Shown: piece after piece, positions 1-48,859 of the stretch
How the letters are laid out: the number at the start of each line of letters is the position of its first letter
Numbering within the stretch: position 1 is the stretch's first letter
Source of the DNA: Bacteroidales bacterium
GTDB taxonomy: Bacteria; Bacteroidota; Bacteroidia; Bacteroidales; P3
Direction of reading: 5' to 3'
Length of the DNA: 48,859 nt
Assembly (NCBI GenBank): GCA_017962545.1
Contig: JAGCVD010000020.1
Location: forward strand, 1 to 48,859
Program-made: the position numbers and the translations under genes
Notes under the pieces: generated by a model
Databases searched by the model: none
Told to the model about the DNA's origin: nothing
Seen by the model: the letters and a program-made list of their open reading frames with translations, nothing else

Positions 1-3000
1 CGCAGAGGGCGCGCACGGTGACGCTGTAGGTTGTGGCGGCGTCGAGGCCGTCAACCACCTGGCTGGGAGTGCCACTGACGGTGTAGGTGTGCTCATAGAC
101 GGGCGAGTTGCAGAAGACCCTGAGTTCCCACTCGGTCTCGTCCTCACCGGCAGTCCAGGTGACGGTGGCACCGTCGTAGGTGTTGCCAGTGACCTGAGGC
201 GTGCCAGGCACAGCGCACGGGTGACGCAGCGTGGTGACGCTGACGGTGGACCAAGTGCTGATACCACCATTGTCACAGACAGCACGGACACCGATGACGT
301 AGTCGGTCAGACCCGTCAGGCCGGTGAAGGTGTAGGTAGAGTCGTTGTTGACAGTGGTGGCGGCGGTAGGTTCAACCCAGGAATCACCCTCGACGTAGGC
401 CACCTCATAGGTGTTGGCTTCGCCGCTCCAGGTGATAGCGACCGAGGTCTCCGTAGCAACGGGAGTGCCCAACACAGGAGCGTTACAGACAGCGACAGCG
501 CCGTCAATGGTCAGGTCGTCGATGTAGATGTAGTAGGCATAAGTGCCATAATACTGGATGGCGACAAACTTGGTACCGGCAGGGATATTCTCCGTAAACT
601 GGGTCCACTGGCTGTTGCTGATACTATCGCTGTCAAACCAAGCATCCCAGGTGAAACTGGCAATGTCGCGGTTGGTGCTGGAATAGCCGACGCGGAAGTG
701 GTCGTCGCCATAAGAAGACGACTTGGCATACCAGAAGCTGAGCGCCAAATTGCTGCCACCAATCTCTGGCGAGATAAGGTATTGATTGTAGTCGGACGAA
801 TTGCTATACGAGCTGAAGCGGAATGCTTGCTGGCCGCCATGGGCGCCCGAGACACCACTGAAGGTCGTAGTGTTGAGCATCGGGTTGGTACCGGGATCAT
901 TATCGCCATAGACCAATGTCCAACAAGGATTGATATCCGACGACTCAAAGCCCTCGGAGTAGGGGAAGTTGGTGATGACACCGCAGTTATAAACAGACAC
1001 GAGAGTGATGCTGGTATCGTGGCCAAACGAGTTGGAGGCCACGAACATCAGGGTGTCGATACCGGCGGCGTTGTAGATAATCTGCATGGAGTCGGTGTTG
1101 GCTCCGAGCATCGTAGCCTGACCGGCGGCAGCCATAGTGGATGTCCAGCTGAAGGTCATACCATTGAGATCGCCCTCCAGATGGACGGCGGCATAGTTGT
1201 TGGTATCACCGGCAAACACAGTGCTATTGCCATCGATGTAATACAGAGGATCGTGAGTATAGCGGAGTGCGAAGTCGTAAAGGTAGACGGTGCCGTTGTA
1301 ACGGCTCACGTTACGCACAGCAAAGCGGACACTCTGGCCGGCATAGGCGTTCACCGGCAGACGGAGGAAGTCAAAGGTGTTGCTGTTGACAGAGTCGGCC
1401 ACATAGAGGGTGTCGGTGAAGGCCGCCACACTGTCGGCGCCCGTGGGCGACACCAGAATCTGGTAGGCCGCTCTGGAGCTGGCATAGTAAGTGTTAATCG
1501 TACCGTAAATCTGCATCACCAGACGCAGGCTGACGGTGTCGGTGTCAGGAATGTTATAGACAGGACTAATCAGGTAGTCGCTGGTGGGGTTGGACACGTA
1601 GGGGGCTGTTGAATAGATGTACTGATAACCAGCGGTAACACTACTGTTCCAGCTTACACTGGGGGAAGTGGATGAGTTACTGGTGACGACATCGCTCCAG
1701 CAGACGTTCAGCGGGTCGGTGTTGAATTGGATGTAGTAAGGCACATTGTAGGCCACACATTCAGTCCAGAAACTGCCGCTGAGGTTAAGGCTGGTATCGC
1801 CGGCCCCACAGATAGCGCGCACACGGACATTATAATTTGTAGCGGGGGTCAAACCGGTAGCGGTGTAGAAGGTGTCGGTAACTGTTACCGAGGCATTGTT
1901 GTTAAGTCTGACCTCCCAGCTGGTCTCGCCGCCGGTGGGTGACCAGTGGAAACTGGCGCTGGTGGCGGTGACGTTGTCAATCACCAGCGAGACAGGCGCC
2001 GAGCAAGTGATATAAGAAATGCTGAAGTTATCGACCGCAGCGGGAGGATTGGTTCCTATCATATTATCGTTATGCCAGAACATAACGACATAATACACGC
2101 CGGGGGCGGTGACATCGACTATGGCGCTGGCAGACTGCCATTCTGCACTGCCGTTCAAAGTGCCGGAAATAAGCTTCCATGTAGAGGGGATAGAGAGGTA
2201 ACTACTGTTTCCAACCAGGCTGCTGTCGTTGATGGGTACTAAGTAGACACGGAGATAATCATAGCCGATTTCACCCATTGCTCGCCAATCAAAGCTTACG
2301 CCATACTGGCCGGCAGCGGCGAAGTTGAAAGCCTTGTAGGCATACGAGTTGGACTGGGAACTAGCATTGTATACGTTATGGGCACCGTTGTCATTGCTGA
2401 CATAGAGACCATAGTTTCCAGTGTAGGCAGCAGCGGTGTCGATGTACCAGCCGTTGGCGGCGTTGCTGATGGTCCACAAGGTGTCGTTGGTAGGCTCGAA
2501 ACCGGTGCTGTAGGGCAGCGTCTCGAAAGTGATGCTCATGGGCGACACCACGAGGTAGGCGGTGTCGATGCCGAAGACGTTGGTGGCGATGAGACGCAGC
2601 GTGTCAACACCGGCCGTGGGATAGAGCATGGTGATGTGTGAGGGGTCGACCACCGTCATCGTGGCGGTGCCGGCGGCGGCGCGAGCCGAACTCCAGGCAT
2701 AGGTCATGCCCACGGTGTCGCCACCGTCCACTTGGGCCGCATAACTGGCGACAAGACCGACCACGGGGGCCTCGGTGCCGTTGATGCTCACCTCGGGAAG
2801 CAGCACATTCTGGATGGTGATATCGTCGATGGCAAGGCCATCGTCATCGCCGGCATGGCGCACAAAGGCAATGTAGATGGTTTGACCGGCATACTGACCC
2901 AGGCTGATAGACACCTTGCCGAAAACGGGTTCGTAGGTAACGTCGTCGTAGATATCGTCGCGGGTCTCTTCAAAGAGGGTGGTGAAAGCCGTGGTGTCGG

Positions 3001-5542
3001 TGCCGGAAGTGGTGCTGACTTTCACCGCGTAACGCGGATAGGTGTTGTAAGGCTCTCCGAAGACCCAGTAGGACAGCTGTGCTGCCGACATGGTGTCGCC
3101 CAACTCGATGGCGGGCGAAATCAGCCAGTTGGCGCCAGGGGCGTCAAAGGCGTATGAACTAATCATACAATTCGTACCTGTGTGACCGACATATGAATAA
3201 AGCTCCCAGTCATCGCTGGAATAGCTGTTATAGTCCACACTCCTCCAGCAGACATCGCCGCCGTTCTCGAAGCCCTCAAACCAGGGGAACGACGTCACCG
3301 CAACACAGGAGGTGCGGAACTGACCGTTGACAGCAAGGCTGGTATCTCCACCGCAGACGGTACGCACACGCACATTGTAGACCGTGTTGGGCAACAAATT
3401 GGTGATGGTATAACTATTGGTGCTGGCTTCGTCGTAACTCCAGGCGATGGTATTGCTGTCGGCATTGCGCCACTCCACATAGAAGTCGGTCGCATTGTCT
3501 TCGGCCCACCAGCCGAGTTCCAACTCGCTACTGTCGGCATTCAAAAGAGCCAAGCTGTCGGGACGGGTGCACGACGGGAGCACGTGCAGATCGATATTGT
3601 CGAGAGCCAGATACATACTGTTGTGGTCGCCGTCAAGATATCCGAGGATGATAATGTTACGGCCGTTGCCTTCATAACCGGCGAAGCTGATGTCTTTATG
3701 CTCTGAAACGGTGAGGGCAAAGTCGGCGATGGTGTCGATATGCGTGGTGCCGTGAACATAGACGTTGGTATCAATGACACCGACAAGGAAATTATGGCCA
3801 TAGGAACTATAGCTATAGATAATATAGGCGTCAAGGGAAAGCTCCAACTCGTCCATCTCGAAATCGTCGCCCACGGCAGGCATCACTGCCCAAGCCGTAA
3901 AGTCGTCATAACCGTAGAAATAAAGAGCATTGGAGGTAAAATCAAAGTAAGCGCTGCTAAACACATAGGGGTAACCGCTGGGGCTGCTCCCTTTAGTCCA
4001 GCAGGGGTGGAACTCGGCATTCTCGCCAGTCTCAAAGCTTTCCCAGTCCTCGGTGTAGGGCAGTGAGTTGATGGCGCCACAGCTGGTATATGTCGACACC
4101 ATGCGAGTCCACGAGGTGTCGCCTTCGTTGGTGCCGCACACCGACATCAAGTAGAAGTCATATTTGACGCCAGGGGCGAGACCGGTAACAGTGCCTGTAT
4201 ACGAGCCGGTGAAGTCGACAAAATGAATGCTGGTATCGCTGACGTCTCCCGGCGTAAAGCCGCTGAGGCCGTACTCGACTGTCCAGTTCGTGCCGACATT
4301 GTCAACCCAGCGGAGTGTAACCTCTGTGGTGTCGACACTCTCAACGATGAGGCTGTCGGGACGTGCACAGGTGGGCACAGGCTCGCAGCTGACGTTGATT
4401 TCAAAGCCGCTGCGAGTCACGCTGGCATCGGAATAGAAAACGATGGTAATGGTGTCGCTCATAAAGGGGCCAAAGCTCTGAAGCTGATCAACGCCGTTAT
4501 CAGTCCAGAGCATTTCGCCGCCACCATAGATAGTCAAATAATCCCATGTGCTTTCAGTATATGAGGAGCCTGAAATCTTGACCACGCGATTCGCCTGATT
4601 GGGAACCAGAACGAGTGTGGATTGAGAGCTGCTACTATAGTTACCATTGGGGCCACCATCGTCATAGACAACACTGCCGCAAGTGCGCAGCGTATCGATG
4701 CCTGTAACAGCCATGTAATAGATGCCTACGCCAAAGTTGACGGGGCCTTTCCAAGTGCTATACTCGGAGCCGCAGTCGGTACGAACATAAGCCGAATAGA
4801 GACCGCCGGCAAGGCCAGTAATGGAATAGTTTGTATTATAGGTCGAAGCAGTGTTGACAATGACGGTGTCAGGGTTCATGCCCTGAGGTCCCCACACAAC
4901 ATCCCATGCCAATCCACTGGCATCGGTCCAGACGAGATTGGCGGTGTCACCGCTGACCGACTGACAACTGAAAGTCGCCGGAGCCAAGCACGAAGGCGCC
5001 TCGGTGACGCGCAGAGTGAAGTCCAGACCTATACCATAGGTATAAGTGGCGCAAGGATTGGCACTGGCAGCAGCGGCTATAGAAGTGGTATAACTGTCGA
5101 AAGCCATGTCGGCTGCACAGATACGCATCATGTAGGTGCCAGTGTCCTGCGTGGCGGGGATGTCAAAGCTGGCCGCCAGCACTGTCGGGCTGTTGCTGGA
5201 AGCCTCGCCCACATACACCACCTCTGTGCCAGCAAAGGTGCTGTCGTTATTCCAGTCGACCCAGATGATGGTGCCGTAAGAATAACCCGTGGCAAAGGTG
5301 ATGGCCACATTAGCCGTCGTTCCAGCCTGCACAGCGCCAATCTGGCTCGTGAAACTTTGATAATACGGTGCTGTCGACCAGGTAATGCTCTGGTTCACCG
5401 CTTCGCTGCCGGTGCCATAGGTTACATTCGTGACACCGCTACCATCTTTCGACGTGGGGTTCGGCATGCAGACCTGCGCATTGGTAGCCCAAGGCACTGC
5501 CAGCAGCGCCATGAAGGCAATCATTTGTAGAAACTTTTTCAT
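1..5542 (-). CDS. Giant secreted mosaic surface protein, 3' end beyond the window
   Basis: The frame starts at an ATG at 5542 and stays open to base 1, giving about 1847 visible codons; the C-terminus lies outside the window. Residues 1-23 are a clear signal peptide ending in TNAQ. By eye the order is: a GEVED-like domain (about 70-160, with IWVDWNND), a fibronectin III (FN3) module, a CUB-like domain (about 292-386, CGSVVYDDGGPNGNY then WDYLTIY), then alternating FN3 modules (about 389-484, 657-747, 1179-1260, 1684 onward), MAM/choice-of-anchor-J-like jelly rolls (each opening with F/Y-x-E-x-F-E and later LISP) and two PKD-like segments near 917 and 1430. The modules closely resemble those of the 7959-16307 protein. 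A T9SS sorting domain would be expected at the missing end, which is inference. The likely role is a cell-surface or secreted adhesin; no catalytic domain is visible. Its start is 53 bp after the folK stop, so it may be read from the folK transcript. Confidence 0.9.
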   Translation of the reverse strand, partial: MKKFLQMIAFMALLAVPWATNAQVCMPNPTSKDGSGVTNVTYGTGSEAVNQSITWSTAPYYQSFTSQIGAVQAGTTANVAITFATGYSYGTIIWVDWNNDSTFAGTEVVYVGEASSNSPTVLAASFDIPATQDTGTYMMRICAADMAFDSYTTSIAAAASANPCATYTYGIGLDFTLRVTEAPSCLAPATFSCQSVSGDTANLVWTDASGLAWDVVWGPQGMNPDTVIVNTASTYNTNYSITGLAGGLYSAYVRTDCGSEYSTWKGPVNFGVGIYYMAVTGIDTLRTCGSVVYDDGGPNGNYSSSSQSTLVLVPNQANRVVKISGSSYTESTWDYLTIYGGGEMLWTDNGVDQLQSFGPFMSDTITIVFYSDASVTRSGFEINVSCEPVPTCARPDSLIVESVDTTEVTLRWVDNVGTNWTVEYGLSGFTPGDVSDTSIHFVDFTGSYTGTVTGLAPGVKYDFYLMSVCGTNEGDTSWTRMVSTYTSCGAINSLPYTEDWESFETGENAEFHPCWTKGSSPSGYPYVFSSAYFDFTSNALYFYGYDDFTAWAVMPAVGDDFEMDELELSLDAYIIYSYSSYGHNFLVGVIDTNVYVHGTTHIDTIADFALTVSEHKDISFAGYEGNGRNIIILGYLDGDHNSMYLALDNIDLHVLPSCTRPDSLALLNADSSELELGWWAEDNATDFYVEWRNADSNTIAWSYDEASTNSYTITNLLPNTVYNVRVRTVCGGDTSLAVNGQFRTSCVAVTSFPWFEGFENGGDVCWRSVDYNSYSSDDWELYSYVGHTGTNCMISSYAFDAPGANWLISPAIELGDTMSAAQLSYWVFGEPYNTYPRYAVKVSTTSGTDTTAFTTLFEETRDDIYDDVTYEPVFGKVSISLGQYAGQTIYIAFVRHAGDDDGLAIDDITIQNVLLPEVSINGTEAPVVGLVASYAAQVDGGDTVGMTYAWSSARAAAGTATMTVVDPSHITMLYPTAGVDTLRLIATNVFGIDTAYLVVSPMSITFETLPYSTGFEPTNDTLWTISNAANGWYIDTAAAYTGNYGLYVSNDNGAHNVYNASSQSNSYAYKAFNFAAAGQYGVSFDWRAMGEIGYDYLRVYLVPINDSSLVGNSSYLSIPSTWKLISGTLNGSAEWQSASAIVDVTAPGVYYVVMFWHNDNMIGTNPPAAVDNFSISYITCSAPVSLVIDNVTATSASFHWSPTGGETSWEVRLNNNASVTVTDTFYTATGLTPATNYNVRVRAICGAGDTSLNLSGSFWTECVAYNVPYYIQFNTDPLNVCWSDVVTSNSSTSPSVSWNSSVTAGYQYIYSTAPYVSNPTSDYLISPVYNIPDTDTVSLRLVMQIYGTINTYYASSRAAYQILVSPTGADSVAAFTDTLYVADSVNSNTFDFLRLPVNAYAGQSVRFAVRNVSRYNGTVYLYDFALRYTHDPLYYIDGNSTVFAGDTNNYAAVHLEGDLNGMTFSWTSTMAAAGQATMLGANTDSMQIIYNAAGIDTLMFVASNSFGHDTSITLVSVYNCGVITNFPYSEGFESSDINPCWTLVYGDNDPGTNPMLNTTTFSGVSGAHGGQQAFRFSSYSNSSDYNQYLISPEIGGSNLALSFWYAKSSSYGDDHFRVGYSSTNRDIASFTWDAWFDSDSISNSQWTQFTENIPAGTKFVAIQYYGTYAYYIYIDDLTIDGAVAVCNAPVLGTPVATETSVAITWSGEANTYEVAYVEGDSWVEPTAATTVNNDSTYTFTGLTGLTDYVIGVRAVCDNGGISTWSTVSVTTLRHPCAVPGTPQVTGNTYDGATVTWTAGEDETEWELRVFCNSPVYEHTYTVSGTPSQVVDGLDAATTYSVTVRALC

Positions 5543-5595
5543 AAAATAATATTTTAAAATTGTTTTTTATCGCTCATTGTCTAACCGTTTCGCCA

Positions 5596-6207
5596 TTAGT
5601 TTTTCAATACTTTTGATGTGATAGTGTTGAGGATAGGATTTCTCTCCAGCAGCTGCCGCACGGTGAGTCCGAGCACCGGATGGCGGTAGTCGGGCATGAT
5701 TTCGGCCAGGGGCTCCAGCACGAAGCGGCGCAGGTGCATGCGGGGATGGGGAATTTGCAGGTCGGGCTCGTCGATGACCTCGTCGTTGAAGAAGATAAGG
5801 TCGATGTCCATGGGACGCGAGTGGTAGAGGCGCTGCGGCAGGTCGGCGATGCCGTGCACCGCCGTCTGCGGCGTCGCCGGACGCAGACGTCCCAGCACCG
5901 CCTCGATGACCAGGGCCTCCTCCAGCACCTCGTGGGCCGTGAGCTCCGTCTCCACCAGCAAAGCCTGGTTGAGGAAGTTGGGGGTGCGGTGTGCAGGGTG
6001 TGGAGTCATGGCTACTGGTTCCAGCACCTCCGAATTCCGAACTCCAAACTCCGAACTATCCACAAAGGTCCCCCAGGGCTCGGTCTCATGGATTGACGAA
6101 GACGCGACGACAGAACCGACACGTTGCCGTATCAGTTCTGTCGCCTGTTGTATCAAATGGCGCCGGTCGCCCTGGTTGCCGCCGAGAAGGAGGGTTACTT
6201 GATTCAT
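5596..6207 (-). CDS. folK: 2-amino-4-hydroxy-6-hydroxymethyldihydropteridine pyrophosphokinase
   Basis: This cytosolic enzyme transfers pyrophosphate from ATP to 6-hydroxymethyl-dihydropterin in folate synthesis. The 203-residue product shows the family features: LGGNQGD at 8-14, ETEPWG at 41-46 and the signature RPMDIDLIFFND at 131-142 with the two magnesium-binding aspartates, followed by IPHPRMHLRRFVLEPLAEI. It is longer than the usual 160 or so residues. About 26 residues (51-76) between the EPWG strand and NFLNQALLVETEL have no counterpart in the family, and the DNA there is made of 7-bp repeats. A second extra stretch sits at about 111-128. The reading frame and all signature residues are intact, so activity is likely. 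The gene lies between glutamine synthetase and the giant surface protein, with a 9-bp repeat array directly upstream of its ATG. Confidence 0.93.
   Translation of the reverse strand: MNQVTLLLGGNQGDRRHLIQQATELIRQRVGSVVASSSIHETEPWGTFVDSSEFGVRNSEVLEPVAMTPHPAHRTPNFLNQALLVETELTAHEVLEEALVIEAVLGRLRPATPQTAVHGIADLPQRLYHSRPMDIDLIFFNDEVIDEPDLQIPHPRMHLRRFVLEPLAEIMPDYRHPVLGLTVRQLLERNPILNTITSKVLKN
6031..6058. repeat. Heptamer tandem repeat inside folK
   Basis: Four 7-bp units (CGAATTC, CGAACTC, CAAACTC, CGAACTA) run in tandem inside the folK coding region. A G-rich stretch at about 5978-6005 just before it also has a 7-bp rhythm, in the opposite sense. Together they encode the non-conserved insert at residues 51-76 of FolK without breaking the frame. 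This is seen directly; the idea that it is a repeat insertion tolerated in a surface loop is inference. Confidence 0.75.
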
Positions 6208-6222
6208 TTTCTTTAGGAGGAC

Positions 6223-6258
6223 TTTAAGGTCCCTAAAGTCCTTAGGGTCCTTAAGGTC
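6223..6258. repeat. 9-bp tandem array, folK/glutamine synthetase gap
   Basis: Four units of 9 bp (TTTAAGGTC, CCTAAAGTC, CTTAGGGTC, CTTAAGGTC) fill most of the 59-bp gap between the stop of the glutamine synthetase gene and the start of folK. The units are nearly self-complementary, so the transcript could form a small hairpin (GGACTTTA pairs with TAAAGTCC). The same unit family recurs at 7806-7859 and 20117-20161. Confidence 0.8.
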
Positions 6259-6266
6259 GTTGAGGG

Positions 6267-7772
6267 TTAACCACAGTGCAGGAAGCGTTCCACGAGGGCG
6301 AGGGTCTTGTCGGCGTCCTTGCCTATCTCGGCACGCAGGGTGCGGTCGTTGAAGGCGCGGAGCTCCTTGATGATACCGTCGATGAGCTGGGGCACGAAGA
6401 TGCCATCCTGCTCATATATGGCGCGGTCGCGCTCCAGCAGGTCGGCGCTGGCGGCGCAGCTGTCGGGCAGCACGTCGAGGCGGTTGAGGATGTCCTCGTG
6501 CTCGAAGATATTGACGCTGACGTAGCGATCCTTGGCATACTGCACGGCGTCCGGCATCTCGAAGCCGTGACGTGCGGCGACGGTCATGCCGGCCAGCAGC
6601 AGGTACACGTTGGCCGAGCCGTCGGGCGTGCGCAACTCGATGGTCTGCTTGTGGCTGAAGTCAACGGGGTCGTTCTTCTCCAGGGGGTTGGCGTGGGCCA
6701 TCATGTTGCCCGAGGCCTTGTTCCAGCCCAGCGGCACACGCACCATGGCCGAGCGGTTGCGGTCGCCCCAGCAGATGTTCGTCGGGGCCTCCTGGTGGGG
6801 CACCAGACGGAAGTAGCTGGTGGGGTTGGTGTTGCCGAAGGCCGTCAGAGAGCCGGCGAGGCTGAGGATGCCCGCCATGGTCTTGAGAGCCGTGTCGGTG
6901 AGGCCGTTCTCGTCGACATACATATTCTTGCCGTCGAGGCTCACGCGGGTGTGCACATGCATGCCGCTGCCGGCCTTGCCGACGGTTATCTTGGGGGCGA
7001 AGGTGACGGTAACGCCATGCTCGTAGGCCAGTTCGCGCATCATCCACTTGGCGATGACCAGCTGGTCGGCAGCCTGCTCCAGCTTGGTGGGAAGGAACTC
7101 TATCTCGTTCTGCTCATACATCAGATCGCCGTGGCTGAAGTTGCCCACCTCGCTGTGGCCGTACTTTATCTCGCCGCCGGCGGAGGCGATGAGGCGCATG
7201 GCCTCGGTGCGGAAGGCGCCGAACTTGCAGAAGGGCTTGCTCTCATGGTAGCCGCGCTGGTCGGCGGGCAGGTAGTCCTCGTCCTTGGGGGCGATGACAT
7301 AGTATTCCAGCTCGCCCATCACCTCGAACTCCATGCCGCCGGTGGCCTCGCGGAAGGCGCGGGCGGCTTTCAGCAGCGTGTACTCGGGAGCCATGGCGAA
7401 GGGCTCGCCGTCCTTGGTGTAGAACGAGCAGAGCAGGTCCAGCGTGGGCACCTCGGTGAAGGGGTCGAGGAAGGCCGTGCGGAAGCGCGGGATGACGTAG
7501 AGGTCCGAGTTGCCGGCCTCGATGTAGGGGAACAGCGAGCTGCCGTCGACACGCTCGCCGCAGGTCAGCACCTCGTCGGCGTGGGCCAGCGACTGGATGA
7601 CGAAGTTGAGCGTCTTCAGACGCCCGTCGTCCGCCATGTAGCGGAAGCTGATCATCTCGATGTGGAATTCCTCGATGACCTTGAGGATATCAGCCTTGGT
7701 GAACTCGCTCATGGGCTTCTCCAGGAACGCCACCAGGGGGTTGGGATTGAACTTCAGTTGTTCTTGTGTCAT
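6267..7772 (-). CDS. glnA: Glutamine synthetase (GlnA-like, type I fold)
   Basis: The enzyme makes glutamine from glutamate, ammonia and ATP. The 501-residue product has the expected blocks in order: the beta-grasp N-terminal part (FRYMADDGRLKTLNFVI), the metal-binding GELEYYVI and SEVGNFSHGDLMYEQNEIEF segments, GSGMHVHTRVSLDG, and NPTSYFRLVPHQEAP followed by WGDRNRSAMVRVP. I place the start at the ATG at 7772 (MTQEQLKF). An in-frame ATG at 7862 would add 30 residues, but these are encoded almost entirely by a 9-bp tandem array and are lysine-rich low complexity (KDLKDPKDPKDFKDLK), which looks like leader DNA rather than protein. The gene is bracketed by 9-bp arrays on both sides. It reads in the same direction as the giant protein gene before it but is separated from it by a strong terminator. 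Confidence 0.92.
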   Translation of the reverse strand: MTQEQLKFNPNPLVAFLEKPMSEFTKADILKVIEEFHIEMISFRYMADDGRLKTLNFVIQSLAHADEVLTCGERVDGSSLFPYIEAGNSDLYVIPRFRTAFLDPFTEVPTLDLLCSFYTKDGEPFAMAPEYTLLKAARAFREATGGMEFEVMGELEYYVIAPKDEDYLPADQRGYHESKPFCKFGAFRTEAMRLIASAGGEIKYGHSEVGNFSHGDLMYEQNEIEFLPTKLEQAADQLVIAKWMMRELAYEHGVTVTFAPKITVGKAGSGMHVHTRVSLDGKNMYVDENGLTDTALKTMAGILSLAGSLTAFGNTNPTSYFRLVPHQEAPTNICWGDRNRSAMVRVPLGWNKASGNMMAHANPLEKNDPVDFSHKQTIELRTPDGSANVYLLLAGMTVAARHGFEMPDAVQYAKDRYVSVNIFEHEDILNRLDVLPDSCAASADLLERDRAIYEQDGIFVPQLIDGIIKELRAFNDRTLRAEIGKDADKTLALVERFLHCG

Positions 7773-7805
7773 ATCTTGTTTTTTTATAGTGTTTTTCTCT
7801 TTTTT

Positions 7806-7859
7806 AAGGTCCTTAAAGTCCTTAGGGTCTTTAGGGTCCTTAAGGTCTTTAGGGTTTTT
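7806..7859. repeat. 9-bp tandem array upstream of glutamine synthetase
   Basis: Six 9-bp units (AAGGTCCTT, AAAGTCCTT, AGGGTCTTT, AGGGTCCTT, AAGGTCTTT, AGGGTTTTT) lie 33 bp before the preferred start of the glutamine synthetase gene. They would sit in its 5' leader, or encode an N-terminal extension if the upstream ATG were used. They belong to the same family as the arrays at 6223-6258 and 20117-20161. Confidence 0.82.
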
Positions 7860-7897
7860 CATTAACGATGAATCTATTATATTATTGTATAATAACT

Positions 7898-7934
7898 AAA
7901 AAAAGGCAGGGGCGCCCTGACGGGCGCCCCTGCC
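7898..7934 (-). terminator. Strong intrinsic terminator of the giant T9SS protein gene
   Basis: A perfect 13-bp GC-rich stem (GGCAGGGGCGCCC with its complement, loop of four bases) is followed on the minus strand by seven T residues. It lies 25 bp after the stop of the 7959-16307 gene, which fits a Rho-independent terminator for that gene. Confidence 0.92.
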
Positions 7935-7958
7935 AAAGAAGTGTAGCGTTACTGGCGC

Positions 7959-10900
7959 TTAGCGGAGCACGACGACGCGCTTGGCGGCGGCGTTGCCCAC
8001 CTTGACCAGATAGACACCGCTGTTGTTCACGCGGAACTCGACGTTCTCAGCAGCGCTGGCCTCGCGGCTCAGCATGCGGCCGTTGACATCGAACAGGAAG
8101 ACCTGGCGGCCTTCGGCACCGCGGACAACAATCCTGTTGTCGACGCTGTAGACGGTCACGTTGTCAGCCTCAACATCGTTGATGCTGTTCTTCGGACGGA
8201 AGATGGCCGTCAGAGCGCGGTTCGACTGGAGGTTGACAATCATGTAGGCTGTGTTGGTGGACAGGGTGTCCATGTTCTCATCGAGCCATGCCACGAACTC
8301 GTAGTTCTCGAAGGGATAGGCGATGAGGCTTACGCTGGAACCTTCCTCATATTCACCCTCACCGTCGATGCGGCCCTTCGAGTTGTCGTAGGCCACGGAG
8401 ACAGTGTAGTAGTTCACAGAAGAATCGTTCTCAGCAAAGACAGCCATCAGAATGACATCAGAGTTAACGGTGAAGCTGTAGATGTTGATGTGGGACACCG
8501 TGTCGCCAGTCTGGCTCAGCCAGGCCACGAAGTGGTAACCGCTGTTGGCGGTGGCGGTGGCGATGAAGTTGCTACCAGCGGCAGCCTGTGTGGTGCCGGC
8601 GGGGCTCACAGAACCCATGGTAGTGTCGTTCACACCCAGCGTCACGTTGTACATCGTCACAGGCGTGGTGTCGGCGGCGAAGTAGGCGGTCACGGTGAAG
8701 GTGACATTGTAATCAACATACTGCTGGTCAACAGCCGTAATCAATAGCGGGTTATCCTCGGCATCGGCCGTGTCGGTCATATAAAGCTGAGCACCCACGT
8801 ACATCTCCATGACCCAGTAATCCAGCATATAGCCGGCATTGGGCGTGGCGGTGACGGAGACCATGTCGTTCACATAGTAGTAGTGGACACCGGGAGCCGG
8901 GTTGGTGGTACCCATGGTGGCGTCGTTCACGGCATAGGTGACAGCGATGCTGTCGGGAGTGCCGGCAGAGAAGACAGCCTGCATCACGAGGTTATCGATA
9001 CCATCAACCAAGAGGTCATCAGCCTCGAAGAAGTAGCTACTGACCGAGAAGGTGTCAGTCTCACCCATGGTAGTCAACAACCAGTAGTCGAAGTGGTAGC
9101 CGCTGTTGGCGGTGGCGGTGAAGCTAATGGTGTCGCCAGAGACGTAGGTGTAGGTGCCGGGAGCGGGAGTGGTGGTACCCATCGTGGCATCGTTCACAGC
9201 GAAGGTAATGGTCAGTGTGTCGGCAGGAACAACAGGAGCATTCAGGCTCAGCTCGATGTCGTCGATGAGCAGGTAGTTCTCGTCGTAATCCATGTGGTGG
9301 AAGGCGATGTAGATGCTCTGACCGGCATAGGCGGTGAGGTCAACGCTCTGCAGCGTCCAAGAACCTTCAGCCTCGTCGTAAGGACGCAGGACGGTGGTGA
9401 AGGCAGCGGTGTCGTTGGTGGTGGTGGAAAGGACCACGCTGTAGCTGTCGGGATAGCTGGAATTGGTTCTCTCCCACCAGCTGAGGGTGAGTTCTTCACC
9501 GGCAGGCAGGGTAGCAGGCAGGACGAACTTCGGCGAAATCAGCCAAGCATCGGCGTGATAAGCTGCATTGTTCCAGCTCCACGAGGCAGCCATGTAGGAG
9601 CCAGTGTGAGGAGTGACAGCGCCATTGTCGAAGGAGGCCTGGACATTCCAGGGCTGACCATCGGCGCTGCCGTTGACGGTGCTCCAGCAGCCGAAGCCGT
9701 TCTCGAAGCCTTCATAGTAAGGCAGCGTGGTGATGTCGCCGCAGGCGGTGCTGGCAACGATAGTCACCATATCGCCAGCCTCGGTGGCCGAGCAGTTAGC
9801 GACCACACCGAAGGTGTAGGTCGTGGCGGCGGTCAAGCCGGTGACGGTGTAGTTGGTGACGGTGAGGCCGGTGGCCACAACAGTCGAGTCATTGTACACG
9901 GTGTAGGTGGCGCCGGTGTTGTTGGCGTCGGTCCAGCTGAGGCTGACGCTGGTCATCGTGACCGAGTCGACAGTCAGGTTGGTGACAGCCGCGCAGGCGG
10001 GCACATCGCGGATTACCACATCGTCGATGAAGAGGAAGTACATGTCGTTGGCGGTGTACTTGACAGCCACATACTTGATGCCGCTGGCGTTGAGCACCTC
10101 AGTGTAGTGAGCATAGGTCTCGTTGACCAGGTTGGTCTGCTCAGTGCCCCAAGTGAAGGCGCTGGTGTCGGCGGTGGTGGTGGAGTAACCAACCACGAAG
10201 CTCTCAGGATAAGTGGACGACATGATGCGGTAGTCGAACTCAACCTGCAGCTGGCTGCCCGTGCCGCTCAACTCGGGCGAGATGAGGAACTGCGGGGGAT
10301 TGGTGCTGTAGCTGAAGGCGAAGACGCCGTCGCCGGTGTGGGCATACTGGGTAGCACTCGTGACAATGCCGGTGTTGGTGGAGGTGGCATACACCGACCA
10401 GCAGGCGAGCGTGTTGCTGTTGCCCTCGAAGCCTTCGGTGAAGGGGATGGCCACAGCGGCGCAAGCCGTGGTGAAGGTGGTGCTCATCATGATGCTCTCA
10501 TCGTTGGTGCAGACGGCGGTCACACCATAGGTGTAATGCGTCATGGCGGTCAGGCCAGTGAGAGTGATGGTGGTGGTGGCGACATTCTGGACGAGGGTGG
10601 TGTCGGTACCGTTAATGGCATAGACATTGTAGCTGGCGGCATCACCGTTCCAGGTCAGCGTGGCACCAGTGGCGGTGACGTCGCTGGCGGTCAGGCCGGT
10701 CACAGGCAGACACGAGGGAGCCGTGCCGGGAGTGTAGGCGATAGTGGTCTTGGGCAGGAAGTCACGCTGGCTGATGCTGCTGCCGTAGCCACCCATGGAA
10801 GCACCAGTGGCAGAAACACCATACCAGGAGGAAGAAGACCATGAGCCCGATACCGTCTGCAGGAAGCCAACCTTAAGGTTGCCACCCATGTAGAGGTAAG

Positions 10901-13900
10901 GATTGGTGAGGTTGACCTCCATGATGTTGTTGTTGATGGAGAGAGTGCCAGCATACACCTGAGCCATGGTCGTGTAGTCGCCAAGCTCGGAAATGGTGTT
11001 GTCAGTCGTTTCGGTCAGGTAGACGTTGAACTCTGCAGCGCCCCAGCTGACACTGGCCTGGCTGGCATAGAACGTCAGCTTGTTGATGGCACCGTACTGC
11101 ATGGCAGCGAGGTCGGCGGCCGGGATGATGAACTGGCTCTTGGTGATATCGTCAGCCCACGTACCGTAGATAGGCACATAACTGTTGGTCGTGGCACCGT
11201 CGTTCACGGTAATAATGTAAGCATTGGTCGGGGTGAAGTTCACCGTGTTGCTCCAAGCACTCTGGTCGTTCACATCGCAGTTGGCGCGCACCATGGCGGT
11301 GTAGGGCGTCTCGGGAGTGAGACCGGTGAGCGTGTAGGGGTTGGTGGTGACGTCGATGAGGTTGGTCGAATCGCCATTGAGGCAAATCTGCCAAGCGGTC
11401 TCGGTGGCACCGGCCGTCCAAGCGAGGGTAGCCACAGTACCATTACCGGGGGTGATGGTAGCGGTCAGAGCGGTGGGAGCCGGGCAGGTAACCAGCGTAC
11501 GGGTAGTCACAGTGGCTGCATCGGAGGCGCTGGTGGCCGTGCAGTTGGCGACCACACCGAAGGTGTAGGGGCTGTCAGGCGTCAGGTTGGTGACAGTGTA
11601 GTTATTGCCAGTCACGCCAGTGGCCACGACATCACCGGTAGCACTGTAGATAGTATAGGTGGCACCGTCGTTGTTGGCGTCGTTCCAGGTGAGGGCGACA
11701 TCGTAGGCGGTAGGAGTGGCGGTCAGACCGGTCACAGCATAGCAGTAAGCGGCGGTCATCTCGGCAAAGACAACGCTGTCGACAGCAACACCATAGCCCC
11801 AACTGTCAGTCATTTCGAAGGCCACCTGGTGGGTGTTGGCGGGAATAACAATGTTTTCAACAGTCCAGTTCTGGATGTCGGTGGTATATTCTGCAGCCAT
11901 AACCCAGCTATCGGTAGCGGAGGTACGGTAGTACACGCGCATCTCATCCTGGTCGCCGCTCCAGCTCTTCTGGATGTGGGCGAAGGTGAGTTGCAGGGCA
12001 GTGGCATCGGCGCTGACGCTGAGAACAGGCGAAATCAGCTTAGTGACATTGCCAGAGGTAGCATGGCGGATATAAGCATAGTTGGAGCCTTCATAAGTGA
12101 CGCCAGTGCTACTGTAGCTGCCAAAGTTCCAAGTGCCGGGACCGTCAGTGGTCCAGCAGTCAACAGTGGTGCTGGCATCCTCGAAGGTCTCGGTGTAGGG
12201 CAGCGCGACGGGAGCGCAACCAACGGTGGTGTCAGCGTCGGCAGCAAAGACGGCGGTGAGAGTAACACCGTTATAGGCGCTGGTAATCACATCGGTGATG
12301 GTCAGGTCGGTAACACCGGTCGGCATGACCTGGCCTCCCAAGGTCATCTGCCAGTCGGTCAGGTGGTAACCGGTCTCGGGCACAGCGGTGGCGGTGAAGG
12401 TCTCTCCCGCAACATAGGCGTGGGTGCCGGGGGCGGGAACGGTGGTACCCATCGTGGCATCGTTCACAGCAAGGGTAACGTAAATGCTGTCAACCTGAGG
12501 AGCGGTGGTACCGGTCACGGAGATGTTGTCGAGGTGGAGGTCATTGTCGCCGCCACTCCAGAGAGACTGGGTGTAGAAGGCAATCTTGATGGTGTTGCCC
12601 ACATACGGAGTCAGGTCGATGACCTTGTTCTGATAGGTGAGGCTGGCCAAGGAAGCGTAGGTGTAGTCACCCGTGCCGTTCTGCCACACGGTGGCGTTGT
12701 TGGCGCTCCAGGTCTGGCCGCCGTCGGTCGAGATGATGACCATGAAGGCCTGCGAGGTGTTGGTGTCGCCATTCGCATCGGGCAGAGCTGCATTGTTGTA
12801 GTCGGTCAGGGCCACATCGAAGCTGAGCTGAGCCGAGCTAACGGTGGTCAGGTCGATGGCGGGAGTGATCATCCATGCCTTTTGAGCGTCGGCGTTACCG
12901 TAAATGTTCTTGTAGTAGTGGCCACCCTCAAAACCGTCTCTTGCGCTGCTGGTATAGGTCCAGTTGGTAGGATTGCCAAGGGTCAGAGCCGTGCCGGCAA
13001 AGACATCGGCGGCAGAGACGCCGCTGGCGCCGCGCCAGCAAGGATCGCTGGAGAGGGTGGCGTCGAAAGTCTCGGTGAAGGGCAGAGTCTCGGTGCCACA
13101 AGAGGTACGGCCGTTGACGGTCACCATGGGCGACTCGTCAGTGGCCGAGCAGTTGGCTTTCACGCCGAAGGTGTAAGGCGTGTTGGCGTTCAGGCCTGTG
13201 GCGGTGTAGGTGGTGCTGGTGACACCAGTGGCCACAACGCTGTTGTCGCTCATGTCGTAAACAGTGTAAGTGGCACCGCTGTTATCTGCGTCGACCCATG
13301 TCAGGGTGAGACTGCTGGAAGTAGCATCTGCGACTGTCAGGTTGGTGACGGGCAGGCAGGTGGGTGTGGCATCGAGAACCACATCGTCAATATAAATGTA
13401 GTTGTAGCTGTAGGACGTGGTGGTGTCAATCCAGGGGCAGTAGAATGCCACATACTTGCCGGTGCCGCTGTAGTTGGCCAAGTCAACAAAATAGGTCTCT
13501 ATCGTATTGGCGGCCAGCGGGGTCATGTTGATGGTGTCAACAGCCACGAAAGTGGTGGCATCGGTCGGATCAGTCATCACACCGACGTAGATTATAGAGC
13601 GGTAGTAGACTGTGGTGGTGCTGTAACGCTTGGCTTTGAAGCCCAAAGTCAGGCTGGTGACATCCAGCGTAGCGTCAATCTGCGGCAGGGCAGCATAGCT
13701 ATAGATGTTAGTGCTGGTAGCCGACGAAGGCTTGTAGCCATAGAAGTAGAGGCAACGTTCGCCACTGACGACGCTGGTCGAGGGATAAGGATAGGCAGTA
13801 GAGCCATTGGTACCCTTGGTCCAGCAGGGGTGAATGGTGGCAGAAGAACCACTGGCATAAGCTTCAAAGTCCTCGCTGAAGGGCAGGTCGGCTGCAGCTA

Positions 13901-16307
13901 TGGTGCTGCAAGCGGTGTAGCCGCTAACGGAGACAGTGTCGCCGTTCTCGGTGGCCGAGCAGTTGGCAATCACGTGGAAAGTATACTGGGTACCGGGGTT
14001 GAGGCCAGTGACAGTATAGGTGGTGCCAGTGATGCCAGAGGCAATGCTAGCCTGGTTGTCGGCGACCGTGTAAGTGGCGCTGGTGTTCAGGTTGTCTTCC
14101 CACGACAGCGTGATGCTGCTTGTGGTGGCACCGGAAACTGCCAGGTTGGTGACAGGTGAGCAGGCGGGCAGGTAGTCAACCACAATGTCGTCTATGTAAG
14201 AGTAGGCATAATAAGTAGTGGCTGATGTGTTGAAATTGCGGAAGGCAATGATACGGCTGCTGCCCGTATAACTCCCGAAGTATACCGTGTAATCGATATG
14301 CGTACTGGTGGGAGTGGTGTTGAGTGTGTCAATGGGAATGAAGGTAGAGCCCTCCATCACACCAACGGCGAGTTTATAGGATGTACCTGTGGTATAGGCG
14401 CTGAAACTGAGTTTAAGAGTGTTCAGAGGCTCGGCCATCGGGGGCAGGCAGGTGTAGCTGACGCCGTAGAGGCGCAGGCTGTAGCTACCGCTGTTGGCGT
14501 TGGTTGCGCTATAATAAACCTGGGGCTGATACGAAGCAGCCTGATAGCTGCTGGAGCCGGTCATTGTATAGGTCCAGCAGTCGACATGCACGCCAGTGGC
14601 GGCAGTGGTGCTGGTGGTAAGGCCATCGAAATTCTCAGTGTAAGGAATGGTAGCAGCCTCACAAAGGGTTTGGCAGCTGACAGTGACTGCGTCTGAAACG
14701 TCTCCACCGCCACAATCTGCAACAACGCCAAAGGTATAAACAGTGTTGGCAATCAGGCTGGTGACAGTGTATGTGGTGCCGGTGATACCCGTAGCAACAA
14801 CCGAGGTGTCGCTCATATCATACACCGTATAGGTGGCGCCAGTGTTCAGGGCGTCGGTCCAGTTGAGGGTAACGCTGTTGGAGGTGATATCGGCGGCTGT
14901 CAGGGCCGTGATACTCACGCAGGAAGGAGCATCATCAATAACGAAGTTATCCAGATAGGTGGCTGAGCCGTACTGGCTTTCACCACGCAGGATGATGTAG
15001 CACGTGCCAGTGAAGGGGATGACAAAATCGTAAGTATACCAACCCGTGGCGCTTTCGGCAGACACAGAACCGCCATCGGTCTGGGCGCAGTTGCGATAGA
15101 GGAAGCCAAGCTCGGTGGCACCGGTAATCTCACCATCGGTGCTGGCAAACACGCGCACGCCTTCCGAGGTGTAGGAAGTACCCGAAGCATTGCGGTAAAC
15201 AGCAATAGAGAGCTGCTTGGTGGTGCCGGTGGGAATATCCATCTGCGGCAGTATCAGTTTGGTCTGAGTGCCGTTGGACATATCGTGCAGGCGCAGCGTC
15301 TTGGTGGCGTTGCCGCCCGCGCTGGAACCCTGATAGACCTCAAAGAAGTAGGTACCAGAGCCGGAGATATGCTCATTGACCCAGCAGGGATCCTCAAGTT
15401 TCACACCGCTGGAGCTGGCCGCGAAGCTCTCAAAGTCTTCGCTCCAGGGGAAGATGGTGTTGGCGTAGCAAGTGGTAGCGCAGGTAACGGTGGTAAAGCC
15501 GTCGGCGTTATCGCTGCCGCAGTTGGTCTGCACGCCCAGCGTGTAGGTCGTGGCTGCGGTGAGGTTATTGACAACGCAAGTCGTGCCAGTGACATTGGAC
15601 ATCAAGATGCTGGTGTCGCTCATGTCGTAGATGCTGTAGGTAGCATTGCTATTGAGGGCGTCAGTCCATGTCAGCGTCAGGCTGGCGGGAGTGGCGTTGG
15701 AGGCGGCGAGGTTCGTCACCTTGAAGCAAGAGGGAATGGCACCGTAGGAGAAGGTGCACTTGGGCAGGAAAGTGTAAGCCGAGCTGTTGTAGCTGTTGTA
15801 CGAGGCATTTTCGGTGGTTGTTACACCGAGGAAGTACCAGCGGTTCCAGCTGGCGGCGGCGTGGTTGAGGTCAACCAGCAGGTTGCCGCCATTGTACACG
15901 TAGGCCTGGTCGAACTCGAGGGTTAGTGTGCCCGTCGAGCAGTCGAAATAGCCCTGATAGACCTGTGTGAGCGTGGTCGTGTTGTCCAAAGCGCTCAGCG
16001 TGGTCGCTGTCGTCTCGCCGAGGGAAACGGTCCACGTGCCCAGACGGCTGGCGGCGGTATAGGTACCGTTGCTGGCGCTCGGGTCGATGTAGAACACCAT
16101 CTGTGTGATGGCTTGGCCGTTCATGGCGGTCAAATCAGTGGCAGGGTAGAGCATCTGGTTGTGCTGAGCACCGTCAGCATTATACCCGTCGAAGGGTACA
16201 TACTGGCTGTTGACTGTGCCGTCGCACACCGTCAAATTCTGCGCCTGCGATGCAAACGGCAGTATCATTACCGCCAGAAGCATCAAAGTTCGTAGAAACT
16301 TTTGCAT
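7959..16307 (-). CDS. Giant T9SS-exported multidomain surface protein
   Basis: The product has 2782 residues, with a signal peptide at 1-22 (ending ASQAQ). Reading along it I count about eight FN3-like modules with the recurring pattern LTWxDxxNxxATYTVYDMSD...YTFGVxANC, and about seven MAM/choice-of-anchor-J-like jelly rolls that each begin PFxExFE and later CW. There are two copies of a separate module (near the N-terminus and mid-protein, with FLPK at its end). Five InlB-B-type repeats built on VNDATMGTT-PAPG fall in two places, one near the middle and four near the C-terminus. The last 75 or so residues are a T9SS type A sorting domain (VYSVDNRIVVRGAEG, VFLFDVNGRML, GVYLVKVGN, basic end). 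This domain is known to direct export through SprA and surface attachment or release. The role is probably adhesion; no enzyme domain is seen. It has its own promoter and terminator. Confidence 0.95.
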   Translation of the reverse strand: MQKFLRTLMLLAVMILPFASQAQNLTVCDGTVNSQYVPFDGYNADGAQHNQMLYPATDLTAMNGQAITQMVFYIDPSASNGTYTAASRLGTWTVSLGETTATTLSALDNTTTLTQVYQGYFDCSTGTLTLEFDQAYVYNGGNLLVDLNHAAASWNRWYFLGVTTTENASYNSYNSSAYTFLPKCTFSYGAIPSCFKVTNLAASNATPASLTLTWTDALNSNATYSIYDMSDTSILMSNVTGTTCVVNNLTAATTYTLGVQTNCGSDNADGFTTVTCATTCYANTIFPWSEDFESFAASSSGVKLEDPCWVNEHISGSGTYFFEVYQGSSAGGNATKTLRLHDMSNGTQTKLILPQMDIPTGTTKQLSIAVYRNASGTSYTSEGVRVFASTDGEITGATELGFLYRNCAQTDGGSVSAESATGWYTYDFVIPFTGTCYIILRGESQYGSATYLDNFVIDDAPSCVSITALTAADITSNSVTLNWTDALNTGATYTVYDMSDTSVVATGITGTTYTVTSLIANTVYTFGVVADCGGGDVSDAVTVSCQTLCEAATIPYTENFDGLTTSTTAATGVHVDCWTYTMTGSSSYQAASYQPQVYYSATNANSGSYSLRLYGVSYTCLPPMAEPLNTLKLSFSAYTTGTSYKLAVGVMEGSTFIPIDTLNTTPTSTHIDYTVYFGSYTGSSRIIAFRNFNTSATTYYAYSYIDDIVVDYLPACSPVTNLAVSGATTSSITLSWEDNLNTSATYTVADNQASIASGITGTTYTVTGLNPGTQYTFHVIANCSATENGDTVSVSGYTACSTIAAADLPFSEDFEAYASGSSATIHPCWTKGTNGSTAYPYPSTSVVSGERCLYFYGYKPSSATSTNIYSYAALPQIDATLDVTSLTLGFKAKRYSTTTVYYRSIIYVGVMTDPTDATTFVAVDTINMTPLAANTIETYFVDLANYSGTGKYVAFYCPWIDTTTSYSYNYIYIDDVVLDATPTCLPVTNLTVADATSSSLTLTWVDADNSGATYTVYDMSDNSVVATGVTSTTYTATGLNANTPYTFGVKANCSATDESPMVTVNGRTSCGTETLPFTETFDATLSSDPCWRGASGVSAADVFAGTALTLGNPTNWTYTSSARDGFEGGHYYKNIYGNADAQKAWMITPAIDLTTVSSAQLSFDVALTDYNNAALPDANGDTNTSQAFMVIISTDGGQTWSANNATVWQNGTGDYTYASLASLTYQNKVIDLTPYVGNTIKIAFYTQSLWSGGDNDLHLDNISVTGTTAPQVDSIYVTLAVNDATMGTTVPAPGTHAYVAGETFTATAVPETGYHLTDWQMTLGGQVMPTGVTDLTITDVITSAYNGVTLTAVFAADADTTVGCAPVALPYTETFEDASTTVDCWTTDGPGTWNFGSYSSTGVTYEGSNYAYIRHATSGNVTKLISPVLSVSADATALQLTFAHIQKSWSGDQDEMRVYYRTSATDSWVMAAEYTTDIQNWTVENIVIPANTHQVAFEMTDSWGYGVAVDSVVFAEMTAAYCYAVTGLTATPTAYDVALTWNDANNDGATYTIYSATGDVVATGVTGNNYTVTNLTPDSPYTFGVVANCTATSASDAATVTTRTLVTCPAPTALTATITPGNGTVATLAWTAGATETAWQICLNGDSTNLIDVTTNPYTLTGLTPETPYTAMVRANCDVNDQSAWSNTVNFTPTNAYIITVNDGATTNSYVPIYGTWADDITKSQFIIPAADLAAMQYGAINKLTFYASQASVSWGAAEFNVYLTETTDNTISELGDYTTMAQVYAGTLSINNNIMEVNLTNPYLYMGGNLKVGFLQTVSGSWSSSSWYGVSATGASMGGYGSSISQRDFLPKTTIAYTPGTAPSCLPVTGLTASDVTATGATLTWNGDAASYNVYAINGTDTTLVQNVATTTITLTGLTAMTHYTYGVTAVCTNDESIMMSTTFTTACAAVAIPFTEGFEGNSNTLACWSVYATSTNTGIVTSATQYAHTGDGVFAFSYSTNPPQFLISPELSGTGSQLQVEFDYRIMSSTYPESFVVGYSTTTADTSAFTWGTEQTNLVNETYAHYTEVLNASGIKYVAVKYTANDMYFLFIDDVVIRDVPACAAVTNLTVDSVTMTSVSLSWTDANNTGATYTVYNDSTVVATGLTVTNYTVTGLTAATTYTFGVVANCSATEAGDMVTIVASTACGDITTLPYYEGFENGFGCWSTVNGSADGQPWNVQASFDNGAVTPHTGSYMAASWSWNNAAYHADAWLISPKFVLPATLPAGEELTLSWWERTNSSYPDSYSVVLSTTTNDTAAFTTVLRPYDEAEGSWTLQSVDLTAYAGQSIYIAFHHMDYDENYLLIDDIELSLNAPVVPADTLTITFAVNDATMGTTTPAPGTYTYVSGDTISFTATANSGYHFDYWLLTTMGETDTFSVSSYFFEADDLLVDGIDNLVMQAVFSAGTPDSIAVTYAVNDATMGTTNPAPGVHYYYVNDMVSVTATPNAGYMLDYWVMEMYVGAQLYMTDTADAEDNPLLITAVDQQYVDYNVTFTVTAYFAADTTPVTMYNVTLGVNDTTMGSVSPAGTTQAAAGSNFIATATANSGYHFVAWLSQTGDTVSHINIYSFTVNSDVILMAVFAENDSSVNYYTVSVAYDNSKGRIDGEGEYEEGSSVSLIAYPFENYEFVAWLDENMDTLSTNTAYMIVNLQSNRALTAIFRPKNSINDVEADNVTVYSVDNRIVVRGAEGRQVFLFDVNGRMLSREASAAENVEFRVNNSGVYLVKVGNAAAKRVVVLR

Positions 16308-16400
16308 GATGTTTTGTTTTTGGTTAATAAAAAAGGTTATTTAACGTTGTTTTTTGTTTCTCTGTTTTTGCTCTCGTCTCTATACAATAATTCCAAAGTG

Positions 16401-16431
16401 CAAAGGTACTCTTTTTTTCCATTCCGACAAA
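16401..16431 (-). promoter_or_regulatory. Bacteroidota-type promoter of the giant T9SS protein gene
   Basis: On the minus strand a TTTG (16431-16428) lies 19 bp before TACCTTTG (16408-16401). This matches the known Bacteroidota primary-sigma consensus of a TTTG -33 box and a TAnnTTTG -7 box at that spacing. Transcription would start near 16393, giving a leader of about 86 nt before the ATG at 16307. Confidence 0.8.
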
Positions 16432-16693
16432 GTGTTTTTGAAAGTTTAACACTTTAAAATAAACCATCTGCTTGAACTGCAATATAATAACGATTGGCCC
16501 TCGGCACCATTCCGGCAGCGAAACCGACCGTTTTTTGAAAGAAAAACACTCCTCGCCCACCCCGAAAAGCACCCTCCGACCACCGTCCGTAACCGCCCCC
16601 TACCCTCACCCCGAACCGACTCCAAAAATGACCCAGATGACACTTTTCCGAAAACATCACAACCCACACTGAACGAATGGATTACACGGGGCA

Positions 16694-16720
16694 GGTCGGG
16701 CGAGGGTCGGGCGAGGGTCG
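16694..16720. repeat. 11-bp tandem repeat
   Basis: Two exact copies of GGTCGGGCGAG plus a partial third (GGTCG) lie in the intergenic region upstream of the aminopeptidase gene. Its role is unknown. Confidence 0.7.
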
Positions 16721-16815
16721 ATAGCAAATGGTATTAAACACCTGATTTTCAGTCTATCATAAGACGCTTTTTTGACTCAAAATCCGACCTTCGGAAGCTA
16801 TTTTTTGGCGCCGAC

Positions 16816-16847
16816 ATACTAAAATAATCCTGCCGGCGTTTTAGTAT
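16816..16847. promoter_or_regulatory. Inverted repeat in the leader of the aminopeptidase gene
   Basis: ATACTAAAA at 16816-16824 pairs with TTTTAGTAT at 16839-16847 around a 14-bp GC-rich centre, 29 bp before the ATG at 16876. It could be an operator or a leader hairpin. No T-run follows it on the plus strand, so it does not look like a standard terminator there. Confidence 0.4.
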
Positions 16848-16875
16848 TTATCGAAATAAATAAAAACACCACGAT

Positions 16876-18273
16876 ATGTTCAAAAAAGAGACCTACATCG
16901 CGCGCCGCGAGCAGCTGCGCAAGGACATCGGCCACGGCCTGATTATCATTCCCGGCAACCACGAGGCGCCCTGCAACTACAAGGACAACACCTACTGGTT
17001 CCGTCAGGACAGCACCTTCCTCTATTTCTTCGGCCTTCAGCGCGAGGATATGGTGGGCGTGCTCGACTGCGAGAGCGGCAAGGACTACATCTTCGCCAAC
17101 GACTACGATATCGACGACATCATCTGGACGGGCCCCCTGCCCTCGGTGAAGGAGCTGGCGGCCAGCGTGGGCGTGGAGAACACCGCCCCCCTGAAGACCC
17201 TTCGCGACATGATTTACGCCCTGCGGACGCCGACCTGCGACACTCCGATGCCGCTCTACCTGCCGCCCTACCGAGCCGACATCCGTGCCGACCTGGCCGA
17301 CCTGATAGGCCTGAAGTACTCGACGGTGGACCGTCACGCCTCGCAGGAGCTCATCCTGGCCTGCGTGAAGCAGCGCATGATCAAGAGCGCCGAGGAGATT
17401 GAGGAAATCGAGAAGGCCATCGCCACAGCCTATAACATGCATGTCGGCGCCATGAAGATGGCCATGCCGGGACGCTACGAGTACGAGCTGGCGGCCTTCA
17501 TGGAGGGCGAGGCCTGGAAGGGTAACGGCCCCGTGAGCTTCCCCGTCATCATGACCGTGCACGGCGAGACGCTGCACAACCACGGCCACAACAACCGCTT
17601 GGAGGTGGGCCGCATGCTGGTGATGGACGCCGGCTGCGAGACACCGATGAACTATTGCTCCGACATCACCCGCACCGTCCCCGTGGGCGGCCGTTTCGAC
17701 GAGCGCCAGAAGACCATCTACGAGATAGTGCTCAGCGCCCAGCTGGAGGCCGCCGCCGTCACAAGGCCGGGCATCACCTATAAGGAAGTGCACACCGCCG
17801 CCAGCCGCAAGCTGGCCGAGGGCTACAAGGGACTGGGCATCCTCAAGGGCTCGGTGGACGACATCGTGGCCGCCGGCGCCCACGCGCTGCTGATGCCCCA
17901 CGGCTTGGGTCACATGATGGGCCTCGACGTGCACGACATGGAGAACTACGGCCAGATCAACGTGGGCTACGACGAGGAGACGCGTCCCAGCGAGCAGTTC
18001 GGTCTGGGAAGCCTGCGCTGCGGCCGCAAGCTGCAGCCCGGCTTTGTCATCACCGACGAGCCCGGCTGCTACTTCATCCCCGCGCTGATAGACAAATGGC
18101 GCGCCGAGGGCACCTGCAAGGACTTCGTCAACTTCGACGAACTGGAGAAATGGAAAGACTTCGGCGGCATACGCATCGAGGACGACGTGCTCGTCACCGA
18201 GACGGGCAGCCGCATCCTCGGCAAGCCTATCCCCAAGACCGTCAAGGAGATTGAGGAGGTGATGGCACAGTAA
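16876..18273 (+). CDS. pepP: Xaa-Pro aminopeptidase (M24B family)
   Basis: This cytosolic metalloenzyme removes the N-terminal residue from peptides with proline in second position. The product has 465 residues. The N-terminal creatinase/AMP-N domain covers about 1-160 (IIPGNHEAPCNYKDNTYWFRQDS, FYFFGL-type block). The pita-bread catalytic domain follows, with the five expected metal ligands visible: D251 (VMDAGC), D263 (SDITRT), H346 (HGLGHMMG), E395 (TDEPG) and E435 (RIEDD). Length and ligands match E. coli PepP-like enzymes. It is followed by a palindromic element and then the nucleoside kinase gene on the same strand. Confidence 0.94.
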   Translation: MFKKETYIARREQLRKDIGHGLIIIPGNHEAPCNYKDNTYWFRQDSTFLYFFGLQREDMVGVLDCESGKDYIFANDYDIDDIIWTGPLPSVKELAASVGVENTAPLKTLRDMIYALRTPTCDTPMPLYLPPYRADIRADLADLIGLKYSTVDRHASQELILACVKQRMIKSAEEIEEIEKAIATAYNMHVGAMKMAMPGRYEYELAAFMEGEAWKGNGPVSFPVIMTVHGETLHNHGHNNRLEVGRMLVMDAGCETPMNYCSDITRTVPVGGRFDERQKTIYEIVLSAQLEAAAVTRPGITYKEVHTAASRKLAEGYKGLGILKGSVDDIVAAGAHALLMPHGLGHMMGLDVHDMENYGQINVGYDEETRPSEQFGLGSLRCGRKLQPGFVITDEPGCYFIPALIDKWRAEGTCKDFVNFDELEKWKDFGGIRIEDDVLVTETGSRILGKPIPKTVKEIEEVMAQ

Positions 18274-18275
18274 AA

Positions 18276-18413
18276 GGCCTCACCCCCTACCCCTCTCCTG
18301 TGAGGAGAGGGGAGTGAAATGAGAAAAGCAACTAGAACCCGTAAACAAAAAAAGCCCTCACCTCTAGCCATCTACTCCCCTCTCTTCTAAGGAGAGGGGC
18401 TGGGGGTGAGGCC
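18276..18413. repeat. REPIN-like palindromic element
   Basis: This 138-bp element fills the gap between the aminopeptidase and the nucleoside kinase. Its outer ends are perfect 12-bp inverted repeats (GGCCTCACCCCC at 18276-18287 and its complement at 18402-18413). Inside are two hairpins with nearly the same stem: CCCCTCTCCT/AGGAGAGGGG at 18290-18312, and CCCCTCTCTT/AGGAGAGGGG at 18377-18399. Two palindromes in inverted arrangement are the known layout of REPINs (paired REP sequences). The hairpins could also stop transcription from the upstream gene. Confidence 0.78.
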
Positions 18414-18421
18414 AAGATAAG

Positions 18422-20116
18422 ATGACCAATGTAGAGATTGTGCTCGCCAATACGGGCGAGCGGAAGTGGGTGCCGCAGGGCACGACGGTGGCCGCGCTGG
18501 CCGAAGAGTATACCAACGAATGCGTCGCCAAAGGCGAGCCGCTGCGCTGGCCCGTGCTGGGCGCCTTGGTGAACAACACGGTGAAGCCGCTGCAGTACCG
18601 CATATACAACCCCAAGGTGGTGAAGTTCATCGACATCAGCGACCGTCAGGGTTTCCGTCTCTACCGCAACGCGCTGGAGTTCATGCTCTACACCGCCGTG
18701 CACGACTGCTACCCCATGGCGGTACTCTCCATCGACCACTCGCTCCAGAACGGCTTCTACTGCCGCATCAAGAGCGCCGTCGAAGGCTTTGTGCTGCCAC
18801 CCAACGACGAGGTGTGCCGCACCGTGCGCGACCGCATGATAGCCCTCCAAGAGCAGGACATCCCCTTCATGGCCAAGACCATGCTGCTCAAGGACGCCAT
18901 CGAGCTCATACGCAACCGCCACATGCCCAAGACGCTCTACATCCTGGAGCACTTGAAGCAACTATATATAGAGATGAACTTCCTGGGCGACACGGTGCAC
19001 AAAATCAACGGCAAGCTGGCTCCCTCGACGGGTTGCATCACCACATGGGACTTCCGCCAGTACGGCGAAGAAGGCTATATGCTGCAATGCGCCGACCCCG
19101 AGCATCCCGACAAGTTGTCGCTCTACACCGAGACACCCAAGCTCTTCGCCATCTTCCGTGAGCACTACCAGTGGGCCGACCTGCTGCACACCTCGACGGT
19201 GAGCGACTACAACCGCATCGTGTACAACGGCGGCGGCCAGCAGCTGATACTGCTCGCCGAGGCGCTGCACGAGAAGAAATATGCCGAGATTGCCGAGCAG
19301 ATACGCCAGAGCGGCGCCCGCATGGTGCTGCTGGCCGGTCCCTCGAGTTCGGGCAAGACGACCTCATGCCGCCGTCTGAGCGTGCAGCTCTCGGTGCTGG
19401 GTTACGACGTCAACCAGCTGTCGCTCGACGACTACTTCATGTGCCGCGAACGTACCCCCAAGCTGCCCAACGGCGAGTACGACTTCGAGAGCGTCGACGC
19501 CCTCGACATACCGCTGCTCAACGAGAACTTGCAAGGGCTCTTCCGCGGCGAAGAGGTGAAGATACCCACCTTCGACTTCATCAAAGGCGAGCCCTCCTTC
19601 ACCGGCAAGACGCTGCAGTTGGGTCCGCGCAGCATCCTCGTGGTCGAGGGCATCCACGCCCTGAACCCCAAGCTGACGGCCGACATCGACGAGGCGCTGA
19701 AGTTCAAGGTCTACGTCAGCGCCCTCACGCAGCTCTCCATCGACGACCAGAATATCATCCACGGCACCGACAACCGATTGGTGCGCCGGCTGGTGCGCGA
19801 CAACAACTTCCGTGGCTGGGACGCCTACCAGACGCTGCACCGCTGGCCCGAGGTGGTGCGTGGCGAGCGTAAGCACATCTTCCCCTATCAGGAGAACGCC
19901 AACGTGATGTTCAACAGCGCGCTGCTCTACGAGCTGGGCGTGCTGAAGCGCTACGCCGAGCCGCTGCTGAAGCGGGTGCCCGAAGACTGTGAGGAATATT
20001 CGATAGCCCAGCAGTTGCTGGACTTCTCCGAGTTGCTGCTGCCCATCGACGACAAGTTCATCCCGCACAACAGCATCATGCGCGAATTCCTTGGTGGCAG
20101 CGCCTTTGAGTACTAG
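18422..20116 (+). CDS. Nucleoside (uridine-type) kinase with ThrRS-like N-terminal region
   Basis: The product has 564 residues. Residues 1-65 resemble a TGS domain (VPQGTTVAALAEEY), and about 70-230 resemble the second additional domain of threonyl-tRNA synthetase and related proteins. The C-terminal half is a P-loop kinase of the uridine kinase/phosphoribulokinase family: Walker A GPSSSGKTT at 306-314, LDDYFMCRERTPKLPNGEYDFES, and VVEGIHALN. Phosphorylation of uridine or a related nucleoside is expected from the family; substrate preference cannot be read from sequence. The fused architecture is known in Bacteroidota and Firmicutes. A 9-bp repeat array begins one base after its stop codon. 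Confidence 0.88.
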   Translation: MTNVEIVLANTGERKWVPQGTTVAALAEEYTNECVAKGEPLRWPVLGALVNNTVKPLQYRIYNPKVVKFIDISDRQGFRLYRNALEFMLYTAVHDCYPMAVLSIDHSLQNGFYCRIKSAVEGFVLPPNDEVCRTVRDRMIALQEQDIPFMAKTMLLKDAIELIRNRHMPKTLYILEHLKQLYIEMNFLGDTVHKINGKLAPSTGCITTWDFRQYGEEGYMLQCADPEHPDKLSLYTETPKLFAIFREHYQWADLLHTSTVSDYNRIVYNGGGQQLILLAEALHEKKYAEIAEQIRQSGARMVLLAGPSSSGKTTSCRRLSVQLSVLGYDVNQLSLDDYFMCRERTPKLPNGEYDFESVDALDIPLLNENLQGLFRGEEVKIPTFDFIKGEPSFTGKTLQLGPRSILVVEGIHALNPKLTADIDEALKFKVYVSALTQLSIDDQNIIHGTDNRLVRRLVRDNNFRGWDAYQTLHRWPEVVRGERKHIFPYQENANVMFNSALLYELGVLKRYAEPLLKRVPEDCEEYSIAQQLLDFSELLLPIDDKFIPHNSIMREFLGGSAFEY

Positions 20117-20161
20117 ACTTTAAGGTCCTTAAAGACCTTAGGGACCTTAAGGACTTTAAGG
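20117..20161. repeat. 9-bp tandem array between convergent genes
   Basis: Five 9-bp units (ACTTTAAGG, TCCTTAAAG, ACCTTAGGG, ACCTTAAGG, ACTTTAAGG) fill the whole gap between the nucleoside kinase stop and aroK, which converge here. The units are nearly self-complementary. The aroK stop codon (20156-20158) lies inside the last unit. Confidence 0.83.
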
Positions 20162-20632
20162 GAGGACGGGATTTTCTCCATCCAATATAATGGGAGCCTG
20201 CAGATAGATAGGCTCCCTCTCTTTTAGCTGTGCCGCGATACGGGCACGCATCTCGGGCTCGGGGAGGCCGTGCATGTAAGGGCGTGGGTTGCGGCTGCGC
20301 AAGGCGCGCTGCACAAGGGCTTCGACGGGCATCTGCAGATAGACGGCGGTGCCATGGGACAAGATGAAGTCCATGTTGCCGCTGTGACAAGGAGTGCCGC
20401 CGCCGGTGGCGATGACATAGTTGTCGAGGTCGGCGGTGGTATACAACATCTGGGTCTCGAGACGGCGGAAAGCCTCCTCGCCGAAGCGCTGGAAGAACAT
20501 CGGCACGGTGTAGTGATAACGCGCCTCGAAGGCGCGGTCGAGGTCGAGATACTCCATACCTTTCTCCTCCGCCAGCCGGCGACCGAAGGTGGTCTTGCCA
20601 CAGTACATATAACCCACGAGATAGTACTTCAT
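20156..20632 (-). CDS. aroK: Shikimate kinase, C-terminus replaced by repeat sequence
   Basis: The enzyme phosphorylates shikimate with ATP in aromatic amino acid synthesis. The 158-residue product has Walker A GYMYCGKTT (7-15), DLD (30-32), a shikimate-binding FRRLE near R57/R58, GGGT at 77-80 and a lid with RNPRP (114-118). The P-loop has the less usual Tyr-Cys in place of Gly-Ser. The protein is slightly short: after IILDGENP at 149-155 the usual last helix is missing, and the final residues and TAA come from the 9-bp array at 20117-20161. The catalytic residues are intact, so it may still work. On the 5' side an 8-bp array of S23 cassette A begins 2 bp before the ATG, so leader and tail are both repeat-derived. 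Confidence 0.9.
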   Translation of the reverse strand: MKYYLVGYMYCGKTTFGRRLAEEKGMEYLDLDRAFEARYHYTVPMFFQRFGEEAFRRLETQMLYTTADLDNYVIATGGGTPCHSGNMDFILSHGTAVYLQMPVEALVQRALRSRNPRPYMHGLPEPEMRARIAAQLKEREPIYLQAPIILDGENPVLP

Positions 20633-20634
20633 TT

Positions 20635-20670
20635 AGGAGATAAGGAGATAAGGAGATAAGGAGGTAAGAC
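20635..20670. repeat. Left 8-bp array of cassette A
   Basis: Four 8-bp units ending in TAAGAC lie directly upstream of aroK. On the minus strand they supply the purine-poor leader and the sequence just before the aroK ATG. Confidence 0.85.
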
Positions 20671-20690
20671 AAATGTTTATTGTTTGCATA

Positions 20691-21065
20691 TCAATCATCC
20701 CATTCCTTTCTGTTTTTCATCGTATTCATATATCCGTTCAAGACTCTGCTCGTCTCTTCTATTTCATCAATCATCCGATTGGCTTCATCTTCCGTGATAT
20801 AGTTAAAGTCATTGGCAAGGTAGATATAGCACCTGCACTCTTCCAAACTTCCTTGGGAGTAATTAAAGAAACGCACCTTATCCTCTCTTCCCAAACGTTT
20901 ATAACCCTCAGCAATATTTGCTGCAATAGATACCGCAGCACGTTTGAATTGCGATGACAGGCCGAATTTTTCTTCGTTTGGGAAAGCTTTTGTGATACGG
21001 TACACATGGTTAATGAACACCCGTGCTTTTTGCCAAGCAATTATATCCTCAAAACGTGTTGTCAT
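20691..21065 (-). CDS. Four-helix-bundle protein, S23/IVS-like (copy A)
   Basis: The product is 124 residues, mostly helical, with the family core FEDIIAWQKARVF near the start, SIAANIAEGYKR at about 46-57, and FNYSQGSLEEC at about 67-77. This is the family of proteins encoded in intervening sequences of some 23S rRNA genes, related in fold to the Avd accessory protein of diversity-generating retroelements. The molecular role of stand-alone copies is not established; nucleic acid binding is a common suggestion. By my alignment about 93 of 124 residues match copy B at 22851-23225. The gene is the only cargo of cassette A. No rRNA gene or reverse transcriptase is nearby. Confidence 0.88.
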   Translation of the reverse strand: MTTRFEDIIAWQKARVFINHVYRITKAFPNEEKFGLSSQFKRAAVSIAANIAEGYKRLGREDKVRFFNYSQGSLEECRCYIYLANDFNYITEDEANRMIDEIEETSRVLNGYMNTMKNRKEWDD

Positions 21066-21097
21066 CTATATAGTCTTAATTGGTATTAAATGGTATT

Positions 21098-21133
21098 GTC
21101 TTATCTCCTTATCTCCTTTCCTCCTTATCTCCT
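21098..21133. repeat. Right 8-bp array of cassette A
   Basis: GTCT followed by four 8-bp units (three TATCTCCT, one TTCCTCCT), the inverted counterpart of 20635-20670. The first base of the recN stop codon (21133-21135 read on the minus strand) lies in the last unit. Confidence 0.85.
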
Positions 21134-22788
21134 CATAAAGACATCAACTCTTTGGCGGTTTGGAGGGCGGCGGCGGTGGGCGGGTCGCTACTGAGCATCG
21201 TGGCAACCTCGACGACACGGCTGTCGGCGTCGAGCTCACGGAGACGCGACACAGTGCGGTCGGCGTCGTTCTCTTTGTAGACCTTGACGTGTTGCGCAGC
21301 ACGGGCGGCAATCTGCGGCAGATGGGTGATGGCGACGACCTGCATGGTCTCCGCCATGCGGCTCATGATACGTCCCACGGCGACGCTGATGTCGCCGCTG
21401 ACGCCGCTGTCAATCTCGTCGAAGATGACCGTAGGCAGCAAGGTACGGCTGGTGAGCATGCTCTTGATGGCGAGCATCAGACGCGACAACTCGCCGCCGG
21501 AAGCCACATCGGCGACATCGCGCAGCGTGCCGCCACGGTTGGCGTCGAAGAGGAAGCGCACAGCGTCGTGGCCCGTGGCGCCGTAGGTCGCCGTGGGCGT
21601 CAGTTCGACAGAGAAACGCGCTTCGGGCATACCCAGTTCGTGGAGTATGGGCAGGATATTCTTCGACAGCAGTTTGCAGGCCTTGTCACGCGTCTTGGTG
21701 AGCACCGCAGCGGCGGATTGCAGGGCGGCGAAGGCCGCGTCGACAGCTTCCATCTGTTCTTTGATACGTTCGTCGAGGGAGGCGATGCCCTGCAGGCGCT
21801 CGTCGAGACTGTCACGGAGTGTTATAAGAGCCTCTACTGTGTCGACGCCATGTTTCTTCTCCAAGCGGTAGAGCATCGCCAGACGGTCGTCGACCTGCTG
21901 CTGCCGCTCGGGGCTATAACTGATGGCGGTTGCCGCATGCTGGAGCTCACCATTGACGTCGTCGAGCTCAATGAGGGTGGTGTCGAGACGCGAGAGTAGC
22001 TCCTCTGCTGCGGGATGATAGGCGGCGATATGCGTCAGGGCTGCCTTTGCCTGCCGCAGACGAGGGAGGACGGCACCCTCGCTGTCGTCGTCGAGAGCCG
22101 CCGACGCCGTAGCCAAGCCCTCTCGGATGGCTTCGGCGTGAGCCAATAGCTGCTGTTCCTGTTCCAGCGTCTCCTGTTCGTCGGCCACAAGATGGGCGGC
22201 TGCGAGTTCGTCATACTGGAACTGCAGATAGTCCTGCTCCTTGCGGTTCTGCGCTTCGGTTGTAGTAAGTTCCTCGAGCTGCCGTTTGAGGGTGCTGTAG
22301 GTGCCATAGGCTTCACCGTAGGCTTGCGATGCCTTTTGAGCCCCGAGGGTGTCGAGCAGCGAGAGACGGAAATGGCTGTCGGCAAGGGTGAGGGTCTGGT
22401 GCTGTGAATGTATGTCGACAAGGCGGCTGCCGAGGGTCTTGAGGAAGGCAAGCTGCACGGGGGTGTCGTTGGCGAAGGCGCGGCTCTTGGCGGAGGGTAG
22501 TATCTCGCGCCGCAGGATGAGGCGGTCGTCATAATCCACGTCAGCCTCGGTGAAGATCCCTTCGAGGCCCAATCCGGCGACATCGAACTGCGCCTCGACG
22601 ATGCACTTGCGGCCTTTGTCGGCCAGTACGGCCGTGTCGGCCCTCTGTCCCAACAGCAGCCCCAAGGCGCCGAGGAGTATGCTTTTGCCAGCACCCGTCT
22701 CACCCGTAATGGCCGTGAAGCCTGTCCCGAAACGGATGTCCGTCTCACGGATGAGCGCGTAGTTTTCGATATGTAATGTTTGAAGCAT
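21133..22788 (-). CDS. recN: DNA repair protein RecN
   Basis: RecN is an SMC-like ATPase acting in recombinational repair of double-strand breaks. The 551-residue product shows Walker A TGETGAGKS (28-36), a central coiled-coil region rich in Gln, Glu and Ala (about 155-370), and a C-terminal ABC half with GGTLRDVADVASGGELSRLMLAIK (signature) and VIFDEIDSGVSGD (Walker B, D-loop), then VVAITHLPQIAA. Length matches the family. It is flanked on both sides by the two S23 cassettes, whose arrays touch its start region (8 bp away) and overlap its stop codon. Confidence 0.95.
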   Translation of the reverse strand: MLQTLHIENYALIRETDIRFGTGFTAITGETGAGKSILLGALGLLLGQRADTAVLADKGRKCIVEAQFDVAGLGLEGIFTEADVDYDDRLILRREILPSAKSRAFANDTPVQLAFLKTLGSRLVDIHSQHQTLTLADSHFRLSLLDTLGAQKASQAYGEAYGTYSTLKRQLEELTTTEAQNRKEQDYLQFQYDELAAAHLVADEQETLEQEQQLLAHAEAIREGLATASAALDDDSEGAVLPRLRQAKAALTHIAAYHPAAEELLSRLDTTLIELDDVNGELQHAATAISYSPERQQQVDDRLAMLYRLEKKHGVDTVEALITLRDSLDERLQGIASLDERIKEQMEAVDAAFAALQSAAAVLTKTRDKACKLLSKNILPILHELGMPEARFSVELTPTATYGATGHDAVRFLFDANRGGTLRDVADVASGGELSRLMLAIKSMLTSRTLLPTVIFDEIDSGVSGDISVAVGRIMSRMAETMQVVAITHLPQIAARAAQHVKVYKENDADRTVSRLRELDADSRVVEVATMLSSDPPTAAALQTAKELMSL

Positions 22789-22795
22789 TGCTTAT

Positions 22796-22832
22796 AAGTA
22801 GTTAAGTAGATAAGGAGTTAAGTAGTTAAGAC
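22796..22832. repeat. Left 8-bp array of cassette B
   Basis: Four 8-bp units of the type AAGTAGTT ending in AAGAC, 8 bp upstream of the recN ATG. One unit (AAGGAGTT) is intermediate between the unit types of cassettes A and B. Confidence 0.84.
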
Positions 22833-22850
22833 AAATGTATCTTTCTCTGC

Positions 22851-23225
22851 TTAATCATCCCAATTCTGCTTGTTCTTAATTGCGATAATATAACTGTTCA
22901 GTATCTTGCTGGTCTCCTCAATTTCGACTATCATTTGATTGGCTTCCTCCGTAGAAATGTAGTTGAAGTCCATTGAGAGATATATGTAGCATCGGCACTC
23001 TTCCAAACTCCCTTGCGAGTAGTTGTAGAAACGTAGTTTGTCATCTTTCCCCATCCGTTTATACCCCTCGGCGATGTTGGCGGCTATCGACACGGCAGCA
23101 CGTTGAAACTGGGATGTTAGTCCGTATTTTTCCTCTGATGGGAATTCCATCGTTGCTCGATACACATGGTTGATAAACACACGCGCTTTCTGCCATGCAA
23201 TAACATCTTCAAAACGTACCGTCAT
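22851..23225 (-). CDS. Four-helix-bundle protein, S23/IVS-like (copy B)
   Basis: The 124-residue paralogue of copy A is the same length, with the conserved blocks FEDVIAWQKARVFINHVYR, SIAANIAEGYKR and YSQGSLEECRCYIYL. Most substitutions against copy A are conservative (Ile/Val, Lys/Arg, Phe/Tyr, Ser/Thr), and both copies end in WDD. That suggests both have been kept under selection rather than decaying. Function is unknown for stand-alone members of the family. It is the sole gene of cassette B, between recN and sufS. Confidence 0.88.
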   Translation of the reverse strand: MTVRFEDVIAWQKARVFINHVYRATMEFPSEEKYGLTSQFQRAAVSIAANIAEGYKRMGKDDKLRFYNYSQGSLEECRCYIYLSMDFNYISTEEANQMIVEIEETSKILNSYIIAIKNKQNWDD

Positions 23226-23245
23226 ATTATGATATGTTTTGTATC

Positions 23246-23284
23246 GTCTTAACTACTTAACTACTGTCTCCTTAACTACTTAAG
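23246..23284. repeat. Right 8-bp array of cassette B
   Basis: GTCT followed by TAACTACT units and one 7-bp unit, inverted relative to 22796-22832. The sufS TAG stop (23276-23278) and its last Lys codon lie inside this array. Confidence 0.84.
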
Positions 23285-24484
23285 AAGCACCATTATCTTC
23301 TCCAAAGCTGCTATGAACGCGTCTACCTCGTCTTTCGTGTTATACACGGCAAAGCTAGCACGGACGGTGCCGGGAATACCATAGCGGTCCATAACGGGCT
23401 GGGTGCAATGATGACCTGTGCGCACAGCGACACCCAGCTGGTCGAGCAGCGTACCCACGTCGTAGGGATGCGCGTCATCCACGAGGAACGACAGCACGGC
23501 GGCCTTCTGCAAGACCGGCAGCGTGCCGAAGATACGTATGCCGTCAAGTTTCATCAGCTGCTGGGTAGCATAAGCGAGTAGGTCGCTCTCGTGGGCGGCA
23601 ATATTGTCAACACCCAATTCCTGCATGAAGTCGATGGCCTTACCCAAGCCCAGCACGTCGCCTACAGAGGGTGTGCCAGCCTCGAACTTGAAGGGCAGGT
23701 GGTTGTAGGTGGTACGCTCGAAGGTGACATCTTCTATCATCTCTCCCCCACCCTGATAGGGCGGCAGTTCGTCGAGCATCTCCTGACAACCGTACATCAC
23801 ACCGACGCCCATAGGACCATACATTTTGTGTCCCGAGAAGCAGTAGAAGTCACATCCCAGCGCCTGCACGTCGACCTTGAGGTGTGCGACAGCCTGGGCG
23901 CCGTCGATGAGGACAGGCACGCCATGGGCGTGGGCGATATCGATAATCTCCTTGATAGGATTGATGGTGCCAAGGGTATTGCTGACATGCGTCACGGCGA
24001 CGAGACGCGTCTTCTCGTTGAAGAGAGGCTCGTAGGCAGAGAGCATGAGGGCTCCGTCGTCGCTGAAAGGTATGGGTCGCAACTTGGCGCCGGCAAGCTG
24101 CCATGGAACGATGTTGCTGTGGTGCTCCATGCCAGAGACGATGACCTCATCATCGCCGGTGAAGTAACGGCGGGCAAAGCTGGAGGCCACAAGATTGATG
24201 CTCTCGGTCGTGCCGCGAGTGAAGACGACCTCCTCGTGACTACGGGCGCCGATGAACTGCTGCACCTGCCGGCGCACGGCCTCGTAACGTTCGGTGGCTT
24301 CGGCAGCCAGGTGGTGGGCACCGCGGTGGATATTGGCGTTGAGGTGGGCATAGTAGTCCGTCAGCGTGTCGATGACACACTGTGGCTTCTGTGTCGTTGC
24401 GGCGTTGTCGAGATACACCAGCTGGTGGCCATGCACCTCGGTATCCAGAATAGGGAACTGAGCGCGGATGTTATCAATTATCAT
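23276..24484 (-). CDS. sufS: Cysteine desulfurase, SufS type
   Basis: This PLP enzyme takes sulfur from cysteine for iron-sulfur cluster assembly. The product is 402 residues. Visible features: YLDNAATTQKP at 24-34, HHSN at 121-124 for cofactor stacking, DGAQAVAH at 194-201, the PLP lysine K220 in SGHKMYG, and the catalytic C360 in RTGHHCTQP, typical of class II (SufS) enzymes. The other suf genes are not next to it in this window. Its start overlaps the end of the DedA-family gene by 11 bp, so the two are probably cotranscribed. Its last codon and stop are in the right array of S23 cassette B. Confidence 0.94.
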   Translation of the reverse strand: MIIDNIRAQFPILDTEVHGHQLVYLDNAATTQKPQCVIDTLTDYYAHLNANIHRGAHHLAAEATERYEAVRRQVQQFIGARSHEEVVFTRGTTESINLVASSFARRYFTGDDEVIVSGMEHHSNIVPWQLAGAKLRPIPFSDDGALMLSAYEPLFNEKTRLVAVTHVSNTLGTINPIKEIIDIAHAHGVPVLIDGAQAVAHLKVDVQALGCDFYCFSGHKMYGPMGVGVMYGCQEMLDELPPYQGGGEMIEDVTFERTTYNHLPFKFEAGTPSVGDVLGLGKAIDFMQELGVDNIAAHESDLLAYATQQLMKLDGIRIFGTLPVLQKAAVLSFLVDDAHPYDVGTLLDQLGVAVRTGHHCTQPVMDRYGIPGTVRASFAVYNTKDEVDAFIAALEKIMVLLK

Positions 24485-25232
24485 GTTGCTTGTTTTTCTT
24501 CACAATTGCTCTAATTATCAAGAAGGCCACCACTGCGACAAAAACGACGATGATAATCCAGCTGAGTTGCTGGCTGTATTTCTCTATCACCGAGGGATCG
24601 GCGGCGCGGTAGGCCAGGTAGCCCAGCAGGGCGAGGATACAGTTCCACACCAGGGCACCGAGGGTAGTGAAAAGCATGAAGGCGCCGAGGTTCATCTTCG
24701 AGAGACCTGCGGGTATGCTGATAAGCTGACGTATGACGGGGATAAAGCGTCCCACGAGGGTGGACACGACACCATGATCGTTGAAGTAAACCTCTGCCCG
24801 CTGCACTTTCTCTTTGGAGAGTTGGAGTAGATGGCCCAACTTGCTCTCGGCGAAGGCATAGACAATGGGGCGGCCAAGCCACATGGAGAGAAAGTAGTTG
24901 ACAAGGGCTCCCAACAGGGCTCCCAGGGTACCGAAGAGCACCACGAGCCATATCTTCATGCCGCCTTGGCTCTCAGGATTGGCGGCGACATACACGGCTG
25001 GCGGGATGACCACCTCGGAAGGGAACGGGATGAAGGAGCTCTCGAGCGTCATCAGCCCGCCCACAGCGAGGTAGTTCATGTGGGCGTCGTACCAATGCAG
25101 CACCGAAGCCACCCAGCCGCTACGGTTGGTGTCGACCGCTTCGGCGATATTGGTGGTCTCCTGGGCTTGGGCTATTGGCTGCGCCAACATAAGAAGGGCG
25201 GCCAGCAAGAAGAAGAATCTTTTAAAGTTCAT
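24474..25232 (-). CDS. DedA-family membrane protein
   Basis: The 252-residue inner-membrane protein carries the DedA core: ESSFIPFPSEVVIPPA at about 63-78 and GRFIPVIRQLISIPAGLSKM at about 162-181. The family has been linked to flipping or transport of lipids such as undecaprenyl phosphate and phosphatidylethanolamine. The first 23 residues look like a cleavable signal peptide (ending AQAQ), and a periplasmic stretch precedes the core; such an N-terminal extension is less usual for the family. The last 30 residues are a membrane segment and a basic tail. It sits between the TPR gene (15-bp gap) and sufS (11-bp overlap). Confidence 0.88.
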   Translation of the reverse strand: MNFKRFFFLLAALLMLAQPIAQAQETTNIAEAVDTNRSGWVASVLHWYDAHMNYLAVGGLMTLESSFIPFPSEVVIPPAVYVAANPESQGGMKIWLVVLFGTLGALLGALVNYFLSMWLGRPIVYAFAESKLGHLLQLSKEKVQRAEVYFNDHGVVSTLVGRFIPVIRQLISIPAGLSKMNLGAFMLFTTLGALVWNCILALLGYLAYRAADPSVIEKYSQQLSWIIIVVFVAVVAFLIIRAIVKKNKQHDN

Positions 25233-25247
25233 ATCGACAGGTATTTT

Positions 25248-26636
25248 TTATTCAACAGGAGGTATCAGCAGCGAGAAATGTGGGTTAATCATTATCTCGG
25301 GACATATCTCGGCCAACATAGACGGCAGAACATCGGGCAACACCCGACTGGCTCGGTTGTAACGGTTGGTGTAGAAATATGCTGCCGCGAGGTAGGTGCT
25401 GTAGAAAGCATCATGGGGATAGAGTTCGAGCGATTCCTCGCCGAAGTCAATGAGAGTATCGTAAATCTTGGCATTGTAGAGGAACATCACATAGCGTTGG
25501 CACATAATCTCGGTGCAGCCGTCTGTTTCGAGCACCCGCTCGTAATAGTCTCTGGCGGCCTCGACATTCTCAATTCCCTCGTAGAGCAATGCCGCCGAGA
25601 AGAGCACCTCGGCGCTGTCAGGAGCCAAACGAAGGGCTTTGCGGAGGTAAGGCATGGCCACATTCACGCTGTCGCCGGTAGCATAAGCCAACGCCAGTGA
25701 GGCAAGGGCATAGGCGTCGTCGGGGTTTTCTTCGACAGCCTTGCGGAAGTAGACCATTGCCATGTCGACATTCTCGGCACGCATATAGATGGTGGCCACC
25801 AGACGGTAGAGCATGGAACGGTTGTCCGCATAGTCGCGGGCCCGCAGCAACGTGGCGACAGCCTCGGTGGGCTTCCCCATATACTCCTGCGTGGCGGCGA
25901 GGTCGTTGTAGACGGTAAAGCGGCTCTTGTCAATGGCGATGGCGTACTCGTAGGCATCGACAGCCTTCTCAAAAAGCCCCATCTCACGGTAGGCGTTACC
26001 AAGACAATGCCAAGCCTCACAACTATATGGATGTTCCTCGACGAAAGACTTGAGGTAGGTCACCGTGTCGTCCATCATGTTGGCCAGAATCGCCGTGTCT
26101 AGGTAATTGTAGAGTGTCGCCGGGTCGTAGCTGTCGGTATCGAGGGCCAGTTTATAATAGCGTATGGCTTCCTCGAAGTTGTGCATGTGGTAGTATTCCT
26201 CTGCGATGTTGGCATAGACCCGTCCCAGCATCCATCCGTCGTCGGCTGCCTCAAGGTAGAGTTTGACAGCCTTCTCATGCTCACCCATGGCCCCATAGGC
26301 CACACCGAGCGAGTAGGCCACGTCGGTGTTGTCGGGCTCCTGGCGGCGCAACTCCTTGATGAGACGCAAAGCCGGCTCGAACTGTTCTCTGGCTATCATC
26401 AGGTGAGCACGGCGCAACTTCACGATGGTGCTGTCGGGGTAGAGCTGCTCGGCATACTCGACAGCCCGCTCCAGCGGCGCTATATCGTTCACTTCGAAAT
26501 AATAATCCATGATAACCTCCAGCTCGTCGACGTCAAAGAACCGGTGGTCTCCTTGAAGCACCGTATTCTCGAAGTCGAGCACCAGCTGGCGTTCTTCCTC
26601 GTCAAAATCGAAATCTCTGAATCTATCTTTATCCAT
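25248..26636 (-). CDS. Tetratricopeptide repeat protein
   Basis: The 462-residue product is almost entirely TPR helices: repeats can be followed from about residue 55 to 430, for example AYSLGVAYGAMGEHEKAVKLY and AWHCLGNAYREMGLFEKAVDAYEYAI. There is no signal peptide. The N-terminus is acidic (DFDFDEEERQ). TPR proteins are scaffolds for protein contacts; the partner is not evident. It lies 18 bp after sprA and 15 bp before the DedA gene on the same strand, so an operon with sprA is plausible. Confidence 0.85.
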   Translation of the reverse strand: MDKDRFRDFDFDEEERQLVLDFENTVLQGDHRFFDVDELEVIMDYYFEVNDIAPLERAVEYAEQLYPDSTIVKLRRAHLMIAREQFEPALRLIKELRRQEPDNTDVAYSLGVAYGAMGEHEKAVKLYLEAADDGWMLGRVYANIAEEYYHMHNFEEAIRYYKLALDTDSYDPATLYNYLDTAILANMMDDTVTYLKSFVEEHPYSCEAWHCLGNAYREMGLFEKAVDAYEYAIAIDKSRFTVYNDLAATQEYMGKPTEAVATLLRARDYADNRSMLYRLVATIYMRAENVDMAMVYFRKAVEENPDDAYALASLALAYATGDSVNVAMPYLRKALRLAPDSAEVLFSAALLYEGIENVEAARDYYERVLETDGCTEIMCQRYVMFLYNAKIYDTLIDFGEESLELYPHDAFYSTYLAAAYFYTNRYNRASRVLPDVLPSMLAEICPEIMINPHFSLLIPPVE

Positions 26637-26654
26637 TGTCTTAAGTAGCTTGTT

Positions 26655-29600
26655 TTAGAAAGAGAACCTCACCATCAAGCCACCCTTGGTGGTCGAGTTG
26701 GGGTAAGTGTTCATGATATAGGGGTTGTTTATGTTAGTCTGGAAGAAAAGTTTGAGGGCGAGGTTGTTGGTTAGAGAATACTCGGCGCTGAGGTCGACCA
26801 TCCACATCTCACTACCCGACGATATCTGGCTCTGGTTCTGGTTAATCTTGCGGATGTTGGTCATATTGCTGTTATAGGTGAGGTTGAACTGCAGGACAAC
26901 ATCGCTCTTGAGGTCATGCTGCTTGCCAGCGAACTGCACAGAGAATGCCACATCCTTGATATGGTAGCCGGCACCCACGGTGACGCCGTCGCGGGTGGTC
27001 TCTGTCAGCTGATTGTTGGAGAAGGAGAGCTGCAGGGTGCGCTGTTTCTGGATGGAGAAGTTGAACTGTAGACTGTTGACCATGCTAACCGACACGCGTA
27101 TCAAGGGGTTCATCTGTTCTGTAATCTGCACTCCGTCGGCGCTGACAGGGGCAATGTAGTCGCCCGTGCTGTTAAGGGCTGTCTCGAGGCCATAGTCGTA
27201 GTCTTCGAGCGCCGACAGTGCCGGGTCGGTATAGAAATGGCCCACGGTATAGGTGGCGCTGTACTTGTGCGTGAACGAGATATTGGTGAACCACTTCTTG
27301 AGGGCCTGCACCTTATTCAGGCCGTTGTAGGTGATATTCCAGTTGGGCAGCGGCAAGCCAAGGAAGGGAGAGAAACTGTGGCTGGCGACGTCTTTGCCGA
27401 GGTAGGTAGCCAGGAAAGAGGTTAGCAGGACCGTCTGCGAGTTGCCGCTGTAACCTGCGGGATAGTAGTTCCCGTTCATCGTGTCAAGCACCATCTGGTC
27501 GGTATAGGGGTCGGGGTTGGCATCAGCCAGCCGCTGGGCCACGATACTACGGTTGTCAAGGAACTGCTGGAAGAGTTCGTCCTTGTTGGCGAAAGCCGTG
27601 CGGAACGCCCAGACGGTAGTGGAGTAGTTGCCGCTCATCACATAGGAGAGCGGTCCCGTGACGGCATCGACGTCGGACATATACTTGTAGTAGTACTCCT
27701 CACGTGAGGTGTAGTTCTGCGAAGCGTTGACGGTTATATTCATGTCACGTAGCGGCTCCAATTGTACATTCTGTAACGAGAGCGTCCTGTTGGTAGTCAT
27801 CTCGTGGGGAGTGTTGAAAAGTGTGTCACGACTGAGGAGGTCGTAACTCAGCAACTCGTCGACCACATCTTGTTGATAGCCCAACACGTAACCCAGCCCG
27901 GGAGTCCAGTAATGCTGTGGATCGAGTCCCACATACTGAGGCTCGCCCATATAGCCTGGCAGACGGGAGCCCTGAACGACATTGTACTGGATGTTGAAAC
28001 TCTTCACACACGTCACCAGACGCAAAGCCGCAAACCCGATATTCTTGAACGTCTGCATAGTCTTTTCGCGACGCAGGCTGTCGGCCATAGCGATGGAGTC
28101 CTGCTGACTCATCGGCTTCTTGGCCTCGGGTTTCTTGGGGCCACGCGACGGGGTGGTGCGCTTGTTGTTATTATTGTTGGCCCATGCCTTCTTCAATAGA
28201 GGTATCTTGTTGTACAGCGTCGTCATGGTAGCTTGAGCCGTTGCCTGCATGATAGTGGTGCTCTGCAGTATAGAGCCCATGGAAGCCAACGCCTGAGTGG
28301 TGCCTTGGTGGTTGAATTCGGTATTGTAGGTCAACGGCACACGCAAGAAGTCCATATAAGGCAGCTTGTTGACGGGCAGCTCGTAGGTGACAGTTATCGT
28401 CTGCTTGAAGTTCTGCATCGTGCCGCCGTCGGCGATAGACTGCCACACCGAGTCCATGGCCGTGCGGCTCTCCAGACGCCCTATCGGCTCATCAATACGG
28501 GCATTGGCGTTGGCGCTGTACTGGAAGTGCAGTGACTTGGAGAGGTCGTACTGCAACCCGTAATCGCGCTGCCAGGTGAACTGCTTGTAGTACGTGGGGC
28601 GGATGATGACGAGGGCAGCACTCTTGTTGCGCAACAATGTCTCTTCAAAGTCACGGTACACCCGGGTGGTAAAGGTCAAGTTCTTGGGCAGGTAGTAGAA
28701 ATTAATGTCGTTGATGATTTTCCAATTCTTCCCTTTGAATATCTTTGACTTCTCGAAGGGCTTCACCAGAGTGGGCTGCAAAGCATAATTATAGGTGAGG
28801 CTACCCGTGTGCTGGTCTTTGTTGTAGTGGTCTATGTCTTCGTCCGACGAACGCTCGCGGCTGTATGCGTATGAGAGCGAGAAGTTTTCTATGTCATAGA
28901 TATGTTGCTTAAGACTTCCCGCACCCGTCCTGTTCTTATGCACATTGGAGAACGTGAGGTTGGTGGCTGTCTTGCGGCGCTGCGTCATCTGTGCCACGCT
29001 GTCGCGCTCGGCAGCCGTCTGGAAGGTCTGCAGGTCGTCGTATAACAGCACGTCAGGGTTGTAAGGGTTGTATTCCGGACTGCCTATCTCGCGATTGTAG
29101 TCAAGGTAGAGAGGCACGTGCAGACCCCAGTCCTCGGGAAGGAACTTACCCAGCTCCATATCGAAGGTCGTCTGGAAGTTGAATGTGTTTATCAGTTCCT
29201 CCTTGATGAGGGGGTCTTCCAGATTGCCGAAGTTGGAGGTGGTGTAGGAGCCATACAACTGCAGGTTACCCACGTCGGCCAAGTTGGTGCGCGCCAAAGC
29301 CATAGCCGCCCAACCTCCCTTGTTGATATAATCCGACAGGCGCAACTCGTTCACCCACACAATGGCCGACTTGGGAAGCATGTTGTTGCCATCCAACAGC
29401 GTCTCTTTCTTGGGGTTGCGCACACCTATCATGATGACTTTTATCTTGCCGAGGTTAGGCGTGCCGAGCACTGTGTATTTCTTACCCCCGACATGCTCGG
29501 AGTAAAGCAATGTGGGCGAATAGCCACTCTCGCCGGAACGTATATGTGTATTGCGGCGGGTCTTTATCTCGGTCATCAGCTGAAGGTCGATGTCGACATT

Positions 29601-32600
29601 GTTGTCCAGCGGCCAGATGGCATAGGGGTCGTCGACCGATGTGCCCCATGGGGTGAACTTCAGAGGCAGCTCGTACTCGTAGTAGTTGTTGGTGTAGTCG
29701 CTGCCCAGTCGCACGAAAAGCACCAAGTCGTCGTCCTGCAGGTTGTCGGCGGCATACTTCTGTTCGGCATGGACGAACATCTTCATGTGGCCGTAGAAGC
29801 GCAGGTCATAGCTGGTGGAGCGATAGATGGCGCGGGCGTCGCCCGAGGCCAGCTGGTCGACATCGAGCGAGATGGCCTGCTCGTTAAGCTGCATATAGCT
29901 GCTGCCTGTGGTGTACCATGTCTCACGCTCAATGCCGGGAGGCAGCACATAGGGTACCGGCTGGCGGCTACCGTTCTCCTCAATGTTGACGGTCGAAATA
30001 TTGAAAGAGGTTTCTTCCGTGGTTCCCGACACATAGTCGCCCGGCTGCAGCAGGTCCTCCGTGTATTTGCGCCAAGTGGAGTAGACCAAGTCGAGGGTGG
30101 CGAAACGCAGGATGATAGGCTCGCTGAACTGGTTGAGGAACATACGGATGAAACGGATGGACTGGTAGCCGTTGATGTTGCCCACTTTCTGGTCCGGCTC
30201 GCGGATGGGGATGCGGAACTGGTACCATTTGCATGTCGTCGTCTCGCCGTTGGCCAACTGTACGTTGCGGGCCTCCTGGATGTCGACGATGTGGTTCTCG
30301 CCGATGACCATGTGGTCGGGGCTGAGGTCGATAACGTACTGGTAGTAGTTCTCCGCCTCACTGAGGGTATTGTCACGGTTGATGTCCTCCACATTGGGAT
30401 AAGCCGAGCCACTGGTGTTGTAACTCTCTTCCATGTCACTGTCGACAGGCGAGTTGCCCTCGGCATTGTTGAAGAACTTGTAGCGGTCGTTAATCTTCAC
30501 GTCGTTCTCGTCCCAGTAGGTGCTGCGGAAGTAGCGGAAGTCGTCACTGGAGGGGTCCTGCAACGCCTGCTGATAAGCCTCGCTGGAGGTACCAAAACGC
30601 TGGGCGATGGCATTAAGATAGTCCGAGAAGAAGGTCTGCTCGTCATCGAGACCGTGGGTGCTGCCGAGGCCGTCGTAACCCACATCCTGATACTTGCGGG
30701 ACTCCTCGTCGTTGTCGAAAGCGTTGACAATAGGTTGCGTCGTCGGCACCCGACCCCAGATAGTGGTGTCGACATCGACTACCGTCAGGCTCGTTGGCAA
30801 GCCGTTCTCGAAGCTCTTGCGGCCGTCACGAAGGATGTCTTCGCTGATATCGCCCAGGTTGATGAAGAGCTTGCCTCCACTATGGGACGGATTCTCAATG
30901 AAAGGATCCATCAGCCAGAATTCGAGGGTCTCGATATTCTGGGTCTCAAAGTCGGTATAGTCCAACTTGCGCATGATGCCGCCCCAGCGGGAGGCCGGGT
31001 TCAGCAACGCGCCGTACTGATCGATACCGGCGCTGTAGGGCGACGGCGCCACGTCGTAGTTGTAGGGGCCTTTCTCCTCTGGATAGAAAGCCAGGTTGAG
31101 TTCATAGATGGCCGTGGGCTGACCCGCGGAGAGGTCTTTGTTGGGGAACACCTCCTGCTCGGCGATACGGCGGGCATAAGGTTGGGAACGGTCGTCGGCA
31201 GTGATATTGCTCGGACAGTTGCGGTCATAGAAATCCTGACTGATGCGATACCACGCCAACCGAGCACGATTGTAGCCATAAGCCAACCCCGTGCCTGGCG
31301 CCGTCTCGGGGAACATAGCCATCGGCATGGCAAAGTCCTGCGGCGTGCTCGCCAACGACCACGAGATAGCCGTTGTCAGGCTGATACTGTTCTCCGCCCC
31401 CTCGAAGTCGTCGACATACGACACCGAGCCCTCCTTCGAGCCTGTGCTGCTCATGCCGGGGATGAAATGGGCGAACTCGGCCGTCAGGCTGAGGTTGGAA
31501 GGAGCCTTGGTCTGTATGCCGGGCAGCAGGTCCACCAACTTGGTAATCAGCGGCACCTCATGGCTATAGTTGAGGTCCAGACCCCAGATAGTGTTGCTGG
31601 TGGGCTCGTCGCCAAAGTTGTTCTTCTGTGTGAGGGGTTTCTCGTGCAGGTTCATCACCGTGGCGCCCAGGTTGAAGTTGGGCTGGAACTCATAGTTGAT
31701 GTGGGCGCCCATCATGCGCTTTGTCGTCATGCTGAACGAGTTGTTCTCCGAACTGACGCTGATAGGCGTGTTCGACGACAAGAGGCTCTCGTTGATGATG
31801 CGCACCGTACCCATGGTGTAATCCACCGTATAGTCGACATTCTCTATCAGCGGCATGCCGCCGGCAGTGACGGTCACCGACCCTGGCGAGACGCTGTAAC
31901 CTAACGATATCTCGCCACTGACGGTGCTGGAATAGTACCCTTCAAGGTAGAAACGGTTGCGGTCGGCATACTGCTGCGCCAAAGCCTGCGTCATGGTGTA
32001 GAGCGAGTCGAAACAATAGCGGTCGGCCAACTCACCGTCGCCCAGCAACTCACGCAGGTCTTTGCCGAAAGGCTCCACATAGGGGAAGAAGATGCGGCCC
32101 GTCGAGGCCTGGATGGTGCCGCCCTTGAAGGCTGCCGAGTCAAACCAGTCGAAGACTCCGTCGGCGTAATAGTAACTCTGGGTGGCATCCATACGGTCCA
32201 GCCCGAAGACCTCAATCAGCGGCTTGCCCTGCTGTGGACCCTCGGTGAAGAAACCTATGCCCACGCCGCCCTCGGGATTCTCATACAGCACGTTGAGACG
32301 GAAGTTGTCACGGCTCAGCTGACTGCTCTTGAGGAAGTACACATTCTTCATCATCAGACGCCACAGCGGCCCGTGGGTGTCGGTCGACGTACTCTTGATG
32401 AGTTTCACTATAAGCGTATTCGGGTCGTTGACACCGTCGGTGGTCAGTTCACCGACCTGATAGACGTTGGTGTCACCCACCACCTGATATTGGAACGCCA
32501 CAGCTAGCACTTGGTCGTTGCTGAGCGGCTGGTTCAGCGTGATGAAGCCCAGTTGTGCATTAAAAGTATACTCGTTGCTGTTCAGCAGACGGGCGCTCTC

Positions 32601-33779
32601 TATCTTGTCATAGTCCGCACCTGCCGTCATGCCCAATCCCTGCATGTAGTTTGTCACCGAGTTGATGCTGCGCACCGATGGCGGGTTGACCAGCGCCAAC
32701 AGGTTGTTGGCACGGTTGTCGGGCAGACGCATGCCGGTGCCACTGACACGGGAGTTGCTCGGATTGGCCTCACCCAGATCGGTCAAAGCCAAAATATTAC
32801 GGTTCTGCGTCACCGCAGCGCCCACATTGGTGCGCCACACCTCGATGCGCAATATCCTGATGTTCGAATTGACCACCGGCAGCGTGCTCATGGCGCGGTT
32901 GTAATTCTCGTAGAAATACTGGGCGATGAAATAGTGCCTGTTCTCCTCGTATTCGTCGGCCCTGATCTCGAACTCATGATTGCTGGCACCACCTTTCACC
33001 TGCATGTTCTCCGTACTGGTCTCCTTCTGGCTGAACACGGCGTCGACCGTCAGCTTACCGAACTTCAGCTTGGTATGGAAGCCGAACAGCTGCTGGCTAC
33101 CCTTGATGAGGGTGGTCTGCAACGGGAACGAGATGTCGGCGGCCTCGAAGAGTTGGAGTATATCATCCTCCTTGCCCTCGTATTTCAGTTTGTACTGGTT
33201 CTCAAAATCGAAGGTAGCCTTGGTGTCCTCGTTGATATTGAAGTCTATCAGGTCACCTATCTTGGCATTGAGATTAATCTGTATGTTCTCGTCGAAGTCG
33301 AATGTGGTGACGCTACGCTCATGCTGGTCACGTTGCGGGTCTTTGCGGTAGTTGTTGACAATCTGGAACGACAAGTCGGCCGAGCCGCTGGGGTCGATAC
33401 TGACCAATGGCTTGCCCTCCAGCATATCCAGCTTCTGGCTGATTTGATTGAAACCGGGTATCTTGTCCAACAGGCCGCCGCCGGCATTGTCCAACGCTGT
33501 GCCGTCTTTCTTCTCGTTCCAATACTTGCTCAGCAACTGGTCCATTTGCCAGTTCTGATACTCCTCGAAGGTCATGTAATCGCGGCCGATAATCATGTCG
33601 CCCACCTTGGTGATGCGCACATAGTCGCCCGTCGTGGCGTCATACTCCACGGTAGTCGTCATGCCGGCAGGGGTGTAGCCCGAGCCCATGGGCGTGTACA
33701 CGCCCGTGTCGCTCTGTGCCCACACAGCACCGCTGGTCAGCAGCAGCAAAAAGAGTATTAATATATATCTAGCCTTCAA
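26655..33779 (-). CDS. sprA: SprA/Sov, T9SS outer-membrane translocon
   Basis: The product has 2374 residues, the usual size for SprA (about 2400), which forms the 36-strand outer-membrane barrel through which T9SS cargo passes. It has a signal peptide (ending VWAQ) and SprA N-terminal motifs such as FDFDENIQINLNAKIGDLI and LIKGSQQLFGFHTKLKFGKL. Later blocks typical of the family include GSKEGSVSYVDDFEGAENSI, PASRWGGIMRKLDYTDFE and SFNIQYNVVQGSRLPGY. The start codon is TTG (33779): the next in-frame codon upstream in reach is a stop, and only this start keeps the signal peptide. The order ruvA-sprA is known from Porphyromonas (sov near ruvA). It would export proteins such as the 7959-16307 product. 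Confidence 0.96.
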   Translation of the reverse strand: MKARYILILFLLLLTSGAVWAQSDTGVYTPMGSGYTPAGMTTTVEYDATTGDYVRITKVGDMIIGRDYMTFEEYQNWQMDQLLSKYWNEKKDGTALDNAGGGLLDKIPGFNQISQKLDMLEGKPLVSIDPSGSADLSFQIVNNYRKDPQRDQHERSVTTFDFDENIQINLNAKIGDLIDFNINEDTKATFDFENQYKLKYEGKEDDILQLFEAADISFPLQTTLIKGSQQLFGFHTKLKFGKLTVDAVFSQKETSTENMQVKGGASNHEFEIRADEYEENRHYFIAQYFYENYNRAMSTLPVVNSNIRILRIEVWRTNVGAAVTQNRNILALTDLGEANPSNSRVSGTGMRLPDNRANNLLALVNPPSVRSINSVTNYMQGLGMTAGADYDKIESARLLNSNEYTFNAQLGFITLNQPLSNDQVLAVAFQYQVVGDTNVYQVGELTTDGVNDPNTLIVKLIKSTSTDTHGPLWRLMMKNVYFLKSSQLSRDNFRLNVLYENPEGGVGIGFFTEGPQQGKPLIEVFGLDRMDATQSYYYADGVFDWFDSAAFKGGTIQASTGRIFFPYVEPFGKDLRELLGDGELADRYCFDSLYTMTQALAQQYADRNRFYLEGYYSSTVSGEISLGYSVSPGSVTVTAGGMPLIENVDYTVDYTMGTVRIINESLLSSNTPISVSSENNSFSMTTKRMMGAHINYEFQPNFNLGATVMNLHEKPLTQKNNFGDEPTSNTIWGLDLNYSHEVPLITKLVDLLPGIQTKAPSNLSLTAEFAHFIPGMSSTGSKEGSVSYVDDFEGAENSISLTTAISWSLASTPQDFAMPMAMFPETAPGTGLAYGYNRARLAWYRISQDFYDRNCPSNITADDRSQPYARRIAEQEVFPNKDLSAGQPTAIYELNLAFYPEEKGPYNYDVAPSPYSAGIDQYGALLNPASRWGGIMRKLDYTDFETQNIETLEFWLMDPFIENPSHSGGKLFINLGDISEDILRDGRKSFENGLPTSLTVVDVDTTIWGRVPTTQPIVNAFDNDEESRKYQDVGYDGLGSTHGLDDEQTFFSDYLNAIAQRFGTSSEAYQQALQDPSSDDFRYFRSTYWDENDVKINDRYKFFNNAEGNSPVDSDMEESYNTSGSAYPNVEDINRDNTLSEAENYYQYVIDLSPDHMVIGENHIVDIQEARNVQLANGETTTCKWYQFRIPIREPDQKVGNINGYQSIRFIRMFLNQFSEPIILRFATLDLVYSTWRKYTEDLLQPGDYVSGTTEETSFNISTVNIEENGSRQPVPYVLPPGIERETWYTTGSSYMQLNEQAISLDVDQLASGDARAIYRSTSYDLRFYGHMKMFVHAEQKYAADNLQDDDLVLFVRLGSDYTNNYYEYELPLKFTPWGTSVDDPYAIWPLDNNVDIDLQLMTEIKTRRNTHIRSGESGYSPTLLYSEHVGGKKYTVLGTPNLGKIKVIMIGVRNPKKETLLDGNNMLPKSAIVWVNELRLSDYINKGGWAAMALARTNLADVGNLQLYGSYTTSNFGNLEDPLIKEELINTFNFQTTFDMELGKFLPEDWGLHVPLYLDYNREIGSPEYNPYNPDVLLYDDLQTFQTAAERDSVAQMTQRRKTATNLTFSNVHKNRTGAGSLKQHIYDIENFSLSYAYSRERSSDEDIDHYNKDQHTGSLTYNYALQPTLVKPFEKSKIFKGKNWKIINDINFYYLPKNLTFTTRVYRDFEETLLRNKSAALVIIRPTYYKQFTWQRDYGLQYDLSKSLHFQYSANANARIDEPIGRLESRTAMDSVWQSIADGGTMQNFKQTITVTYELPVNKLPYMDFLRVPLTYNTEFNHQGTTQALASMGSILQSTTIMQATAQATMTTLYNKIPLLKKAWANNNNNKRTTPSRGPKKPEAKKPMSQQDSIAMADSLRREKTMQTFKNIGFAALRLVTCVKSFNIQYNVVQGSRLPGYMGEPQYVGLDPQHYWTPGLGYVLGYQQDVVDELLSYDLLSRDTLFNTPHEMTTNRTLSLQNVQLEPLRDMNITVNASQNYTSREEYYYKYMSDVDAVTGPLSYVMSGNYSTTVWAFRTAFANKDELFQQFLDNRSIVAQRLADANPDPYTDQMVLDTMNGNYYPAGYSGNSQTVLLTSFLATYLGKDVASHSFSPFLGLPLPNWNITYNGLNKVQALKKWFTNISFTHKYSATYTVGHFYTDPALSALEDYDYGLETALNSTGDYIAPVSADGVQITEQMNPLIRVSVSMVNSLQFNFSIQKQRTLQLSFSNNQLTETTRDGVTVGAGYHIKDVAFSVQFAGKQHDLKSDVVLQFNLTYNSNMTNIRKINQNQSQISSGSEMWMVDLSAEYSLTNNLALKLFFQTNINNPYIMNTYPNSTTKGGLMVRFSF

Positions 33780-33812
33780 AGCGTATTACAAGTTAACCCA
33801 CATTAAACGGGA

Positions 33813-33839
33813 ATGCGGAATGTTTATTGTATTCCGCAT
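33813..33839. promoter_or_regulatory. Inverted repeat upstream of sprA
   Basis: ATGCGGAAT at 33813-33821 is perfectly inverted as ATTCCGCAT at 33831-33839 around a 9-bp AT-rich centre. It lies 34 bp before the sprA start codon. It could be an operator or a leader hairpin; no known regulator binding site was recognised. Confidence 0.45.
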
Positions 33840-33903
33840 ACGTAAAAAAATATAAAAAGCTATTCCCTTTCTGACGACCTGTATTTTTCGACGGCATTTC
33901 CAT

Positions 33904-33957
33904 GGTATTTCTTTGGTATTTCTTTGCTTTTTTCCAAAGAAATACCAAAGAAATGCC
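33904..33957. repeat. Hairpin built from 11-bp tandem repeats
   Basis: Both arms are 23 bp long and match at all but one position. Each arm consists of two tandem copies of an 11-bp unit (GGTATTTCTTT in the left arm), with an 8-bp loop. It lies between the ruvA stop and sprA. No T-run follows on either strand, so it is not a classic terminator, though the stem could still affect ruvA mRNA. Confidence 0.8.
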
Positions 33958-33982
33958 AGAAATCAGGCTTGGAAAACCTTAA

Positions 33983-34588
33983 TCAGAGGCGCTGCAGACC
34001 CACCTTGATAATCTCCTCGACGGTCATCGGGCTGCCGTCGGCATTGAGCCAGTCGGTGTTCATCAGCAGTTTCTCGACGGCGGGCTTGGCGAAGCCGAGC
34101 ATCAGCAAAGCCGTCAGCGCCTCGTCGCGCGCCTGGTTTACTTGCGCTCCTTGCACTCCCAGCACTCCTTGTACTCCTTGCACACCTCCGATTTTGTCCG
34201 CCAACTCGAGGACGATGCGCTGCGCCGTCTTGGCGCCGATGCCCTTGACACGCTGCACCTTCTTGACGTCCTGCGTCTGGATGGCGGCACGCAACTCGTC
34301 GACCGTCAGCGACGACAGCATGACGCGCGCCGTCTGGTTACCCACGCCGTTGACACCGACGAGGATACGGAACATCTCGCGCTCCGCCATGTCGTAGAAT
34401 CCGAAGAGCTGCTGCGCATCCTCGCGCACCACATGATGCGCATAGAGCTTCACATTCGCGGCATCGGCCTTGCGCAAAGCCTCATAGGTATTCAACGTTA
34501 TCTCCAACAGGTAGCCCACTCCGCCGCAGTCGATGACGGCCTGTGTGGGCTCCAATGATGCTAACTTTCCGTTAAAATATTCGTACAT
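33983..34588 (-). CDS. ruvA: Holliday junction branch migration protein RuvA
   Basis: RuvA binds Holliday junctions and loads the RuvB motor. The 201-residue product has the OB-fold domain I (MYEYFNGKLASLEPTQAVIDCGGVGYLLEI), the HhH-containing domain II (FRILVGVNGVGNQTARVML and RVKGIGAKTAQRIVLELADKI), and domain III (ARDEALTALLMLGFAKPAVEKLL). The flexible linker between domains II and III, known to vary in the family, is here encoded by a 9-bp tandem array and reads GVQGVQGVLGVQGAQ. The ATG is 3 bp downstream of the lipoprotein gene's stop, so the two are probably in one operon. Confidence 0.95.
   Translation of the reverse strand: MYEYFNGKLASLEPTQAVIDCGGVGYLLEITLNTYEALRKADAANVKLYAHHVVREDAQQLFGFYDMAEREMFRILVGVNGVGNQTARVMLSSLTVDELRAAIQTQDVKKVQRVKGIGAKTAQRIVLELADKIGGVQGVQGVLGVQGAQVNQARDEALTALLMLGFAKPAVEKLLMNTDWLNADGSPMTVEEIIKVGLQRL
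34141..34185. repeat. 9-bp tandem array encoding the RuvA linker
   Basis: Five 9-bp units (CTTGCGCTC, CTTGCACTC, CCAGCACTC, CTTGTACTC, CTTGCACAC) lie in frame in ruvA, each giving three residues of the GVQ/GVL type in the domain II-III linker. Confidence 0.82.
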
Positions 34589-34591
34589 GCT

Positions 34592-35887
34592 TTATTGGTT
34601 TTCAAACTGATATCCTATTCCTGCGGCCGGCGAGCCTTCCTGCAGGTGATAGTCGTCCTCTTCTGTATCGACGAAGAGCGGGTCTTCATCCCAGTCTCCT
34701 CCCCTGACGAGGCAACTGTCGAAACTGTAGTTGAGCAGCCAGCCGTCGATACCGCTGGCAAGGAACTCCCCTTCGCTGTAGTTGCCGTAGATGATGCAAT
34801 TGGTGAAATCGGCCTTCACCAAGTCGGCAGCCTCACGGATGCTGCCATCGGCATTCAGCAGATAGTTGGTCAGCACCACGCTCTGCATCCGGCGTGCCGA
34901 ATAACGCCAGTAGTCGGCAAAGGTGCAGCCCGTGAAGGTGTAACTGCCGCCACGCAGGACGGTGAACGACGTCAGGCAGTCGTAGACCAGCAGGTTGGTG
35001 CCCGTGATGGCGCCCCCCTGCCCTATCAAGGCGCAGTCGCTCATGTTACGTATCACAGTGTTGCTCACCGTCAGTTGCGCCTCGGGGTAGACCCGCAAGC
35101 CACCGGTGCCGTTCTCCACCACGGCGTGGTCGATGATATTGCCCGTGCTGCCACCGGTGAACCACAGGCACTGCCACTGTCCCGGCAGGAACGAATACCA
35201 GCCGTCGTGCCGCACCGAGGTGAAGAGCACCGGTTGTGCCGCCGTACCCACGGCCACCAGGCTGGCGTTGCTGTCGACCGCCAGGATGGCGTCGTTGTAG
35301 AAATAAAGCTCGTCGCCGGCCTGCAGCGTGAGCGTGCTGCCGGCGAGGATAGCGGCGACACCCAGGATGACATGCGGCCTTGTATGGTCCCAGTTGGCAC
35401 AGTCGACGACACTATACGGTGCCCCGTCGGGCACGGCATGGTACACAGCGTTGCGTCCCCAGGCCGTCAGCGGCAGTCGTTGACCGTTACCGAAGACAAT
35501 GGCATCCTCCTCAATGAAAGGAGAGGTCTGGTCGTTGGGCTTGATATTGACCTGCACGAAGATATGGATGCTGTCGCCCGACAGGATTTCGACGTTGCGG
35601 GCCACCAGCGACGTGTCGCCATCGACATTCAGACGGAAGCGGCTAGCACGCCCCTTGTCCAGCGTCACGCTACTAATCACCACATCGTGACCCGTGGCGT
35701 TGTACACCACCACCTTGCGCGTGGTGCTGCCGACGGTGGTGAAGAGGGTGTCGAAACTCAGCGTGTCGACCGAAAAACAAAGCGGCACCTCGTTCTCGTC
35801 AGCATAACCACCCTCGGTACACGAAAGCGAGAACCACGGCACCACCGCCACCACAAGAATATACAACCACTTCTTCATTTTCCTCAT
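34592..35887 (-). CDS. Secreted lipoprotein with beta-helix-like C-terminal half
   Basis: The product is 431 residues. The signal peptide ends in a lipobox (WFSLSC, Cys at about 23), so it is a predicted lipoprotein. Residues about 35-130 resemble an immunoglobulin-like sandwich (LSFDTLFTTVGSTTRKVVVYN, FVQVNIKPND). About 175-400 are short hydrophobic turns of the type seen in right-handed parallel beta-helices (LRVYPEAQLTVSNTVIRNMSDCALIG, FTNCIIYGNYSEGEF). The end matches a pattern common in Bacteroidota beta-helix proteins (DPLFVDTEEDDYHLQEGSPAAGIG). Function is unknown. It is downstream of the M64 peptidase gene (13-bp gap) and upstream of ruvA (3-bp gap). Confidence 0.82.
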   Translation of the reverse strand: MRKMKKWLYILVVAVVPWFSLSCTEGGYADENEVPLCFSVDTLSFDTLFTTVGSTTRKVVVYNATGHDVVISSVTLDKGRASRFRLNVDGDTSLVARNVEILSGDSIHIFVQVNIKPNDQTSPFIEEDAIVFGNGQRLPLTAWGRNAVYHAVPDGAPYSVVDCANWDHTRPHVILGVAAILAGSTLTLQAGDELYFYNDAILAVDSNASLVAVGTAAQPVLFTSVRHDGWYSFLPGQWQCLWFTGGSTGNIIDHAVVENGTGGLRVYPEAQLTVSNTVIRNMSDCALIGQGGAITGTNLLVYDCLTSFTVLRGGSYTFTGCTFADYWRYSARRMQSVVLTNYLLNADGSIREAADLVKADFTNCIIYGNYSEGEFLASGIDGWLLNYSFDSCLVRGGDWDEDPLFVDTEEDDYHLQEGSPAAGIGYQFENQ

Positions 35888-35889
35888 TC

Positions 35890-35907
35890 GTCTTATCTCC
35901 TTACTCC
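35890..35907. repeat. Solo repeat matching the end of S23 cassette A
   Basis: GTCTTATCTCCTTACTCC lies in the 13-bp gap between the M64 peptidase and lipoprotein genes and overlaps the peptidase stop codon. Its first 14 bases are identical to the start of the right array of cassette A (21098 onward). A shorter relative, GTCTTAAGTAG, is at 26638-26648 between the TPR gene and sprA. Confidence 0.55.
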
Positions 35908-37133
35908 GTATACAAGCCTATCACTGCCTCCAACCGCTCACGGCACACCGGACAGAACGGTGCATAGTCGCGCATCATGCAATGCATCGCGGGACGGTAG
36001 ACACCCTTGCTGCTGTAACCTGCCCCCTCGTAGACGCCCAGCGGCCCGTTCTCGGTGCGCGGCACCTCCACCTTGGGTGTGGGTACCGGCGTCCCCTCGG
36101 GCAGCAGCGACTGCCACTTGCTCTTGAAGTCCACCAGGTTGGTGATATTAGGCTCCAACGGCTCGTACTTGGTGCGGTGCAGGTCGGCATAGCTGAGGTC
36201 CTCGTCGACATACTCGTCGGCCAAGCCGCCGATGCCGTGCCCCAGCTCATGCGGCAGCACGCTCTCGGCCATCTTGTGTAGCGAGGTGACCGAGTAGAAG
36301 TTGTAGATGGCACCGCCACCGTATTTCTCATTATTGACGACGATGATGATATGGTCGCAGGGGATTGTACCCAGCACATCGTGCAACTGCCATACTTTGA
36401 ACGTCATCGCGTAGCGGTCGGCACCGAAGGTGTTGTACTCCACTCCCGCGTCGCCCGACACAAAATATGTGTTGATTTCATCAATGTGACTTTTAAATGG
36501 TTCTTTGCCGAAAAACACTCCGTTCATACGATAAATCGCATCCGTCCACTCCTTATACGAAACACCTTTGAAACCTTGCATCACAAAAACGACATCGAGG
36601 CTCTCCGACACCGGATGTTGCACCACATCATCGTCCCATCCATCACCCAGCATCTGTCTTTTTTCCAACGAGTCTTGCTGGGAGTCAAACTCCACAACCG
36701 TCTGGTCTTGCAGGCGCATACTTCCATCCCTTTTCTGCAAGGTTATCAACACTTTGCCCTTCGGCATCGGCACCAATAATGTTTCCTCGAAGCGAGCCTT
36801 CACGGTCTTGCCCTCGGGGGTGTCCTTGTATTCGCGAAAGAGGTTGCTGTAGCCACGCGAATAAAGCTCGCGGCCCGTCACCGCGTCGCGCATCACCACG
36901 CGGTAATCTCCATTGTCAAAGGGGTCGAGCAGTTGTGTCCGCGAGCCGAACCACTCCGACTGCCGGTCAATCCAGTGTTCCACCCACACCGTGTCGCCCT
37001 GAGCCGACCCTTCGCGCAGACAGTCGAGACGCAAGGTTCCTCCGGTAAACCAGCGGTCAAAGTCCACGGATTGAGCCCTCAGGCAAGGACTCAGGAAAAA
37101 GCAGGCCAGTATTAACAATATCTTCTGTTTCAC
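35901..37133 (-). CDS. Secreted M64-family metallopeptidase
   Basis: The product is 410 residues, with a GTG start that keeps a good signal peptide (MKQKILLILACFFLSP...LRAQ). Residues about 22-150 form the M64 N-terminal beta-sandwich domain. The catalytic region has HELGH at 295-299 followed by GIGGLADEY, giving the zinc motif HExxH with a downstream Asp/Glu as in IgA-peptidase-like M64 proteins. Four cysteines near the C-terminus (CMMRD, CPVCRE) could form disulfides. No T9SS sorting domain is present, so a periplasmic or other secreted location is more likely. It is the first gene of a possible operon with the lipoprotein and ruvA. Confidence 0.9.
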   Translation of the reverse strand: MKQKILLILACFFLSPCLRAQSVDFDRWFTGGTLRLDCLREGSAQGDTVWVEHWIDRQSEWFGSRTQLLDPFDNGDYRVVMRDAVTGRELYSRGYSNLFREYKDTPEGKTVKARFEETLLVPMPKGKVLITLQKRDGSMRLQDQTVVEFDSQQDSLEKRQMLGDGWDDDVVQHPVSESLDVVFVMQGFKGVSYKEWTDAIYRMNGVFFGKEPFKSHIDEINTYFVSGDAGVEYNTFGADRYAMTFKVWQLHDVLGTIPCDHIIIVVNNEKYGGGAIYNFYSVTSLHKMAESVLPHELGHGIGGLADEYVDEDLSYADLHRTKYEPLEPNITNLVDFKSKWQSLLPEGTPVPTPKVEVPRTENGPLGVYEGAGYSSKGVYRPAMHCMMRDYAPFCPVCRERLEAVIGLYTE

Positions 37134-37199
37134 TGCCCTAATAACGACATCTCCTATTCAATTATTGTATAATAAATTCCCCATATAACGTTTTTTTCG

Positions 37200-37207
37200 T
37201 ACTTTTG
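37200..37207 (+). promoter_or_regulatory. Likely -7 promoter box before the YciO-family gene
   Basis: TACTTTTG matches the Bacteroidota -7 consensus TAnnTTTG, 23 bp before the ATG at 37231. No clear TTTG lies at the ideal upstream distance; an AT-rich segment (ATTATTGTATAATAA, 37161-37175) precedes it. Confidence 0.55.
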
Positions 37208-37230
37208 CACTTTCTTTTTACAGAGAGACG

Positions 37231-37851
37231 ATGATAATAAAGCTCTACAATGACAATCCTAACGTGCGCGAAGTGAGACGCATAGCCGACGCATTACGCG
37301 ACGGCGAGGTGCTCATCCTGCCCACCGACACGCTCTATGCTTTCGCCTGTTCGATGGAACACAAGCGTGCCGTCGAGGAGATAGCGCAGCTCAAGGGGTT
37401 CAAAATCAAGCAGGCCAAGTACTCGATGCTCTGTTCCGACCTGAGCATGGCCAGCGAATATGTCCGCGCCATGGACCGCGACACCTTTGCGCTGCTCAAG
37501 CGCGCCCTGCCGGGACCTTTCACCTTCATCATGGAGGCCTCGGGAGCCGTGCCGCGCAACTACCAGAACCAGAACCACACCATCGGCATCCGCGTGCCGG
37601 AGTGCAACATTGCACGCGCCATCATCGAGGAACTGGGGCTGCCGCTCATCTGCACCTCGGTGCGGCCGCTGGGCGACAGCGGCGACGAGTCCGAGAACTA
37701 CACCGACCCCGAACTCATCCACGACCGCTTCGGCCACCGAGTGTGGGCCGTCGTCGACGGCGGCATCGCCGACGACCAGCCCTCGACCGTTATCGACTGT
37801 TCCGACGGCATCGAACTCGTCCGTCAAGGTAAAGGAGAAATAGATATTTAA
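37231..37851 (+). CDS. YciO/Sua5/YrdC-family protein
   Basis: The product has 206 residues, with the YrdC-like fold motifs: GEVLILPTDTLYAFAC at about 28-43, KGFKIKQAKYSMLCSDLS, PGPFTFIMEAS at about 95-105, and TIGIRVPECNIARAIIEELGLPLICTSVRPLGD. Family members include threonylcarbamoyl-AMP synthase for tRNA modification. The sequence resembles the YciO branch, whose exact role is less certain, so it should not be assumed to be the essential TsaC/Sua5 enzyme. It is followed 2 bp later by panC, so the pair is cotranscribed. Confidence 0.88.
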   Translation: MIIKLYNDNPNVREVRRIADALRDGEVLILPTDTLYAFACSMEHKRAVEEIAQLKGFKIKQAKYSMLCSDLSMASEYVRAMDRDTFALLKRALPGPFTFIMEASGAVPRNYQNQNHTIGIRVPECNIARAIIEELGLPLICTSVRPLGDSGDESENYTDPELIHDRFGHRVWAVVDGGIADDQPSTVIDCSDGIELVRQGKGEIDI

Positions 37852-37853
37852 TT

Positions 37854-38759
37854 ATGAAACAGATACAGAAAGTCGCCGAGCTTCAGGCGGCAGTGAATGA
37901 AGCAAAAGCCAACGGCCTTCAGATAGGCCTCGTGCCCACCATGGGCGCCCTTCACGAAGGTCACCTCTCACTCATCGAGCGCGCGCTCAAGGAGAACGAC
38001 CTCATCGTGGTCTCCCTCTTCGTCAACCCCATCCAGTTCAACAACAAGGAGGACCTGGAGAAGTACCCCCGCACCATCGAGGCTGACCTCGCATTAATTA
38101 AGAATTTAGAATTTAGAATTAAAAATGAGGCAAAAGCCACCGAATTGCTGGCCTTTACACCGACCGTCGACGAGATGTATCCTGATGGTGAGCCCAAGGA
38201 AGTCTATCATTTCGGGCCCATCGAGGAGGTGATGGAAGGTCCGCGCCGTCCGGGTCACTTCAGCGGTGTCGCCGTAGTGGTGCGCCGCCTCTTCGATCTG
38301 GCGCAGCCCACCCGCGCCTACTTCGGCGAGAAAGACTACCAGCAGATTGCCGTCATCCGCAACCTGCTTGAGCAAATCAAATATCCCATCGAGCTGGTCC
38401 CCTGCCCCATCGTGCGTGCCGACGATGGCCTGGCCCTGAGCAGCCGCAACATGCGTCTCTCGCCTGCCGCCCGCGCTATGGCGCCCGCCATCAACGCCAC
38501 CCTCGAACAGGCCGCCGAGATGGCCGAGTACGAAGAGGTCGACGACGTGAAAGAGTGGGTGCTCGACACGCTGGCTTCATGGCATGAGGTCAACGACTGT
38601 GCCGACGGCTTGAAGTTCGAGCCGGAATACTTCGAGATTGTCGACGCCATCACTCTGCAGCCCATCGACGACTGGGACGACGCCGAGGAGAACGGCGCCG
38701 TGGGTTGCATCGCCGTCTGGCTCGACGGCGTCCGCCTGATAGACATTGTCAAGTTCTAA
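37854..38759 (+). CDS. panC: Pantothenate synthetase
   Basis: The enzyme joins pantoate and beta-alanine with ATP in vitamin B5 and CoA synthesis. The 301-residue product shows PTMGALHEGH at 28-37 (HxGH), SLFVNPIQF, FGEKDYQQ at 158-164, and LALSSRNMRLS. The C-terminal domain is more acidic than usual (EYEEVDDVKEW, DDWDDAEENGA). Between PRTIEADLAL and the FTPTVDEMYP strand there are about a dozen extra residues (KNLEFRIKNEAKAT), encoded by AT-rich 7-bp repeats; most family members have a short loop here. The insert keeps the frame. No panB or panD is nearby. Confidence 0.95.
   Translation: MKQIQKVAELQAAVNEAKANGLQIGLVPTMGALHEGHLSLIERALKENDLIVVSLFVNPIQFNNKEDLEKYPRTIEADLALIKNLEFRIKNEAKATELLAFTPTVDEMYPDGEPKEVYHFGPIEEVMEGPRRPGHFSGVAVVVRRLFDLAQPTRAYFGEKDYQQIAVIRNLLEQIKYPIELVPCPIVRADDGLALSSRNMRLSPAARAMAPAINATLEQAAEMAEYEEVDDVKEWVLDTLASWHEVNDCADGLKFEPEYFEIVDAITLQPIDDWDDAEENGAVGCIAVWLDGVRLIDIVKF
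38096..38130. repeat. Heptamer tandem repeat inside panC
   Basis: Five 7-bp units (AATTAAG, AATTTAG, AATTTAG, AATTAAA, AATGAGG) lie in frame in panC at about residues 81-93. The stretch is strikingly AT-rich against its GC-rich surroundings, which supports a separate origin. Confidence 0.83.
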
Positions 38760-38764
38760 TTAGA

Positions 38765-38790
38765 AGAGGGAGCGCACGGCTCCCTCTCTT
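38765..38790. terminator. Bidirectional terminator between convergent genes
   Basis: A 9-bp stem (AGAGGGAGC/GCTCCCTCT) with a 5-base loop lies between the panC stop and the stop of the leftward barrel gene at 38792. The T-run after it on the plus strand is weak. Confidence 0.7.
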
Positions 38791-38791
38791 A

Positions 38792-39658
38792 TTATCGCAG
38801 CATCCAGTTGACACCTACTGCAGCATAGGTCTGGAGCATACCCATCTCAAAACCTGCGATAGCGCTGACAGCGGCATGCGCGCTGAGTTGTAAGTCGGGC
38901 TTGGCTTGATACAGCATCTCCAACCGACCTTCACCGTTCTCAACACCAGCGCTGAACAGCAGTCGGTCGGTGGCCAGCCAGCGGGTAAAAAGACTATACC
39001 GTATAAATCCGTACTTTGACCTGATGCCCAATCGAGTGGGAGCAGCGTCGACGCCCACCGAATAATCTAGTGTCCAGCGACGTCCAAGTCGGTTGCGAAA
39101 CTGCAAATCCAATCGTGGCGCAATGTAATTGATGTAGAAATTGCCGTTGTGCACCGACATCAGGGTACTCAAACCTGCGGCAAGGGCCATACGCGGCACC
39201 CATGGATCCCCTCCACCTTGATAGAAGTAGAACTTGGCACCAATGCAGGGAGAAAAAGCCTTCCCATACTCATTGATGATGGTGTCGCCGAAATTGCTAA
39301 TACTATGACTATAAGCCCCGTCGACAGAAGCATTCAGCTCAAAGTATTGGCCTAAGCCGTAGCGTAGACTCACCCCCGCACCATAGTTATTGTATATGTT
39401 TTTTCCTTGCTGGTAGTCGTTTTCAAGTGTATGAAGTGTGGATTCGAAGCCCAGGTAATCCCATGTGAGGGCACCGCTCAGCTGTAGATGTCCGGCACCG
39501 ACGGTGTTAGGTCCGGAGGTGGCGAGCAATGGATTTGTATCAGGCTGACAGGTCTGGTGCAGCAGGTCAATCTGTGCGTTAGCTGGGTTAACGCCGACGA
39601 GGGCTACGGCAGCAAAGAATGCCAATGCGGAAACAAGGGTTTTATGATTCTTTTTCAT
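38792..39658 (-). CDS. Outer-membrane beta-barrel protein, MetA-like/porin type
   Basis: The product is 288 residues with a signal peptide at 1-28 (ending NPANAQ). The rest alternates aromatic and polar residues in strands with short turns (HLQLSGALTWDYLG, YNNYGAGVSLRYGLGQYFELNASVDGAY, NYIAPRLDLQFRNRLG, WTLDYSVGVDA). It resembles the putative phenol-degradation MetA-type transporter family, though I cannot confirm that by eye. It is the last gene of the sigma/anti-sigma operon, 19 bp after the other barrel gene, which suggests an envelope-linked response. Confidence 0.75.
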   Translation of the reverse strand: MKKNHKTLVSALAFFAAVALVGVNPANAQIDLLHQTCQPDTNPLLATSGPNTVGAGHLQLSGALTWDYLGFESTLHTLENDYQQGKNIYNNYGAGVSLRYGLGQYFELNASVDGAYSHSISNFGDTIINEYGKAFSPCIGAKFYFYQGGGDPWVPRMALAAGLSTLMSVHNGNFYINYIAPRLDLQFRNRLGRRWTLDYSVGVDAAPTRLGIRSKYGFIRYSLFTRWLATDRLLFSAGVENGEGRLEMLYQAKPDLQLSAHAAVSAIAGFEMGMLQTYAAVGVNWMLR

Positions 39659-39677
39659 TGTCAGTTTTATTTAGAGG

Positions 39678-40490
39678 TTAAAGGAACAATGTCATACCGT
39701 GCATATAGAGTGTTTCACCTGTCAGTGGATCGCGGTAAGAGGGCAGGAAGTTCATGAAGAAGCGCACGCCGTGCAGCAGACCGAGCACATCGGTGGAGAG
39801 CGATATTCCCAGTTCCAGCTTCCACGGCAACAGTGAGGGGTCATTCGGGTTGGTCTCATCACCACGGCCATTGACATTAAGGTATGTATTTCCATCTTGT
39901 TGAACATAGTGAACCCAGGTTGTATTGGTATGGATAAAACTCCCAAAAGAGTATCCCGCAAAGAGGTCAAAGGTGACGCCCAACAGGCGCGGCTCACGCT
40001 TCACAGGATACCATGTAGCCTGCAGCGGCACACCGATGTAATGACGCATAGCGTAGGCACTTTGACGCCCCTCCACAGCACCACTCTCGAAAACGATGCC
40101 GTCAGTGCTATAGGTCTCGTTGGAAAACACATTATTAACCTTGACGGCATAATAGAGCGGATCCCAACAGAGGTCATAGCGCAGGCCGGTACCTAGACGC
40201 CAATGGGGCGACACGCGCCAGTCCAACATCAGTGGCACCTGCAACTGTAGACCATACTTGCTGTAGTAGGGCGATGGGTTATTGTCGCTATTGTAGAAAG
40301 TGGCGCCGGCCGAAATGCCCAGGGTGAGGCTCATACGGGATTGTTCTTTCCACCACAGGCTGTCAGCCACACGGGTACTGTCGGGCAGCGACGGCAGCGA
40401 CGGCAACTCTATTGAGCGCTGCAACATCATCTGCGCATTGGCGGTGAGCATCAGACTCACGGCTGCGAATGTCAAAAAAACACGTTTCAT
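39678..40490 (-). CDS. Outer-membrane beta-barrel protein
   Basis: The product is 270 residues, with a signal peptide at 1-20 (ending TANAQ), then a short linker and a barrel of eight or so strands (MSLTLGISAGATFY, YGLQLQVPLMLDWRVSPHWRLGTGLRYDL, YIGVPLQATWYPV, VTFDLFAGYSFGSF, WKLELGISLSTDVLG). It is similar in plan to porin-like PorT/OmpW-size barrels in Bacteroidota. Function is unknown. It lies 19 bp after the anti-sigma gene and is probably controlled by the same sigma factor. Confidence 0.8.
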   Translation of the reverse strand: MKRVFLTFAAVSLMLTANAQMMLQRSIELPSLPSLPDSTRVADSLWWKEQSRMSLTLGISAGATFYNSDNNPSPYYSKYGLQLQVPLMLDWRVSPHWRLGTGLRYDLCWDPLYYAVKVNNVFSNETYSTDGIVFESGAVEGRQSAYAMRHYIGVPLQATWYPVKREPRLLGVTFDLFAGYSFGSFIHTNTTWVHYVQQDGNTYLNVNGRGDETNPNDPSLLPWKLELGISLSTDVLGLLHGVRFFMNFLPSYRDPLTGETLYMHGMTLFL

Positions 40491-40509
40491 ATCGCTAGGT
40501 TATTTATAT

Positions 40510-41265
40510 TTACAAAATATTGAAGGCTAATATAGTTCCATCCATCTTGCTAGGTTCGGCACGACGGATGAGACCGCCGAGAAGGCTGCGACGTTGGCGC
40601 TTGGGTGATTCTGGGGCGACGACAGGCTCAGGCTGCACAGATTGTACAGTCTCAGATTCAGCATCCACCTGGACAAGCATCACAGGCTCGGCGATATCTT
40701 CCTCTATGTAGAGGGGCACCATGACGGGTTCCTCCACGGGCAGCAGCTCCTCCTGCTCCACATCGGCGACGGCCTCCTTCATCACATACTCCTCCACCAC
40801 CGCTTGGCGGCGGTCCCCCTCCCCTATCTTAGGGGAAGAGCGGAGAATGGTCTCGACACCCCTATCCAACTCCTCCTTTAAGTTAGAGGAGGGGGACCCG
40901 AGCGGAGCGTCTGCTCTATCAAACTCCTCCTTTAAGTTAGAGGAGGGGGACCCGAGCGGAGCGAGGGGGGAGGAGTACGACACAGTGTCTTCCTCAAACA
41001 TCCTGTTCTTCGCCACCATCTGCTCACTCTTCTCAGTGGGGATGAACCAGACACGTACGGCGGTGCCGATGAAGAATAGCACGCAGGCTGCGGCAGCCAC
41101 CCGGGCACCCCACCACCAGAAGCCGTGGCGCGACGTTGATCCCTCAGTAGCGGCCATGCGGTCTATCATCGCACCCAGCTCCTGCTGTCGACGGGCGTCG
41201 CGACCGGCGTGTTCGAGGGTGCCAAGCAACTGCTCAAGATCCATATTATGCTTATCGGTTTTCAT
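40510..41265 (-). CDS. Putative anti-sigma factor with repeat-derived linker
   Basis: The 251-residue product has a short cytoplasmic part (1-48), one membrane segment at about 49-75 (WWWGARVAAAACVLFFIGTAV) and a long acidic periplasmic part. It overlaps the ECF sigma gene by 14 bp, the classic sigma/anti-sigma arrangement, so the role is inferred mainly from context. Residues about 99-152 (APLGSPSSNLKEEF repeated, then SSPKIGEGDRR) are encoded by palindromic repeat elements and contain no conserved fold. No FecR domain is visible. The C-terminal part is rich in Glu, Pro and Val. The bulk of the periplasmic sequence is unlike any family I recognise. Confidence 0.72.
   Translation of the reverse strand: MKTDKHNMDLEQLLGTLEHAGRDARRQQELGAMIDRMAATEGSTSRHGFWWWGARVAAAACVLFFIGTAVRVWFIPTEKSEQMVAKNRMFEEDTVSYSSPLAPLGSPSSNLKEEFDRADAPLGSPSSNLKEELDRGVETILRSSPKIGEGDRRQAVVEEYVMKEAVADVEQEELLPVEEPVMVPLYIEEDIAEPVMLVQVDAESETVQSVQPEPVVAPESPKRQRRSLLGGLIRRAEPSKMDGTILAFNIL
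40812..40963. repeat. REPIN-like palindromes inside the anti-sigma gene
   Basis: GGTCCCCCTC at 40812-40821 is inverted at 40889-40898, and each end carries an inner stem. A 42-bp segment at 40868-40909 is then repeated exactly at 40922-40963, 54 bp on, which keeps the reading frame. The layout resembles the element at 18276-18413, but the sequences differ. Confidence 0.8.
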
Positions 41266-41749
41266 ATTCCAGTATCATTTGTTTCAGTGAACTATAAGCC
41301 CTTGAGAGGAGGGTGTAGACGTTGCCTGGAGTAATGTGCATCGCTTTGGCGATATGGTCAGTGTCGGCGGAGTCAAAATGCTTCAGGCGCACCACCGTTG
41401 CCTGCCGTTCGGGGAGCCGGTCTACCATCTGAAGTGCAATCCGAAGGCGCTCCTCATCGTCGCGCGACTGTTCCTCGGCCAAAGCCATCGTGCGCTCGTC
41501 AATCTCCACCGTGGGCTTGCGCTTGCGCAACACATCCGCACAACGGCGCTTGACCAGCGTGATGCACCACGCTTCGCGGTTGACGACCCGACGGAGCTTC
41601 TCGCGCTCCTCCCAAAGGGACACGAAACAGTCCTGCACCACATCGGCGGCATCCTCCTCGTTGCCCAGCAGGCTCTCGGCCATGCGCTGCATGGCGGGCT
41701 GCAAAGGCAGAATGTCGAGTTTGAACTGGGCTGTTTCGTCGCGTTTCAT
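41252..41749 (-). CDS. ECF-type RNA polymerase sigma factor
   Basis: The product is 165 residues, a sigma-70 family protein with only regions 2 and 4. Region 2 includes LLGNEEDAADVVQDCFVSLWEERE (about 28-51) and AWCITLVKRRCADVLRKRK (about 60-79). Region 4 is LPERQATVVRLKHFDSADTDHIAKAMHITPGNVYTLLSRAYSSLK, with the helix-turn-helix. It would redirect RNA polymerase to envelope or stress genes, and probably to its own operon with the anti-sigma factor and two barrel proteins. Its first gene position and a candidate ECF promoter upstream support autoregulation. Confidence 0.93.
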   Translation of the reverse strand: MKRDETAQFKLDILPLQPAMQRMAESLLGNEEDAADVVQDCFVSLWEEREKLRRVVNREAWCITLVKRRCADVLRKRKPTVEIDERTMALAEEQSRDDEERLRIALQMVDRLPERQATVVRLKHFDSADTDHIAKAMHITPGNVYTLLSRAYSSLKQMILEYENR

Positions 41750-41754
41750 ACCTT

Positions 41755-41783
41755 GTAGTCGTAAAAGCGAAGGAAATCTTACA
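41755..41783 (-). promoter_or_regulatory. Candidate autoregulated ECF promoter
   Basis: On the minus strand TGTAAG (41783-41778) lies 16 bp before CGACTAC (41761-41755), just upstream of the sigma gene start at 41749. The spacing and the GTAA/CG-rich pairing resemble ECF promoters, but the leader would be only a few bases long, so this is tentative. Confidence 0.35.
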
Positions 41784-41804
41784 CTCCAACAGAAACTTTT
41801 TTCT

Positions 41805-41859
41805 CAATCAGAACGAAAAGAACTATCAGAATTTCTTTTAGTTCTTTTAGTTCTGATTG
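41805..41859. repeat. Hairpin built from 9-bp tandem repeats
   Basis: Arms of 20 bp (41805-41824 and 41840-41859) differ at one position. On the minus strand one arm contains tandem GAACTAAAA units. It lies between aroQ and the sigma gene. No T-run follows, so it is not a standard terminator, although it may partly insulate the sigma operon from aroQ. Confidence 0.78.
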
Positions 41860-41885
41860 GAAAATAATGCTTGATTAAGATAAGA

Positions 41886-42323
41886 TTAGACAAGCGCCCG
41901 AAGGGCCAGCTCGTAGCCCTGCAGACCGAGGCCGCAGACCATGCCGCGGCAGGCTGAAGTAATAAGCGAGTGGTGGCGGTACTCCTCGCGGGCGAAGATA
42001 TTGCTCAGGTGCACCTCCACCTTGGGGGCCGGCACCGCCAGCAGGGCGTCGCGCAACGCCACCGACGTGTGGCTGTAGCCGCCCAGGTTCACGATGAGGC
42101 CGTCGATAGAAGTATTCCCCGCCGCGGGGACGCGGACAACCTGCTGTATACGGTCGATGAGTTCGCCCTCCACATTGCTCTGGTAATAAGTAATCTCCAC
42201 CTCGGGGAAACGGGCACGCAAACCCTCAACATATTCCTCCATCGTGGTGCTGCCATACACCTCCGGCTCGCGCCGACCCGTGAGGTTAAGATTTGGTCCG
42301 TTGATAATCTCGATATGCTTCAT
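41886..42323 (-). CDS. aroQ: 3-dehydroquinate dehydratase, type II
   Basis: The dodecameric enzyme dehydrates 3-dehydroquinate in the shikimate pathway. I use the ATG at 42323, which begins the conserved MKHIEIINGPNLNLTG; an ATG nine codons upstream would add residues without family similarity. The product is 145 residues. Y23 in REPEVYG is the catalytic tyrosine position. YYQSNVEGELIDRIQ, DGLIVNLGGYSHTSVALRDAL and VEVHLSNIFAREEYRHHS (catalytic His) follow. NLGGYSHTS departs slightly from the usual NPGAYTHTS, and a few extra residues (VPAAGNTS) precede it. It stands alone, far from aroK in this window. Confidence 0.92.
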   Translation of the reverse strand: MKHIEIINGPNLNLTGRREPEVYGSTTMEEYVEGLRARFPEVEITYYQSNVEGELIDRIQQVVRVPAAGNTSIDGLIVNLGGYSHTSVALRDALLAVPAPKVEVHLSNIFAREEYRHHSLITSACRGMVCGLGLQGYELALRALV

Positions 42324-42372
42324 GTCTATAACAACGGACCCACACCCCATTTTATTGCCCGCAACCCATCAT

Positions 42373-42395
42373 GATTGCTAAAAAAGGTTAAAATC
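42373..42395. promoter_or_regulatory. Upstream direct repeat, copy 1 (BlaI region)
   Basis: A 23-bp sequence starting GATTGCTAAAAAAGG and ending AAAATC, found again at 42441-42463 with one mismatch, 68 bp on. Both copies begin GATT and end AATC. They lie in the divergent region between aroQ and the BlaI-like gene and are candidate regulator sites. Confidence 0.6.
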
Positions 42396-42440
42396 GCACG
42401 CCTGTGAGCCAAACGGGGTGCGTTGTCCGTCTTAGGGGTA

Positions 42441-42463
42441 GATTGCTAAAAAAAGTTAAAATC
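42441..42463. promoter_or_regulatory. Upstream direct repeat, copy 2 (BlaI region)
   Basis: Second copy of the 23-bp repeat, 109 bp before the BlaI-like start codon. The regulator is not known from sequence. Confidence 0.6.
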
Positions 42464-42518
42464 ACCCTTGTGATTAAAAAAATAATCCACTGCACACAAT
42501 AATGCATTATCGGTGCCG

Positions 42519-42545
42519 TTAATCTGGTAGATTAAATTTTTAATC
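42519..42545 (+). promoter_or_regulatory. Candidate BlaI-type operator
   Basis: Two overlapping palindromes share the half-site GATTAA: TTAATCT-GGT-AGATTAA (42519-42535) and GATTAAA-TT-TTTAATC (42530-42545). They end 27 bp before the repressor ATG, the expected place for autoregulation. The half-site differs from the TACA/TGTA half-site known for Gram-positive BlaI. Confidence 0.55.
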
Positions 42546-42572
42546 CGAAGTTTAAACAATAAATCATACACT

Positions 42573-42971
42573 ATGGCACGCAAGAAACAAGAATCCACCC
42601 CTACCCTGACCAAGGCCGAGGAGCAGGTGATGCAGGCCGTCTGGTGTCTGGGCGAAGGCTTCGCCGGCGACATTGCGGCGGCGGTGGAAGAGCCCAAGCC
42701 GGCCTACCGCACGGTGCTGACCGAAATCCGCATCCTGGAGCAGAAAGGCTTTGTAGGCCACCGCGAGATGGGCGGCAACAACCAGTACTACCCGCTGGTC
42801 AGCAAGGCCGACTACTCGGGCCGCATGCTCGGCACGCTGATGGACAACTACTTCGGTGGCAGTTACCGCCAGTTGGTCTCCTTCTTCATGGAGGACAAGG
42901 GCATCGGCCGCGACGACCTCGACGCCCTGGCTAAGATTATTGAGGAGAAGAGAAAGGAGGTGCAGCAATGA
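42573..42971 (+). CDS. BlaI/MecI/CopY-family transcriptional repressor
   Basis: The 132-residue product is a winged-helix repressor of the BlaI type. LTKAEEQVMQAVWCLGEGFAGDIAAAV opens the HTH, KPAYRTVLTEIRILEQKGFVGHR is the recognition helix and wing region, and the C-terminal helices (SYRQLVSFFMEDKGIGRDDLDALAKIIEE) would dimerise and hold the site cut by the partner protease. Its stop overlaps the start of the M56 protease gene by 4 bp (ATGA), so the two are translationally coupled. The partner suggests proteolytic derepression in response to an envelope signal. Confidence 0.93.
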   Translation: MARKKQESTPTLTKAEEQVMQAVWCLGEGFAGDIAAAVEEPKPAYRTVLTEIRILEQKGFVGHREMGGNNQYYPLVSKADYSGRMLGTLMDNYFGGSYRQLVSFFMEDKGIGRDDLDALAKIIEEKRKEVQQ

Positions 42972-44290
42972 GGTACCTTCTGTTGGCCGCTTCGGCGACG
43001 GCCCTGTTCTTCGTCGCCTATTGGTTCTTGATGCGCCGCGAGAAACGCCACACGATGGTGCGGTGGTATCTGATGGGCACGCTGCTGCTGTCATTGTTGC
43101 TGCCTGCCATCCACCTGCGGCTGACGGTGCCCGCATGGTACCCGCAAAACAATACAGAGTCGCAGGATGTCGCGACTCTTCAGGTCGGCACAACGTTAGC
43201 CGTCACGGGCGAGGGACCTATGAGTGCATCGATGACCCGGTTTGTCGACGATGAGCAACCTAGCCATGCCGACATGCCGCTATGGATGTGGATATGGATG
43301 GCGGGGGGTGTAGCATCGACGGCGCTGCTGGCTGTGAGGCTGGTGGTGCTGTGGCGCAGGATGCGCGGCCTGCCCTTCGTGGAACGCGACGGCATGAAGG
43401 TGGCGCTGGTGGACGACGACACAGCTGCCTACTCCTTCGGCCGTCATATCGTGGTCGGCACCAAGGGCTTCAGCGAGGCCGAGGTGCAGCAGCTTGTGGG
43501 TCACGAGAGTGTGCATGTGCGCCAGGGCCATACCGCCGACCTGTTACTCGTCGAGGTGGCCAAAGCAGTACTGTGGTTCGACCCATTCATATATCTATAT
43601 GCGCGCGAGCTCAAGCGCGTACATGAGTACATCGCCGACAGCGCGATGATGAGTGTCGACTATGCCGAGCTGTTCTACCACCAGGTGAGCGGCCATCGCT
43701 ACAGCCCGTTGGCTAATGGATTCGACTACCGTATGGTTCACCAGCGCATCGCCATGATGGCGCAGCAGCGCCGTCACGGGGGATGGCTCAAGCCACTGGC
43801 GGCCCTGCCCATCGTCGCCATGGTGCTGCTTGTGGCCTGTTCTCCGAAACCAAACAGTCCTCTGGTGGGCCAGTGGGAATATGTAGGCATCACAAGAGAA
43901 TTCATCTATGACGATGGGAAAACCGACTTCCAGATCATGGAAGAAGAACCCGACAACACATACCCGAGAATAAGCGACCTCAACTTCCGCGCCGACGGCA
44001 CCGCGACAGTGATAGCCTGGGACGTGAGCAACTGGGTCACCGACGAAGAGAACAACGACACAAAGACCCTTGTGCCCGGCGACATCTTCGACTACACACC
44101 CTACGCCATCGAGTGGCAAGTGGTGGCCGACACACTCCTGATGTGCAACGACAAAGGTGGCCGCGAAGCATTTCACATTGTAAGCCTCGACGACGACACG
44201 CTCGTCTTCGTCTCGAGCAGTATCTTTCATCTACAAAACAGAGGCGAAGGCCACACTCGTGAAACCTACACCTATCGCCGCAAGAAATAA
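42968..44290 (+). CDS. M56 (BlaR1-like) sensor metalloprotease with lipocalin-like C-terminus
   Basis: The product is 440 residues. Membrane segments at about 1-22, 33-54, 104-128 and 275-292 frame a cytoplasmic zinc protease domain with HESVH at 179-183 (HExxH) and E220 in HEYIADS. This is the BlaR1/MecR1 protease that cleaves a BlaI-type repressor. In place of a penicillin-binding sensor or the TonB domain common in Bacteroidota homologues, the region after the last membrane segment begins LLVACSPKPNSPLVGQWEY. It continues as a roughly 140-residue beta-rich domain resembling small lipocalin-like lipid-binding lipoproteins. The Cys in LLVAC looks like a lipobox but follows an internal membrane helix. 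The signal it senses is unknown. Confidence 0.9.
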   Translation: MRYLLLAASATALFFVAYWFLMRREKRHTMVRWYLMGTLLLSLLLPAIHLRLTVPAWYPQNNTESQDVATLQVGTTLAVTGEGPMSASMTRFVDDEQPSHADMPLWMWIWMAGGVASTALLAVRLVVLWRRMRGLPFVERDGMKVALVDDDTAAYSFGRHIVVGTKGFSEAEVQQLVGHESVHVRQGHTADLLLVEVAKAVLWFDPFIYLYARELKRVHEYIADSAMMSVDYAELFYHQVSGHRYSPLANGFDYRMVHQRIAMMAQQRRHGGWLKPLAALPIVAMVLLVACSPKPNSPLVGQWEYVGITREFIYDDGKTDFQIMEEEPDNTYPRISDLNFRADGTATVIAWDVSNWVTDEENNDTKTLVPGDIFDYTPYAIEWQVVADTLLMCNDKGGREAFHIVSLDDDTLVFVSSSIFHLQNRGEGHTRETYTYRRKK

Positions 44291-44308
44291 CCTAAACTAC
44301 ACATAATC

Positions 44309-46507
44309 ATGAAGCATACAGCATTCATGCTGCTGCTCCTCGGAGTGGCGGCGGGCGTGGGCTACGCCCAGACAAACGACACCATCGTTCTCGACAGCCT
44401 CTACATCCCCGAGTCGGTTCGGCAGCTGGAGGAGATGGAGATCTCCGCCGAGCGACCGCTCTACAGCGTCGACGGAGAGAAACAAATGTACAACGTCAGC
44501 GATGACCCCAGCGTGCAAACCGGCAGCGCCAGCGACGCCCTTCAGAACGCCCCAGGCGTGGAGGTCGACGCCGAGGGCAACATCACCCTGCGCGGCTCAC
44601 AGAGTGTCGACGTGTGGATTGACGACCGTCCCTCACACCTCAGCGGCGAAGCCTTGCGACAGTACATAAAGACCTTGCCGGCCGGCGCCATCGACCGCAT
44701 CGAGGTCATCACCAACCCCTCGGCACGCTACGGGGGTGGCGGCCCGGTGGTGAACCTGGTGATGCGGCGCAAGGTGAAGCGCAACGAGTTCCTCTCGCTC
44801 GGCGCCAGTGGCAACCTGCGCCCGCAGGTGTCGCCCTGGGTAAGCTACGTCTATGCCAACAAACGCTTCTCCATCAACCTCTACGCCGAGTACGACTACT
44901 CGCACACTTGGACCAATCAGAGCGGCAGCAGCATGATGTTCACCCCGACGGGCGACACCAGCGCCATCCGCAATTACACAAGCCGTCAGGACTACTACCG
45001 CAACGGCAGTTATTTCTGGCTCAGCGGCCACTACGACATCGACACCCAGCGCACCGTCAGTTTCTGGGGCGGCGCCTACCCCTCGTTGACCTCCAGTGAG
45101 GGCGGCACTAATCTGCAGTGGCAGGAACTTATCTACTCGCCCGGCGACTACAGCTACCGCTCCACTTTCTCTTCCTCCGACATGAACTGGGGTGCCTTCG
45201 GTGGCGTGGACTACACCCACCGGTTCAACGACGAGGGAAAGAAATTCTGGCTGCAACTCGGTGCCAACACCAACGCCTACCTCAGCGAGAACGACGTAAC
45301 GCGCACCTACGACGTTCTCTCCATCCTCGATTATGCGACCCATGACTCCTATCCCAGTAACTCCGGTGTCGGTCTCTCGGCCGAGGGCGGCTACACCCTG
45401 CCGTTCGGGCAGAAATGGGAGCTGGAGGTGGGCGCCGCCGGCAACATAGGCACTCCCAGCCACTATGCCTTCACTTCCGACAGCATCATCGGCGGTGCCG
45501 CGGTGCGCGACCACCTGCGTAGCTTCGAGGAGAGCGAAAGCAGCTGGAGCTACAGCGTCTATTCCACCCTCCAGCGCCGCTTCGGCAACCTTACCGTCAA
45601 GCTGGGTCTCCGGGGCGGACATGGCCACATCGAGGGTCTCTGGAACGGCCACACCACCGCCACCGTCGACCGCACCTACATCGAACCGCTGCCCTCGGTC
45701 CATCTCACCTACCGCACCAAGAATATGCACAACTTCAGCCTCAGCTGGACGCGCCGCGTCAGCGCCCCCGATGCCGGCGACCTCACCCCCTTCATCACCT
45801 ATGGCACCGAGAGCTACTCCGTCGGCAACCCCGACCTGAAACTCACCGTATCTCATAATCTGGAGGGGCGCTGGGACAAATATTATGACAAATTCGGCTC
45901 GGTGGGTGCCGAACTCTTCTGGCGGGCCGAACAGGATGCCATCAGCTCCATTGGCGATGTGGCCTACAGCGAGGTCTTCGGACGCGAGGTATCGTACACC
46001 ATGCCCCACAACATCGGCGATGCTGACCTGGCCGGCGGCACGCTGAACATCACCTACCGCCCCACGGCCTTCTTCAACCTGCGTCTCTCGGCTTCAGCCT
46101 ACAACTACCACTATCGCCTGCAGTTTCGTCCTGGCGAGTGGACTGAAGACGCCGCCTGGAGCGGCCGTCTGCGCCTCAACGCATGGGCCAAGCTCTGGGA
46201 TGTGCTGCAGGTGTTCGGCACCGTGAGCTACAGCACACGGCAGATTGCCCCGATGAACATCCACGAGCCCACGTTCCGCACCGACCTCGGCGTCAGCGCC
46301 GACCTGCTGGAGCGACGACTGTCGCTGTACCTCAACCTGAAGGATGTCTTCGGCAGCGTCGGCGAACAGTGGCAGACCACCAACCCCTACTACCAGGGCG
46401 GCGGCCGGCGCACCTACGGCTCGCAGTACATCTCGCTCGGCCTCACCCTGCGCTTCGGCAAGATGGAACTTGAGAGCCAAGCCCGTACCGGCAACTCGGG
46501 GAACTAA
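44309..46507 (+). CDS. Outer-membrane receptor with plug domain and beta-barrel
   Basis: The product has 732 residues, with a signal peptide at 1-20 (ending GYAQ). Residues about 40-150 are a TonB-receptor-type plug (SASDALQNAPGVEVDAEGNITLRGSQSVDVWIDDRPS, IDRIEVITNPSARYGGGG). The rest is a barrel with many aromatic strand motifs, ending LGLTLRFGKMELESQAR rather than with a terminal Phe. It matches the outer_membrane beta-barrel family (OMP_b-brl_3) that often sits with regulators in Bacteroidota. No carboxypeptidase-like N-terminal domain is seen. It starts 18 bp after the M56 gene, so it is probably under BlaI-type control. Confidence 0.9.
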   Translation: MKHTAFMLLLLGVAAGVGYAQTNDTIVLDSLYIPESVRQLEEMEISAERPLYSVDGEKQMYNVSDDPSVQTGSASDALQNAPGVEVDAEGNITLRGSQSVDVWIDDRPSHLSGEALRQYIKTLPAGAIDRIEVITNPSARYGGGGPVVNLVMRRKVKRNEFLSLGASGNLRPQVSPWVSYVYANKRFSINLYAEYDYSHTWTNQSGSSMMFTPTGDTSAIRNYTSRQDYYRNGSYFWLSGHYDIDTQRTVSFWGGAYPSLTSSEGGTNLQWQELIYSPGDYSYRSTFSSSDMNWGAFGGVDYTHRFNDEGKKFWLQLGANTNAYLSENDVTRTYDVLSILDYATHDSYPSNSGVGLSAEGGYTLPFGQKWELEVGAAGNIGTPSHYAFTSDSIIGGAAVRDHLRSFEESESSWSYSVYSTLQRRFGNLTVKLGLRGGHGHIEGLWNGHTTATVDRTYIEPLPSVHLTYRTKNMHNFSLSWTRRVSAPDAGDLTPFITYGTESYSVGNPDLKLTVSHNLEGRWDKYYDKFGSVGAELFWRAEQDAISSIGDVAYSEVFGREVSYTMPHNIGDADLAGGTLNITYRPTAFFNLRLSASAYNYHYRLQFRPGEWTEDAAWSGRLRLNAWAKLWDVLQVFGTVSYSTRQIAPMNIHEPTFRTDLGVSADLLERRLSLYLNLKDVFGSVGEQWQTTNPYYQGGGRRTYGSQYISLGLTLRFGKMELESQARTGNSGN

Positions 46508-46546
46508 CATCACAATAAAAAGAGAATTACGCCGTTATCGGGGAGT

Positions 46547-47398
46547 ATGGAAACAAAGAAAGTGATACTGGTCACCGGTGCCAGCAGCGGCATCGGCTTC
46601 GACACCGCGCAGACGCTGGCCCGCCAAGGGCACCGCGTCTATGCCGCCGCCCGACGGCTGGAACTTATGGAGCCCCTGAAAGCCGACGGGGTGCAGGTAA
46701 TGAAGCTGGATGTCACCGACGATGCCTCGATGCAGGCATGCGTCGACACCATCCTCGCCGCCGAAGGACGCCTCGACGTGCTGGTGAACAACGCTGGCTA
46801 CGGCTACTTCGGCGCCATAGAGAACGTAACGATGGAGGAGGCCCGCCGACAGGTGGAGGTCAACGTCTTCGGCCTGGCACGGCTCTGCCAACTCGTGCTG
46901 CCCGTCATGCGCAAGCAGCACAGCGGCCGCATCATCAACCTCTCATCTGTCGCAGGCAAGTCCGTCATGTATTTCGGCGGCTGGTACCATGTCACAAAGT
47001 ATTCGGTCGAGGCGCTGAGCGACGCCCTGCGCATGGAGATGAAGCCCTTCGGCATCGACGTGGTGCTCATCGAGCCAGGGCCCATCAAGACCGACTGGGG
47101 CATCATCGCCGCCCATCACCTCGAGGAGTCGTGCCAAGGCACCGCCTACGAAGAGCAAGGCAAGCGGTGGGCCGGCACCATGCGGTGGGCCTATGAGTCC
47201 AACTGGCTCTCCTCGCCGCGGGTCATCACCCGTGCCATCTGCCATGCCGTCAACAGCCGCCGTCCCCGCACCCGCTACCGCCGCGGCAGCGGCGCCCGCC
47301 TGATGGTGGCCGTCCACTCCCTCCTCCCCGCCCGTTGCTGGGATGCCCTCATGCGCCGCATGGCCCGACTGAAGATAGGCACCTCCCCTGAACAATAA
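46547..47398 (+). CDS. Short-chain dehydrogenase/reductase
   Basis: The product has 283 residues, with a Rossmann fold: TGASSGIG at 10-17 for NAD(P) binding, LDVTD at 54-58, NNAGYG at 81-86, and the catalytic set S133/S134, Y147 and K151 (YHVTK). This is the classical SDR type; the length and C-terminal extension (RPRTRYRRGSGARLMVAVHSLLP) resemble the oxidoreductases acting on lipids or steroids, but the substrate is unknown. R36-R37 after the second strand (AAARR) suggests NADP preference. It follows the receptor gene by 39 bp and is followed by a strong terminator. Confidence 0.9.
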   Translation: METKKVILVTGASSGIGFDTAQTLARQGHRVYAAARRLELMEPLKADGVQVMKLDVTDDASMQACVDTILAAEGRLDVLVNNAGYGYFGAIENVTMEEARRQVEVNVFGLARLCQLVLPVMRKQHSGRIINLSSVAGKSVMYFGGWYHVTKYSVEALSDALRMEMKPFGIDVVLIEPGPIKTDWGIIAAHHLEESCQGTAYEEQGKRWAGTMRWAYESNWLSSPRVITRAICHAVNSRRPRTRYRRGSGARLMVAVHSLLPARCWDALMRRMARLKIGTSPEQ

Positions 47399-47417
47399 CC
47401 AGAAGATTACACCCATA

Positions 47418-47455
47418 AAAGGAAAGCCACCCCGCATGGGGTGGCTTTTCTTTTA
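47418..47455. terminator. Strong bidirectional intrinsic terminator
   Basis: An 11-bp stem (AAAGCCACCCC/GGGGTGGCTTT) with loop GCAT is followed by a T-rich run on the plus strand, and by A/T-rich sequence in the other direction. It closes the dehydrogenase transcript and can serve the converging pentapeptide-repeat gene. Confidence 0.92.
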
Positions 47456-47476
47456 TCCGGCATTGCACTCAGCGGC

Positions 47477-48553
47477 CTATTGGTTGCGTATCTTGTTACC
47501 CAAGATGAAGCCGAAGATACCGGTAATCAATATGCCGAGGGTGGTCTGCAGTACATTGAGCATATCCACGAAGGGAGAGACCCCTGAAAGGACATCGGAG
47601 TCGACACCCGCCATATTCTTCAAACTCACACCCAAAGCATCAATGTAGGCCAATGGCGACACCTCCTCGCTAAACAAGAAAGCGAAGAAGAAGACTAGTA
47701 TGATATATGTGAGTATCATTTTAAGCATACTCTCGCCATAGCCGAACATCAGGTCGGACAAGCCGTTGGTGAAGATACGCCACACGTTTCCCAATTTCTC
47801 CCAGAAAGAAATTTTGGGGTTGCTCATATCCGCCATCATACGGTGGCGCTCCATGCGGCGGCCCTGGACATAGGCCCAGTTGGCGTCGGCAATATAGCCC
47901 TTGCCGGCCCACAGACCGTTGAGAGTCTTGTAGATATCCTCGGCCTCGTTCCAGCGGTTCTTGATGGCCTCGTCGGCACTCCAATCCGACACCTGACGGC
48001 TGTCATTGCTGCGCACGCCGGTGCCGTAATTGTGCCAGTCGACAAGGAACTTGGTAAACACATGCTTGTCTTGCTGCACGATACGTCCTTTCACCAGGTT
48101 CTCGCGCCGTATGTTGGCGGCATCGCCGAAGTAAGTGTTGTTCAGGCTGGAATTGCTGATGCGGGCGTGTTTGAAGATAATCACCCCTTCCATGAAGCAA
48201 CGGTAAAAGTCGCAGTAGTCGACGACTGCGTCCTCCAAGGTGCCTTGGTTGATGCGTGCATAGCGGAAGTCGCTCCACACCATGTAGGCGTAGCGGAAGC
48301 GGCAGTTGTTCATCTGCGCCTTGCGGAACGAGACGCTTTGCAGCGTAGGTTCGGCGGCGGGGCCGCTGTGGTCGAAGTCACAGCTGTCCATCACCGCCTC
48401 GTCGAAGCGGCAGTGGCGCAAATGGGCGTTCTTGAAATTGACATTGGTGAGCGTGCAGCCCGAGAAGTCGAGACCCTCGAGAGTCATACCTCCCAGGTCG
48501 ACATCAGCGACGTTCTTTGTCGCTATCAGTTGTTCCAGTTCCTGCTGTGTCAT
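47477..48553 (-). CDS. Pentapeptide-repeat protein with two-helix membrane domain
   Basis: The product has 358 residues. Residues about 15-150 are pentapeptide repeats, A(D/N)LxX type and degenerate (LEGLDFSGCTLTNVNFKNAHLRHCRF, MNNCRFRYAYMVWSDFRYARI), expected to form a right-handed quadrilateral beta-helix. A helical linker with WADANWAY-type residues follows (about 190-260). The C-terminus has two membrane helices at about 275-294 and 332-352, with a 37-residue loop between. This resembles the pore module of two-helix potassium-channel-like proteins, but no TxGYG selectivity filter is present in the loop (LGVSLKNMAGVDSD). Function is unknown. It begins just past the gdhA terminator. Confidence 0.85.
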   Translation of the reverse strand: MTQQELEQLIATKNVADVDLGGMTLEGLDFSGCTLTNVNFKNAHLRHCRFDEAVMDSCDFDHSGPAAEPTLQSVSFRKAQMNNCRFRYAYMVWSDFRYARINQGTLEDAVVDYCDFYRCFMEGVIIFKHARISNSSLNNTYFGDAANIRRENLVKGRIVQQDKHVFTKFLVDWHNYGTGVRSNDSRQVSDWSADEAIKNRWNEAEDIYKTLNGLWAGKGYIADANWAYVQGRRMERHRMMADMSNPKISFWEKLGNVWRIFTNGLSDLMFGYGESMLKMILTYIILVFFFAFLFSEEVSPLAYIDALGVSLKNMAGVDSDVLSGVSPFVDMLNVLQTTLGILITGIFGFILGNKIRNQ

Positions 48554-48568
48554 AGCTTTTGTTGTTAT

Positions 48569-48600
48569 AAAAGAAGGCCGTCCGCAGACGGACGGCCTTC
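48569..48600 (-). terminator. Intrinsic terminator of gdhA
   Basis: A perfect 12-bp stem (GAAGGCCGTCCG and complement, four-base loop) is followed on the minus strand by TTTT. It lies 25 bp after the gdhA stop and directly before the pentapeptide-repeat gene. Confidence 0.88.
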
Positions 48601-48625
48601 CGTGTTTTCGGGTTTCTAATGGATA

Positions 48626-48859
48626 TTAGATGATACCCTGAGCAACCATAGCCTTGGCAACGCGCATGAAGCCGGCGATGTTGGCACCCTTCACATAGTT
48701 GATGGTACCGTCTTTCTCCTTGCCGTGCTCGACGCACATGTCATAGATGTTGTTCATGATGGTGTGGAGGTTCTTGTCGACCTCTTCAGCAGTCCAGTTG
48801 CGGTGCTCAGCGTTCTGGCAGATCTCGAGGCCAGAGGTGGCAACACCACCGGCGTTGAC
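48626..48859 (-). CDS. gdhA: Glutamate dehydrogenase, C-terminal fragment
   Basis: Only the last 77 codons and the TAA stop are in the window; the 5' part lies beyond the right edge. The visible protein (VNAGGVATSGLEICQNAEHRN, MNNIYDMCVEHG, YVKGANIAGFMRVAKAM) matches the C-terminus of hexameric NADP-type glutamate dehydrogenases, including the VATSGLE motif. The enzyme converts 2-oxoglutarate and ammonia to glutamate. Coenzyme specificity cannot be judged from this part. Confidence 0.93.
   Translation of the reverse strand, partial: VNAGGVATSGLEICQNAEHRNWTAEEVDKNLHTIMNNIYDMCVEHGKEKDGTINYVKGANIAGFMRVAKAMVAQGII

What the first reader, a model, noticed from the sequence alone, without database searches (positions are those of the whole stretch)
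20635..23284. Two S23 four-helix-bundle cassettes with inverted 8-bp arrays bracket recN
Each cassette is about 490-500 bp, holds one 124-residue S23-type gene (about three-quarters identical between copies), and is bounded by four 8-bp units on each side in inverted orientation. The innermost bases (TAAGACAAATGT and GTCTTA) are shared between the copies while the outer units differ (AGGAGATA versus AAGTAGTT). This is seen directly. Such symmetric design around a single small gene, repeated on both sides of one host gene, suggests a small non-autonomous mobile or domesticated element in which the S23 protein recognises the repeat arrays. S23 proteins are known from rRNA intervening sequences and are related to Avd; a repeat-bound stand-alone cassette is, to my knowledge, not well described.
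Basis: partly seen in the sequence, partly recalled or inferred. Interest (0 to 1): 0.8.

Follow-up and report, generated by a model that had tools for sequence, protein, structure and literature searches.

The report
Tiny mobile S23 element at junctions
The two copies beside recN belong to a widespread family of very small mobile elements, each made only of one S23 gene between two mirror-image sets of 7-9-letter repeats, and this offers an origin for unexplained short repeats scattered between genes in Bacteroidota and cyanobacteria.

Summary
Two S23 genes (PF05635, 124 aa, 75% identical) lie at 20691-21065 and 22851-23225, each between arms of about four 8-bp units in inverted orientation, on both sides of recN.

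It is general. Inverted arms flank 140 of 159 distinct Bacteroidota S23 genes (direct repeats: 16 of 159), 13 of 13 plasmid S23 genes scored, but 4 of 240 ordinary genes. A divergent single-copy S23 paralogue has none (0 of 19).

It moves as a unit. None of 29 genus relatives examined has S23 beside recN; in seven, recN and aroK overlap. Cyanobacterial plasmids about 98% identical in the flanks differ by a 428-bp insertion holding gene and both arms, with a 5-bp duplication (GTAAT). S23-less palindromes, single arms and tandem arms are scattered over the genome.

Best reading: an intervening-sequence-like element living outside rRNA, between genes of operons; its transcript folds into a long hairpin that S23 probably binds. 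How it is copied is unknown: no reverse transcriptase or Y1 transposase was found in the (81% complete) host genome. 'Bracketing recN' is two independent insertions.

The parts
20635..21133 (-). Element A (499 bp): arm - S23 gene - inverted arm, between recN and aroK
   Evidence: clean empty recN/aroK junction (4-bp overlap) in 7 of the 20 relatives with aroK downstream
20691..21065 (-). S23 (23S_rRNA_IVP, four-helix-bundle) gene of element A, 124 aa
   Evidence: solved relatives 2gsc and 2rld
21096..21133 (-). 5' arm of element A, units GGAGATAA, inner end AAGACAATA; abuts the recN stop codon
20635..20676 (-). 3' arm of element A, inner end ACATTTGTCTTA, units inverted to the 5' arm; ends just before the aroK ATG
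22794..23283 (-). Element B (about 490 bp): arm - S23 gene - inverted arm, between sufS and recN
   Evidence: no S23 beside recN in 29 of 29 genus relatives examined; S23 at the sufS-recN junction in L068, L074, L075
22851..23225 (-). S23 gene of element B, 124 aa, 75% identical to A
23246..23283 (-). 5' arm of element B, units GTAGTTAA with one break; the sufS stop codon lies in it
22794..22838 (-). 3' arm of element B, inner end ACATTTGTCTTA, units inverted to the 5' arm
21133..22788 (-). recN, the host gene between the two insertions
   Evidence: matches in 56 of 59 genus genomes; name by recall from the sequence
20156..20632 (-). aroK (shikimate kinase-like), gene downstream of element A
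   Evidence: synteny; name by recall from the sequence
23276..24484 (-). sufS (cysteine desulfurase-like), gene upstream of element B
   Evidence: synteny; name by recall from the sequence

Best explanation
Each cassette is one small mobile element of about 420-500 bp whose only protein is S23 and whose ends are the two inverted arrays. It inserts at gene junctions, mostly inside operons and in the sense of transcription, as a rule without breaking the neighbours. In the operon transcript the two arms pair into a long hairpin around the S23 reading frame, as in the S23-encoding intervening sequences (IVS) of 23S rRNA; the S23 pentamer most likely binds this hairpin or its units and is needed for copying. 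Internal deletion leaves short S23-less palindromes, single arms and tandem arms. SHOWN: architecture, joint presence or absence of gene and arms, empty sites, decay, unit type following the S23 subfamily. INFERRED: hairpin formation in the cell, S23 binding, S23 role in copying, origin of solo arms. UNKNOWN: the enzyme that cuts and joins.
For: Inverted arms in 140 of 159 distinct S23 genes versus direct 16 of 159 with the last 45 nt of the CDS included (129 and 11 without); 240 control genes 4 and 9 either way; divergent S23 paralogue 0 of 19; plasmid copies 13 of 13 scored. Flanks pair better with their own partner than with other loci's: own partner best of 99 in 22 of 100 cases, top 5% in 52 of 100. 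Anchored arms: 70% complementary within an element, 42% between elements of different sites; a changed base is compensated in 66% of cases, null mean 32%, maximum 46% (30 elements, 6 site clusters). Copies at different sites align over the gene plus about 45-60 bp on each side and stop there, e.g. L095/L109, L109/L122, L102/L109. Filled versus empty plasmid sites: 428-bp insertion containing both arrays, 5-bp duplication GTAAT, flanks 97.5-98% identical; a truncated copy at the same site (L288, by eye). Mantel r 0.61 between S23 identity and arm k-mers over 7604 pairs at different sites, 500 permutations at most 0.15. RNA folds z -6.9 and -5.7 with paired arms. S23-less palindromes in the host genome.
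Against: S23 proteins have a median net charge of 0 (161 proteins), not what one expects of a simple nucleic-acid binder. Only one site has a clean target duplication and one an imperfect one; the other filled/empty pairs show none that can be read, and in L232 the insertion seems to have cut off the last codons of the upstream gene. No pair of copies at plainly different sites above 85% DNA identity in the Bacteroidota set, and the 85% pair (L106/L128) stops at the 3' end of the gene instead of running through the 3' arm, so no recent jump was seen there. In the broad phylum sample only 18 of 30 pass the arm threshold. In the recN-close subclade the link between close S23 genes and S23-less arrays is not significant (p 0.10; G025 has 33 array hits without a close S23). 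Two plasmid copies (L230, L299) lie antisense to both neighbours, so sense orientation is not obligatory. In Coxiella the IVS-borne S23 is thought not to be made (PMC4990558, passages).
Confidence: 0.72

Rival explanations
1. S23 is an ordinary operon gene with an autoregulatory leader and trailer: the arrays are its own regulatory sites (RNA or operator), inherited with it, and the scattered presence is gene gain and loss by recombination, not transposition.
For: Sense orientation in 118 of 119 cases where both neighbours agree (63 of 76 for ordinary gene triples); arms next to start and stop codons; S23-less single arms lie before genes (by eye).
Against: Many unrelated junctions (55 site clusters for 128 cassettes), precise empty sites with a 5-bp duplication at one, S23-less palindromes with the same ends at many places of the host genome.
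Confidence: 0.13
2. Palindromic elements (MITE-like) moved in trans by a host transposase or reverse transcriptase; S23 is a passenger that stabilises or protects the transcript. (Overlaps with the best explanation in all but the role of S23.)
For: S23-less short palindromes, tandem and solo arms, as in REP/REPIN systems (PMC3116915, passages); a 5-bp duplication is usual for staggered cuts (recalled).
Against: No shared partner among the two families tested: RVT_1 in 22 of 59 genus genomes and not in G000, G002 (18 S23 places) or G023; Y1_Tnp in 38 of 59 and not in G000. Arm units follow the S23 subfamily, and arms differ between S23 types within one genome. DDE transposases were not searched.
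Confidence: 0.3
3. The arrays are a separate class of expanding intergenic repeats (replication slippage, snap-back copying) and S23 genes only happen to land in or next to them.
For: Arrays without S23 exist in the window and genome; 9 of 240 control genes have direct repeats at the same threshold.
Against: The empty plasmid sites read have no arrays; inverted, not direct, symmetry about S23; own-arm matching.
Confidence: 0.03
4. S23 genes in cas operons and elsewhere are functional partners of the genes they sit beside (for example CRISPR-associated).
For: 18 such genes reported in cas loci (PMC3936711, passages).
Against: The cmr2-S23-cmr3 copy (L229) carries inverted arms with the unit GGAGATAA of element A, and PCC 7002 lacks it at the same junction; junctions of recN, aroK, ribonucleotide reductase and conjugation genes are used as well.
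Confidence: 0.03

Closest known systems
S23-encoding intervening sequence (IVS) of 23S rRNA (Coxiella, Leptospira and others)
   Same: One S23 ORF, total length about 430 nt in Coxiella, terminal inverted repeats that fold into one long hairpin, scattered distribution; the Coxiella IVS even has tandem heptamers before the S23 start (PMC4990558, passages). S23 ORFs are also scattered in 16S and 23S rRNA insertions of CPR bacteria (PMC11270868, passages).
   Different: Here between protein genes of operons, not in rRNA; ends are arrays of short units on both sides; several copies of different unit type per genome; S23-less derivatives. RNase III excision untested.
REP/REPIN elements with RAYT transposases
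   Same: A protein gene near repeats that also occur alone as inverted doublets, singlets and tandem clusters (PMC3116915, passages).
   Different: The gene is S23, not a Y1 tyrosine transposase; the repeats are arrays of 7-9-bp units, not one REP palindrome; no Y1_Tnp found in the host genome.
Short tandemly repeated repetitive (STRR) heptamers of cyanobacteria and TAACTGA arrays of Beggiatoaceae, cyanobacteria and Bacteroidetes
   Same: Intergenic arrays of 7-bp units; STRR can form hairpins and have no known function; TAACTGA arrays often stand just before start codons (PMC2670836 and PMC4679880, passages).
   Different: The passages seen do not link them to S23 (S23 is not mentioned in PMC4679880); here the arrays are the ends of an S23 element. 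That they share an origin is my proposal.
Diversity-generating retroelement protein Avd
   Same: Related family: bAvd-like PF22296 E 1.3e-10 (above cut-off for element A, below for B), DivGenRetAVD E 1.1e-10 (below its cut-off); resemblance also noted in PMC10053308 (passages).
   Different: No reverse transcriptase found in the host genome; no template or variable repeat was looked for.
BrickBuilt MITE of Porphyromonas gingivalis
   Same: Intergenic tandem-repeat MITE in Bacteroidales (PMC4596501, abstract and outline).
   Different: 23-bp unit; the abstract names no protein gene inside the element.

Membership tests
23S rRNA intervening sequence (IVS) | Lies inside an rRNA gene | tested here: not met
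   Flanked by recN, aroK, sufS; no Rfam hit at gathering score in window 15000-27000
23S rRNA intervening sequence (IVS) | Encodes an S23 (23S_rRNA_IVP) protein (some IVS) | tested here: met
23S rRNA intervening sequence (IVS) | Terminal inverted repeats forming one long stem | tested here: met
   (predicted fold only)
23S rRNA intervening sequence (IVS) | Excised from the transcript by RNase III | not testable with these tools
   needs RNA data
REPIN/RAYT system | Y1 tyrosine transposase associated with its repeats | tested here: not met
   only S23 between the arms; no Y1_Tnp hit in G000, an 81% complete genome
MITE | Terminal inverted repeats | tested here: met
MITE | Target-site duplication | tested here: inconclusive
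   clean 5 bp at one plasmid site, imperfect at a second, unreadable at the others
MITE | No coding sequence | tested here: not met
   full elements encode S23; only the S23-less derivatives would qualify
Diversity-generating retroelement (Avd) | Reverse transcriptase in the system | tested here: not met
   no RVT_1 in G000, 81% complete
STRR heptamer arrays | Intergenic tandem arrays of 7-bp units in cyanobacteria | tested here: met
   by eye for the arms of plasmid copies L226, L231, L233, L299; the window arms have 8-bp units and are not cyanobacterial
S23 / four helix bundle family (PF05635, TIGR02436) | Match above the curated cut-off | tested here: met
   129.1 and 125.3 bits, cut-off 33.8; 121.7 and 116.1, cut-off 24

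The most novel reading that the evidence does not exclude
A previously unrecognised class of mobile element in which a non-enzymatic S23 pentamer, bound to a hairpin of repeated 7-9-bp units in an operon transcript or in single-stranded DNA, drives its own spread; the S23-IVS of 23S rRNA are its rRNA-resident branch, and the STRR, TAACTGA and similar heptamer arrays known since about 1990 (date recalled) are its S23-less remains.
Probability: 0.3. Interest if true: 0.92.

Novelty: new variant of a known kind. Interest (0 to 1): 0.8.

Why it matters
S23 proteins are common (147 of 198 Bacteroidota genomes sampled) and are described as having no known function (PMC4990558, passage). If the reading holds, they mark one of the smallest self-contained bacterial mobile elements, explain S23 genes reported in CRISPR operons as insertions, and give a testable origin for short-unit intergenic arrays whose function is still described as unknown. 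It also presents a relative of Avd, an accessory protein of retroelements, in a genome in which no reverse transcriptase was found.

Tried and rejected
Arrays as pre-existing insertion targets: rejected by the plasmid empty sites, which have no arrays.

A partner enzyme kept in all S23 genomes: RVT_1 and Y1_Tnp both fail. DDE transposases, serine and tyrosine recombinases and homing endonucleases were not searched.

Phage carriage: no match in 50,697 phage records and none confirmed in viral contigs. Promoter and terminator scan of 20000-23600: fewer than shuffles give. Rfam: none at gathering score. A pattern for the 9-bp arrays of the window gave 0 hits in the own genome; it does not match the window arrays themselves exactly, so it says little.

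Orientation: the first automatic call (118 ++, 21 +-, 10 -+, 1 -- of 150) includes antisense-ORF mispicks, for example L001 itself. The strict call over 163 genes gives 54 ambiguous on both sides, 32 ++, 54 with + on one side and the other ambiguous, 3 +-, 1 with - on one side, 19 at contig ends, 0 --. I use orientation only as support.

Rows dropped: of 183 S23 hits by my own profile, genes outside 90-160 aa and identical genes were dropped (163 left), and 4 more for short flanks (159). The first flank statistic used 100 of 115 genes. The anchored pairing test kept 30 of 128 cassettes, those with a clear inner motif on both sides. One of the 20 paralogue loci had too short a flank (19 scored). 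Of the 28 plasmid records with an S23 match I scored S23 genes from 13. The sets are not random samples: they are the best or nearest S23 hits, and many share a site (128 cassettes in 55 site clusters, the largest with 28).
Full report
WHAT IS THERE. The window carries two cassettes on the minus strand, 20635-21133 and 22794-23283. Each has one 124-aa S23 gene between two arrays of 8-bp units that are near reverse complements of each other. The proteins are members of PF05635 and TIGR02436 well above cut-off, with a weaker match to the Avd family, and have two solved relatives, 2gsc and 2rld, each with five chains listed; a homopentamer is reported for the Xanthomonas S23 protein (PMC4990558 passage). 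The inverted match between flanks scores 34 and 31; 500 dinucleotide shuffles reach 17 and 18 at most. Units differ between the copies (GGAGATAA and GTAGTTAA), while inner ends (AAGAC......CATTTGTCTT) are shared.

IT IS GENERAL. PF05635 matches in 58 of 59 genomes of the genus, 1 to 18 places each, and in 147 of 198 genomes of the phylum at E 1e-10. I read the flanks of 163 distinct S23 genes from the genus and from public genomes, nearly all Bacteroidota by title. With flanks up to 170 bp plus the last 45 nt of the gene, 140 of 159 have an inverted match of score 18 or more and 16 of 159 a direct one; without those 45 nt it is 129 and 11. Among 240 ordinary genes of the same loci 4 and 9 pass, with or without the 45 nt. 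A divergent S23 paralogue of about 150 aa, seen about once per genome, is a natural control: 0 of 19, highest score 11, or 12 with the 45 nt. In a broad phylum sample 18 of 30 pass, 2 of 30 for direct. Thirteen S23 genes on plasmids, twelve cyanobacterial and one of Riemerella, all pass with 18 to 34, direct 8 to 13 (scores in 69 and 120).

THE ARMS BELONG TOGETHER. The left flank matches its own right flank better than those of other loci: own partner best in 22 of 100, in the top 5% in 52 of 100. In 30 elements from 6 site clusters that could be anchored on the inner motif, 70% of positions pair within an element and 42% between elements of different sites; sliding by one base drops it to 37% or less; when a base differs between two elements the partner compensates in 66% of cases, against 32% (maximum 46%) when right arms are shuffled. 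So arms change together. Predicted RNA folds of both cassettes pair the two arms, z -6.9 and -5.7.

THE ARMS BELONG TO THE S23. Over 7604 pairs of cassettes at different sites, S23 protein identity and arm composition correlate with r 0.61; 500 permutations reach 0.15 at most. Across phyla the trend can be seen by eye: a Dyadobacter copy (L135) and a Picosynechococcus copy (L229, 51% identical to element A) have units of the same kind, the latter GGAGATAA itself, whereas other S23 subfamilies of the same genus carry quite other units (TTAGACT, AGTGGTC, GTTTACC). Joint descent of gene and arms explains this as well as recognition does.

IT COMES AND GOES. Of the 56 genus genomes with recN I examined the recN loci of 29 relatives, 1.5 kb on each side: no S23 gene in any; 20 of them keep aroK downstream and in 7 recN and aroK overlap by 4 bp, a clean empty site. 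Some keep what looks like a single right arm without S23 (L039, L042, L054, by eye). Three other genomes (L068, L074, L075) have an S23 gene between sufS and recN, the site of element B, and only 27-38 bp between recN and aroK. Cassettes at different sites align over the gene and about 45-60 bp on each side and no further, for example L095 and L109 at 82.5%; L106 and L128 (85%) share the 5' arm only.

PRECISE INSERTIONS. Cyanobacterial plasmids give the sharpest picture. In Trichormus and Scytonema plasmids (L228, L227) the element sits in a row of genes that leads to a TrbI/VirB10 gene. Three plasmids read at that junction (L285, L286, L287), 97.5-98% identical over the match, lack exactly 428 bp: both arrays, the S23 gene, and one copy of GTAAT, which stands on both sides of the element and once in the empty site. 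L288 has the same site with a truncated S23 (by eye). In a Nostoc plasmid (L296) another S23 element split a TAATG stop/start overlap, so that both genes keep their ends; the repeat there is TAATG and TTATG (by eye). Further filled and empty pairs (L226 with L295-L298, L231 with L292-L293, L232 with L289-L291, L229 with L294, L299 with L303) show joint absence of arms and gene but no readable duplication; in L232 the last codons of the upstream gene seem lost. In L233 against L302 the matching flanks are 99.4% identical, but the empty allele carries a different insertion.

S23-LESS FORMS. A 15-letter pattern for the unit of element B occurs 39 times in the own genome (0 for the reversed control) and in 22 of 59 genus genomes. 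In the own genome two hits are in element B and the other 37 lie at 21 places; I read 20 of the 21. Seven are short palindromes of two inverted arms (five by script, 34-47 bp from core to core; L213 and L222 by eye), two are tandem arms (seven and three left-arm cores), and eleven I class as single arms, of which L215 and L220 may keep traces of a second arm. Some end in GACAA-ATG where the ATG looks by eye like the start of a gene. Genomes with an S23 at least 50% identical to element A's over most of its length have the pattern in 13 of 17 cases, others in 9 of 42 (Fisher p 0.0002), but within the recN-close subclade (13 and 6 genomes) the difference is not significant (p 0.10), and G019 and G025, both about 81-82% complete, have many arrays without such an S23.

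ORIENTATION. Where both neighbours agree in strand, S23 agrees with them in 118 of 119 cases; ordinary genes do in 63 of 76. A strict call that sets aside ambiguous neighbours gives 32 ++, 3 +- and no --. Two plasmid copies, L230 and L299, are antisense to both neighbours. Sense orientation is thus a strong preference, not a rule; selection for expression from the operon or against antisense transcripts would be enough.

HOW IT PROBABLY WORKS. The closest known thing is the S23-encoding IVS of 23S rRNA: 428 nt in Coxiella, terminal inverted repeats forming one stem, an S23 ORF in the loop, excised by RNase III, with tandem heptamers before the ORF (PMC4990558, passages). I read the present element as the same design placed in operon transcripts instead of rRNA, with array ends. 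S23 binding to the paired arms is the simplest reason for the matching of unit type and S23 type, but the median net charge of 0 is a warning, and the Coxiella authors think their S23 is not made. What cuts and joins DNA is unknown. No reverse transcriptase was found in the own genome (81% complete), in G002 with 18 S23 places or in G023 (both 98% complete); no Y1 transposase in the own genome.

WHAT IS IN PRINT. Searches listed no paper that, by title and abstract start, describes S23 genes between inverted short-unit arrays. Only the open-licence PMC library was searched, and the longer result lists were capped (for example 20 of 1,775, 15 of 1,103). I opened twelve papers by passages or outline. 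One reports 18 23S_rRNA_IVP genes in cas loci, including one between Cmr3 and Cmr2 genes (PMC3936711), under functions associated with CRISPR-Cas; the S23 gene at the like junction in L229, absent from PCC 7002, suggests mobile insertions instead. STRR of cyanobacteria are called of unknown function (PMC2670836), and TAACTGA arrays before start codons were proposed to act in translation (PMC4679880).

VERDICT. The finding is real, general and more interesting than its recN setting suggests. The element is a new variant of the S23 intervening sequence, outside rRNA, with array ends and short derivatives. Whether it is a new kind of mobile element driven by S23 itself is open.

Noticed in passing
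window 7804-7859 and 20116-20161: Arrays of 9-bp units (TTAAGGTCC, GACCTTAAG) with no S23 gene, at gene ends; by eye they resemble the right-hand units of another S23 copy in the genome (L004).
   Followed up: partly
window 18274-18421: The pepP-udk-like junction holds inverted CTCACCCCC...GAGAGGGG repeats here, while relatives L068 and L075 have an S23 element between the same two genes, and L070 and L072 one before the udk-like gene.
   Followed up: partly
L210, L211, L213, L217, L219, L222; also L021, L079: A small GC-rich hairpin (TATCGCTTCGCTCGCCCTGCGGGCAG and variants) is nested inside the arrays, recalling the small dispersed repeats found inside heptamer arrays of Nostoc (recalled).
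   Followed up: no
L214 and L225 (own genome C24:4100-5000, C39:15000-15800): Seven and three tandem left-arm cores, mostly about 49 and 54 bp apart: whole arms can also multiply in tandem.
   Followed up: partly
L006 (own genome C27:54618-57839): A weak S23-family match in a 263-aa frame with many CTAGC-type units on both sides, some inside the reading frame.
   Followed up: no
L005 and L265-L284: A divergent S23 paralogue of about 150 aa (189-aa frame in L005), seen about once per genome and with no arrays; probably a settled, non-mobile family member.
   Followed up: partly
L233 (Anabaena sp. 90 plasmid) and L302: The cas6-cas4 junction holds an S23 element with a very long heptamer array in one plasmid and a different inverted-repeat insertion (AGGTTGGGTT...AACCCAACCT) in the other.
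   Followed up: partly
L043, between recN and aroK: A left arm of AGTGA-type units joined over about 35 bp to a right arm of TTAACTTC type: an S23-less element with arms of two different types (by eye).
   Followed up: no
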